Below, piece by piece: positions 1 to 64,000 of a stretch of DNA of 64,000 nt. The notes under the pieces are model-generated. The model was not told the origin of the DNA and searched no databases. It saw nothing but the letters and a program-made list of their open reading frames with translations. Position numbers and translations under genes: made by a program. The DNA comes from Populus alba (taxonomy: Eukaryota; Streptophyta; Magnoliopsida; Malpighiales; Salicaceae): positions 20,634,147-20,698,146 of the forward strand of contig NC_133297.1 of NCBI RefSeq assembly GCF_005239225.2, given 5' to 3'. Within the stretch, counting starts at the first letter, position 1; each line of letters begins with the position of its first letter.

Positions 1-975
1 AAGAAGATAAGGATTGTCACCATGTCAAGATGTGGCCACCCACTCAACAATTAGTAATGAAATCAATAGTTCAAAAATTTTGGCCTATAAAAGGAGGCAT
101 TTGCCATGCATTTAGGCATCTTGGTTGTTTAGATCAAGATCATGCTCTTTATTTTTTTCTTTATATTTTTGTAATGTTTAAGTTTTATTTCATGTTATAT
201 TTTTCTTAAACTCTTGTTTATGCTTTTCATTTCCTTTACTATACTTATGTTCTTATGTTGTTTATTTATGTTTATCTTCTTCATTATGTTTAGCTAAGTT
301 TATCATGTTAAGGTGAAAAGGTTTCACTAATGGTGTTAGAATAGGTATAATATAAACTCAACATGGACTTCAATATTTATATCTAAGAAAGTTTGTTATT
401 AACATGTCCTATCTTTTTATCTTACTAATTCTTAATACCTTGCTTGTTAAATGGTTAATCTAGATTTGTGTTGTATAACACTTGATATGACAAATGCTTG
501 GCACTTTCATAGCCAACCGTATGGTATAACCTACACCTGTGCTATGAAAGGAACTTGATTTGTTGTTAACATAGGTTAGCATCATGAATTCCTAATAATA
601 TTTAAAATTTTAATGTTACTTAAATAAGATAATTAAAATGATCATGTTAAAAATTTATAATGAACTATTAAGGATAAATCATCCGATTGAAATCTCCTTT
701 GTGTGTGGTTTTCAGTTGATTAATAAAAAGAGTTTATATTGTACCTATTTCTAATACTATTAGTGGATTCTCTAACCATGAAATTATTTTATCATTGTTT
801 AATCCTTACATCAATATCCCATAAAATTCTCATCAACTCTTCGTTTTATTAAATATATATTATTTATAATTTATATAGTTTACCTCCCTATGGTTTGACC
901 TCGTTCTTGCCGGGGTGATTTATTACTTCGACACTGCTGCACTTGGGATAAGACATCAATTTTTTGGTCGTGTCA
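1..975 (+). repeat. Athila-type LTR, 3' portion, cut by window start
   Basis: The stretch matches the right-hand part of the LTRs at 37285-38561 and 46691-48159, including the shared end ...GGTCGTGTCA at 975, directly before a tRNA-Asp primer site. It holds the core promoter (TATAAAA at 87-93), R and U5. The 5' part of the LTR lies outside the window. Confidence 0.85.
87..93 (+). promoter_or_regulatory. LTR TATA box
   Basis: TATAAAA in a block conserved in every Athila-type LTR of the window (37669-37675, 47249-47255, and inverted at 55150-55156 and 63108-63114). It is the likely core promoter for element transcription. Confidence 0.7.
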
Positions 976-981
976 AGTTTT

Positions 982-998
982 TGGCGCCGTTGCCAGGG
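982..998 (+). other. Primer-binding site, tRNA-Asp
   Basis: TGGCGCCGTTGCCAGGG begins six bases after the LTR end and matches the complement of the plant tRNA-Asp 3' end at 16 of 17 bases. Use of tRNA-Asp is typical of the Athila lineage. Confidence 0.85.
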
Positions 999-1216
999 AA
1001 GTAAATTTTTGTACAAATTATAAATTTGGTTATATTTTTCTCTTTTCACTTTTCTTTTATCTAACTTTTGTTTCTTGTGTTTTGTCTCATTTTAATTTTA
1101 ATTTTCATTTTCATTTTCTTTTCTTCCTTTTATTCTCTTCCTACACGTGTATGAGAGTTTTGTAACGTACATTAAATGATAGGCTTTGTAAGGTATCCTC
1201 TTCTTCTTTAGAAAAC

Positions 1217-2577
1217 ATGGTTGAAGAGGATAATCAGTTGCTTTATAATGAGAATAATGAGAATAATTGGGTTAGAACACTTAGAGACTACATGAATCCA
1301 ACAAGAACAAATGAGCAGCCATGTATCATTTTTCCTCCTGATGCTTCTGATTTTAATTTTAAACCAGTTATTCAACTTTTATCTTCTTTTCATGGCTTAG
1401 ATCTAAAAAATCCATACTTGCATTTGAGAGAATTTGAGGAAGTCTGTAACACCTATAATGACTTAAATTGTAGCATGAACACTATAATATTAAAGCTTTT
1501 TCCTTTTTCATTAAAAGATAGAGCTAAAACATGGCTACAAAATCTTAAGTCAAGATCCATTCGTACTTAGGATGAAATGCAACAACAATTTTTAAAGAAG
1601 CTTTTTCCATATCGCAGAATAAACTCTTTTAAAAGACAAATCACCACTTTCACTAAAAAACCATGAGAAACATTTTACCAATGTTGGTATAGATATCGAG
1701 ACTTGCTTAATACTTGCCCTCATCATGGTTTTGAAATATGGAGATTGGTTTTACATTTTTATGAAGGGTTAACACCTAAAGATAGATAAATGGTGGAATT
1801 GATGCGTAATGAAACTTTTGAAGATAAAGACCCTAATGAAGCAATCGAGTACCTAGACTTGCTAGCTGAAAATTCTTAAAATTAGGACACTACAGACACT
1901 TATGAGGCAGTAAGTAAAACTCAACCTCATACATCTAGTAGAGGAATGTACAACCTTAGAGAAGATCATGACCACCAAGCCAAGTTTGCATCTTTAGCTA
2001 GAAAAGTCGAGGCACTAGAATTGAAAAAAAGTGGTAAATTAAAATTTGGTCAAGACATTGCGTGTCAAATCATTGAAACTAATGAACATTCAATCAATGA
2101 TTGTCTAAATTTGCCTTCTTTCAAGGAATGTATCCATGAACAAGCTAGTGCTTTAAACAGTTTCCAATGGCCAAATGATAGTCCATACTCGCAAACATAC
2201 AACCCTGGTTGGAGAAATCACCTAAATTTTAGTTGGAAAAATGATAACAATAATGCATAAACTTCACAGCCACCATTTCAAGCACACCATAATTTCCAAA
2301 ATTCTCATGGATATGCACCTCCTTATGCTCCACCTCCTAAAAGAAATCTTGAGGAAACATTGCATGCATTCATTGAAAAGCAAGAGACAATTAACACTGA
2401 ACTTGCTCAAAGCATGATAGATTTTAAAGATTCTCTTGCAAAATTCACATCTACTCTCAGTTTTCAAGAGAAAGGTAAGTTTCCATCTCAACCACCGTAA
2501 AATCTAAAGGGGCAATACAATGCAAATGCAAGTAGTTCCAGAAGCCAACACATGGACCTTGTGAGAAAACTGAGAGT
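1217..2577 (+). pseudogene. gag: Athila gag remnant (nucleocapsid/capsid protein)
   Basis: Gag packages element RNA into virus-like particles. The start at 1217 (MVEEDNQ) matches the starts at 38788 and 61640 in the other copies. The conserved block RTLRDYMNPTRT, followed by the retrotransposon-gag fold (FHGLDLKNPYLHLREFEEVC and KTWLQNL), and a later YNPGWRNH segment identify the family. The whole remnant stays in one frame but has at least seven stops, for example at 1568-1570, in KP*ETFYQC, at DR*MVEL and at 2258-2260. Several are simple C-to-T changes (CAA to TAA). Sequence after about 2555 is joined by a small deletion to LTR sequence, so PR, RT and INT are missing. Confidence 0.85.
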
Positions 2578-2587
2578 AGATGTGTAA

Positions 2588-3146
2588 GTTTATATTTTTG
2601 TAACGTTTAAGGTTTATTTCATGTTATATTTTCTTTAATTTCTTGTTTATGCTTTTCATTTCCTTTACTATACTTATGTTCTTATGTTGTTTATTTATGT
2701 TTATCTTCTTCATTATGTTTAGCTAAGTTTATTATGTTAAGGTGAAAAGGTTTCACTAATGGTGTTAGAATAGGTATAATATAAACTCAACATGGACTTC
2801 AATGTTTTATATCTAAGAAAGTTTGTTTATTAACATGTATATAACCTACATATGTGTTATGAAAGGAACTTGATTTGTTGTTAACATAAGTTGACATCAT
2901 GAATTCCTGACAATATTTAAAAATATGGTGTTACTAAAATAAAATAATTAATATGATCATGTTAAAAATTTATAATGAACTACTAAGGAAAAATCATCCG
3001 ATTAGAACCTCCTTTGTGTGTGGTTTCCAGTTAATTTATAAAAAGAGTTTATACTATACTTATTTCTACTACTATTAGCGGATCCTCTAACCTTGACAAT
3101 TGCTTTTATCTTTGATTAATACTCATATCAATATCACATCTCAAAG
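2588..3146 (+). repeat. Athila-type LTR fragment, plus orientation
   Basis: Matches positions about 150-840 of the LTR at the window start (TTTTTGTAACGTTTAAGG onward, through the block before the U5 end). It lacks the promoter and both termini and joins an oppositely oriented LTR fragment at about 3146. Confidence 0.8.
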
Positions 3147-3675
3147 AAATCATCTCAGGTTTCTAACAAAAAATGAATCGGTGTATTTGGACTTCTAGAA
3201 CTTGAGATATGGACTGAACACTAAACAATGTCTGAGCTGCAGGACAGATTCATAATTCTCTATTATTACTATAATTTGAACTTGAAAACGACCTTTTTGA
3301 ATCTGGCACTCCCATGAAAGTTTTAGGCCTATGTCTTAGCTTTTCATCCATATAGAGTAGACCTAAATCCAAGTTCTACAACTCCAGTTATGATTCAATA
3401 ACCAAATGGTGTTCCAGTTTGGACTGAACCAACATCTCTTTTCTAAGCTTAGCTTTCTCTTTGTCTTCTCAATTTTAGTAGTTAAATTCATCAATCAATC
3501 TCTTGATTTATGTGATAGGCTTGGATTTAAGATGAACATTTACCATAAATTAAAGGTATCTTATATTATTAGATATGTTATTATAAAACATGCTCTAGCT
3601 AAGGAGTTATTGATATTTTAAGTGTAAAATGATGATATAAAACCATGATAAAAATACACTTTTAAGTACTAATCA
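3147..3675 (-). repeat. Athila-type LTR fragment, minus orientation, with U3 start
   Basis: Matches the right end of the minus-strand LTRs at 55833 and 63790, ending in ...TTTAAGTACTAATCA at 3675, the inverted TGATTAGTACTTAAA LTR start. It joins tail to tail with the plus-orientation fragment to its left, so this is not a normal LTR. Confidence 0.8.
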
Positions 3676-4492
3676 TCAACCCCTGGCGAGTGATTTTAGT
3701 TTTAGGTCTGAAACTATCTTAGAATAATTAATCTTATTGCCCTCTATAGAAGTCATTATTACAAAGTACATGAAATGAAGAACAAAATAAAATGTTTTTT
3801 TGTATTTACCTAGAAGAAGACTCTTCTCTAGAAGATAAAGAAACTTGATATTCTCGTTTTAAGCTCCTAATGCAGAAACTTTTGAGAAAGTTTTTGGCTA
3901 AAGTATAAAATGAGATTGAGAAAGAAGAGGGTTTATATAGGCCACCACCTCTCACTTCCACTGGTGAATGAAAGACATGTGGCACCACACTATAACTTTA
4001 GGACGGTTAAACGTATATAACTTTGATTACACGCCATCAAATAGTCTTCTAAGAAAGATTGTGCACCCTCCCTAACAAAATTTACAATTAATATGGGGAG
4101 ATACCATTTTTCTAGGGAAGATAAGACATCTGATCGATGATCTCCCAAAAGACTTTTCAAATCTTTTCACATAAAATGCATAAAGAATTGGGAGGAAAAT
4201 GATGAATTAATATTTTTGATGCTTTGTGAAAAAACCTAAAACCCTGTCTAAAAAGGTCTAATAACAAGGTGGTAACCCACCAACAGATGGGTTCGATGAG
4301 CTATCAAGCTCGACATACTTAGGTCGGCCACATACTAAGCCTAAGTAAACGTGTGTTTGACAAGTTTCCAGACCCAACGTACTTGGGCTTGACCACGTGT
4401 GGAGCCCAAGTAAGCATGAGTCTAGCGAACTGTCAAACCTAATATACTTGAGTTCAGTCATGTGCCAAGTCTAAGAGAACACGGGTTTGACA
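3676..4492. other. Unassigned sequence between LTR fragments
   Basis: No ORF here resembles a known protein. The DNA is AT-rich with short imperfect repeats around 4290-4480 containing GACAAGTTTCC/GACATGT-like phrases. It may be remnant host DNA or an unrecognised element part. Confidence 0.4.
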
Positions 4493-5829
4493 TGTAAACA
4501 CAAAAAAAAAGAAGCAAAGCCAAAATAACTCCACCTTTGCTGCCGATTTCTGAATCAATAGTGATATAGTTTCTGGCTATCAATTTTAGAATCGACAACA
4601 ATGTAGTTTTCGTTGCTGATTTTTGAATCGACAGCGACATAATTTTTGGCTGCCGATTTCTGAATTAGCAGTAGTAGTTTTGGCTGCCCATTTTTGAATC
4701 GACAATGACATAGTTTTTTGCTACCATTTTCTGAATCAGTAGCGATATTGGAAAACCTAACAAAAAATTAGAGTTGCATTAGTCTATCCTAGGGGAGAAT
4801 TAGAATAGGAACCAGTCTAAGATAGCTCAAAAAAGGGATAGGAACCAGAGATCCAGCACCCAAACACACCCCTCTCATTTAAGAGGGGGTATAAATGCAA
4901 AGAAAAAGGGAGGGTGACCTTTCCTCTTCCCCAAATAGGTGGCCAGCTGCAGCAGCCTTCTCCCTCTTTCCCAAGGAAAAACCAGCCAACTACATGTAGT
5001 AGACCATCTCCCTCTTCCCAAAGATAATACTGAAACTGACCTGCTATATGCAGATCACATAGGGTGTTGGGTGAGAAGAGAGCTAGAGGAAAGGAAAAGT
5101 GATCGAAAACATGGTGGAAGCTGGAGCCTAGACCTTTCTCCATAACCAGCAGTAGCCATAACTGCAACACACACATCCTTCCTCCAAGCAGAAAATCAAA
5201 CCCAACTAGCCTGCATGCTACTTTCCCTAAGCTTGGAGTGAGAAGTGAGTGAGAAGAAGTAGAAAAAACCAAAAAACTAGGAGAAAGGGAAGCCTAAAGG
5301 CAAGTTCGACAACAAAAGAGGGAAGGAATAAAACTAGAAAAGAGAGGGAGAGTAGGCCACTGCAGCTTGCATTGAACTTGTTAAATTCATGAGGTATGAA
5401 CCATACTACTCCTCCACTTGTTCTTGGGGCCTTAGAACTAAAAAGGGAGAAGAAAACCTAAAGTAAATAGCCTAAGATTCTCACACTAACTGTTGAGAAA
5501 AACTAGACAAGGATGAGGGATGAAAATGGAGCTGAATGGGGGAACCTAATTTTAAAATATTTAACAGAGGAAACGTATAATTTTGAATGCAAAAAATTAG
5601 AGAGATGGCTAGCCATGATGAGGCCTGGACAAAACTTAGATTAAAGGGATGAAAAGCAAAAAAGATGATCTTGTTAGAGTTGTTTAATGATGTGAAACCG
5701 AAACAAAATTATAACAACAAAGCCATGAAAGCATACTACAACCGAAATAGGAATCTAATAACAAAGTATGTGTTGGAATTGAATTTGCATGTATGTTAAT
5801 GCTAATATTGTATGATTTTGTTGGATCCA

Positions 5830-6330
5830 AAGAACGAATTGTGTTGTCGGCAGCAAATCAGGTGTTCACAGTCGAATTGTTGTCCATATCGAATCAAGTG
5901 TTCACTGTCGAATTCAAGTTGTCCAAAGCGAATCAGGTGTTTGCTGCTGAATTTGTGTTGTCCGCAGTGAATCAGGTGTTCGCTGCCGAATTGTGTTGTC
6001 CGCATCGAAGTAGCATTCGCTGCTAAAAGTGTATTGGCTATAGCCAATTAGCATTCGCTATTAATGTTGTGTTGTCTGCAACGAATTAGCATTCGATGCC
6101 GAAATCAAGTTGCCTGTAGCGAATGCTAGCATGTTAGTTGTAGCGAAGCAGTATTTGCTGCCAAAATTGAGGTGTCTGTGTAGTCAATAGCGAACCAATT
6201 TTTGATGCCGAAGTGTGCAACCTGTAGTGAACCAGTTTTCACTATTGAACTGTACAACCTACAGCGAATCAGTTTCGCTACTGAATTGTGTGGCCAACAG
6301 TGAATCAATTTCACTATTGATTTTCTACAA
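5830..6330 (+). repeat. Tandem array with GCGAATCAGGTGTTCGCTG-like units
   Basis: About a dozen degenerate units of 35-40 bp with cores such as GCAGCGAATCAG and TTCGCTGCCGAA. It corresponds by position and core motif to the 76-bp array of the younger LTRs (21830-22460). The short ORFs across it are products of the repeat. Confidence 0.75.
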
Positions 6331-6849
6331 TAGATCCCTCAGGTAGAAATGACTTTAAATGCTTGTAAATAATTTCATTGTATGATTTGTGTTTAATGTG
6401 GAACACTTGAATGTGAGCATATAGACTCTTGAAATAAGTATGATGATGAAATGTGATTTAGAGGATGCAAATATACTGAGTTTGTGGCCATGGATGTCTT
6501 AGGTGGTGGTGGTTCGGGATCAAAACCATCATCAGGACAAGGACAACCCGCAAGTGGAGTAGGTAGGTGGTTTCCACCTTTTTCTTATATGATGTTTATG
6601 TTTTGAAATGATTTACTTAAGATGATATTTTATTAAATACTTGTTGAATGATGAAACGACGATGAAGTGTTTGATTGAATTCTTGATGATTATCAAAATG
6701 ACTATGAAATGTTGATCGAGTTCTTGATGAATATTGAAACAATGATGAAAATATTAATGTTCTAAAATGACCCATTTAAGGTGAATATATTATGGTGTTA
6801 TGATGAATATTAAATTGAATATGAGATGTTGATTGGGCTATTATGAATT

Positions 6850-7290
6850 TGGGCTGCTGATGAATGGTAGTATGAGTATTTCAAAGGATCTATTGTTGTA
6901 TTTTTATTGAATGTAATTGTAATGAATGGTTGTATGAGTACTATGAAGGATCTACCGTTTCATATATTAAATGTAATTATGACGAATGTATTACGAAAGA
7001 TCTACCATTGTATTATACTGAATGTGAATCATCACGAATGATTGTATGAGTATTACGAGGGATCTATTGTTGTATTGTATTGACTATTAATTGTCATGAA
7101 TAGTTAGATGAGTAATACGAAGGGTACTGTTGTGTTATACTAAAAGCTAAATTGTTATGGAATGTTTGTTTGTATGTTACAATGATATATTATTATATTA
7201 CTGAATGTTAAACTATTACAGAATGTCTATATGAGTACCACGAAGGGTCTGTTATTATGTTGTAGTGAATGTCAAATTGTTATGAATCAT
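6850..7290 (+). repeat. Degenerate tandem array, about 60-bp units
   Basis: Repeated phrases of the type GAATGGTTGTATGAGTA, then TACGAAGGATCTA, then TGTATTATACTGAATG recur seven to eight times with drift. It belongs to the LTR that starts at 4493. No coding potential seen. Confidence 0.65.
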
Positions 7291-7299
7291 TTGAATGAG

Positions 7300-7544
7300 T
7301 GACACGATCAAAAGATTGATGTCTTATCCCAAGTGTAGAAGTGTCGAAGTAATAAATAACCTGACAAAACTAGGGTCAAACCTCAGGGAGGAGAACTATA
7401 TAAAATTATAAACAACAAATGAAAAAGGAGTTGAAGAGAACTTTTGAGATGTGATATTGATATGAGTATTAATCAAAGATAAAAGCAATTGTCAAGGTTA
7501 GAGGATTCAATAATAGTATTAGAAATAAGTATAGTATAAACTCT
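7300..7544 (-). repeat. Athila-type LTR fragment, minus orientation, with U5 end
   Basis: Starts TGACACGATCAAAAGATTG, the same terminus as the minus LTRs at 53990 and 61863, and runs to about the AAACTC before 7544. It then switches to plus-orientation LTR sequence. Confidence 0.8.
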
Positions 7545-7553
7545 AGGAAATTA

Positions 7554-8331
7554 TCTCTTGTTCATGCTTTTAATTTTCTTTACTATACGTATATAATTAT
7601 GTTCTTATCTTGTTTATCTATGTTTCTCTTTTTCATTATGTTTAGCTAAGTTCATTATGTCAAGGTGAAAAGGTTTTACTAATGGTGTTAGGATAAGTAT
7701 AATATAAACTCAATATGGACTTCAATGCTTATATCCTAAGCAACTTGCTATTAACATGTCTTATCATTTTTATCTTATTAGTTCTTAATACCTTTTGGTT
7801 AAATGGTTAATCTAGATTTGTGTTGTATAACACTTGGTTCAACAAATGCTTGACACTTTTATAACCAATCGTATGGTATAACCTACACTTGTGCTATGAA
7901 AGGAACTTGATTTGTTGTTAACATAAGTTAGCATCATGAATTCCTAACAATATTTAAAAGTTTGGTGTTACTTAAATAAGATAATTAATATGATCATGTT
8001 AATAATTTATAATGAGCTATTAATGACAAATCATCTGATTGGAACCTCCTTTGTGTGTGGTTTCCAATTGAGTAATAAAAAGAGTTTATATTATACTTAT
8101 TTGAAATACCATTAACCTTGACAACTGTTTTTATCATTGTTTAATCTTCATATTAATATTACATCTTAAAGTCCTCATCATCATCATCATTGTTGTTGTT
8201 GTTATTGTTGTTGTTGTTATTTATAATTTATATAGTTAATCTTCCTGTGGTTCGACCCTGGTCTTGCCTGGTTATTTATTACTTTGACACTCCTACACTT
8301 GGGAGAAGATATCAATCTTTTGGTCATGTTA
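7554..8331 (+). repeat. Athila-type LTR fragment, plus orientation, to its 3' end
   Basis: Runs from TCTCTTGTTCATGC (just downstream of the promoter in intact LTRs) to the terminus GGTCATGTTA at 8331, a decayed form of GGTCGTGTCA. No primer site follows. It sits head to head with the fragment at 7300-7544. Confidence 0.8.
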
Positions 8332-10861
8332 GTCGACTACCATTAGAATAGGCCTAGAAATAAATGTGATTTTGCTTGACCCTTTTTTTTATTGGGAAGA
8401 GGGGATTGCAATTGTCCCCAAAGAGGCTTCAAAACCTTAGGGGGATGACTAAGATTACCTAGAGATCCTTAGAACGAAGAGCAAAACATAATATCGTATG
8501 AGTAAGTGTTCTTTGCTAACTTTAAGCAACTAGGGGATTGTATAGTACTATTGCTTGAGGTGGATGACTGGGTTACCCATGTCACTAACAAGCTTGTTTG
8601 AGGGTGATTTTATCATACTACTTCCTATATGCATATACAAGTTTGGGTACTTCTTTCAATTACAAAGGTTTGTTAGGGATATATTTTGTTATTACAATGT
8701 GATTTTGGTTGAGCTCCACCCTAACAGGTAAGCCACCTTGTTTATTTTTGATAAGATGTTGAGGATCCTTAAGATGGAGCATTTAATTAGAGTATTCAAA
8801 CACTGCTACACGTTGATCAATAGTGTTGAAATGGAGCCTTCCATCCTTTGGTTATTTACTTTTTCCACAAGGCTAAAAGGGTTTGTGAAAGGTACTTTCC
8901 AAGGTAAATCCACTCATGTAAAGAAATGGAGGGGAAAATAGGTGATAGTGAAATTTGATGGTGTGGCTAGACCTCAGCTAGGCTATACTGTTATCTAAGC
9001 GTGCCCTCACTTTTAAAGAGTGCCTCTAGCGAGTGTGAATGATAAGCCTGATCTCAGTGATAAGCCCTCACTTTTAAAGAGGCTACGCCAGCTCTAGACC
9101 AAGTATGAAATCAACTACATGACTTAAATGACTCTATAACTCTTTGTTATTAGTATGTCATTTTCTTAACCATTTATTTTAGTTTAGCATTGTTATTCAT
9201 CATCTGACTTTTTCCTTGTATAAGATCCTTAGCAAAAAAAAACTACCTGGAAGTTCAGTTCACACCATTTATGCTTAGCCATGTGACTACTTCAACACCC
9301 AGTCATGGGCCTTCTTCATTTGAAGACCTTTTTGTCTCCCCTCTCAAATAAAGTTCTTATATCTAGGAGGATGGATACAAAAAAAGCTCCTAGAGGTGTT
9401 GAGGGGCTTCTAGTGGTTAGGTCTTTTCATTTAAAGGATGCTCTTTCAACTATAGTAGGGCCCTAAGTCACTATAAAGAGGAGTTGAACTATAGAGGGGA
9501 GTCAAACTCAAATATCATGGTGTCACAAGGCACCTACTCCCACCTCGGTCATCCTTGATGTTGTCTCATCAAAAGAGACAAAGGGTCTTAGTTGCTTCTG
9601 ACTTTGATGTGGAAGTAGCTACACCTCTTATCTACATTCCAACTCCACCCAACCTAGTTCCTATGCTCACTGGGTCTTCAAGCCATGTGTTTTATGCCAT
9701 GGGTGTGAAAGACTTCTTCTCCAAGTTAAATCGGATCATGTTCCACTCTACTTTCCCAACCTCTATGAGGAGGAGAGAAGGATAATGAAGTCCTTCTTAC
9801 ATGGAAGGTCCACCATAAGGCCTAATGGACTGGAGGTAAGTGATACCTTAGATAAGTTGCTCACTCTCCCTTTTAATATCAACGCTTTGACAAACCCTAA
9901 CTACTAGTGTCATTCGATTATAAATGGACAGATGGCCTTCTAGGTATGAATAATATTTTTATACAATTTTCATTTTCTATAAACTAGTCTTTGATGATGA
10001 TAATAATAATTAACTCATTTTGTTATTTGTTGTTGTTTAAACCTTCATGATGTGTGCCTATTTGAGAAGTCAGTGAGGTGGGAAGAGAAGGGCCATGAAG
10101 GAGGCCATTGAGCAATAACATGCTGATAAGACTAAGGTGCGTAAATTGATGAAGGAGAAGGCTGCTAAAGATGCTTAGCTAAAGGTTGTCAAGGCTACCC
10201 TCAATTGCAAGTGGGAAATAAAGGGTCAAACCTATATCCTGAGCTCAATTGAAGAGAAGCTTGTGGAGGTATATAACCAAATAGACTTTTTAGAGAAAAA
10301 GGTAGATGAGCTCAAATAATCTAAAAAAGCCTTGAGAGAGGAGCTAAAGGGAAAAGAAGAGGCAAATAACTCTCATATGAGGATAGAGACATTGAAGAAT
10401 ACTTCTTAAGGGTTATATGCTGAGTATGGAGAGTTTGTCTCATTAAAAAAGACTATTGGGGACAAACTCTTTATCTCTATGTCTAACCTGTACCTTTCAA
10501 CCTCTATAAAGGAATGCATATGAACTTCAATGAGTCCTTCCCTGATGGTCAGATCCTTGACTTCAAGAATGTCTTCTCTATAAGAGCTTTGGTGGCCAAG
10601 GATGATGTTTATCTTACCCAAGAGTCATGACCGGACATGTAGAAGTCCTTTTTAAGCATAAATAATTTGTATTTCTTTTATTTTGTTTACCCTAATCATG
10701 TAGGGCTTGTCATCATGTATTGAATATTATGCCTAGGATTTGGCCCTAAGGCATTAAATATTTATTTTTATCTATGTTCAGTTAGATTGTGTATTATTTC
10801 ATTCTTTTCTAAGTTTTGGATAAAGGCTTATTGATAGATTTTAAGACTTCTCTAGGTGGTT
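8332..10861. other. Degenerate sequence with coding-like, coiled-coil remnants
   Basis: No intact gene is visible. Around 10080-10410 the plus strand reads as a charged, Lys/Glu-rich segment with several stops (for example EEKLVEVYNQIDFLEKKVDEL), resembling an old coiled-coil protein. At 9555-9785 there is a short open stretch. It could be a decayed transposon gag-like or transposase gene, but I cannot assign it. Two similar sub-segments near 9005-9085 (CTCACTTTTAAAGAG) form a small direct repeat. Confidence 0.35.
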
Positions 10862-10878
10862 TGTATTAGTGTAATCTT
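10862..10878. repeat. LINE target-site duplication, left copy
   Basis: TGTATTAGTGTAATCTT is repeated exactly at 20071-20087, at the other end of the LINE. A duplication of this length is typical of target-primed reverse transcription by L1-type elements. Confidence 0.9.
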
Positions 10879-11765
10879 TTTTGATCAAAATGTAAGTATA
10901 TTAATAGATAAAAAATTTACATTGCTGGAAACTAGCAAGCATATACAAAATCAGAAAACAAAGAAGGGAAAACCTTTCCCTTAAAGGTTGAACTAGCAAG
11001 CAACTGAAAAGCAACAATGGTGATGAAAGGAACCAAAAAATTACAAGGTTCCCAACCTAACACAAAGAAAGAAACTAAATTAGAAGACAATTATAGAGAG
11101 ACAAAGCCACCTCTTCCATGCCAAAAGAAAAAACCCAAAAACTATGCAGAGGCTGAGGAGTTTCAACCAATCAGAAATCAATAGAGGGGACGCAGCCTTC
11201 CATTATAAAAATCATGCCAGGCCAGAGACATGGAGATGCATCCAAATATGCAGTAGTATAGGAGCAGCCAACCATGCAGCCAAACATAATTGAAGGGATA
11301 AGGAGATCAAGCACCAACCCATGCACGTTCAAACAACATGCACGTTAGCAAGAAATACATTCAGCCAAGGAATCAAGCAGCAAGTCGACAGGAAACATAT
11401 AAGAGGTTGCAGCCATAAATGCAGCCAACCACGCATTAACACAATGAAGCCCAGCCAAGGAGTACATGGAATTGTAGCCAGCCAAAAAAACAACCATGCA
11501 GAGACGTGAAATTTCAACCAACTAGACTATCAGCCAAAGAAAGCAACAGTAACACATAGACCCTGCCATGCAAAGACATGAAGAGCCAGAACAGGGACGT
11601 GAAACCATGTACAAAACCATGCATGTCAAAGCTTCATGAACAAATAAAGCAACAGTTCAAGAACTCTAAGAATAGTAGCATCCCAAGAAACCTGGATCAA
11701 CTCTTCATAGATTAGACCAATGAATGGCACAACCATAACTATCAGCTACCAGTCAGGCAGGAAGA
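10879..11765 (-). other. LINE 3' region, non-coding
   Basis: This lies between the ORF2 remnant and the 3' target duplication. On the plus strand it is rich in repeated CAGCCAA and CATGCA phrases. No conserved ORF is seen. It is probably the 3' untranslated region, which could include the decayed end of ORF2. Confidence 0.6.
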
Positions 11766-12309
11766 TCACACTAGGAACCGATGAAAGCGTTCAGTATCAT
11801 GTTGAATAACACCTGAAAACGCCGAAGAAAATATAGGCTCCATGGCGTGAGTAGAATTTTTCAAGAAACCCTTTTTGTTCTTTCTTTCCATATCAAAATT
11901 ACAACATACATATACTAAGGGGACCCTTTTCATTCTAGTGATAGCTGTTTTGCCTCCTTTAAAGGGTGGAAGTCCACCGAACCGCATTATTGATGGTGAG
12001 GGTCATGCCTCTATTTAGCCTAAGCCAGGATTTGACTTTTCAGTCCACAGTAAGGATGTCCAACTGTAGGCGAAAATAGATGATTGTGGCTCTCTTCATG
12101 AATCCTGGGCAAAAATAACACAACTTACATTCAATGTCAACGAAATGTAGGATGTCTCTTGTTCTAAGCCTCTTAAGCAAGGCAAGCCATAGGATGAAAC
12201 TATGTCGTGGAAGACATCATGACTCCCAGACGACATTAGCCCAAGGGACCGCAGTTCCTTTTGTGTAAACACCCAAATGAATATATCTATATATAAAGAG
12301 AGAGAGAGG

Positions 12310-12590
12310 GAAACGATGACTCAGTTTTCGCTGCCAATGCAGAAATCGTTGGCAGCGACGCAGTTTCCACTGCCAAGTTCTGGATCGGCACGGGATGCAG
12401 TCTTTGCTGCTGATTCTGGATCGGCATGACGACCCAATTTTCACTGTCGATACAGAAATCGACAGCGACACAGTTTCTGCTGCCGATTTCTTGATCGGCA
12501 ACAATGCAATTTGGCTGCTGCGATTTATGGATCGGTAGCCACGCAGTTTTTCGCTGCCGAGGCAGAAATCGGCACGACAACAACGCAAAG
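12310..12590 (+). repeat. U3 hairpin array of the solo LTR
   Basis: About eight units in which TCGCTGCCGAT and ATCGGCAGCGA alternate, so each unit can fold into a hairpin. The same array, in varying copy number, is at 23310-23520, 26565-26810, 27715-27965 and 33705-33895. Confidence 0.85.
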
Positions 12591-12689
12591 CTGGGAGGGA
12601 GGGTAAAACCGGTTTTAGATAGACCAAAACAAGGATAAGAGTATACATCTAAACCAACCCCAAACACCCACTATTCATTTGATGAGGAG

Positions 12690-12697
12690 TATAAATA
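12690..12697 (+). promoter_or_regulatory. TATA box of the Tekay-like LTR
   Basis: TATAAATA in a conserved setting (GATGAGGAG before, GAAGGTGGAGAGA after). It is repeated at 33988-33995 and inverted at 23192-23199. It marks the likely core promoter and the U3/R border. Confidence 0.7.
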
Positions 12698-13269
12698 GAA
12701 GGTGGAGAGAGAGGATGACCCATCTTCTTCCAAAAATAGCAGCTGCATGTCGTTCTTCTCTCCCTCTTTCACAACAGAACTTAAATCAAACGCAGTAGAG
12801 AGTGCTTGTAAACGTGAAGAGGGAAAGATGAGACCTTGAGAGAAGAGTGGACAGTTAAAGGAAAGAAAAAGAGGGCTGGAAAACGTGAGAAGAAGAAGGA
12901 GGAGAACCAACAGGAGAGGAGAAAAGAATAGTGTCAAACCCTCTCAATACTTAGTTTTAAATTCAGAAGGTATGGGTCATGAAAACTCCCTTCCTCTTCC
13001 CCTTAAGACCAGAAACAGAAATGAAGAAGAAAACCCTAAGAAAAATTGATCTAAGATCTAAGCCAGCTGTGAAGGAAACTGAAATTAACTAGGAGAACAA
13101 GGAAACTGAAGTGAAATGAAGCCAATTTCAGAACATGTAACAAAGAAAAAATAAATAAAAATGGAGAGAATAACAAATCAAGGTAGACGGCCTGGCTTTA
13201 GAGCTATGGGGGTTGGGCCAGCATGCATATGTGCTTTCATACGGGCTGGGGGTTTCACTGATGCTGAAA

Positions 13270-13660
13270 TTTGTGTTTTCCTGTTGGGGTTTGTTGAAAG
13301 ATTATAGGCTGTAATTGATGTGTTCTGCTGGGGTTTTGTTAGGCTGAAATTAGTGTGTTCTACTGGGGTTTTATTGTGTTGTAATTAATATGTTCTGCTT
13401 AGGGTTTACTATGCTAAAATTTATGTTTTCTGTTAGGGTTTGTTGAAAAAGATTATAGGCGTAATTGAGGTTTGTTGGGCTGAATTAGTTGTGTTCTGCT
13501 GGGGTTTTATTGTGCTGTAATTAATGTGTTCTACTGGGGTTTTGTTGTGCTGAAATTAATGTGTTCTGCTGTGATGTTGTTGTGCTGAAATTAATGTGTT
13601 TTGCTGGAATTTATTGAAAGATTTATATGCTGTAATTGATGGTTCATGTGTGTGTTCTCC
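13270..13660 (+). repeat. Tandem array, about 35-bp units
   Basis: Units of the form TGTGTTCTGCTGGGGTTTTGTTGTGCTGAAATTAA recur with drift about ten times. The same array is at 34520-34790 and inverted at 22470-22690. It lies in the transcribed leader of the LTR. Confidence 0.8.
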
Positions 13661-13719
13661 TGGAAATTTTTGTTGAATGAGATATGTGCTGAAATTGATG
13701 GTTCTGAAATGTGAGTTGT

Positions 13720-13960
13720 GCAGCAAAATTTTGTTTCGCTGCCGAAACCGAGCCTTCTGCAGCGAATTAATATTCGCTGCTGATTTGTGTATTGTGCACA
13801 CGCGGAATTTTGTTTGCGTTGCGTACGAGGCAACTGGAACCTCCTGCAGTGAAATTTCTGTTTCGGCTGCCGCAACTTGAACCTCCTGCAGCGAATTGAT
13901 ATTCGTTGCCAGATTTATGTGTTGTGCAGCGAAATCATTCTGTAATTTCGGCCGAGTTAG
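13720..13960 (+). repeat. 76-bp-type array, short version
   Basis: About three degenerate copies of the unit seen in eight copies at 21830-22460, with GCAGCGAATTAATATTCGCTG and GCAGCGAAATT/TTTCGCTGCC inverted pairs. Confidence 0.75.
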
Positions 13961-16900
13961 TGCGTTGTTGCAGGGAAACTGTGCACCAACAGCGATGCAG
14001 TGTGTCGGGCTGTCCTTAAGGGGTTTCCGAATTGGGCAGCTGTGGCAAAATAGTTCTCGCTGCGAATTGGGCAGCGTAACCAGTTCTCGCTGCCTGGATG
14101 ATTTCTACAATAAGCCTCTAGGCAGGAATGACTTAAATGCTAGTAACAATTTCATGATATGATGGTGTAAAATATGGAACACTTGAATGTGAACATATGA
14201 ACTCTTGAAATAAGTGTGATGATGAATAATGATTCAAAAATAAAATAAATACAATTGTGCTGATTTGTGAACCAATATTGATGTCTTAGTGGTGCGGTCG
14301 GGATGGACCATCATCAAGACAAGAACAACCACAGGTGGAGAGCAGGTAGGTGACTTGCACCTTTTTCTTTTCATACCGTTGAATATTGAAATATTTAACT
14401 TGAGTATTTATCATATTGTTAGAACCGATATTAGATTTGTCGAACGTTTAAATGTTGACAAATGGTTGATTAGCTTCGGCTAATGGCATCCGCATGGATG
14501 GCCGGGATAAAGGATGATTAGCTTTGGCTAATGACATGCCGGTTGATGGCCGGGATAAAGGAATGATTTTTTGGTTGTGATGCAGAAATCCTGGGAAATC
14601 GGCAGCGATGCAGTTTCTGTTGTCGATTCTAAGATCAGGCAGCGACGCAGCCTCGCTATGGCATCCGGACGATGGTTGGGACAAAATGAATGATTAGTTT
14701 CGGCGGAATGACATCCAAAAACTTGTGTATCATATATGTACTACTAGCTTTATATCAAAATACATGAAGAAAATATAAATGTTAATGCTTCATTTAACTG
14801 CCAAATCGTTAGTTACCATTATTTTATTATTAAATATTTGCATTCTCTTAAATGTTTTGTACTGCTGCGAGGGATGTCACACAACGAATGTCTAGGAAAC
14901 GCCGATACTCAGGGAAACCTACTTTTGCAAGGAACTATGTAGATGCATTTCTAAATCACAATGTATTTTGTATGGATCAATGTACTGAATGTTATAGACT
15001 TTTATTAGATCCTTTTTGTTTAAAATTGTTGATGTTATTAGTAGGATAGGAATGCAAATCATGTCTATGTATATATTTTTATATGAACTTCAAATCATAC
15101 ACAACCTTAATATTACGTGTTTGTGTAAGAATCACTTTTAATGAAATTTGATTGTATGGATTGTATTTTGATGATGTGAGGATTCAGATTCACTGATTGC
15201 CGACACCATGTGTATTAAGTATATAGTATAAAAAAAATTAATGTTGTCTTGGGCTTGGAAAGCCCGGGTTGTTCACTTTGGTTCTCAAGAATTCATAGCA
15301 TTAGCAGAAAAGAGTTTTGTAGTAATTATCCCAACTTTGTAGCATAGAGACTATTGCTGGCCCCCCACAATCATCAAGAAGTTGATCACGCAACTTTGAT
15401 GAAAGATTTTCCATAGAGGGAGGAGGTTTGTTGAAGGGGAACATTCTAATGTTGGTGTTTTGCAAAGTAAAAATGGTGCACCATCAAATCCAAATAGAGT
15501 CAGCTTTCAAATGGATATTCCATAGCTGCTTGACAAGAAAGCAATTGTTCCTTGCTTTAATATTCATCATAGACTAAGACCTCCTTCATCTTTTTGGCAA
15601 GCAAACATTCTTCCAAGCAACCAAAGCTGATGTATTCCTGACTGTACTACCAGTCCAAAGGAAGTTCCTGCAAAACAAGTGATTTGATTGAGTAACACAT
15701 CTTTGGCATGGGAAAATACTAAGCCAAATTGAACCATTCAAATAGCACAGAGCCAATAATTCCAGCCGCAACATAGGATAAGTGCTTGCCCATGCCAGCT
15801 TTGAATAAAACAGTTTCAAGTTGGTGCCATTGAGAGGATAGAACTGACTATCTAGAGCCTGTGAGGGCTGAGGGGGACCGCCCAAGGTATTTGAAAGGAA
15901 AGCTACCTTCGAGAACCCAAAGTCTTGGGGATATTTTGCTTCAAGCTGTCACGATGCCACCAAAATATATAAAGGATTTCGTTGCATTGATATAAAGTCC
16001 TGAGGTTCAGCCAAAAGCATGAAGCTGCTCAACAAGAATTTGGATAGAAGGGCAATCCCCATGACATAATAAGAGAACATCATCAGCAAATGCAAGGTGA
16101 CATATATGATGAGGTGCACACTTTGGGTGGAAGTGAAAGCTTGTTGGAGTGGCCATTCCCAGCATTCGGAGAATATTCCATACATATTAGGAATAGATAT
16201 GGAGATAGCAGGGTCACCTTGTCGAACTCCACATTTCCCAGGGAAGAACCATTAAAGATTGCCATTGAACACAATAGAGTATGAAAGGTTTCCACACATA
16301 GCATCACTAGATGGACAAATCTCTAGGGAAGCCTAATAGTTAGAGAAGAGCTCTGAGAAAAAGGTCCATTGCACCAAGTCGAATGCTTTCTTGAAGTCAA
16401 CTTTGATGAGGCATCGGGGGAGTCCTCTTCCTACCATAATGCGGAGTAATTCCTATATGTCAGATTATGTTATCAATCATGCTTCTTCACCAAGGAAAGT
16501 TGTTTTGGGATGGATTAATGATGCCTTGAAGGGCACGTTCAGCCTTCCTGCAAATAATTTTCGAGATTACTTTATAAATCACATTGCAACATGAGATGGG
16601 CTGAAAATCATTCGTAGAGTTAACATTAGCAGATTTTGGAACCAGAGCAATAATAGAATGATTGATCTGCTTTAAAATCCGTCCAGAGGAAAAGAAATCC
16701 TGGACTGCTGCACATAAATCAGCTCCCATAATATCCCAAGACTGTTTGAAGAAGAGAGAAGAGAATCCATCAGGACCAGAAGCTTCATTGTTTCCAACGC
16801 TAAATAGAGCTTCCTTAATGGCTTCATTGGTGATGGGAGCTAGAAGAAAATCAGATTGATTATCATCAAGACAAGGGCCACTGTGAACAACTTTCTCATC

Positions 16901-18199
16901 AATAAGAGATACAGTCGATGAAGTGCCAAGGAGACTTTGATAGAAATGAACAAATTCAACACCAACTTCATCTATAGTGGTAGTTAGATCCCCATTGCTG
17001 CATTGAAGAGCAGGAATAAAGTTTTTCCTATGCTTGTGACTCATCAAAGCATGAAAGAAACTTGTACCTCTATCACTGTCCTTGAAGAAAAGTGCACTTT
17101 CAGCTTATGAGAGAAGAAAAGCTTTCTCAACATATTAAGATTAATAGATTGATCTTTACTGCGTTCACCCTGTTGAGAGGAGAGATATATCATCTCTTGA
17201 TCATGCAAAAAGCTGTGATGTGCTCCAAGTCAACCTCCATTCTAGCAACTCTCTCTGAGATGTGACTGTAATGCAACTTATTCAGGCTCTTTAGGGGTTG
17301 CTTTAGTGATTTTAAGCTTCTTGACAAGACAAACATGGGAGTGCCTTCAACTGGGAGTTGCATCCATAAAAATTAAGCCTGCATATTCCGGGTGTTCAAC
17401 ACATATTGAAGAACTTAAATGGGCGACAACCTGGGGACAATTGCTCACCAATGTGAAAATATGGGCTCTAAATGGTTAGAGAAAGCTCCTGGTGGTTGAA
17501 AATGGACATAGGAAGTGAGTTGAAGATTGTTCCATGAAGAATTGGCAAGGACACGATCAATTTTAGTCTAAACAGTCCCATTGGACCAAGTATAATGATA
17601 GCCAGTGTAGTTGAGATCTAAAAAGCCCAAGCTCTAAGCAGCATGCTCTTGAAATCAGAAACTTCATAGGGAAGAGACCGGTTCACCATTATATTGTCAT
17701 TCCTGAGATAAAATGGAATTGAAATCTCCCAACACAAGCCAGGACAGTTGGAAGGCCCATGACTTAAGACCATCCCACAGAGTTCTACGGGCTGTAATGG
17801 TATTGTAACCATAAACAAATGAAGCAACAAAAGTAAGATGAGTAGATAAGCATTAAATGGAAACATGTATAAATTGGGTAAAAGAATCAAGCACGTCAAC
17901 ATGAACAGTAGAAGGATTCCATAATACAACCACTCTAGCTGTGCTAGCAGCTTCCACATTAGAGGCTAGTTTCCAGCGCTTCAACTGAAACCTGTGCATA
18001 AACTGAAGCTTGGAAGAAACCAATTTGGTCTCTAGGAGATCGCATACATCAAACTTATGTTTTTGCATAAGACGAGCCATCTCATGCTGTTTCAGAGGGC
18101 TGTTAAGCCCTCTGACATTCCAACTGAATAACAACATTACATAGGTAAGGGTGGAGGGGGTACCCTACCACTCCCAGATGCTCTAGATGAAATCTTTTT

Positions 18200-19923
18200 C
18201 TAACCACACATGGTGGTTGTACCAACAGGAACTACATGAGGATCTTTCCTGTGCAGGACTGCTCCAACTAATTCCTTCCCATTATTTATGATGCGGGGGT
18301 TGCACTCAGAGGTACAAATACCTCCTGAAGATGAGATAACAGGTGCTTTACCTTTAGGGGGGGTGGTTGGAACCTGATCAGCTACATGTGTGGCACCAAC
18401 AGGTATTCCAGGAGATTTCCTTGCTTTCTTGCTTTTAACAACTTCCCATCCATTAGAGGCCATTGCAGCTTCAATGGTCATAGGGTCATAATTTTGTGAA
18501 GTCTCCCCAATCTGGCCTTTAGTTTTCCCAAGGCTAGGCTCTGTAACAGTCCCTAGACGGTAAAAAACACTACGACCTCTATTTGCAGTTATAGGTGGAT
18601 TGCTTTTCTTGCCCAAAGGTTTTACCATTGGTGCAGGATGAGAGGTGCAAGTTCCCGTGTTGTGCCCAAGGACTTTACACAACTTGCAAAATCTAGGAAG
18701 CGTCTCATATATCACCGATTGATTCAGAATGGCTCCATTTGGCAAGTTAATGACAATAAAGGATTTGAGATCAGTAAGTAAATCCATTTCTACAAAGACT
18801 CTAGCATAGGAAATTCTTGACATGCTAAAGGTGAGCTGGTCACTTTGTATAGGCATGCCTAATTTGCTAGCAATCTTAGAGAGGCATCTAGGAGACCAGC
18901 ATTTTAACGGCAGGTTAGGGAATTTAACCCATACAGGAACACAAGACATCTCATCAGTTCCAAAATCAAAGTACTCTGGCATAACTTTAAGAATCAGTGG
19001 CCGACCATATATCAAGTAAGGACCATTAGTAAGAACAACAAGTTTATCATCAACATTTTTGAATCTGTAGACTAACCAGCCAGATTCATGGATAGCCAAA
19101 GAGGCTTCACACTTCCAAGAACTTGATATAATATTATTTAAAAGCCTTTAAAACCTCAGGTGACTTTCCAACAACATAAGCCCACAATACATAATTGCCA
19201 TACATCATAATTATTATCTAAATCATCAAGAGACAAATCATAGGGTAAATCATTGCAAGAAGATGAGAAATGCGGTAATCTAGGACCTGTGATAGTGTTG
19301 CAATTGGATGCAAATAAATCTTACCATTTCTCAACAGGTGTAGGAGAATGAGAGGTGCCTGAATGAGAATCTTCTGGAGGTGAGGAGACTACATTTGTGA
19401 GATTGTGATCCACCATGGTGACACATGGGATGCTTTGCTAGAGAGCAGGCCCAGGGGTGGGTCCCTTCTTTGTTGAAGTAGCCACTAGTACAACTGATTG
19501 CCTAGAAGGATAGAAGGGTGAACCCCTCGAAGCATTGTGAAGAGTTGCATTGAGGTTATTTCCTGTAGAAGGTGGTGCAGGTGAGTGGAAAAACTTTGAA
19601 CTTCCTCCAGATGCAGAATAATCCACTTCATCTTCATCATAGTCATCATCATCAGAACAGTCCTCAACAATCACATGATCAGGAGTAGAGGGGGAAGAGA
19701 CAATCAGTTGAGGGGCATATCCTTCCTCAACAAAAATTATAAATTTATCAAGGCTGGACCCACCAACCACCGTTGTAGGAGGGGGGGTGGTGGTCAAAGG
19801 GGATGAGAGAAGAGGGGAGGAGGAAAGGGGGGCAACCAGAGCAAGAACAGAGTTTTCGGGTAAGTCTACCTTGGGTTGTTGTTGAAGAGGTGGTCGACGG
19901 GTATTTCGCTTGTTTTTGGCCAT
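18200..19923 (-). pseudogene. LINE ORF1 (DUF4283 RNA-binding protein), frameshifted
   Basis: ORF1 proteins of plant L1 elements bind element RNA. The first ATG is at 19923 (MAKNKRNTRRPP), followed by a low-complexity Ser/Pro/Asp-rich stretch. A frame change between about 19438 and 19099 leads into the DUF4283 domain (SGWLVYRFKNVDDKLVVL, VPVWVKFPNLPLKCWS) and a zinc knuckle CKLCKVLGHNTGTC (CX2CX4HX4C) near 18690-18650. The C-terminal tail is basic with a KSKKARK run. It ends 63 bp before ORF2, in the usual order for such elements. Confidence 0.87.
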
Positions 19924-20070
19924 GAAGAAAGTATAAAGCAGAAGATGAGCATGAAGGGGGGGAGCTACAGTAACCGGAAATTCAAATTTGAGCTGGCGCC
20001 ATGAACAAAGAAAACTATTTCCGTGGGGGAAGGAGAGCTTCTCTCTCTTGTTTCTCGCTCAAGGCTCGAC

Positions 20071-20087
20071 TGTATTAGTGTAATCTT
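20071..20087. repeat. LINE target-site duplication, right copy
   Basis: Exact repeat of TGTATTAGTGTAATCTT at 10862-10878, next to the LINE 5' end. Confidence 0.9.
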
Positions 20088-20590
20088 AAGTATCCTAGAT
20101 GGGTCCAACGCCCATACTTGAAAAAAAATTAGGAATTTAGTGTCGCGGGACGACGTCAAATGATGAATTAGCCTCCTAAGAGGTATTGAAAAGGAAAGGG
20201 TTTTGAGTATAATCATAAAGTTATGATTATAAGGTTCAGGCGTCGCCACCTATAATTATGGTTACTATGAAACCTATAGTCTGTGAGAGTTCGGATAAGG
20301 GACTGGTTGTGCAAGAGGAAGACTTGTCACCCCAGTGCACCTTACTTAAGGTACGCTACATTGTTATTTGATTGTTTTTCTAACTCAAGTATCTATTCAT
20401 TGATCTTTCACTAAGGTCTAAAGCAGATCTTCCTTTGTGAGAGAGTCTCTACCTTATTAGGTTAAATCTTGATCATTCTAAGGTTTAAATTTATCATCAC
20501 ATTTGTTTCTTTGTATCTTCAATACCTAAGATTATACTTAATTGTGTAGTTTTACACTTTAAATATTAAAGTCTAAAGCTACATCTTAAC
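20088..20590 (-). repeat. Probable Tat/Ogre-type LTR sequence, part 1, minus orientation
   Basis: Contains the inverted form of GGTGGCGAC (CGTCGCCACC at about 20229-20238), a block also seen near the 3' end of the Tat-type LTR at 49698-51994. No coding sequence. The assignment is by short shared blocks and general composition only. Confidence 0.4.
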
Positions 20591-20992
20591 TGTAACAACC
20601 CGGCTTTCCAAGCCCAAAACAACAGTAAATTTTTTTATATATATATATTTAATACACATGGTGCCGGTAATCAAAGAACTTGAATCCTCACATCATCAAA
20701 ATACAATTCATACAATCAACATTTCATTTAAAAGCGAATCTTACACAAACACATAATATTAAGTTGCATGATTTGAAGTTCATATTAAAAATATATACAT
20801 AGACATGAGTTTGCATTCTTATCCTACTAATAGCCATCACAATTTTAAACAAAAAGGATCTAATAAAAGTTATACATTCAATACATTGATCCATACAAAA
20901 TACATTGTAATTTAGAATGCATCTACATAATTCCTTGCAAAAGTAGGTTCCCGTGTATCGGGTTTCCTAGACATCTCGTTGGTGTGACGTCC

Positions 20993-21466
20993 CTGCAGCA
21001 TTACAAAACATTTAAGAGAATGCAAATACTTAATAATAAAAATAATAATAGTAACTAACAGTCTGGCAATTAAATAAAGCATTAACATTTATAATTTCTT
21101 CATGTATTTGATGTAACAACTAGTAGTACATATAGATACACAAGTTTTCAGATGCCATTCGCCGAAACTAGTCATTCATTTGTCCCGGCCATCCATCCGA
21201 ATTCCATAGCGAAAACTGTGTCGCTGCCGATTTCTGTATCGGTAGCGAAGACTGCGTCGCTGCCGATTTCTAGAATCGGCAGCAAAAACTGGGTCGCTCC
21301 CGATTTGTCCCGGCCATCCATTCAAATGCCATTAGCCGAAGCTAATCAACCTTTAATCAACATTTAAGCGTTCGACAATTTAATATCGGTTCTAACAATA
21401 TGGTAGTACTCAAGTTAAAATATTTCAAGATTCAACGTATGAAAAAGAAAGGTGCAAGTCACCTAC
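20993..21466 (-). other. Possible intron inside the LTR
   Basis: On the minus strand a strong donor-like GCAG|GTAGGTGA (exon end at 21467) is followed 474 bp later by an acceptor-like TGCTGCAG|GGACG (20993-20998). Both sites are kept in other copies: the donor at 14346 and 27116, the acceptor near 26336 and 28178. This would be a spliced leader intron; it is inferred from consensus and conservation only. Confidence 0.4.
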
Positions 21467-21829
21467 CTGCTCCACCTGTGGGTTGTTCCTGTCTTGATAA
21501 TGGTCCAATCCCGACCGCACCACCTAAGACATCAATGGTCACAAATCAGCACAGTTGTATTTATTTTATTTTTGAATCATATTCATCATCACACTTATTT
21601 CAAGAGTTCATATGTTCACATTCAAGTGTTCCATATTTTACACCATCATTCCTGCCTAAGAGGCTTATTGTAGAAATCGGCAGCGAGAACTGGTTCGCTG
21701 CGGGCTACCCAATTCTGCAGCGAGAACTGGTTCGCCGCAGGCTGCCAATTCGGCAGCGACAATTGTTTCACTGCCGGCAGCCAGTTCGGCAACGAAGACT
21801 GCATCGCTATTGGTGCCACAGTTTCGTTG

Positions 21830-22460
21830 CACAATGCACAACTCGACAGCGAATATCAATTCACTGTAGGAAGTTCAGTTTCGACAGCGAAACAGAATTT
21901 CGCTGCACAACACACAAATCGGCAGCGAATATCAATTCGTTGTAGGAGGTTCAGTTGCGGCAACGAAACAGAATTTCGCTGCAAAATACACAAATCGGTA
22001 GCGAATATCGATTCGCTGCAGGAGGTTCGGTTGTGGCAGCGAAACAGAATTTCGCTGCGCAACACACAAATCGGCAGCAAATATCAATTCGCTGCAGGAG
22101 GTTCAGTTGTGGCAGCGAAACGGAATTTCGCTGCACAATACACAAATCGGCAGCGAATATCAATTCGCTGCAGGAGGTTCGGTTTCGGCAGCGAAACAGA
22201 ATTTCGCTACGCAACACACAAATCGACAGCGAATATCAATTCGCTGTAGGAGGTTCAGTTGCGGCAGCGAAACAGAATTCCGCTGCACAATACACAAATC
22301 GGCAGCGAATATTTATTCGATGCAAAAGGCTCAGTTTCGACAGCGAAACAGAGTTTCGCTGCACAACACACAAATCGGCAGCGAATATTAATTCGTTGTA
22401 GGAGGGTTCGGTTTCGGCAGTGAAACAGAATTTTGCTGCACAACACACAAATCGAAACCA
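21830..22460 (-). repeat. 76-bp tandem array, about eight copies
   Basis: Unit starts measured at 21903, 21979 and 22055 give a period of exactly 76 bp. Each unit holds two inverted pairs, GCAGCGAAT/ATTCGCTGC and CAGCGAAAC/TTTCGCTGC, so it can form two hairpins. Apparent proteins in both strands (for example repeats of NTQIGSEYQFAAGGS) arise because 76 is not a multiple of three and all frames stay open. Confidence 0.92.
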
Positions 22461-23191
22461 TCAATTTCAGCACATAATTCTTCAACAAAATTCCAGCAGA
22501 ACACACACATGGAAAACCATCAATTACAGCATATGATCTTTCAATAAATTCCAGCAGAACACATTAATTTCAGCACAACAACATCACAACAGAATACATT
22601 AATTTCAGCAACAACATCACAGCAGAACATATTAATTTCAGCAACAACATCACAGCAGAACACATTAATTACCCAGTAGAACACACACACACATTCATGC
22701 TGGCCTACCCCATAGTTAAAGCCAGCCATCTACCATGATTTGTTAGATGTTCTGAAATTGACTTTATTTCACTTTTGTTTGCTAGTTCTCCTAGTTAATT
22801 TCAGTTTCCTTCATAGCTGGCTTAGGTCTTAGATCAATTTTTCTTAGGATTTTTCTTCTTCATTTTCGTTTATGATTTTAAAGGGAAAAGGAAGGGAGTT
22901 TCATGACCCATACCTTCTGAGTTTAACTAAGTTTGAGGAAGGTTTGACATTATTCTTTTCTCTTCAGCTGCTGGTTCTCCTCCTTCTTCTTCCTCTCACG
23001 TTTTCCAGCTCTCTTTTTCCTCTCCTCTATGCAGCTGCCCACTCCTCTCTCAAGGTCTCATCTCTCCCTCACAAGTTCACAAGGCAATCTCTACTGGTTT
23101 GATTCACGTTTCTGTTGTGAAAGGAGAAGGGAAGAACGGCATGCAGCTGCTGGTTTGGGAAGAAGATGGATCATTCTCTCTCCCCTCTTTG

Positions 23192-23199
23192 TATTTATA
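23192..23199 (-). promoter_or_regulatory. LTR TATA box, inverted
   Basis: TATTTATA on the plus strand is TATAAATA on the LTR sense strand, equivalent to 12690-12697. Confidence 0.65.
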
Positions 23200-23590
23200 C
23201 TACCCATCAAATGAAATGTGTTGTTTAGGGGTTGGTTTAGGTGTGTTCTTATCCTTGTTTGGTTTATCTAAAACCAGTTTTACCCCTCCCTCCCAGCTCT
23301 GCGTCACTGTTGATTGAGAAATCGGCAGCGAAAACTGCATCACTGCCGATTTCTACCTCGGCAGCAAAAACTGCATCGCTGCTGATCAAGAAATGGGCAG
23401 CAAAAAACTGTGTTGTTGCCGATTTCTGTATCGGTAGTGAAGGCTGCGTCGCTGCCAAATCCAGAATCGGCAACGAAAACTGCATCGCTGCCGATTTCTG
23501 CATCGACAGCGAAAACTGCATTCATCATCATCTCTCTCTCTATATATATATATATATTTTTTTTTTTTTCCTTTGGGTGTTTACATTAAC

Positions 23591-25396
23591 ACTTTAAATA
23601 TTATTAACAAAGGATTTTTTTATATTTAAATCAAACCTTAACGGATAATCATAAATTAATTATAATATCCATTTTATATTTTCAAACATGAGAAAGATGC
23701 AATTTTTTGTTTTTCTTATGAAAATATGCTTGGAAACCTTTTAGGATTTGGTTGCATGCACAAAAACAAAATATTTTTTTTGTTTTATTTTTTTTTAGTT
23801 TTCAAATTTTTTTTTAAGAAAGTTTAAAAGAAAATCGGGTTTTTTAATACTCGATATGTATCTTACAATGCAAATATATAGCCCGATATTATACAAAATT
23901 GTTGGAAACATGCGAGAAAATCACAAATATTTTGAAATGACCATTGTAAATTTTTTGGATTTTTTTTTATTTTTTAATTATATATATTATTATTATTAAA
24001 TATAAATTGGGTCGGACTCAGCCTAGCTATCTAGGCTAGGTCGACATGAGTCTAGCTCGACTAAGTCAGTGTGGGCTGACTGACGGCCTAACAGACTCTT
24101 TTTTTTTTGGGCGGGCTAGGTCCAACGCAACCACATGAGCTGGGCTGAAGTGAGCCCACCCCACTGTGCAAATTAATTATGCCACCACTACATACAAATT
24201 TTGCATGCAGTAGTTAGCGGGGATGAGATGTGAAAAAGAAGAACATAAAGACAAGGGGGAAGGCTTACCTAGCCGGAAAAGTGGCTAGCCACTTTCTTGA
24301 TGGTGTTGGGTAACTTGACGTGTGACTAGTGAAAGCAATGACAACAAAAACATGGCAAAAAAAAGGGAAGGAAAGACAGGGGAGAGGAAGGAGAAAAAAA
24401 GACTAGGGAGAAGCTGGTTTTTTGACCGACTTTAGCTTCTGATTTTTTTGTACTTAGACCATGGGATCCACCTTTATTTATAGGGACGTAAGATGAATAT
24501 TTTATCTTTAATGATGCCAAATCATGGCCCTTTATTCAACTCCAAAGTATCCCAACCGTTAGCTCAGAGGGACCGTCATGAATCGCCAAATTTAACAGTT
24601 GAAGGTTGCCTAAGTAGGCCTTTTTTGGTTAGCGTCACGATCGTTGTATTGTCAATCGACCATAAAAGACCATACCAGGGTGTAGTCAAATGTTAGACAA
24701 TTATTTTTATCCAAGTTTTGTCAAATTTGATAGAGTGATGAAGCATTAAATGCCATTGAAAAATAGCCCCTTAAGTATTCTTTCAGGTGAAAATTAAAGA
24801 AAATGATGAACAGTAACCAAAATGGTGTTGTGTTGATAAAGTTCAATTTAGTCATTTGATTTGTGATTTCTCTTAATTACACTATTGATTGGCTTCAAAC
24901 TTCTAAATTTATGCAATTTTGCCCCTGCTAAACTTCATTTTCAGCCCTAAATTCTAGCGCCTTTTTCACATTAGATCTTGGTCTTGGACTTCTTTAATTT
25001 AGCTTGTAATTAACCATTAAACTTTCAAATCTCTTCAATTTCACCCATGATTTCATTCAATTTTTTCCCCATAGTTCGACATCTTTTATATAAAGGTCAC
25101 TGACTTAAAATTTCTTTAATTTAGCCTTTAATTGACCATAAAACTTTAATCTTATTGCGATTTTACCCATGATTTGAACCAATTGACTTTGTTAAAATTA
25201 AATTTGGTATCCTAAAATTCTAATCCTCTCAATTAAGCCCAAAATAAGCTCCCAAACTTAATTTTCACCATTAAATCTCTAATAAAATTAATTTGACCCA
25301 TTTAATGTAACATTCCCATTCCCAGGATCAAACAACGCAATTATACCAATGAAAATTACGGGTCATTTTTTTTTTCTACTGAAATTTTGGTAGTCT
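23591..25396 (-). repeat. Probable Tat/Ogre-type LTR sequence, part 2, minus orientation
   Basis: It resembles the inverse of parts of the LTR at 49698-51994: the GGGCTGGGCT/CTAGGTC lineage-name-like runs near 24000-24160, and the repeated short phrases on TTTAATTTAGCTT/AACTTTCAA near 24970-25280 that mirror the TTAATTG/GAAATT phrases at 49920-50410. No conserved protein is seen. It joins part 1 across the solo LTR. Confidence 0.45.
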
Positions 25397-25923
25397 CTAT
25401 AACGACTCGACTTTTTCAAAGCCAAAATCGATGGATTTGTTTTATTTATTTAAGTTGTCGATACTTCTCACAATGACATCAAACGAATATAATTTTTGTA
25501 AATCAACATTCTCATGAGATGGATACTCAATGCATATGCCTATAATATTATATTTTCATATTCCTAAATTTACATTACTTCATATTGACATACTCATGAG
25601 TTTGCATTCTTATTCTAGTCTTGTTATCAACATGAGTTTATACATGAGTGTCAAATGACAATTTTACACAGCTAGTACTTTCTTTCATACGATCCTTATA
25701 TGAATTCACAACACAACATCCTCATAAAAACGAGTACCACATAAATATATTCATGACATCGTATCTACATGTTCGCACATCCACATCCATGTTCCGTTAC
25801 AGTTTTCATTACAAGTCCTTACAAAAGTGCCAAATGGCAAATATTCAACATAACACATAATTAAGACATACAATTATATAGCACCTTTCAAAATATGTGA
25901 ACCCGTGGAATGATTTTCCTACG
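25397..25923 (-). repeat. Divergent Tekay-like LTR, left part, minus orientation
   Basis: TATAACGACTCGACTTTTTCAAAGCC resembles the start TGTAACAACCCGGCTTTCCAAGCCC of the solo LTR, and later CGTGGAATGATTTTCCTACG matches its CCCGTGTATCGGGTTTCCTAG block. The LTR is interrupted at 25924 by the composite unit and resumes at 35449. Confidence 0.6.
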
Positions 25924-25928
25924 CACCT
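25924..25928. repeat. Target-site duplication CACCT, left copy
   Basis: CACCT precedes TGTAACAACCC at 25929 and is repeated at 35444-35448 after GGGTGTTTACA, bracketing the Tekay-type unit. Confidence 0.85.
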
Positions 25929-27479
25929 TGTAACAACCCGGCTTTCCAAGCCCAAGACAACATTATTTATTTTATATATATATATATATACTTAATACAC
26001 ATGGTGTCGGCAATCAGTGAATATGAATCCTCACATCATCAAAATACAATCCATACAATCAACATTTCATTTAAAAGTGATTCTTACACAAACACGTAAT
26101 ATTAAGGTTGTATGATTTGAAGTTCATATTAAAAATATATACATAGACATGAGTTTGCATTCCTATCCTACTAATAACCATCACAATTTTAAACAAAAAG
26201 GATCTAATAAAAGTTATACATTCAGTACATTGATCCATACAAAATACATTGTGATTTAGAATGCATCTACATAGTTCCTTGCAAAAGTAGGTTCCCGAGT
26301 ATCCGGTTTCCTAGACATCTCGTTGGTGTGACGTCCCTGCAGTAGTACAAAACATTTAAGAGAATGCAAATACTTAATAATAATAATAATGGTAACTAAC
26401 GGTGTGGCAGTTAAATGAAGCATTAACATTTATAATTTCTTCATGTATTTGATATAACAGCTAGTAGTACATATAGATACAGAAGTTTTCGGATGTCATT
26501 CACCGAAACTAATCATTCATTTGTCCCGACCATTCGTTCGGATGCCATAGCGAAGGCTGTGTCGTTGCCGATCCAGAATTGGCAGCAGAAACTGGGTCGT
26601 TGCCGATTTCTGTATCGGCAGCGAAGACTGCGTCGCTGCTGATCTAGAATCGGCAGCGGAAACTGTGTCGCTGCCGAATTCTGTATCGGCAGCGAAAACT
26701 GGGTCACTGCCGATTTCTGTATCGGCAGCGAAGACTACGTCGCTGCCAATCTAGAATCGGCAACGAAAATTGCATCGCTGCCGATTTCTACATCGGCAGC
26801 GAAATCATTCCTTTATCCCGGCCATCCAACCGAATGCCATTAGCCGAAGCTAATCATCCCTTTATCCCGGCCATCCATGCAGATGCCATTAGCCAAAGCT
26901 AATCATCCCTTTATCTCGGCCATCCAACCGGATGCCATTAGTCGAAGCTAATCATTCCTTTATCCCGACTATCCATTCAGATGCCATTAGCCGAAGCTAA
27001 TCAACCATTTGTCAACATTTAAACGTTCGACAAATCTAATATCGGTTCTAACAATATGATAATACTCAAGTTAAAATATTTCAATATTCAACGTATGAAA
27101 AGAACAGGTGCAAGTCACCTACCTGCTCCACCTGTGGGTTGTTCCTGTCTTGATGATGGTCCAATCCCGACCGCACCACCTAAGACATCAATGGTCACAA
27201 ATCAGCACAATTGTATTTATTTTATTTTTGAATCATATTCATCATCACACTTATTTCAAGAGTTCATATGTTCACATTCAAGTGTTCTATATTTTACACC
27301 ATCATATCATGAAATTGTTACTAGCATTTAAGTCATTCCTGCCTAGGAGGCTTATTGTAGAAATCGGCAGTGAGAACTGAGTCATCGTTTCCCTCTCTCT
27401 CTCTCTATATATATAGATATATTTATTTGGGTGTTTACACTCTATATATATATAGATAATTTTCATTTGGGTGTTTACA
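25929..27479 (-). repeat. LTR with promoter region deleted, minus orientation
   Basis: Both termini are intact (TGTAACAACCC and GGGTGTTTACA), but compared with 20591-23585 about 1.5 kb is missing at 27378-27382, removing the 76-bp array, the leader and the TATA box. The U3 end has a tandem copy of the first 45 bp or so, like the LTR at 33604. It holds hairpin repeats (26565-26810) and four 49-bp units of the CGGCCATCC/GATGCCATTAGCCGAAGC type (26811-27010). Confidence 0.85.
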
Positions 27480-28583
27480 TATTGAAATATTTTAACTTGA
27501 GTATTATCATATTGTTAGAACCGATATTAGATTTGTCGAACGTTTAAATGTTGACAAATGGTTGATTAGCTTCGGTTAATGGCATCCAAATGGATGGCCG
27601 GGATTAAGGGATGATTAGCTTCGGCTAATGGCATTTGCATGGATGGCCGGGATAAAGGGATGATTAGCTTCGGCTAATGGCATCCGCATGGATGGCCGGG
27701 ATAAAGGAATGATTTCACTGCCGATGCAGAAATCGGCAGCGACGCAGTTTCCACTGCCGATTCTGGATCGGCAGCGACGCAGTCTTCGCTGCCCATACAG
27801 AAATCGGCAGCGACCTAGTTTTCGCTGCCGATACAGAAATCGACAGCGACGCAGTTTCCGCTGCCAATTCTGGATCGGCAGTGACGCAATCTTCGCTGCC
27901 GATACAGAAATCGGCAGCGACCCAGTTTCTGCTGCCGATTCTGGATCGGCAGCGACGCAGCCTTCGCTATGGCATCCGGATGCATGGTCAGGAAAAATGA
28001 ATGATTAGTTTCAGCGAATGACATCCGAAAACTTGTGTATCTATATGTACTACTAGCTGTTATATCAAATACATGAAGAAATTATAAATGTTAATGCTTT
28101 ATTTAACTGCCAGACCGTTAGTTACCATTATTTTTATTATTAAGTTTTTGCATTCTCTTAAATGTTTTGTACTGCTGCAGGGACGTCACACTAACGAGAT
28201 ATCTAGGAAACCCGATACTCGGGAACCTACTTTTGCAAGGAACTATGTAGATGCATTCTAAATCACAATGTATTTTGTATGGATCAATGTACTGAATGTA
28301 TAACTTTTATTAGATCCTTTTTGTTTAAAATTGTGATGGTTATTAGTAGGATAGGAATGCAAACTCATGTCTATGTATATATTTTTAATATGAACTTCAA
28401 ATCATACAACCTTAATATTACGTGTTTGTGTAAGAATCACTTTTAAATGAAATGTTGATTGTATGGATTGTATTTTGATGATGTGAGGATTCAGATTCAC
28501 TGATTGCCGACACCATGTGTATTAAGTATATATATAAAAAAAAATTTACTGTTGTCTTGGGCTTGGAAAGCCGGGTTGTTACA
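27480..28583 (+). repeat. 5' LTR of the Tekay body, 3' part only
   Basis: It starts abruptly at TATTGAAATATTTTAACTTGAG, equivalent to 14388 in the solo LTR, right against the terminal TTTACA of the minus LTR. It ends GGGTTGTTACA at 28583. It carries 49-bp units (27550-27715), hairpin repeats (27715-27965) and the acceptor-like CTGCTGCAG|GGACG near 28178. Confidence 0.85.
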
Positions 28584-28585
28584 GT

Positions 28586-28597
28586 TGGTATCAAAGC
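28586..28597 (+). other. Primer-binding site, initiator tRNA-Met
   Basis: TGGTATCAAAGC, two bases after the LTR end, differs at one base from the usual TGGTATCAGAGC used by chromoviruses. Confidence 0.85.
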
Positions 28598-28653
28598 ACT
28601 TGGTATGGATCCTGAGGATCATTAATAAATGTGTTGTTGCGATGAATTTCAGG

Positions 28654-30082
28654 ATGGTACGCACCCGACAAGGGACACGAACTGAGCCGCCCTCCTTAGA
28701 AAGGAGGGGCATGAACTGAGGTGCCCAAGGTTGGCAAGACGAAGATCCCTTGGATGATATGGCATCTCATGCTCCGATAATACCACCCGAAACCTTGCAA
28801 GGGGAAGATACGGTGGCGGGGGAAGGCCCGAGGCCTAATCAGAAAGAGGGAACACCCCCAATCACAACTGAGCAGCGAGAAAGATCAGAAGCATAACCAT
28901 CTACTGTTCCAACTGGTGTGCCCCCACAATATGTAGATGCGGGACTCCTTGTACAAATAGTTAAAGCAGTGATGGAAGGCATGGCTAGTTCAACGGCACA
29001 AACAACTCCCACCATGCAGATTCCACCAGCAGCCCCTATGACTAGCATGACCATGGATAATGTGGTGCCACTGGTGCGACTAGTCAAGAGTAGAAGGGAA
29101 ATGGGCTGTGAACCGTATATGGGGGAAAAAGATGCAGAGATAGCTGGAAGATGGATCAGGAAGGTAGAAAAGACAATGATTCAAATAAGCATACCCGAGG
29201 GTTTGAGGGTAAATTGTGCAACCCAGTTATTGTCTGATAGGGCCATGACATGGTGGGAAACAGTTCAGCTGAGGCGTGCAACTGAGACACTAACTTGGAA
29301 TGACTTCAAGATAGAGTTTGAGAATCAGTTTTATTCCAAGTATCATCGTAAGGTGAAAGAACAAGAGTTCTTGGCATTAAGACAGGGTGATATGTCAGTA
29401 TTGGAGTACGAAAGGAGATTCCATGACCTCTCATTGTTCGCCCCACATTATGTGCCGACAGAGGAACATAGATGGTTTACGACAGGATTTGAGACAAGGA
29501 TTGATCGCTCTGCGATTTAAATCGGTGAGGGAGTTAATTGAGGCTGCACAAGCTCTGGAGGTGTGTATTGGAGAAAGCCAATGGGGGTATCAGGGTATAA
29601 GTAAAAAGAGAGATGGGGACTATTTTAGCGGCAGACCACCGCACCCGAAGAAAGGAAAAAGTGGAGTGTTTGAGCAGTACGGAAAAAAAGGGAGTTTGAT
29701 ATTACCGCCTCACCAGCAGTCAAGTGGGGGAGTGATGGTTGGACAGTCGCACTCGAGGGAAAACTCTTCTACTGGGGCCGGTGACTGCAAGGGTGTGGAC
29801 TATCCTTTTTGTCTAAAGTGTGGACAAAAACACCCTGGGGACTGCTCAGTTTCCCCCGGGCGATGTTTTGTGTGTAGAGGAGAGGGTCATAGGTGGAGGA
29901 ACTGCCAGTATCTTAGTCAAGGGTGTCATTACTGTGGTGGAAGAGGTCATTACAAGAGGGATTGCCCCAAAAGGAACACCGGACAAGTACAGAGCTACAG
30001 ACAACCCAGTCAGAGCCACCAACAGTCAGTCACCGTTAATAGGCCAGTGAGATCTTCTCAATCAAGGGCAAACTCCAGTTGA
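28654..30082 (+). pseudogene. gag: Tekay gag (capsid/nucleocapsid), broken
   Basis: The start at 28654 (MVRTRQGTRTEPP) fits the usual basic N-terminus. In-frame stops occur at 28717-28719 and near 28893. The capsid region is at 28918-29520 (MTWWETVQ, YHRKVKEQEFLALRQGDMSV), with a frameshift near 29485 into ALRFKSVRELIEAAQALE. Zinc knuckles follow at about 29810-29970: CLKCGQKHPGDC, CFVCRGEGHRWRNC and CHYCGGRGHYKRDC. The last two are CX2CX4HX4C RNA-binding motifs. A TGA at 30080-30082 ends this part. Confidence 0.9.
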
Positions 30083-33000
30083 GGGAAGCCAAGGGCACAA
30101 AATGATCGGATCCCGGGGAGGGTCTTCCACCTGACACAGGAGGTGGCCAGGGCTGCATCGGATGTGGTGGTAGGTACACTACTATTGAATGATTTTAATG
30201 TGCATGTGTTGTTTGATCCGGGTGCCACCCACTCATTCATTGCTAAGAGAATTGTCACTAAATTGAGAAAGGAAGTAGAAATATTAGAGAAGGGGTTTGT
30301 AATTGGAACTCCAATGGGAAACACAGTTGAAACAAATATTGTATATGTGAATGTGGGGGTTAGTTTATCCGGGTATGAAACAGAAGTAGACTTGATTCCT
30401 TTAGAGCTACATGATTTTGACATAATACTAGGCATGGATTGGTTGAGTAAATACAAGGCTCTAATAGATTGTTATGCTAAAACTGTTACTTTCCAAACAC
30501 CTAAGGGCGAGAAAATGACTTTTGAAGGAGAGAGAGTTCTCAAACTGAATGCTTTAATATCGGTGGTAACAGCCCAAAAGCTTTTAAGAAAGGGATGTAT
30601 GGGATACCCACATACATCTTAAACTCTGATGATGAAGGTCCACGATTCAAGGATATTCCTGTGGTGAAGGATTTTCCAGATGTGTTTCCCGAAGAACTAC
30701 CAGGACTACCCCCGAAGAGAGAGGTAGAGGTGTCTATAGACACTCTTCCTAGAGTCCCACCCATAGCCCAACAACCATATCAGATGGCTCCAGCAGAACT
30801 GAACGAGTTAAAGACCCAATTACAGGAATTATTAGACAAAGGGTTCATACGGCCCAATAATTCTCCTTGGGGAGTACCGGTCCTATTTGTAAGAAAGAAG
30901 GATGGAACCCATAGACTTTGTATTGACTATCGACAGTTGAAAAAAATAACAATGAAAAACAAGTATCCGTTACCTCGAATAGATGATTTGTTCGACCAAC
31001 TAAAGGGAGCGAGGGCATTTTCGAAGATAGATCTGAGATTAGGGTACTATCAGATGAAGATTAAAGAGGCAGATGTAGCAAAGACCGCACTTAGAACTCG
31101 TTACGGACACTATGAATTTTTGGTGTTACCGTTCGGGTTGACGAACGCCCCAGCCCTCTTCATAGATTTGATGAATCGGGTTTTCCAACCATACCTGGAT
31201 AAGTTTGTGGTGTTATTCATTGATGATATACTGGTATACTCGAATTCTTTCGAGGAGCATGAAGAACACCTGAGACAAACCTTACAAACCTTAAGAGATC
31301 ACCAGTTATATGCAAAACTGAGTAAATGTGAATTTTGGCTGAAGAGAGTGACGTTTCTGGGACATGTCATTTCAGCCGAAGGTGTTTTTGTTGACCCCCA
31401 AAAGGTCGAAGCAGTCTTGAAATGGGAAAGACCGATTTTGGTCACTGAAATACGTAGTTTTCTGGGACTTGCAGGATACTATCAAAGGTTTTTCCCTGAT
31501 TGCAACCCCTTTGACCCAACTAACTAGGAAGGATAAGAAATGGGAGTGGTCAGAAGAATGCGAGAAAAGCTTCCAAGAATTGAAGAGGAGGCTCACCACT
31601 GCTCTAGTGTTAACCCTTCCCTCAGGGACCGAGGGATATGTGGTATATAGTGATGCCTCGGGGAAGGGATTGGGGTGTGTTTTGATGCAACATGGGAAGG
31701 TGATCGCCTATGCATCAAGGCAATTAAAGACTCATGAGGTGAACTACCCGGTGCACGACCTGGAGTTGGCAGCTGTAGTATTTGCCTTGAGGATATGGAG
31801 ACACTATTTGTATGAGTCTCAAACCCAAATTTTTACTGATCATAAGAGCCTAAAGTATCTGATGTTGCAAAAGGAGTTGAACATGCGACAAAGAAGGTGG
31901 ATAGAGCTCATTAAGGATTATGATTGCACCATAGAATACCACCCGGGGAAAGCAAACGTGGTGGCAGATGCCCTCAGTCGCAAAAAGAAAGCCTCCTTAG
32001 GAAGCTTAACTGTGGGAAAGGAGTGGCAATTGGCAGAATTAAAAGAGTTGGGTGCAGATTTGGGAATTGATGCAAGAGGTGGGTTAGTAGCCCAATTAGT
32101 GGTGTGACCAACGTATCGAGAACAAATACTACATGCCCAATTCCATGACAAGGTGGGGTCCAAGATTAGAAAGAATGTGGAGGCCGGGGTAGAAATGAAA
32201 TTCCGAGTAGCGGATGATGGGTCCTTGATGATGGGACAACGGTTGTATATGCCTAATGACGAAACAGTCAAACGAATGGTTCTATAAGAAACACATGAGT
32301 CAAAGTTCTCCATACATTCTGGTAGCACTAAGATGTATCGAGACCTAAAACACCTCTATTGGTGGGCTAATATGAAAAGGGAAATAGCTGAGTATGTGTC
32401 AAAGTGTGGGATATGTCAACAAGTCAAGGTTGAACACCAAAGGCCTGCGGGACCATTACAACCATTACAAATTCCAGAATGGAAGTGGGAGATGATCACC
32501 ATGGATTTCGTGTCAGGATTTCCCAAAGGGAGGAAAGGAAATGATGCGATATGGGTCATCGTAGATCGGTTGATGAAATCCGTACTATTCTTGCCTATAA
32601 AGATGACCAACTCGGTGGACAAGCTTGCCAAAATCTATATAAATGAGGTGGTATGACTTCATGGGATTCCGATGTCCCTTGTATCGGATCGAGATCCAAG
32701 GTTCACCTCTCGACTTTGGCCGAGCATACAACATGCCTTGGGGACAAGATTGGACATAAGCACTGCGTTTCATCCTCAAATGGACGGCCAATCAGAAAGA
32801 GTCATACAAGTCTTGGAAGGCCTATTACGGGCCTGTGTGCTAGAATTTGGTGGAAACTGGGAGGAACACATGGCATTGGTGGAGTTCACGTATAACAATA
32901 GTCATCAAGCCACAATAGGGATGGCCCCGTATGAAGCCTTGTATGGTAGGAGGTGCAGAACTCCTTTGTGTTGGGAGAAATTGGGGACCGAAAGTTATAT

Positions 33001-33567
33001 GGCGCAGAGTTGGTCCAAGTCACCACGGAGAAAGTGAGAGCTATCAGGGATCGCATCAAAGCCGCACAAGATAGAGAGAAGAAGTATGCCGATGTGAGGA
33101 GAAGACCTCTCGAGTTCAGTACGGGGGACCAGGTGTTCCTGAAGGTAGCCCCATGGAAGAACATGTTACGGTTTGGATTGAAAGGGCAGTTAACTCCCCG
33201 CTTCATCGGACCCTTTAAAATCTTACAACGAGTAGGACCAGTAGCCTACAAGGTGGACTTGCCCCCACAGTTAGCCAAGGTCCATGAAGTATTCCATGTC
33301 TCCTTGTTAAGGAAGGATGACGTGGACCCCGCCCGAGTTCTGCCCCAGGTTCCAGTAGAAGTCAAGGAAGACTTAACACTAGAATTGAGGCCCATAAGGA
33401 TACTAGATCAGGAAGTGAAGGAGCTATGGAGCAAAAAGATCCCTATCGTCAAAATCTTATGGCGAAATGCTCAAGTAGAAGAGGAAACTTGAGAGAGGGA
33501 GGCTGAGATGAGGAAAAAGTACCCCAATTTATTTGAACTACCAGGTATGGAGTGTGAAACTTCTTAA
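30083..33567 (+). pseudogene. pol: Tekay pol: protease, RT, RNase H, integrase, chromodomain; broken
   Basis: The protease has LFDPGATHSF and DIILGMDWL. A frameshift near 30600 leads into RT ([11 protein letters not shown] at about 31205-31240, the YxDD-type site). Another near 31490 leads into RNase H ([39 protein letters not shown]). Integrase keeps its HHCC finger (IHSG ... CGICQQ) and the D, D, E residues in ITMDFVSGFP, LVSDRDPRFTS and GQSERVIQVLE. After a frameshift near 33000 come a GPF motif (RFIGPFKIL) and a chromodomain of Tekay type (PIRILDQEVKELWSKKIP, VKILWRNAQVEEET). Stops are at 32105, 32285, 32652 and 33490, the last inside the chromodomain. The reading ends at 33565-33567. Confidence 0.93.
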
Positions 33568-33588
33568 ATTTCGAGGACGAAATTCATA

Positions 33589-33603
33589 TTTAGGAGGGTA
33601 GAA
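33589..33603 (+). other. Polypurine tract
   Basis: TTTAGGAGGGTAGAA abuts the LTR start TGTAAACACCC at 33604. It primes plus-strand DNA synthesis. Confidence 0.75.
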
Positions 33604-35323
33604 TGTAAACACCCAAATGAAAATTATCTATATAGATATATATAGAGTGTAAACACCCAAATGAGTATATCTATATATATAGAGAGAGAGAGGGAAACGA
33701 TGACTCAGTTTTCGCTGCCGATTCTGGATCGGCAGCGACCTAGTTTTCGCTGCAGATACAGAAATCGGCAGCGATACAGTTTCTGCTGCCGATTTCTAGA
33801 TCGGCAGCGAAACAGTTTTCACTGCCGAGGCAAAAATCAGCAGCGATGCAGTGTTCGTTGTCGATTTCTCAATCGACAACAACGTAGAGCTGGGAGGGAG
33901 GGGTAAAACCAGTTTTAGATAGGCCAAAACAAGGATAAGAATACATCTAAACCAACCCCCAAACAACCCACTTCATTTGATGAGGAGTATAAATAGAAGG
34001 TGGAGAGAAAGGATGACCCATCTTCTTCCAAAAACAACAGTTGCATGTCATTCTTCTCTCCCTCTTTCACAACAGAAACTTAAATCAAACCAGAAGAGAG
34101 TGCTTGTAAACGTGAGAGGGAAAGATGAGACCTTGAGAGAAAAGTGGACAGCTGCCTAAAGGAAAGGAAAAAGAGGGCTGGAAAACGTGAGAAGAAGGAG
34201 GAGGAGGAGAACCAGCAGGAGAGGAGAAAAGAATAGTGTCAAACCCTCCTCAAACTTAGTTAAATTCAGAAGGTATGGGTCATGAAACTCCCTTCCTCTT
34301 CCCCTTAAGACCAGAAATGGAAATGAAGAAGAAAACCCTAAGAAAAATTGATCTAAGATCTAAGCCAGCTGTGAAGGAAACTGAAATTAACTAGGAGAAC
34401 AAGGCAACTGAAGTGAAATGAAGCCAATTTCAGAACATCTAACAAAGAAAAAAAAAATAAAAATGGAAATAACAAATCATGGTAGAGGGCTGGCTTTAGC
34501 TATGGGGTGGGCCAGCATGCATGTGTGTTTCTGCTGGGGTTTTACTATGCTGAAATTTATGTTTTCTGTTGGGGTTTGTTGAAAGATTATAGGTTGTAAT
34601 TGATGTGTTTTGCTGGGGTTTTGTTAGGCTGAAATTGATGTGTTCTATTGGGGTTTTATTGTGCTGAAATTAATGTGATTTGCTGTAATGTTGTTGTGCT
34701 GAAATTAATGTGTTCTGCTGGAATTTATTGAAAGATTATATGCTGTAATTGATGGTTTTCCATGTGTGTGTTATGCTGGAATTTTGTTGAAGAATTATGT
34801 GCTGAAATTGATGGTTCTGAATTGTGAGTTGTGCAGCGAAATTCTATTTCGCTGCCGAAACTGAGCTTTCTGCAGCGAATTAATATTCGCTACCGATTTG
34901 TGTGTTGTGCAGCGAAATTCTGTTTCGCTGCTGAAACTGAGCCTTCTGCAGCGAATTAATATTCGCTATCGATTTGTGTGTTGTGCAGCGAAATTCTGTT
35001 TCGCTGCCGCAATTGAACCTCTTGAATTCGCTGCCGATTTGTGTGTTGTGCAGCGAAATTCTGTTTCGCTGCCGCAACTGAACCTCCTGCAGCGAATTGA
35101 TATTCGCTGTCGATTTCTGTGTTGTGTAGCGAAATTCTGTTTTGCTGCCGAAACTGAACTTCCTGCAGCGAATTGATATTCGTTGCCGAGTTGTGCGTTG
35201 TGTAGCGAAACTGTGGCACCAACAACGATGCAGTTGTCGCTGCCGAACTGGCAGCCTGCGGCGAAACAGTTCTCGCTGCCAAATTAGGCAGCCCGCAGCG
35301 AACTAGTTCTCGCTGCCGATTTC
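33604..35323 (+). repeat. 3' LTR of the Tekay body, truncated
   Basis: Begins TGTAAACACCC, with the first 45 bp or so tandemly repeated (second start at 33649). Hairpin array at 33705-33895, TATAAATA at 33988-33995, 35-bp array at 34520-34790, 76-bp-type array at 34830-35200. It stops in a hairpin unit (35311-35336), where the sequence turns into an inverted U3 end. Confidence 0.85.
33988..33995 (+). promoter_or_regulatory. LTR TATA box
   Basis: TATAAATA after GATGAGGAG, equivalent to 12690-12697. Confidence 0.65.
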
Positions 35324-35443
35324 TGTACCGGCAGCGAAAACTGGGTCATCGTTTCCCTCTCTCTCTATATATACATAGATATATTCATTTGGGTGTTTAT
35401 ACTCTATATATATATATAGATAATTTTCATTTGGGTGTTTACA
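35324..35443 (-). repeat. Inverted U3 end of an LTR
   Basis: CGAAAACTGGGTCATCGTTTCCC...GGGTGTTTACA is the inverse of 33604-33720, including the duplicated first 45 bp. It ends exactly at the CACCT duplication (35444-35448). Confidence 0.85.
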
Positions 35444-35448
35444 CACCT
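35444..35448. repeat. Target-site duplication CACCT, right copy
   Basis: Matches 25924-25928. The host LTR reads on as TTGATTGTGTGATGTCCC, like GTTGGTGTGACGTCCC in the solo LTR. Confidence 0.85.
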
Positions 35449-36333
35449 TGATTGTGTGATGTCCCTATTATAAAAACAACATAGATACAAGAATTGTAAA
35501 TAATCTAAACATAATAATAACAACTAGAAGGACATTATCGTTACTTTTCGTTATCAACTAAAGGTGAGTACATTGTTTCATTCACCTCTCATATACATTG
35601 TTCAATCTTCATTATTTTGCTAGATATATTATCCTCATTCATATGCCCCAACCTCTCTATAAGAGTGGTAAGGCCAAAGTTTAATCTTTGATCGGGGTTA
35701 ATTACTTCACCTTAACTTGGTCATCCACCTTGGATGCTTTTAACCATAGCTAATCATAATATCTAAACTCAATCATCCATCTCGAATGTTGTTAACCAAA
35801 ACTAATCACATGAAGTCAAACCCATCATCTCTTATGAATATCATTAGCAAAAGTCAATCGTCATAATCAACTCGGTTATTTATCTAGGATGCCATTTACC
35901 AAAACTAATCATCAACTATAACCCGGTCATCCATTTCGGATGCCATTAGCCGAAGCTAGTCATCAAGCACAACCTGATTATCCATCTCGGATGCCATTAG
36001 CCAGCTAAAGCTAGTCATCAAGCACAAATTGGTCATCCATCTCGGATGCAATTAGCTGAAGTTAATCATCAATCACAATCAACATTCCATAATTGGTTTG
36101 ACATTCGTTAGCAACCTAATTTCAAAACAGCTCAATTAACATCTCATAGTTGGTTTAATATTCATCGCAATGCAATAATATATCCTCCTCAAACAAGTCA
36201 TTTCAGAATATTAACATTTTCATCATTGTTTCAACATTCATCAAGAACTTGATCAACTTTTCATAGTCGTTTAAACATTTGTTAAGAATTCAATCAAACA
36301 TTTCATTGTCATTTCATCATTCATCAATGATTC
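35449..36333 (-). repeat. Divergent Tekay-like LTR, right part
   Basis: Continues 25397-25923. It has four to five degenerate units like CGGATGCCATTAGCCGAAGCT (35870-36065) and the inverse of the ATGAAGTGTTTGATTGAATTCTTGATG block of 6660-6690, linking it to the divergent LTR at 4493-7299. It ends where a TGTAAATCCC start appears at 36334. Confidence 0.6.
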
Positions 36334-37284
36334 TGTAAATCCCAGGAAATAAATGTTTCCATAAATTGCAAACTAAATAAATGGAAAATAAAAGCGAAGA
36401 AATTCATGTATAGATTTAAATAAAAAGAAGAATTCAAAAATTTTTGGATGAAATATTTCGAGACATTATAAATTAACCAAGAAATATTGAGGGTTGGATT
36501 AATTAAAGAACATAAACTAAACTAAACTAAACTAAAAAAGTGAGGGGTGGAATTATAAGAAATGAAAATAGGTATAACTTAATTATAAGAAGAAAAAGAT
36601 GTGCGGCAAAACTAGTACACTTAAATGAAATAGGGTCTAAGTGCAAATAAGAGAAATTATGGGGTATAAATACCCTCTCCCTTGCTCATAAAAAATCTGC
36701 AGCAATATTAAAAGAAAGGGAGGGAGATTTTGAATTTATTCTTGTCAAATCAAGAGAAAAATACCAAAATTCCAAGAACCCATCCAAAATTAAGGGTTTA
36801 TAGGTAGAATAAATACTTGTGGGCAAGAGATTAATAAGAAAATTTGAATAAAGAAAGAGGAGGGAGGGCCAACTGCACCATAGGAAGAAGGTGGAGTTGA
36901 AATTTTTTGATTGATTGAAGATCGAAACTTTGATTTGTATCAGGTAAGGAGTTCTAAACATGGTTTTATAAGTCGTTTTAAATTTGACTATGAATTGATA
37001 CCTTAATGTTGAATTTTAGATTAGGGACTTGAATTTGGGAAAATATGTTAATTGTTAAAATTAAGTTAATTCATGTGTTGTATGTGATTAGGGGCATGAA
37101 ATCATAATGATTTATCAAAGAAAATGCATGGGTAATTAAGTAAGGGGTGGTTAGCCATATAAAGAGAAAATAAGGGAATTGTGGTTTTTCCTTATTGAAT
37201 CTATTATAATAGGGTTTTTTTTTTTTTTTGAGAATATGTGTGTGAATTTAATGAAATTAGCATAAAAGGAAAGAGGGAACTCTT
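36334..37284 (+). repeat. Putative divergent LTR, left part, with TATA box
   Basis: Starts TGTAAATCCC, has TATAAATA at 36665-36672 and a donor-like TCAG|GTAAGG near 36941, in the same order as the other LTRs of this type. It stops where Athila LTR sequence begins near 37285 and seems to continue at 48160. No coding sequence is recognised. Confidence 0.45.
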
Positions 37285-38561
37285 GGTTCTAGATGTCTAA
37301 ATGACCTCAATTTTTTAGACAGATTCGGTAAGACATAGGCCTACAACTTTTATGTGTAGTCCAAGATTTAAAAAGGCCGTTTTCAAGTCCAAATTATAGC
37401 AACAACGGAGAAGTTTGAATCTGTCTTGTAGCCCAGACACTATTCAGTGTTCAACCCATATCTCGAGTTGTAGAAGTCCAAATGACCTCAATGTTTTTTC
37501 CTGGAAAGATAAGATAATTTCCTAGAACTTTCATGTGTACAGGTGGTTATAGTTATGATGTTAGCAATGACGTTTTATTCAGACAAGAAGATAAGGATTT
37601 TCACCAATTCAAGAGTTGGCCACCCACTCAACAATTAGTCATCAAATCAATAGTTCCAAATTTTGGCCTATAAAAGGAGGCATTTGCCATGCATTTAGGC
37701 ATCTTGGAGTTCAGATCAAGATCATACTCTTGCTCTCTTTCTTTGTATTTTGTAATGTTTATGCTTTATTTTATGTTATATTAATCTCTTGTTTGTGCTT
37801 TTCATTTCCTTTCCTTTACTCATATAATTATGTTCTTATCTTGTTTATTTATGTTTCTTTCTTTCATTATGTTTAGTTAAATCTATTATGTCAAGGTAAA
37901 AAGGTTACACTAATGGTGTAAGAATAAGTATAGTATAAACTCAACATGGACTTTAATGCTTGATACTAACATGTTTTATATTTATTATCTTGCTCACTCT
38001 TAATACCTTGCTTGTTAAATGATTAATCTAGATTTGTGATGAACAACCCTTGGTATAACAAATGCTTGGCACTTTCATAGCCCAATTGTATGGTATAACC
38101 TACATCTATGCTATCAAAAGTTCTTGATTTGTTGTTAACATAAGCTATCACCATGAATACTTGATAATATTTACTAGTATTGGCATTACTTGAATAAGAT
38201 AAATCATGTTATCAATTTAAAAATCTAGTTGGAACCTCTTTTGTGTGTGGTTTCCAATTGAGTAATCAGAGTTTATATTATACTTGTTTGAAGTACCATT
38301 AGTGGATCCTCTAACCTTGACATTCGTTTTTATCATTGTTTAATCTTCATATTAATCTTACATCTCAAAGTCCTTTTTATTATTATTATTACTACTACTA
38401 CTAATTATTATTAGTATTATTGTTATTGTTATTGTTGTGTTGTTATTATTTTATAATTTATATAGTTAACCTCCCTATGGTTCGACCGTAGTCTTGCCGG
38501 TTTATTTATTACTTCGACACTCCTGCACTTGGGAGAAGACATCAATCTTTTGGTCGTGTCA
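37285..38561 (+). repeat. 5' LTR of the plus-strand Athila-type element, 5'-truncated
   Basis: Similarity to the 3' LTR begins near GGTTCTAGATGTCTAAATGACC (37287) and runs to GGTCGTGTCA at 38561. TATAAAA is at 37669-37675. The U3 start TGATTAG is missing. Confidence 0.82.
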
Positions 38562-38567
38562 AGTTTT

Positions 38568-38584
38568 TGGCGCCATTGTCGAGG
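38568..38584 (+). other. Primer-binding site, tRNA-Asp, mutated
   Basis: TGGCGCCATTGTCGAGG matches the tRNA-Asp complement at 14 of 17 bases. All three differences are transitions. Confidence 0.8.
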
Positions 38585-38787
38585 AGGTAAATTCTTGTAT
38601 AAATTATAATATTTATTTTATTTTCTCTTTTCACTTTTCATTTTATCTAACTTTTATTTTGTTTGTTTTGTTTCTTTTTCTTCTCTTTTCTTTTCTTCCT
38701 TTATTCTCCTCTTACATGTGCATGAGAGTTTGGTCACGTATATTAAGTGGTAGACTTTGTAGGGTATCCTCATCATTTTCAGAAAAT

Positions 38788-40285
38788 ATGGTCGAAGAAG
38801 ATAATCAATCGCTTCATAATAAGAATAATGAGAATAACCGTATGAGAACACTTAGAGACCACATGAATCCCACAAGAACAAGTGCACCCTCATGCATAGT
38901 TTTCTCTCCTGATGCATCTCATTTCAATTTTAAGCCAGACATTATTCAACTTTTACCTTTTTATCATGGCTTAGACCTAGAAAATCCATACTTGCATTTA
39001 AAGGAATTTAAGGAGGTCTGTAACACCTATAATGACTCAAATTGTAGCATGAACACCATTAGATTAAACTTTTTCCTTTTTCATTAAAAGATAAAGCTAA
39101 AACATGGCTATAAAATTTGAGACCAGGATCTGTTCATGCTTGGGATGAAATGCAATAATAATTTTTAAAGAAGTTTTTTCGTCTCACAGAACAAACTCTT
39201 TCAAAAGACAAATCATCATTTTCACTCAAAAGCTAGGAGAAACATTTTACCAATATTGGGATAGGTATCGAGACTTGCTTAATACTTGCCCTCATCATGA
39301 TTTTGAAACATGGAGATTGGTTTCACAATTTTATGAAGGGTTAACACCTAGAGATAGGCAAATGGTTGAATTGATGTGCAATAGAACTTTTGAAGATAAA
39401 GACCCTAATGAAGCAATGGAGTAACTAGACTTGCTAGCCGAAAATGCTCAAAATTAAGACACCACAGGTATTTATGAGGTACCAAGTAAAACTCAACCTT
39501 ATACATCTAGTGGAGGTATGCACAACCTTAAGGAAGATTATGACCTCCAAGCCAAGTTTGCATCTTTAGCTAGAAAAGTCGAAGCACTTGAATTGAAAAA
39601 GAGTGGTCAATTAAAATATGTTCAAGACATTGTGTGTCAAATCTATGAAACCAATGAACACTCAACAAATGATTGCCCAACTTTGCCTTCTTTTAGGAAA
39701 ACCCTCCATGAATAAGCTCATGATTTAAACAGTTTTTAAAGGCCCAATCATAACCATACTCACAAACATATAACCCTGGTTGGAGAAACCACCCTAAATT
39801 TAAGTTGGAAGAGTGATAATAATAATGCATAAACTTCACAGCCACCGTTTCAAGCACACCATAATTTCCAAAATTCTCATGGATATGCACCTCCTTATGC
39901 TCCACCTCCTAGAAGAAATCTTGAGGAAACATTGCATGCATTCATTGAAAAGCAAAAGGAAATCAACACTCAACTTGCTCAAGGGATGGCAAAATTTAAA
40001 GATTCTCTTGCAAAGTTAACATCTGCTCTCAGTTTCCAAGAGAAAGGTAAGTTTCCATCTCAACCACAACAAAATCCAAAAGGGCAATACAATGCAAACA
40101 CAAGTAGTTCTAGAAGCCAACACATGAATCAAGTCAAATCAGTCATCACTCTTCGTAGTGGTAAGGTTAGTGAAAAACCCACTCTTGAACCTTGTGAGAA
40201 AGATGATGAGTCTATCTCTAAGGATAAGGAAGGGGTTGAATCTGAACATTGGAAAGAAAAGGTTGATTCCCCGCCAACACTCTGA
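38788..40285 (+). pseudogene. gag: Athila gag, broken
   Basis: Starts MVEEDNQSLH like the other two copies, with RTLRDHMNPTRTSAPSC and FYHGLDLENPYLHLKEF. A frameshift near 39070 and stops at 39421-39423, 39713-39715 and 39830-39832 break it. The C-terminal part (APPPRRNLEETLHAFIEKQ, LTSALSFQEKGKFPSQPQQ, VITLRSGKV) is well kept. The stop at 39830-39832 is shared with the copy at 1217-2577 but not with the minus-strand copy. Confidence 0.87.
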
Positions 40286-40297
40286 TTTCCTCATGTC

Positions 40298-43200
40298 ATG
40301 ACCAAACAAAGGAAAGTCAACCACAACTCTAAAATCTTTGAAACTTTCAAACAGGTAAGGGCAATATACCTTTGTTGGATGCTATTAAACAGGTTCCTTC
40401 CTATGCTAATACTTCCATATTTGGTCTTTCAAAGTCTCAATCTAGGTGAGTTAAAACCAACTTCTGTAACTCTTTTACTTGCTAATAGATATGTAAAAGT
40501 GCCTAGAGGAATAGTTGAGGATGTGTTAGTACAAATTGATAAATTTATTTACCCTGTTGATTTTGTTGTCTTGGATACACAACTTGTTGAAGCATGTAAT
40601 TCAATTCCTGTAATTTTAGGACGTCCATTTCTTGCCACTTCTAATGCATTGATTAATTGTAGGAATGGACTGATGAAGCTATCATTTGGAAACATGACAT
40701 TGGAGATGAATATTTTCAACATTTACAAGCAACTTGGAGATGATAATGATTTACAAGAAGTGGACTTTATTGAAAAATTAGTTCATGATCAATTTCAAAC
40801 CACTTCTAGTGAAACTGAGATTAATAAATCTAATGATTTGCAAACGATCTACTTTCAAGAAGAATCAAAGGCATGTAATTGGAGACCACAAATTGAAGAA
40901 TTGCCACCACAATCAATTGAGTCCATACCTTCAAGTGTTCAACCACCAAAACCTGATTTGAAGCCATTATCATTCAATCTCAAATACTCATTTTTGGGAG
41001 AAAATGAAACTTTTTCTTTAATAATCTCTTCCAAACTTAATGCACGTCAAAAAGGTAAGTTATTACAGACTCTAAAAATGCACAAAAATGCATTAGGATG
41101 GACCATAACTGACATAAAAGGAATTAGCCCTTTGATTTGCACACACAGGATTTATTTGGAGGAAAATGCTAAACCCTCTAGAGAAATGCAACGAAGGCTT
41201 AATCCTAATATGAAAGAAGTAGTGGAAAATGAAGTCATTAAGCTTCTAGATAATGGAATCATTTATCCTATTTCTGACAGCAAATGGGTAAGTCCTACCC
41301 AAGTTGTACCCAAAAAATCTGAAGTCATTGTGATAACAAATGAGAAAAATGAGTTAATTCCAACTAGGACTATTACTGGTTGGCGCATGTGCATTGACTA
41401 TAGGAAACTTAATTCAATGACTAGAAAAGATCATTTCCCTTTACCTTTCATGGATTAAATCCTAAAAAGAGTTGCAGGTCATGAATTCTATTGTTTCCTA
41501 GATGGCTATTCAGGTTACAATCAAATTGAAATTGCATTGGAAGATCAAGAGAAGACTACTTTCACATGTCCATTTGGTACTTCTGCATATCAAAGGATGC
41601 TTTTTGGATTATATAATGCACCAGCCACGTTTCAAAGATGCATGCTTAGCATATTCAGTGATATGATTGAATGTTTTCTTAAGATTTTTATGGATGATTT
41701 TTCTGTTTTTGGTGATTCATTTGATGATTGTTTGACTAACTTGGAAAAGGTTTTGAGCATGTGTGAAGAGAAGAATCTTGTAGTGAATTGGGAAAAATGT
41801 CACTTTATGGTAACAAACGACATTGTACTTGGTCACATTGTTTCATTGAAAGGAATTGAGGTTGACAAATCTAAAATCGAGTTAATTGTCAACTTACCAA
41901 CACCAAAATCTGTTAAAGATGTTAGATCATTCTTAGGACATGCTCGTTTTTACAGAAGGTTCATCCAAGATTTTAGTGTAATATCTAAGCCCTTGAGTAA
42001 CCTTTTAACAAAGAATAATATTTTTGAATGGATTGAATATTGTGAAGAAGCCTTTGTTAAACTAAAAAAATTGTTTACTTCTGCTCCTGTCATTCAACCT
42101 CCTGATTGGTCATTACCTTTTGAAATAATGTGTGATGCTAGTGATTATGCCATAGGTGCTGTTTTGGGACAAACAAAAGATAAGAAACCATATGTGATTT
42201 ATTATGCAAGTAAAACTTTAAATAGTGCTCAAATGAATTACACCACCACTAAAAAAGAATTACTTGTAGTAGTATTTGCATGTGATAAATTTAGGTTTTA
42301 TCTTGTTGGCTAACCTGTTGTTGTTTTTAGTGATCATGCAACATTGAAATATCTTCTTTCTAAGAAAGATTTTAAGGCTAGATTGGTGCGATGGATTTTG
42401 TTTCTTCAAGAATTTGATATCACAATCAAAGACAAGAAAGGTACTGAAAATATTATCGCAAATCATTTGTCAAGATTAACAACAGATTCAAAATTTGACA
42501 TCACACCAATCGATGACTATTTTCCCGATGAATTTTTACTTTCTGTTTCTACAATGCCTTGGTTTGCTAATATTATTAATTTTCTTATTTCAGGACAATT
42601 GCCAGCTCATTGAAGTACTCAAGACAAAAGAAAGTTCTTGAACGAAGTGAAGAACTTTTATTGGGATTACTCGTATTTATTTAAATATTGTCCTGATCAA
42701 ATATGAGGTAAGTAGTGTCATTAAATTTTATCATTTTGAGGCATGTGGGGGTCATTTCTCGTCAAAAAAGACAACTGCAAAAATCTTACAAAGTGGATTT
42801 TACTGGCCCACCATGTTCAAGGGCTCACATGCATTCTGCAAAATTTGTGAAAATTATTAAAAGTTGGGATCTATTTCAAAACGTCACATGATGTCTTTAA
42901 ATCCTATTCTTGTCATTGAGATGTTTGACTGTTAGAGTATAGATTTCATGGGTCCATTTCCTCCATCATTTGGTTTCGTATACATATTAGTTGCAGTAGA
43001 TTATGTTTCAAAATGGATAGAGGAAATTCCAAGTCGAAACAATGATCACAAAACAGTGATAAAGTTTTGAAAGACAATATTTTGAGTCGATTTAGAATCC
43101 CTCGAGCTATGATAAGTGATGATGGAACACATTTTTGGAAAAAGCCATTTGATTCTTTAATGAAGAAATATGGAATCACATACAAAGTTTCCACCCCTTA

Positions 43201-43828
43201 TCACCCTTAGACAAGTGGACAAGTAGAGCTTGCTAATAGGGAGATCAAATAGATCTTAGAGAAAACAGTGAACCCTAATAGGAAAGACTGGTCTTTAAGA
43301 CTTAATGATGCACTTTGGGCTTATCGAACTACTTATAAAACATCATTAGGTACGTCACTTTATAGACTAGTCTATGGAAAACCTTGTCACTTGCATGTGG
43401 AAATTGAACATAAAGCTTATTAGGCTATTAAAGCTTTCAATTCAAACCTTGATGATGCTAGTCAGCTGCGAAAATTGCAAATAAATGAGCTTGAGAAAAT
43501 AAGAAATGATGCATATGACAATTCAAGAATTCATAAAGCAAGAATCAAAGAGTTTCATGACAAGAAAATACTGAGGAAAACATTCAATGTTGGTAAAAAT
43601 GTCTTGCTTTATAATTCTCGACTCCATTTATTTCCTAGAAAACTAAGATCAAGATGGAGTGGTCCTTTTATTGTGAAACATGTGTATCCATATGGGGCTT
43701 ATGATATCGAGAATCCAAAGAATGACAATGTTTTCAAGGTAAATGGACATCGTTTGAAAGTTTATTTTGACTATTTTTCGGTTGAAAATGACTCTATTGA
43801 ATTGAGTGATCCTGTATATAAAGCTTGA
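40298..43828 (+). pseudogene. pol: Athila pol: protease remnant, RT, RNase H, integrase; broken
   Basis: The protease keeps LGELKPTSVTLLLANRYVKV and VILGRPFLATSNALIN but has lost the DLGAS active-site segment that the minus-strand element retains. RT follows: WRMCIDYRKLN, a stop at 41456-41458, then FGTSAYQRMLFGLYNAPATF and the catalytic FMDD at 41687-41698. RNase H has IMCDASDYAIGAVLG and TTKKELLVVVFACDKFRFY, with a stop at 42311-42313. Integrase is degraded at 42640-43250 (MISDDGTHF, YHP*TSGQVELANREIK) but intact in its C-terminal part ([19 protein letters not shown]). It ends at 43826-43828. Confidence 0.9.
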
Positions 43829-44026
43829 TTCATTTTCTCACATTGTTTTGTGTTTTGTTTTGGTTTTGCTAGTCTCTCTCTCACCCCGGTCAAATGGCGG
43901 ATAATGGTACTCCATGACTTAAGTCAGCTCTTTCAGTTTCCCATAATAACTTATATCTATGTATATTTGTACAATTCTTTGCTCTTTCTCCCTTTTTTGA
44001 ATCTTTTTCCCAATTTTCATTTAAAA

Positions 44027-44576
44027 ATGGACACCACTCTTAAAAAATTAAAAAAGGTATTTTTTCGCTTTGCCTCCAAATGCGATTAGAAAAATTTACC
44101 ATGCTAGGTGTGCAAGATTGAGGTTGTTAATGAATCATGGAATTCTTGAAGATATTTGCTGGCTAATTGAAGCAAAGGTCCAATTATCAGGTGAATCCTC
44201 TAATTCTTTCATTTCACACATGCTTGGAACAGGAAAAAACACTTTTGCAAAGAAACGTCATGCAAAACGACTGAAAGTCTGTCACATATATGCTAGATGG
44301 ACTTGTAATGCGACATGTCGTTCTTTAGGAATGGTATTTGTAAATCATGAAGATAAAATACAATTTATTAAGGATGGCCTGAGTAAGGGGTCTTTAGATA
44401 ATCTTATGTTGACCCTTGAGATGCATTCTAGTGGAGATGTGCATCATGTAATTCATGATTTATGGACACAATTCCATAAAGAACATGCTCAATTTAGTCT
44501 TGGGAATCTAACTAAAAAAGACCCTATTTGCCAGTTTTTAAGAAATCTGGATGGGAAGCCTATCCCCGACCTATAG
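44027..44576 (+). pseudogene. Unidentified Athila-borne ORF downstream of integrase
   Basis: I do not recognise this protein. It starts MDTTLKKLKKVFF, shifts frame near 44070 and continues KIYHARCARLRLLMNHGI ... KRLKVCHIYARWTCNATCRS ... to PIPDL* at 44576. The minus-strand element has a homologue at 57925-58474, where the segment reads VCQICARWTCNAT in the parallel position and suggests a CX2CX4CX3C metal-binding cluster. There is no signal peptide or membrane segment, so it does not look like the env-like protein of some Athila elements. It lies about 200 bp after integrase and 240 bp before LOG. Confidence 0.65.
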
Positions 44577-44743
44577 AGGGCGTTTAAGCCGTTCTTGGAT
44601 GTAAAACCAAGGAAAGATGCGAGCCACAATCACAACTACCTGTATATAAACATGCTTTTTCAAAATAAATAATTAATAAAGAGAGAGAGATACTATAGTT
44701 GGCCTACATATATATGGTATGATTGCATTTTCAATTTCTCATC

Positions 44744-44750
44744 TATAAAT
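44744..44750 (+). promoter_or_regulatory. TATA-like box before the LOG homologue
   Basis: TATAAAT lies 66 bp before the LOG ATG. The surrounding stretch (TTTTCAATTTCTCATC before, TCTTCTCTTAC after) is nearly identical in the minus-strand element (57744-57750). It may be a promoter taken up with the gene; no expression evidence is available. Confidence 0.4.
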
Positions 44751-44815
44751 TCTTCTCTTACTTCCCTTCATTTCTACTCAACCCATACATTCATCAAATA
44801 TAGAAGTGTGTAGAA

Positions 44816-45469
44816 ATGACAGGTTACTCAAGTCATCGCATAAGAAATATTTATGTTTTTAGTGGATCTAGTCTTGGGAAAGAAAAAGAGTTTTTAGAAT
44901 CAGCAAACCATCTTGGTCAGGTACTAGTTAAGAGAAAGATTCATTTAGTGTATGGGGGAGGCAGCCTTGGTTTAATGTAGGGTGTGGCAATGACTGCATT
45001 TTTAGGAGGCAGTCAAGTTTTGGGGGTTATCCCCAAAGCTTTAGCAAATGGAGACATCATTGAAAAAACAATTGGAGAGGAACTACAGGTCCCCACAATG
45101 TCTGATCGATTGAATGCCATGTTTAACCATATTGATGCCTTTATTGCCTTACCAGGTGGTTTGGGCACATTGGAAGAGATCTTTCATATTTCCTCTTGGG
45201 CCCAACTGCACATTCACCATAAACCTATAGGTTTGTTAAATGTTAATGGTTTCTATGATAAATTGTTGTCTTTTTTTAATCAAGCTGTGGAACAAGAATT
45301 TCTAACATCTTCAGCACGACAAATCATAATCTCTGCTGCTATTGCTGAACAATTGATTGACCAACTATAATCTTTCATCCCTTTCATTGATCCCTACATG
45401 AGTCGCCTAAATTGGTCAACTAAGAAAAGCCGTAAAAAGCTTAGATTAGATTTGAGCCTTCATTTGTGA
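44816..45469 (+). pseudogene. LOG-like cytokinin phosphoribohydrolase homologue, two stops
   Basis: LOG enzymes release active cytokinin bases from cytokinin riboside 5'-monophosphates. The frame from 44816 to the TGA at 45467-45469 is 217 codons with no frameshift or intron. LOG signatures: VYGGGSLGLM, LGVIPKAL, MSDRLNAMFNH, DAFIALPGGLGTLEEIF and ISSWAQLHIHHKPIGLLNV. The catalytic Arg (MSDR) and Glu (TLEE) are kept. Premature stops are at codon 55 (TAG, 44978-44980) and codon 185 (TAA, 45368-45370). By eye about 80-85% of residues match the minus-strand copy. It lies in the element's sense orientation before its 3' LTR. Confidence 0.9.
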
Positions 45470-46079
45470 AACCTTGTATCTTTTGGTTTTATTAATAGCA
45501 TATTATTTTGTTTTGTTACTTCTTATATTTGTTTAAGTGTGTTTCAGGTTTGTCATTTTTCGCTATTTCAGGTGATGTCTTCTATGCTTTATTTTTCTAC
45601 CTTAGGACATTAAGGGCAATGTTTCGTTTTGGCTGGTGGGAGAGGATAGTAGTTGACATAAAAAAAATACTAACTTACTAATTGTTTTTGCTATTATTAA
45701 AACCATTTGACAAAATTGTTATTAGGATGGCAGAGTAAGGAGGAAATTTTATTTACTCTTGAGATGCATCTTAGTAAGTATCATCACCAAGATCTATCAG
45801 AATATTCTTGAAATATTCAGGTTTACAAACTCTCACATTGTTATCACTTGATCCTGCTCGTATACTCATTTAACAAGTATTCTTAAACCTTCATTTTCAC
45901 ACACACACTTTAACATATGATTGTGAGTTGCACATTGGATTATTATTATATTATTTATGTTCTTTTGTTAAACGTAACAACTAAGGAAAATGGATAGTAT
46001 ATAATTTGTAAATTTTTTTTGATAATATTGATGATAATAAAAACGTAGATAAGTTTGGTTTCGTAGCCTCCCTAACCTA

Positions 46080-46330
46080 AGCAATTAAGCTCGAAGGGGT
46101 GTTTTAACACCTAATACCCTAAAGTCAACCGACTTAGGAGCTATTGGCCCAAAGCTTGTTACATGGGTTAAGGAGAAAAGCTTAAGGGAATCAAACATTG
46201 TACTATCTACGTATCAGTATCTGCAACCCGAGTTACTAAGCTCGTAGGGGTGTCTCAACACCGAATGCCTTAAGACAAACTGGTCTGAGAGTCATTAGCC
46301 GAAAACTCGTTACATGAGTTAAAGATGCAT
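46080..46330 (+). repeat. Duplicated hairpin motif in the element 3' region
   Basis: Two related copies, about 151 bp apart (TAAGCTCG at 46086 and 46237). Each holds a GGTGT-NNNN-ACACC hairpin (46098-46111 and 46249-46262) and a second hairpin, AAGTC/GACTT (46122-46135) in copy one and AGAC/GTCT (46273-46286) in copy two. The second stem changes on both sides together. The minus-strand element has the same pair at 56215-56430. Confidence 0.7.
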
Positions 46331-46673
46331 TGTGTTTTAATTTGTATGTGTATATAAATAAATAATAACAAAAAAAAAAACAAAAAAAGAAAGAAAAAAT
46401 AATAATAATCCCAACCCAAGGAAGTTAACTTTAAACATTAGAACACAATATTGTTTTCTTCCAACAAAAGCCCCATCATCTATGTTTTCATACATTGAGC
46501 ACATAAAAAAAGGTCTATTAATATCTTGTTAAAAAAAAATGAAGCAGAAATATAAATTTAATGAGTTTGTTTATCTCGATAGATTAATGGAAGTTGAATG
46601 ATGAATGCCTTGCTTTGTAGAATTTGCAAATTGTTTTTCTATTTTAACACTTTGATTACTAGGGACTAGTAAT

Positions 46674-46690
46674 AAGGTGGTTGGGGGGTG
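46674..46690 (+). other. Polypurine tract
   Basis: AAGGTGGTTGGGGGGTG directly before the LTR start TGATTAG at 46691. Confidence 0.7.
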
Positions 46691-48159
46691 TGATTAGTAC
46701 TTAAAAGTGTATTTTTATTGAGGTTTTATCAAATAAATAAAAGGATTGATTGATGAGTTTAAGTATTGAAATTGAAAGGACAAAAAGAGGGCCAAACTTA
46801 TAAAAGAGATGTTGGTGTAGTCTAAACTGGAACACTGTTTGGTAATTGGGTCATATCTCGAGTTCTAGATGTGCAAATGACCTTAATTGTTTGGAAAGAT
46901 TCGGTAAGACATATGCCTATAACTGTCATGTGGAGTCCAAGATTTTAAAAAGGCCATTTTCAAGTCCAAATTATAGCAACAACGGAGAAGTCTGAATCTG
47001 TCCTCTAGACTAGACACTGTTTAGTGTTCAACCCATATCTCGAGTTCTAGAAGTCCAAATGACCTCAATTTTTTTTTTTCTGGAAAAGATAAGACAATTT
47101 CCTAGAACTTTCATATGTATAGATGGTTCCAGTTATGATATTAGCAATGACGTTTTATTCAGACAAGAAGATAAGGATTTTCACCAAGTCAAGAGTTGGC
47201 CACCCACTCAACAATTAGTCATCAAATCAATAGTTCCAAATTTTGGCCTATAAAAGGAGGCATTTGCCATGCATTTAAGCATCTCGGTGTTCAGATCAAG
47301 ATCATGCTCTTGCTCTCTTTCTTTGTATTTTGTAATGTTTAAGTTTTATTTTATGTTATATTAATGTCTTGTTTGTGCTTTTCATTTCCTTTCATTTACT
47401 TATATAATTATGTTCTTATCTTGTTTATTTATGTTTCTTTCTTTCATTATGTTTAGCTAAATCTATTATGTCAAGGTGAAAATATTACACTAACGGTGTA
47501 AGAATAAGTATAGTATAAACTCCACATGGACTTTAATGCTTGATACTAACATATTTTATATTTATTATCTTGCTCACTCTTCATACCTTGCTTGTTAAAT
47601 GGTTAATCTAGATTTGTGTTGAACAACCCTTGGTACAAAAAATTCTTGGCACTTTCATAGCTCAACCGTATGGTATAACCTACACCTGCGCTATGAAAGG
47701 TACTTGATTTGTTGTTAACATAAGCTATCACCATGAATACCTGATAATATTTACAAGTATTGGCATTACTTGAATAAGATAAATCATGTTATCAATTTAA
47801 AATCTGATTGGAACCTCTTTTGTGTGTGGTTTCCAGTTGAGTAATCAGAGTTTATATTATCCTTGCTTAAAGTACCATTAGTGGATCCTCTAACCTTGAC
47901 ATTCGTTTTTATCATTGTTTAATCCTCACATTAATCGTACATCTTAAAGTCCTCTTTATTATTCCTATTACTATTATATTACTATCATTATCATTACTAC
48001 TACTACTAATTATTATTGTTGTTGTTGTTGTTGTTATGTTGTTGTTATTTATAATTTATATAGTTAACCTCCCTGTAGTTCGACCCTGGTCTTACCGGGT
48101 TATTTATTACTTCAACACTCTTGTACTTGGGAGAAGACATCAATCTTTTGGTCGTGTCA
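46691..48159 (+). repeat. 3' LTR of the plus-strand Athila-type element, complete
   Basis: 1469 bp from TGATTAGTACTTAAAAG to GGTCGTGTCA, with TATAAAA at 47249-47255 and a short ATT/GTT microsatellite at 47955-48050. It defines both LTR termini of the family. Confidence 0.88.
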
Positions 48160-49697
48160 CCATGCTTTCGACCAATTATGCATTTAATGGGGAGGATGTT
48201 TAATTTGACATATTTAGTTTAATGGCATGTGTTTAATTGTATCGAAATAAGGAAAAATACATGTTAAAGTAGCAAGGATTGTGTTTAGAAGAATATTATT
48301 CGAAAAGTTAGTAGAATCGATAAAAAAAATGTTTTATTTTGACGTTAGGAGGGAAGATTGAAATAAATAGAGTAAATTGGCTTATAAATGGTATTGTTGG
48401 CACTCTTATATAGTATGTGATATGGTTAGGGTTTTAGATAAAAGATAGAAAGCTAAATTGTGGATGTTGTGTGTAAATGGATAGATTGACGAATCTAGAC
48501 ATCTCCTGACCTTCAGAGAGAATTTGGGTAGGAGGATGAGAGAATCAGGATCAGGTTCCTTTATAGGAATTGTAGTTTTAGATGTTGAATAAGGAGATTT
48601 GTTTTACTCAATTTAGAGCTATAAGACTCCAGTTATGGGTCATTAACCGAGAATGAGTCATGACAAACCCTATAGGGTAGTAAGTCTGATTCGTTATGAG
48701 TCACCAACCGAGAATGAGTCATGACAGACCTTATAGGGCAGAAGGTCTGATTCATTGACAAGTAATTTTGAATGTCTTGATAGCAGAACTAGGTTCTCCT
48801 CCCTTCAAAGGACTTGTAGCCCTGTGTTTTAGCTTTCAAACGATACCAACCTTATTTGAAACAGAGTTCTAGAACTTCAGATATAGTCAAAAATCTGATA
48901 AGAGGTTGAAATGCGACCTCTGTTGGTAGATTCAGAAAGTCACTAAAGCGATTATTTAGACGTATTAAGGATGAAAATTGAGTCTTTTCCTTTCTGGAAA
49001 CATATGATATTACATCTTGGCTTCCAAAAGAAATGAGCCATGTTCGAAATGGAAATTTATAATGATAACTATGGTTGGATAAAGATTGACAATATTAATG
49101 AGTGTAATGAGAAAAACGTAAGATATAAAGAAAGGAATAATTGAAAGAAAGACTTATATTGGCTGTTAATATGGTTATTATGAAATGTATCCTTGAATGA
49201 GGATAATTTATGAGATGTGCCTATGATTACAAGAGGGACCACAAACGTGGTGCAGCAGCAACAAAGCACAAGTAAAGCTTCTACTACAGGCAGGTGATCC
49301 ACACCTATGCTTCTTAGTTAAATTTCATGATTTATTATGTAACTGAGGTTAAATGTGAATTAGCGAATGTTAGATATTATATGAATGAATGAAAGTTTAC
49401 GTAATGATATTGTTATTTTGTGTAGCATCTTGAATGTATATGTGTTCAAGGTGAATAGTCTTTCATGTGAATTGTCATGTGATGGAAGTATCGCTAACAT
49501 AGAAGATATGAAAGTGTGATACAAGAACACTCTCTCTCTCTCTCTAAATCGACACCCTCAGCTTTTATATCTCTAAAAAAACCATCAAACACCTTATTAT
49601 TTCCCTTAAAACACCTAAAATTCAAACCCATCCTAGTTTCCAAACATCCTTGAATAGTTTTCTCTTCAAAATCTATCATTGTCATTACTGTCGTTGT
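48160..49697 (+). repeat. Putative divergent LTR, right part
   Basis: Seems to continue 36334-37284 beyond the Athila insertion. It has a 62-bp direct repeat (GAGAATGAGTCATGACA at about 48650 and 48712) and a block AAGAGGGACCACAAACGTGG...GGCAGGTGATCCACACC (49230-49305) that resembles the conserved AAGACAAGAACAACCACAGG...GTAGGTGACTTGCACC block of the solo LTRs. A CT-rich stretch lies at 49530-49545. No coding sequence is recognised. Confidence 0.45.
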
Positions 49698-51994
49698 TGT
49701 AACCCATTTTTAGTCCCCTCACAAAAAATAATAAAATACAAAAAAAAATACAAAAACAATTATCTAAAAAATATAACAGTGAAAAAAAGATGCTAAAACG
49801 CTTAGAAAATGATCAAAAATTGGTTGAGGAGGTTCAAAATTACAAAGATTAAAATTTGATAGTATTTTATTAACTGATGATAGCCCTGTTGACAAATAAA
49901 ATTCAATTTGAGGAAGAAAAGTCCAAAATTTGATGTTTATGGACTCAATTAAATTTTATTGGAGCATTAATTGAATTTATAGAGGTTTTAATTGCAAGAA
50001 AATTTGATTTTGGAGTTAATTTGGGCTTTAAGTGGAAGAAATTAAGGTTCTGGGGTCAAATTATATTTTTTTTTAGAGTTAATTTGGTCAAATCAGGAGC
50101 TTAATTGCATAAATATTGAAGTTTAATGGCCAATTAGGGACTTAATTGAAGAAATCTGAAACCAAGAATCAAAATAGAAAAGGCGTGTAAATAGAGGGGC
50201 TGGAATTAAAACCGGACCAGGGGCCCAATTAAAGAAATTAGAAGTTTATTGCTCAATTGAGGGTCAAATTGAACTAATTCAAGATCAAGGACCAAAGTGA
50301 AAAAGACAGCCAACTTCAAGGTTGCTGTTTGAATATGGCAGGGATATAATTGAATTGATTTTTACAATTAAAATTGCAATTAAGGACGCAATTGAACAAA
50401 TCATAAATTGAGGTCCAATGTGAACTCTGACACATTTTGCTACCTTTTCCTTTAAAAGGAAATGTCGCGTTTTATCCAAAACGACGCCGTTTCATGCACT
50501 GTTAAAAAACAAACAAACCAAACCCGAAACGGTGCCATTTTGAACGGCACCATCATCTTTTTCCCTTGGACGTGCATAGAACAGGGGAAGAAGATTTTCT
50601 TTTCTCCTCTGTTTCTCACCGACTTCCCTCCCCCCGAAGAGTTTAAAAAGACGCCGACATAACCCCCTTTCTAGGTGTTGAAGGAGCGGTAAAGGGGCGG
50701 CAGCACAATGGCCACCCTAGCCACGTCTCCCTCCCCTATTTTTGCCTATAAAAATAGGGGAAGGGGAAGAATGAAAAGAGAGAGAGAGAGAGAGAAAGAC
50801 CAAGAGAGAGACAACGAGAGAAGAGAGAGGACAGAACGAGAGAGGAGAAGAAAGAGGGGAAGAATGAAGAGCAGACTAGATGGAAAAAATTGAAAGGAGA
50901 GGAAAAAAACAGAGCATATTGCAGAGAAGGGAAGAAGAAGGACCGCCGCTGGAACCACCGCCGACCATCGTTGGACGATTGAGGCGTCTCCAGGTAAACC
51001 CTTCGCCCTTTTATTTTGCCTTCATTTCTTCCCTCGCCATGCAAGATGTGCACAATGCACGTTTGCAGGTGGGGAGAAGCTAGTTACTGTGCCCATGCAC
51101 AGTAACCAACTAATGTGGGCTGGGCTGAGCCTGACCCATGTAGTTGGGCCAGGTGCGGCCTGGCCCATGTATTTGGGCCTAACCGGCCCATTTAAAAAAA
51201 AATGTTACACTTGTTTTTTGAATTTTTATAATTTTTCCATGTAGTTTTTATGTTATTTTGATTAATATTAGGCAGTATTTCACATCGTAAAAATACAAAT
51301 TTGGTATTAAAATACCCAGTTTTTGTCAAAACTTTCAAAAATACAAAAAAAAATTGAAAAAAGAGAAAAATGTTTTTGTGCATACGACCAAGTGTCTCAA
51401 AGCTAAAAAATCATATTGTATTTTTCATACATCAAAAAATAATGTTTTAGCATGCATTTTGGCTTTAATAACCAGTTTATTAAAGTCAAAAAAACATCGG
51501 CCAAAATTTAAAAAACAACAAAAATTTTGTTTTGTTTTGTTTTAGTATCATGGATTACGAATTTATATATAAAACGTATTCCTGATAAAAGAAATGTATT
51601 TTTTGTTGACGACATAGAACAGTTAGGTTTTGTCCCATTAAGATAAGAACCTCCTTATAGATGAGGGTTTTTCTTAAATCTTCGACAGACAGGACCAATA
51701 ATTAGAAACCACAACAAGACCTTAGATTTTATTAGACATTAAAACAATGCAGCCTACCTTAGGTAGGGCATAGTTGGTGTGCTAAAACCTTCCCTTTACG
51801 CAACCAGTCGTCGTACCCGATCTTTGAGACCAGTTAGGATTCCTAGTGATCAGAATACGAGGTGGCGACTCCCATTCAAATTTTCCATTGATAAAAGACA
51901 AGAATTCCTTGTCTCACCGCATTTGCCAGAAAATAGACCATTCCATTTTTCCCTTGAGGGTGGACGATCGCCGCAACGTTGCACACGTGCGACA
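49698..51994 (+). repeat. 5' LTR of the Tat/Ogre-type element
   Basis: About 2.3 kb from TGTAACCCATTTTTAG to ...CACGTGCGACA, three bases before the primer site. TATAAAAATA is at 50747-50756, followed by a long GA-rich run (50768-50940) and a donor-like CCAG|GTAAAC near 50993. The 5' boundary is set by the TG start only and is less sure than the 3' one. Confidence 0.65.
50747..50756 (+). promoter_or_regulatory. TATA box of the Tat-type LTR
   Basis: TATAAAAATA followed about 20 bp later by a GA-rich tract, as expected for the U3/R border. Confidence 0.6.
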
Positions 51995-51997
51995 GAA

Positions 51998-52015
51998 TGA
52001 CGACTCCACTAGGAA
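51998..52015 (+). other. Primer-binding site, tRNA-Arg-like
   Basis: TGACGACTCCACTAGGAA resembles TGGCGACTCCACTGGGGA, the tRNA-Arg complement known from Ogre/Tat elements, with three changes. Confidence 0.65.
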
Positions 52016-52728
52016 TCTTGTGGACTAAGCTTTGTTGTTGTCTGATTATTATGTTTTATTGTTGTGGTTTGTGTGTTTTTTTTTTATGCATTTCCTTTAT
52101 TTATTTCTTACACACTTTAATTTATGTATATATTTGTTCATGCATTGTATAGAACTGCCTCAAGCATCACTTTCTTTAAATTTTGTACAAACACGCACAA
52201 GCTTCTAAGTTAAGTGGGAAATTAGCAATTTGCCCTATGAACATTGATCAAGGTTCAGATGCGTAAAACACCTAACTCATATCTGAGTGTTTGCTTGGTA
52301 ATGGTGGGTATACGTGCCTTAACCATTTCTCTCAACGCCCCTATACTATCTTTACGAAAATCGTCACTAGGCAGATATGAGACCCTTTTGAGACCAGGTA
52401 GAAACCTGCCCATGTTCACATAATGAATAGAACTTGTCCTTAGGTTGTATGTACTATCTTTATTTACATCAGGGCAAACCCTTCTTGAAGCATCTTGAAC
52501 TCAAGACTTGTGGGTGGCATAAAGACCATCACTCAGAAAAATTTTATTATAAAGTGTGGGCAAGAATCAAGATTCTTGTTTCATCATGCAAGAGTTACGA
52601 TCATATATCACCCCTCGAAGGGAAAGTTCATCATATAAATTACATGTTCATACATTTCAAATGCATACACCGCAAATTGAAATATAGGTCCCTAAAAAGT
52701 GTACAACACCTGACTTAGAGCGAGAAGC
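52016..52728 (+). other. Tat-type 5' leader
   Basis: Between primer site and gag. No conserved ORF; one 94-codon open stretch at 52434-52718 shows no recognisable motif. Confidence 0.5.
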
Positions 52729-53989
52729 ATGAAAGATGAAGAACGTGCTCAACGTGATGCCTATTTTCAAGAACAGTTAGAGTCTCTAAAAACAAGCATG
52801 GCTCATCTCACCAGCTTACTTGAGCAAACATTAAGAAATACCTTTGGTGAAGGTCCTTCTAACAGACTGGTCACCTTTGATTTGGCTCCTACTACAGTTC
52901 AACCTGAAGAAAGAATGAGCGAATATGGTTAGGAGCTTCAGCAAAATCCAACATTTGTGCAATCAACGACACCTACACCAGCCCCAATAGTCATGGAGGT
53001 ATCTGCTAACGAGTCCCATAAGGCTAAGTCATTTGATAGCATTGATCAAGCTAAGATAGAAGGGCTGGAAGCCAGACTCAAAGTCATTGAAGGGGTAGAT
53101 TTATATGACTTGGTACGGGTAGCAGAGATGTGTTTAGTCCTAAATGTGGTTGTCCCAAAGAAATTTTGTGTTCCTGAGTTCATCAAATACAGTGGAACAC
53201 AATGCCCCATGCCTCATCTCAGGTCCTACTAAAATGGCAGAGGTAGTACATGATGAAAAACAACTAATGCACTTTTTCCAAGACAGTTTAAGCGGGGCAA
53301 CATGGAGCTGGTATATGAGATTGGACAACACAAAAATTCAGAGCTGGAAAGATCTGGTGGATGCTTTTGTCAAGCAATACAAGTACAACATGAACATCGC
53401 TCCCGACAAAACCAGCTTGTCTACTCTAGAGAAAAGGGACAAAGAAAGCATAAGGGAATATGCTCAAAGATGGTGGGAATCAGCTGCTTAAGTACATCCC
53501 CACTTCTAGACAAAGAGATGGTCTCTTTATTTGCCAACACACTCAAGGCACCCTATTACGAACATGTGATGGGTAGTTTGGCCCAACAATTCACTGATGT
53601 TGTGGAAGTGTGTGAACGCATAGAGCAAGGTGTCAAAAGTGGTAGAATTTCTGCACCCATCGAGAAAATAGGCTTTGAAAGAAAAGAGGTCTACCATGTT
53701 GAAGATGGCTACAGGGTACGAAAAACTCATCCTAAAATTACCATACTCCATCCCAAATTGCCAACATCAAAAAACCTGAACCCAAAACTTTCAAGCCAAA
53801 AGCCAAATTGGAAATTACCAAAAGGTTCAAGAACAACTACCTCCACTACCGCTACCCCTGAATGAGATGTATCAAAAGCTATTGAGCATCGGGCAAATAG
53901 CTCCAGAACCTTTAACACTTGTGCAGCCACCTTATCCTAATTGGTATAAGCCAAAACTCAATTGTGAATACCATGCTGGTATTGCTTGG
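52729..53989 (+). pseudogene. gag: Tat/Ogre gag, 5' part, broken
   Basis: Starts MKDEERAQRDAYFQEQLESL, a coiled-coil-like N-terminus. The capsid core follows: VPKKFCVPEFIKYSGTQCP, a frameshift near 53228, MHFFQDSLSGATWSWYMRL, IQSWKDLVDAFVKQY and REYAQRWWESAA. Then come a stop, PLLDKEMVSLFANTLKAPYY and VCERIEQGVKSGRI. Further frame changes follow near 53715. It is cut at 53989 by the Athila-type insertion; the last codons (GIAW) join the part at 63791. Confidence 0.87.
53985..53989. repeat. Target-site duplication CTTGG, left copy
   Basis: Repeated exactly at 63791-63795, bracketing the minus-strand Athila-type element. Confidence 0.93.
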
Positions 53990-54112
53990 TGACACGACCA
54001 AAAGATTGATGTCTGCTCCCAAGTACAGGAGTGTCGAAGTAATAAATAACCCGGCAAGACCGGGATCGAACCACAAAGAGGTTAATTGTATAAATTATAA
54101 ATAACAATAGAA

Positions 54113-54390
54113 CAACAACAAAAAAACAACAACAACAACAACAATAATAATAACAATAATAGTAATAATAATAATAATAATAATACTCAGTACGTGGCGT
54201 TGTTATACCTGAGAATGATCTAAAAGATCGGGTCACAAGTTTTCAGCCTATATACTGAGTTTTATGAAAAGATCAAAGAGATATATTATATAATATAAAC
54301 AGAATGCAAATAATAATAATAATAATAAAAATAATAATAGTAATAATAATAATAATAATAATAATAGCAGCAGTAGTAGTAGTAATAAAA
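54113..54390. repeat. AAC/AAT microsatellites in the LTR
   Basis: Runs of (AAC)n and (AAT)n at 54113-54185, then (AAT)n with AGC/AGT variants at 54302-54390, separated by a unique block with GAATGATCTAAAAGATCGG. Small ORFs rich in Tyr or Ile/Val here are repeat artefacts. Confidence 0.9.
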
Positions 54391-55149
54391 GAAGAAGATG
54401 AAGAAATTAATGAGAACTTTGAGATGAAAGATTAATGTAAGGATTAAACAATGATAAAAATAAATGTCAAGGTTAGAGGATCCACCAATGGTATTTCAAA
54501 CAAGTATAGTATAAACTCTTATTACTTAATTTGGAAACCACACACAAAAGAGGTTCCAATCGAATGATTTGTCATTAATAGCTCATTATAAATTATTAAC
54601 ATGATCATATTAATTATCTTATTTACATAACACCAAACTTTTAAATATTGTCAGGAATTCATGATATTAACTGATGTTAACAACAAATCAAGTTTCTTTC
54701 ATAGCTCAGGTGTAGGTAATACCATACGGTTGGGCTTTGAGAGTGTCAAGCATTTGTTGTACCAAGTGTTATACAACACAAATCTAGATTAACTATTTAA
54801 CAAGCAAGGTATTAAGAATTAGTAAGATAAAAAGATAAGACATGTTAATATTAAACATTCAGGTCCATGTTGAGCTTACACTATATTTATTCTTACACCA
54901 TTAGTGTAACCTTTTCACCTTGACATAATAAACTTAGCTAAACATAATGAAGAAGAGAAACATAAATAAACAAAACAAGAACATAAAGAAAATACAAGTT
55001 AACTAAGGAAAGGAAAGGAAAGGAAAAGCATAAACAAGATATTAATGAAAGCAAAACTTAAAAATTACAAAAACAAATATAAAGAGAGAAATAAAGAGCA
55101 TGAACTTGATCTAAACAACCAAGCCTCCAAATACATGGCAAATGCCTTC

Positions 55150-55156
55150 TTTTATA
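55150..55156 (-). promoter_or_regulatory. LTR TATA box, inverted
   Basis: TTTTATA on the plus strand, TATAAAA on the LTR sense strand, in the conserved GGCC-TATAAAA setting. Confidence 0.65.
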
Positions 55157-55833
55157 GGCCAATATTCAGAATTATTGATTTGATAAATAATTGTTGAGTG
55201 GGTGGCCAACTTTTGACTTGATGAAAATCCTTATCTTCTTGTCTGAATAAAACAAAAATGCTACCATCAGAACTGGGTCCACTGGAAAACATGAAAGTTG
55301 TAGGAAATTGACTCAGCTTTTCAGGAAAAAAAAATGGAGGTCATTTGGACTTCTATAACTCCAGATATGGGTCAAACACTAAACAATGTTCGGGCTGTAG
55401 GACAAATTCGGACTTCTCCGTTGTTGCCATAATTTGGACTTGAAAACGGCCTTCTTAGATCTTGATGAAAAAATAAAAGTTGTAGGCCTATGTCTTACTG
55501 AATCTGTGTAAAATTTTGAGATCATTTGGACATCTAGAACTTGAGATATGACCTAATTACGGAATAGTGTTCCAGTTTGGACTACACCAACATCTCTTTT
55601 CTAAGTTTCACCCTCTCTTTATCTTCACAAATTTCAGTAGTTGAATTCATCAATCAATCCTTTGATTTATGTGGTAGGCCTGCATTTAAGATGAACATTT
55701 ACCATATATTAAGGCATTTTATAGTATTAGACTTGTTATTAGAAAACATGCTTTAGTTAAGGAGTTATTGATACTTTAAGTGCAAAATAATGATATAAAA
55801 CTTTGATCAATATGCACTTTTAAGTACTAATCA

Positions 55834-55850
55834 CACCCCTAACCAGCTTA
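55834..55850 (-). other. Polypurine tract
   Basis: On the minus strand AAGCTGGTTAGGGGTG leads straight into the LTR start TGATTAG at 55833. Confidence 0.7.
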
Positions 55851-56214
55851 TTACTAGTCCCTAGTAATCAAAGTGTTAAAATAGAAAAACAATTTGCAAG
55901 TTCCACAAAGCAAGGCATTCATCATTCAACTTACTTTAATCTATCTAGATAAACAAACTCTCATTAAATTCATATATCTACTCAATACCTCTTAAACAAG
56001 ATATTACTAAACATTTCTTTTGTGCTCAAAATATTAACATATAGTTATGGGGCTTTACTTGGAAGAAAAAACAAATTTTTGTTCTAATGTTTAAGGTTAA
56101 CTTTCTTAGGTTGGGATTATTATTTCTTTTTCTTTTTCTTTATTTATTTATTTATTTATTTATATACACATACAACTTGAAACACAATGTATCTTTAACC
56201 CATGTAACGAGTTT

Positions 56215-56430
56215 TAGGCTAATGACTCCCAGACCAGTTGGTCTTAGGGCATTAGGTGTTGAGACACCCCTACGAGCTTAGCAACTCAGGTTGCAAATAC
56301 TGATACGTAGATAGTGCAATGTTCGATTCCCTTAGGCTTTTCTCCTCAACCCATGTAACAAGCGTTGGGCCAATAGCTCCCAAGTCAGTTGACTTTAGGG
56401 TATTAAGTGTTAAAACACCCCTTCGGGCTT
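56215..56430 (-). repeat. Duplicated hairpin motif in the element 3' region
   Basis: Homologue of 46080-46330. Hairpins on the plus strand: AGACC-AGTT-GGTCT (56231-56244), GGTGT-TGAG-ACACC (56255-56268), AAGTC-AGTT-GACTT (56382-56395) and GTGTT-AA-AACAC (56407-56418). All stems are perfect. Confidence 0.72.
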
Positions 56431-57024
56431 AATTGCTTAGGTTAGGGAGGCTACGAAACCAAACTTATCTACCTTTTATTATCATTATTTTTTTTTTTGC
56501 AAATTATATACTATCCCTTTCCCTTAGTTGTTACCTTTAACAAAAAAACATAAATAATGTAATAATCCAATGTGTAACCCACAATCATATGTTAAAGTGT
56601 GTGTGTGAAAATGAAGATTTAAAAATACTTGTTAAATGAGCATATAAGTATAATCAAGTGCTACCAATACGAGAGTTTGTAAACCTAAATATTTCAAGAA
56701 GTATTCTGATAGACCCTGTTAAGAATGTTTACTAAGATGCGTCTCAAGAGTCACTTTTAACAAAAGACCTCTTTTTACTCTGCCATCCTAGTAACAACAG
56801 TTTTGCAAATAGTTTATGAAATAGAAAACACATTTTTTTTTTTAATTATCAACTACTATCATTTCCCCCCAACCAAAATGAGACATTGTTCTCAATGTCT
56901 TAAGGTAGAAAGATAGAGTATAGAAGACATCACCTGAAATAACGAACACTGACAAACCTGAACACACTTAAACAAATATAAGAAACAACAAAACACAATA
57001 ATAAAACCAAAAGACACAAAGTTT

Positions 57025-57678
57025 TTACAAACGAAGGCTCAAATCCAATCTAAGCTTTTTACAGCTTTCCTTAGTTGACCAATTTATGCGACTCATGGAG
57101 GGATTAATTACAGGGATGAAAGATTGTAGTTGGTCAATCAATTGTTCAACAATAGCAGCAGAGATTATGATTTGTCGTGCTGAAGATGTTAGAAATTCTT
57201 GTTCCATAGCATGATCAAGAAAAGACAACAACTTATCATAAAAACCATTAACATTTAACAAACCTATGAGTTTATGGTGAATGTGCACTTGGGCCCAAGA
57301 GGAAATATGAAAGATCTCTTCCAATGTGCCCAGACCACCTGGTAAGGCAATGAAGGCATCAGCATGGTTAAACATTGCATTCAATCGATCAGACATTGTG
57401 GGGACCTGTAATTCCTCTCCAATTGTTTTTCCAATGATGTCCCCTTGTGCTAAAGCTTTGAGGACAACCCCCAAAACTTGATTACCTCCTAAAGATGCAA
57501 CTATTGACACTCCCCCCATTAACCCAAGGCTGCCTCCTTCATACACTAAATTAATCTTTCGCTCAGCTAGTACCTGACCAAGATGATTTGCTGATTCTAA
57601 AAACTCTTTTTCTTTCCCAGGACTGGATCCACCGAAAACACAAATATTGTTTATGTGATTACTTGAGGAACCTGCCAT
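57025..57678 (-). CDS. LOG-like cytokinin riboside 5'-monophosphate phosphoribohydrolase, intact ORF
   Basis: The family hydrolyses N6-modified adenosine monophosphates (cytokinin nucleotides) to free cytokinin plus ribose 5-phosphate, in cytosol and nucleus. The frame is 217 codons, the normal length for plant LOG, with no intron; host LOG genes have several. Motifs: NNICVFGGSSPG (Rossmann-type start), VYEGGSLGLMG near residue 50, MSDRLNAMFNHADAFIALPGG, GTLEEIF, SSWAQVHIHH and GLLNVNGFYDKLL. The catalytic Arg and Glu positions (MSDR, TLEE) are kept. Odd points are YEGGS for the usual YGGGS, PGGLGT for PGGYGT, and VLKAL for IPKAL. ATG 57678 matches the start in the plus-strand copy; upstream in-frame codons to 57771 lie in the leader. 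Enzyme activity is not shown; the YEGGS change could impair it. Confidence 0.9.
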   Translation of the reverse strand: MAGSSSNHINNICVFGGSSPGKEKEFLESANHLGQVLAERKINLVYEGGSLGLMGGVSIVASLGGNQVLGVVLKALAQGDIIGKTIGEELQVPTMSDRLNAMFNHADAFIALPGGLGTLEEIFHISSWAQVHIHHKLIGLLNVNGFYDKLLSFLDHAMEQEFLTSSARQIIISAAIVEQLIDQLQSFIPVINPSMSRINWSTKESCKKLRLDLSLRL

Positions 57679-57743
57679 TTCTACACACTTCTGTATTTGA
57701 TGAATGTATAGGTTGAGTAGAAATGAAGGGAAGGAAGAGAAGA

Positions 57744-57750
57744 ATTTATA
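57744..57750 (-). promoter_or_regulatory. TATA-like box before the LOG homologue
   Basis: ATTTATA on the plus strand (TATAAAT in sense) lies 66 bp before the LOG ATG, in a stretch almost identical to 44720-44815 of the other element. Confidence 0.4.
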
Positions 57751-57924
57751 GATGAGAAATTGAAAATGCAATCATACCACCTATATGTAGGCCAGCTATA
57801 GTCTCACTCTCTTTCTCTCTCTTTATTTATTTATTTATTTTTAAAAAGCATGTGTATGTACAGGTGGTTGTGATTGTGGCTCACATCTTTCCTTGGTTTT
57901 ACGTCGAAGAACGACTTAAACGCC

Positions 57925-58474
57925 CTCTATGGGTCGGGGATAGGCTTCCCATCCAGTTTTCTTAAAAACTGGCAAACAGGGTTTTTTTAGTCAAATTCCC
58001 AAGACTAAATTGAGCATGTTCTTTATGAAATTGGAGTCATAAATCATAAATTGCACAATGCACATCTCCACTAGAGTGCGTCTCAAGAGTCAATAAAAGA
58101 TTATCTAAAGACCCCTTACTCAGGCCATCCTTAATGAATTGTATTTTATCTTCACGGTTTACAGATACCATTCCTAAAGAACGACATGTCGCATTTCAAG
58201 TCCATCTGGCACATATTTGACAGACTTGCAGTCGTTTTGCATGACGTTTCTTTACAAAAGTGCTTTTACTTGTTCCAGGCATGTGTGAAATGAAGGAATT
58301 GGAGGACTCACCTGATAATCGGATCTTTGCTTCAATCAGCCAACAAATATCTTTAGGAATTCCATGATTCATTAACAACCTCAATCTTTCACACCTAGCA
58401 CGGTAAATTTTTGTAATCACATTTTGAGGCAGAGCGGAAAAATACTTTTTCAATTTTTCAAGAGTGGTATCCAT
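57925..58474 (-). pseudogene. Unidentified Athila-borne ORF downstream of integrase
   Basis: Homologue of 44027-44576; no recognised domain. It starts MDTTLEKLKKYFSALPQNV at 58474 and stays in frame to a TGA at 58196-58198, which replaces a Cys codon (TGT) of the other copy in ARWT(C)NAT. Sequence beyond remains similar for about 80 codons. The full protein would be about 180 residues, basic, with a Cys-rich centre. Confidence 0.65.
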
Positions 58475-58693
58475 TTTCAAATGAGAATTGGGTGAGAGAT
58501 TCAAAGAAAGAAGAAAGAGCAGAGAATTGCACAAATATATACACAGATATCAATTATCATGGGAAACTGAAAGAACCGACTTAAAAGTCACAGAGTACCG
58601 TTATCTGCCATTTGACCGGGGTGAGAGAAACTAGCAAAACAAAAGTCACACCAAAAAAGGAACACAAAAAAAAATGTGAGAAAAACAAAATAA

Positions 58694-58972
58694 TCAACCT
58701 TTATCTAAAAGATCATTCAAACCAATGGATTCATTTTCACCAGGAAACTCATCAAAGTAAGCTTTCAAACGATGTCCATTTACCTTCAAAACATTGTCAT
58801 TCTTTGAATTCTCAATATCAAGGGCCCCATAAGGATACACATGTTTCAAAATAAATGGACTGCTCCATCTTGATCTTATTTTTTCAGGAAATAAATGGAA
58901 TTGAGAATTATAAAGCCAAACTTTTTGACAATTTTCACAAGTTTTGCAGAATGCATGCGTGTCCTTAAACAT
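58694..58972 (-). pseudogene. Integrase remnant: zinc-finger end fused in frame to C-terminal domain
   Basis: KDTHAFCKTCENCQK (end of the HHCC finger) runs directly into [39 protein letters not shown] and VNGHRLKAYFDEF. Compared with 42835-43828 of the plus-strand element about 0.75 kb, the whole DDE core, is missing without frame loss. Confidence 0.88.
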
Positions 58973-58993
58973 GGTGGGCCAATAAAATCCTTT

Positions 58994-59860
58994 TTATAAG
59001 AATTTTGCAGTTGTCTTTTTTGATGAGAATTGACTCCCACATGCTTCAGAATGACAAAGTTTAATGACACTACTTACCTCATTGTCAAGAATGCATCTTT
59101 GAAATTTTTGATTAGGACAATATTTGAATAAGTTAGGGTCGTCCCAATAAAAGTTCTTCACTTCGTTCAAAAACTTTCCTTTGTCTTCAGTACTCCAGTG
59201 AGCTGGCAAATCTCCTGAAGCAAGAAAATTGATATTTTTAGCAAACCAAGGCATTGAAATAAGATAAAGTAAGGATTTGTCAGGAGAGTAATCATCGATT
59301 GGTGGGATGTTAGATGTCAAATCTGTTGTCACTCTTGACAAAAGATCAGCATCAACATTTTTTGTGTCTTTTTCATCCATGATTTCTTCCTGAGAATAAA
59401 TCATTTGCAAATCTCCAGATTCATCCAATTTAATTTTACTCAAAGTAGATTCAAGTTGATCATGAACTAATTCTTTAATATGATCTACTTCTTGTAAATC
59501 ATTACCATCTCCAGGCTGCTTGCAAATCTTGAAAATATTCATCTCCAATGTCATGTTTCCAAAAGATAACTTCATAAGTCCATTCCTACAATTAATCAAT
59601 GCATTAGAGGTTGCAAGAAACGGACATCCTAAAATAACAGGAAATGAATTACATGCTTCAACAGGTTGCGTGTCCAAGACAATAAAATCCACAGGATAAA
59701 TGAATTTATCGACTTGTACTAACACATCTTCAATTATTCCTCTAGGCACTTTTACAGATCTATCGACAAGTAAAAAGTTACAGAAGTTGGTTTTAACTCA
59801 CCTAGATTGAGACTCTGAAAAATTGACTATGGAAGTAAATTCACACTAGCTCCAAGATCA
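58994..59860 (-). pseudogene. Protease remnant fused to the RNase H/integrase linker; RT deleted
   Basis: The protease active site DLGAS is at 59845-59859, followed by a broken segment. From 59749 the frame is open: PRGIIEDVLVQVDKFIYPVDF, VILGCPFLATSNALINC, SFGNMTLEMNIFKI. After QMIYSQEE near 59385 the reading jumps to DADLLSRVTTDL and SMPWFAKNINFLASGDLPAH, the segment after RNase H. Compared with 40850-42450 of the other element about 1.6 kb is missing, in frame. Confidence 0.88.
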
Positions 59861-60026
59861 AGTAAGGCTCTTTCAATTTTATGTTCTCTAATAAAGCAAG
59901 AAATTGTAGGACAACCAGGGTCTTTATATTTCAAAGCATTATTATTCTAAAGAATAACACTTACTTGTTCGGCTAAAAAGGCTTTCTTTTTCACATTCAT
60001 TTTTCTCTTCACAGTGCATAGATCTT

Positions 60027-61640
60027 TCAAAAATTTAGCATAGGAAGGAACCTGTTTAATAGCATCCAACAAAGGTATATTGATCCTTGTTTGAAAATTT
60101 CAAGGATTTCAGAATTGTGATTGACTTTCCTTTGTTTGGTCATGGCATGAGGAAATGGAAGTGCTGGCGGAGAATCAGTCTTTTCTTCACAATGTTCAAA
60201 TTCAACCCCTTCCTTAGCCTTAGAGGTTGACTCATCATCTTTCTCACAAGGTTCAAGAGTGGGTTTTTCAATAACCTTACCACTACGAAGAGTGATGACT
60301 GATTTGACTTGATCCATATGTTGACTTCCAGAACTACTTGCATTTGCATTGTATTGCCCCTTTGGATTTTGTTGTGGTTGAGATGGAAACTTACCTTTCT
60401 CTTGGAAACTGAGAGCAGATGTTAACTTTGCAAGAGTATCTTTAAAATCTGTCATGCCTTGAGCAAGTTGAGTGTTGATTGCCTCTTGCTTTTCAATGAA
60501 TGCATGCAATGTTTCCTCAAGATTTCTTCTAGGAGGTGGAGCATAAGGAGGTGCATATCCATGACAATTTTGGAAATTATGGTGTGCTTGAAATGGTGAC
60601 TGTAAAGTTTGTGGATTGTTGTTATCACTCTTCCAATTGAAATTTGGGTGATTTCTCCAACCAGGGTTGTATGTTTGCGAGTATGGGTTATGATTGGGCC
60701 TTTGGAAATTGTTTAAAGCATGGGCTTGTTTATGGAGGCATTCCTTGAAAGAAGGCAAAGTTGGACAGTCATTGGTTGCATGTTCATTTGTTTCACATAT
60801 TTGACACACAATGTCTTGAACAGATTTTAATTAACCACTCCTTTTCAATTCTAGTGCCTCGACTTTTCTAGCTAAAGATGCAAACTTGGCTTGGAGGTCA
60901 TGATCTTCTGTAAGGTTGTGCATACCTCCACTAGATGTATGAGTTTTACTTGGTGTCTCATAAGTACCTGTGGTGTCCCAATTTTGAGCATTTTCAGCTA
61001 GCAAGTCTAGGTATTTCATTGCTTCATTAGGGTCTTTATCTTCAAAAGTTCCATTGCACATCAATTCAACAATTTGCTTATCATTAGGTGTTAACCCTTC
61101 ATAAAATTGTGAAACCAATCTCCATGTTTCAAAACCATGATAAGGGCAAGTATTAAGCAAGTCTCGATACCTATCCCAACATTGGTAAAATGTTTCACCT
61201 GGTTTTTGAGTGAAAGTGATAATTTGTCTTTTGAAAGAGTTGGTTTTATGAGATGAAAAAAACTTCTTTAAAAATTGTTGTTGCATTTCATCTCAAACAC
61301 AAATGGATCCTGACCTAAGATTTTGTAGCCATGTTTTAGCTTTATCTTTTAATGAAAAAGGAAAAAGCTTTACTCTAATTGTATTCATGTTACAATTTAA
61401 GTCATTATAGGTGTTCCAAACTTCTTCAAATTCTCTCAAATCCAAGTATGAATTTTCTAGATCTAAGCCATGAAAAGAAGGTAAAAGTTGAATAATGCTT
61501 GGCTTAAAATTAAAATGGGATGCATCAGGAGGAAAAACTAAGCATGAGGGTGCACTTGTTCTTGTGGGATTCATGTGGTCTCTAAGTGTCTTAACACGGT
61601 TATTCTCATTATGAAGTAATTGGTTATCTTCTTCGACCAT
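60027..61640 (-). pseudogene. gag: Athila gag, nearly intact (two stops)
   Basis: The best gag of the window, one continuous frame of about 538 codons from MVEEDNQLLHNENN (61640). It has TLRDHMNPTRTSAPSC, LLPSFHGLDLENSYLDLREF, KPGETFYQCWDRYRDLLNTC, YNPGWRNHPNFNW, a QICETNEHATNDCP segment and the LRSGKV motif. Only two stops occur, at 61290-61292 (TGG to TGA in WDEM) and at 60831 (CAA to TAA). A frameshift separates it from the protease part. Confidence 0.9.
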
Positions 61641-61840
61641 ATTTTCTGAAAATGATGAGGATACCCTACAAAGTCTACCACTTAATGTACGTGACCAAAC
61701 ACTCATGCACGTGTAAAAAGAGAATAAAAGGAAGAAGAAAACAAAAGAAAAAGAAACAAAAGAAAAGAAACAAAGTTAGATATAAGAAAAGTGAAAAGCG
61801 AAAACAAAATAAAACTATAATTTGTACAAGAATTTACCTC

Positions 61841-61857
61841 CCCGGCAACGGCGCCAA
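61841..61857 (-). other. Primer-binding site, tRNA-Asp, perfect
   Basis: The plus strand reads CCCCGGCAACGGCGCCA, identical to the plant tRNA-Asp 3' end, five bases from the LTR end at 61863. Confidence 0.93.
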
Positions 61858-61984
61858 AAACTTGACACGACCAAAAGATTGATGTCTTCTCCCAAGTGCA
61901 AGAGTGTCGAAGTAATAAATAACCCGGCAAGACCGGGGTCGAACCACAGAGAGGTTAATTGTATAAATTATAAATAACAATAGA

Positions 61985-62040
61985 ACAACAACAAAAACAA
62001 GAATAACAACAATAACAACAACAACAATAACAACAATAAC

Positions 62041-62093
<53 letters not shown>

Positions 62094-62220
62094 TAATACT
62101 CAATACGTGGCGTTGTTATACCTGAGAATGATCTAAAAGATCGGGTCACAGGTTTCCAGCCTATATACTGAGTTTATGAAAAGATCAAAGAGATATATTA
62201 TATAATATAAACAGAATGTA

Positions 62221-62254
<34 letters not shown>

Positions 62255-62345
62255 GTAATAGTAATAGTAATAGTAATAGTAATAGTAATAATAATAATAG
62301 CAGTAGTAGTAATAGTAGTAGTAGTAGTAATAATAATAATAATAA
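61985..62345. repeat. AAC/AAT/AGT microsatellites in the LTR
   Basis: A (AAC)n-(AAT)n run at 61985-62100 and a (AAT)n-(AGT)n run at 62220-62345, longer than in the partner LTR. They explain the poly-Tyr and poly-Ile ORFs here. Confidence 0.9.
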
Positions 62346-63107
62346 AAGAAGAAGATGAAGAAATTAATGAGAACTTTGAGATGAAAGATTAATGTAAGGA
62401 TTAAACAATGATAAAAAATAAATGTCAAGGTTAGAGGATCCACCAATGGTATTTCAAATAAGTATAGTATAAACTCTTATTACTCAATTTGAAAACCACA
62501 CACAAAAGAGGTTCCAATCGAATGATTTGTCATTAATAGCTCATTATAAATTATTAACATGATCATATTAATTATCTTATTTACATAACACCAAACTTTT
62601 AAATATTGTCAGGAATTCATAATATTAACTGATGTTAACAACAAATCAAGTTTCTTTCATAGCTCAGGTGTAGGTAATACTATACGGTTGGGCTATGAGA
62701 GTGTCAAGCATTTGTTGTACCAAGTGTTATACAACACAAATCTAGATTAACCATTTAACAAGCAAGGTATTAAGAATTAGTAAGATAAAAAGATAAGACA
62801 TGTTAATATTAAACATTAAGGTCCATGTTGAGTTTACACTATATTTATTCTTACACCATTTGTGTAACCTTTTCACCTTGACATAATAAACTTAGCTAAA
62901 TATAATGAAGAAGAGAAACATAAATAAACAAAACAAGAACATAAATAAAATACAAGTTAACTAAGGAAAGGAAAGGAAAGGAAAAGCATAAACAAGATAT
63001 TAATGAAAGCAAAACTTAAAAATTACAAAAACAAATATAAAGAGAGAAATAAAAAGCATGAACTTGATCTGAACAACCAAGCCCCCAAATACATGGGAAA
63101 TGCCTTC

Positions 63108-63114
63108 TTTTATA
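63108..63114 (-). promoter_or_regulatory. LTR TATA box, inverted
   Basis: TTTTATA on the plus strand, equivalent to 55150-55156. In the 5' LTR this is the element's main promoter. Confidence 0.65.
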
Positions 63115-63790
63115 GGCTGAAATTCGGAATTATTGATTTGATAAATAATTGTTGAGTGGGTGGCCAACTTTTGACTTAATGAAAATCCTTATCTTCTTGT
63201 CTGAATAAAACAAAAATGCTAGTATCAGAACTGGGTCCACTGGAAAACATGAAAGTTGTATGAAATTGACTCAGATTTCTAGGAAAAAAAATGGAGGTCA
63301 TTTGGACTTTTAGAACTCCAGATATGGGCCAAACACTAAATATTGTTCGGGCTGCAGGACAGATTCGGACTTCTCCGTTGTTGCTATAATTTGGACTTGA
63401 AAACGGCCTTCTTAGATCTTGATGAAAAGATTAAAGTTGTAGGCCTATGTCTTACTAAATCTGTGTAAAAATTTGAGGTCAGTTGGACATCTGGAACTCG
63501 AGATATGACCTAATTACGAAACAGTGTTTCAGTTTGGACTGCACCAACATTTCTTTTCTAAGTTTTACCCTCTCTTTATCTTCACAAATTTCAGTAGTTG
63601 AATTCATCAATCAATCCTTTGATTTATGTGATAGGCCTGCATTTAAGATGAACATTTACCATATATTAGGGCATTTTATAGTATTAGACTTGTTATTATA
63701 AAACATGCTTTAGTTAAGGAGTTATTGATACTTTAAGTGCAAAATAATGATATAAAACCTTGATAAATATGCACTTTTAAGTACTAATCA

Positions 63791-63915
63791 CTTGGCATAA
63801 CATCCATGCCTACAACGCTTTCAAGAGAAAGCTTCTTCAATTAATCAAGGCCTGGTGGATAGAATTGGAACACGCTCCTAATATGAACATGAACCCACTA
63901 CCTAATCCTGCTTAA
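63791..63915 (+). pseudogene. gag: Tat/Ogre gag, 3' part
   Basis: After the target duplication the frame continues HNIHAYNAFKRKLLQLIK, then AWWIELEHAPNMNMNPLPNPA and TAA at 63913-63915. This matches the zinc-knuckle-like end of Tat/Ogre gag (the usual H...LK..IQ.LI..GW.....PN...NPLP pattern), confirming that 53985-63795 is an insertion. Confidence 0.85.
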
Positions 63916-64000
63916 AGCATATTAGGATGGAATGTTTGGGGAATATCGAAAGCATCAATGGTCCTGCATAGGTGTGGAAATGATAGCATGAATTTTTAAG

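Follow-up and report, generated by a model that had tools for sequence, protein, structure and literature searches.

An intronless LOG-like gene inside an Athila-like LTR element of Populus alba and its apparently old element lineage

Two copies of an Athila-like LTR element, here called A and B, lie within the 64,000-nucleotide stretch of Populus alba DNA that we analysed (the window), and both carry a gene of the LOG (LONELY GUY) family. We lean toward the view that an intronless LOG was acquired long ago by the lineage of these elements and is retained after pol, and that the LOG of element B sits in a drifting deletion derivative. An earlier note on this DNA had recognized the LOG of element B and proposed that it was a host gene captured through mRNA and kept; element A, a LOG-bearing element in the same window, was absent from that finding. 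As a whole, the interpretation given in the note is partly supported.

The LOG frame and the elements that carry it

The minus strand at 57025–57678 contains an open, intronless frame of 217 codons (217 residues; the coordinates include the stop), and the plus strand of the same interval has 16 stops. The translated protein matched the Pfam family Lysine_decarbox with E=1.4e-33 (116.4 bits; curated cut-off of 27). Residues 8–201 matched the solved Arabidopsis LOG-family chain 2a33 (At2g37210) with E=2.3e-52 and 46% identity, and a second solved chain, 1ydh (At5g11950), matched with E=9.3e-47 and 43% identity. Because of these E values, the likeness of the frame to LOG is far beyond chance. Nearly the whole protein aligns with these two plant LONELY GUY enzymes, and R98, PGGxGT, and E120-E121 are kept; it differs from them in being intronless, in its location inside a retroelement, in its limited identity, and in a basic LxLxL tail. 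The LOG family is marked by the motif PGGxGTxxE and an upstream R, both of which are present (PGGLGTLEE and R98). The nucleotide-binding glycine loop of the family is YGGG, and in this copy it reads YEGG, so that the loop is not intact. The closest named match, among the best 120, was a Populus alba protein at 87% identity. The feature is real, and its identity as a LOG was rightly named in the earlier note.

Element B extends from 53990 to 63790 on the minus strand, as determined from its LTRs, its target-site duplication, and comparison with element A. The 5' LTR (61863–63790) and the 3' LTR (53990–55833) are 95.5% identical over 1844 aligned bases (K=0.047; 93.1% identity by blastn). A primer binding site, TGGCGCCGTTGCCGGGGA, lies beside the 5' LTR at 61839–61856 on the minus strand and is, we presume, of the tRNA-Asp type. 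The element is bounded by the exact CTTGG duplication that had been described (53985–53989 and 63791–63795), and when the flanks are joined with one CTTGG removed, a frame remains open across the empty site. The insertion is therefore a clean and true one, and the assembly join in the flanking sequence against which the note had cautioned is not the case. We take the interrupted frame to be the gag of another element.

Reading from the 5' LTR, all on the minus strand, element B contains a first gag piece (61293–61706) without a Pfam match of its own, assigned by its order and its match to element A; a second gag piece (60831–61286) that matches Retrotrans_gag with E=8e-9; a later gag piece (60027–60809) that is 64–70% identical to the Acer gene models P0196 and P0181; a pol remnant (58994–59749), an ORF without a match in the Pfam scan; and ORF-X (58196–58534), recognized as an ORF with a protein match, for which no Pfam family was matched and which precedes LOG in the Acer gene model P0161 as well. 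The LOG itself lies in the same orientation as gag, downstream of pol and ahead of the 3' LTR, just where it had been placed. The regions 40868–42461 and 42875–43594 of element A have no blastn match in element B, which bears out the statement that most of pol is gone from the latter.

Element A lies on the plus strand at 37286–48159, where 37286 is the start of the match to the 5' LTR, the left end not having been found; its 3' LTR occupies 46691–48159, and the LTR pair gives K=0.083. It retains a piece coding for reverse transcriptase and RNase H (41459–42313; Pfam RVT_1 and RT_RNaseH on 41537–42313) and an ORF-X (44070–44576) that is 54% identical to Acer P0161, all on the plus strand. ORF-X is placed between pol and LOG in both elements. 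The LOG copy of element A (44816–45469, plus strand) contains two in-frame stops and no frameshift relative to that of element B, the two aligning without gaps over 652 bases at 90.6% identity. No third LOG was found in the window by tblastn with two LOG proteins at E values up to 1e-3, the A and B loci being the only ones to match.

We refer to A and B as Athila-like on the basis of the primer site and the extra ORF after pol, which are features of this group. LTRs, a short target duplication, gag, and reverse transcriptase, as expected of the Athila lineage, were all found, the reverse transcriptase and RNase H in element A only. The Athila ORF-1 domain PF03078 had no match among the scanned ORFs of the window; according to the part of PMC6317226 covered, it is present in 16% of Athila elements, so it is not a defining trait.

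Several other features were observed in and around these elements. Upstream of LOG in both copies (57679–57800 on the minus strand for B, 44694–44815 on the plus strand for A), a TATA-like CTATAAAT is found 73 bases before the ATG, followed by a pyrimidine-rich stretch and then by an AG shortly 5' of the ATG; from its letters, this region could possibly serve as a promoter of its own or as a splice acceptor. Rearranged LTR and gag pieces of the same element family, with matches of about 77–96%, are present at 1–3684 and 7300–8329, and no LOG was detected in these pieces by tblastn. The region 20588–28586 contains a long inverted repeat (25981–26964 against 27553–28536, 94%) surrounded by TCGGCAGCGA-rich short repeats with spacings of about 36 and 76 bases. 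At 28918–33492 there is a gypsy-like element of another kind, in which gag and pol are long open frames (Retrotrans_gag, E=1.2e-16 on 28918–29520). A scan against viral contigs matched three stretches, none of them coding for a relative.

A LOG lineage apparently shared with other trees

LOG uptake by LTR elements was reportedly described by Steinbauerova et al. in 2011 (Genetica), in two Athila-like elements that have additional ORFs resembling LOGL4; the LOG-similar ORF is said to be located in the 3' portion of the element, as in element B.

The earlier note had left it as a question whether such capture was known, and the answer is that LOG uptake by LTR elements, Populus included, is already in print. 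A screen of the LTR elements of 121 angiosperm genomes (PMC9289625) reported, in the portion of the article covered, a YgdH (LONELY GUY) domain in LTR-retrotransposon consensuses of Citrus sinensis and Citrus clementina, and also in Populus trichocarpa once a count filter was removed; the article calls this result in line with Steinbauerova et al. 2011. These consensuses resemble the elements studied here in joining an LTR element to an added LOG-type domain, Populus included. They differ in that the matter occupies two sentences of the covered text, which contains no tail, no LOG tree, and neither Acer nor Xanthoceras. The same part of PMC9289625 describes an AlkB-like m6A demethylase in orchid Gypsy elements, likewise an enzyme of host type that has become fixed in a Gypsy lineage of plants; activity in vitro is reported for the orchid enzyme, whereas the element LOG is known here from its sequence. 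Among the matches listed, titles and the beginnings of abstracts revealed no further report that links Athila or retrotransposons with LOG, cytokinin, or LONELY GUY. In the portions covered, the main text of a review (PMC13317346) has no mention of Athila or LONELY GUY, a study of Athila in Salicaceae centromeres (PMC12046899) does not use the word cytokinin, and a description of 13 Populus LOG genes (PMC3866579) contains no word starting with "transposon". The joint gag, ORF-X, and LOG lineage of Acer, Xanthoceras, and Populus, and its tail, were not found in the parts of the literature examined.

Evidence for such a joint lineage comes from gene models of other trees. In Acer saccharum, the models P0181 and P0196 join a gag of this element type to LOG, and in Acer yangbiense the model P0161 joins ORF-X to LOG. 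In Xanthoceras sorbifolium, a gag stretch lies beside LOG in P0132 (38 matched residues, E=1.7e-9) and in P0142 (31 matched residues, E=4.7e-8). Identity between the window and Acer is 64–70% for gag, 54% for ORF-X, and 52–60% for LOG. The late acquisition that the note had offered as one reason for the open frame is ruled out by these Acer and Xanthoceras models, in which LOG is joined to pieces of the same element genes.

We examined the relationship of the element LOGs to host LOGs with a tree of 72 rows, made up of 67 of the 198 proteins listed by three protein searches, the two window copies, and three solved-structure chains. A single branch with support of 99/94, unchanged when the tail columns were left out, separates 54 element-type rows from 17 host-type rows. 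The comparison with host LOGs that the note had called for places the element rows on one branch, apart from host-type rows that include no host LOG from Populus, Acer, or Xanthoceras. These host-type rows are 15 proteins listed by the third search and two Arabidopsis chains; 12 of the 15 are organism-named, their status as ordinary host genes being taken from names and sequence, and three (P0173, P0187, P0193) were assigned by sequence. Of the six Acer-type rows in the tree, two are named Acer. The 141 proteins termed Populus-type were so classed by exclusion, eight of them being Populus-named (P0016, P0038, P0044, P0077, P0090, P0103, P0122, P0125), and the 20 termed "other" (Reevesia, Parasponia, and further sources) are LOG proteins of putative element context. 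The identity of Xanthoceras P0144 is 66% to host-type P0167 and 59–66% to the Populus-type rows shown, and the third search ranked host-type rows among Populus-type rows; what separates element from host LOGs is therefore the tree, together with the element genes that are shared, and not raw similarity.

Related elements might instead have captured LOG repeatedly and independently in Sapindales and in Populus, from host paralogues outside the sample. The composition of the tree, which holds no Salicaceae, Acer, or Xanthoceras host LOG, and the position of P0144 favour this possibility. The tail described below differs as well, LxLxL being found in no Sapindales row. Against separate captures stand the order ORF-X then LOG in both Acer and Populus together with the same gag, the single 99/94 branch, and the fact that no host-type row appears among the best 120 matches of either of two protein searches. 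We consider separate captures unlikely. Three proteins of Populus trichocarpa and P. nigra that carry the annotation "LOGL10" (P0103, P0122, and P0125) are placed by the tree within the branch of element LOGs; by their sequences, they may belong to elements or represent a domesticated copy.

Apparent constraint in the lineage and decay of the copy in element B

Conservation among the element rows follows that of host LOGs. For the 34 rows of Xanthoceras, Acer, and Populus type taken together, mean entropy was 0.33 at host-invariant sites and 0.71 at host-variable sites (p=1.4e-9); the Populus-type, Sapindales, and other rows, each analysed separately, differed in the same direction. Across four row sets, site variation in element rows tracks that in host LOGs with rho of 0.34–0.62. 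Neutral copies should lack such a pattern, which therefore argues against neutral copying. R98, P113, G115, G117, and T118 are invariant in an alignment of 52 hand-picked rows (A1). Among the 128 Populus-type rows with a length of 210 or more (of 143, window copies included), R98 and E121 are each kept in 123, and P113 and G47 each in 110; the common variants in conserved loops are P113L (15 of 128) and G47E (13 of 128). Most rows keep G47, and the YEGG loop of the copy in element B is a defect of that copy and not of the lineage. Judged from these alignments, the element LOG lineage looks older, kept over time, and constrained, and the suggestion that LOG was kept is probably correct when applied to the lineage.

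The copy in element B itself gives a different impression. As a reference we used 73 sites at which the host-type rows do not vary and which other element rows mostly retain. This copy departs from them at 10, equal to the median of 121 other Populus-type rows; four departures each were counted in P0103, P0077, and P0090 from Populus, and none of 160 rows matches all 73. The changes at host-invariant residues include G47E in the glycine loop, P73L, L131V, and V158M. Most of the named Populus proteins compared also have F9I, A29S, and H96S, which are therefore marks of the lineage. Between copies A and B, the two DNA copies available, dN/dS for LOG was 0.64 (NG86), 0.83 (ML), or 1.02 (YN00). 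The corresponding NG86 values for gag and ORF-X were 0.33–0.48, below that of LOG, and 0.33–0.85 over two methods; the protease region was left out because of poor alignment. Divergence between A and B (K) was 0.101 for LOG, 0.092 for the spacer between ORF-X and LOG, 0.109 for ORF-X, 0.102 for gag, and 0.174–0.179 for the LTRs. The spacer adjoining LOG is as similar between the copies as LOG is, so that the comparison of rates yields no contrast.

The earlier note had taken the open frame as a hint of selection and had proposed dN/dS between element copies as a check. That ratio, from two copies only, gives no support for selection on this copy, nor do the two stops in the sister copy or the four substitutions named above, and the hint is not sustained. 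Based on the sequence, we regard the copy in element B as a decaying, ageing member of its lineage, whose open frame is no sign of selection on it.

These same data bear on whether the whole lineage might be a neutral passenger, a copy of a host LOG mRNA caught in an element and copied without use, with the open frame owed to chance and youth. A dN/dS as high as 1.02, the stops in element A, departures at 10 of 73 sites with no row keeping all of them, and a non-significant comparison (p=0.11) of variants that are shared with those that occur singly among the 128 Populus-type rows are consistent with this explanation. It is opposed by the agreement of element-branch site variation with host LOGs in all four row sets and by the recurrence of frames and a common tail across lineages, though the protein database favours open frames. 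Passive carriage seems to us no more probable than separate captures.

The C-terminal tail and the proposed history of the element LOG

The LOG of element B ends in KKLRLDLSLRL, a basic stretch followed by LxLxL (57028–57060, minus strand), the C-terminal RLDLSLRL conforming to LxLxL, which together with DLNxxP is a form of the EAR-type motif. When the final 25 residues of each protein are considered, LxLxL occurs in 123 of the 141 Populus-type rows and in 16 of the 20 other ones, but in 0 of 22 Sapindales and 0 of 15 host-type rows, where the absence is not independent evidence for P0173, P0187, and P0193, these being host-type by sequence; shuffling of the last 25 residues produces it in 9% of Populus-type and 5% of other rows. 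Where the end region is present, the Sapindales proteins terminate in KKRRLA, KRRRLD, or similar. On the tree calculated without tail columns, the tail pattern requires three changes. LxLxL is a published repression-motif consensus (EAR) in the covered parts of PMC6283911 and PMC9956375. Our guess is that the tail might act as an EAR-type repression motif or as a nuclear signal.

A more radical proposal is that the element LOG no longer takes part in cytokinin chemistry and would act as a nuclear repressor-recruiter, its tail binding TOPLESS-type co-repressors and perhaps muting host genes or anti-element defence. The frequency of LxLxL outside Sapindales, far above that in shuffled tails, and its agreement with the published consensus favour this proposal; the motif is short, however, it is absent from the 22 Sapindales rows, and the mostly kept loop residues, R98 and E121 among them, argue for use as an enzyme. 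We consider such a change of function improbable. An assembly join, or a host LOG beside rather than within the element, can be dismissed, being ruled out by the exact CTTGG, the 95.5% LTR pair, and the open empty-site frame, and opposed by element A, which carries the same gene in the same place.

We therefore return to an old uptake of LOG followed by its retention. Host plant LOG genes typically have introns. The element LOG is intronless, and uptake was therefore probably mediated by mRNA, in keeping with the earlier proposal. In the history that we favour, a single old uptake of this kind would have been followed by retention of LOG as an extra gene after pol in an Athila-like lineage. 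The protein made by active copies would still release free cytokinin from cytokinin nucleotides, and a cell that expresses the element would be pushed toward division, which could favour spread and transmission of the element. Outside Sapindales, the basic LxLxL tail may direct the protein to the nucleus and to TOPLESS-type co-repressors. Element B would be a deletion derivative whose LOG has drifted since insertion. A bolder form of this history, in which a single uptake that predates the divergence of Sapindales and Malpighiales gave rise to a separate LOG lineage kept across several plant orders, with a tail in most members that could join cytokinin release to TOPLESS-type repression, is tentative, and we give it only slightly more credence than separate captures or passive carriage.

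If an element keeps a hormone-activating enzyme, a shift in the growth of expressing cells could favour those cells that transmit it. Some Populus "LOGL10" gene models may be element genes, inflating counts of the host LOG family. It is the lineage that gives the finding its value: a retroelement LOG that seems to be old and to have been kept, with a tail that suggests a testable function.
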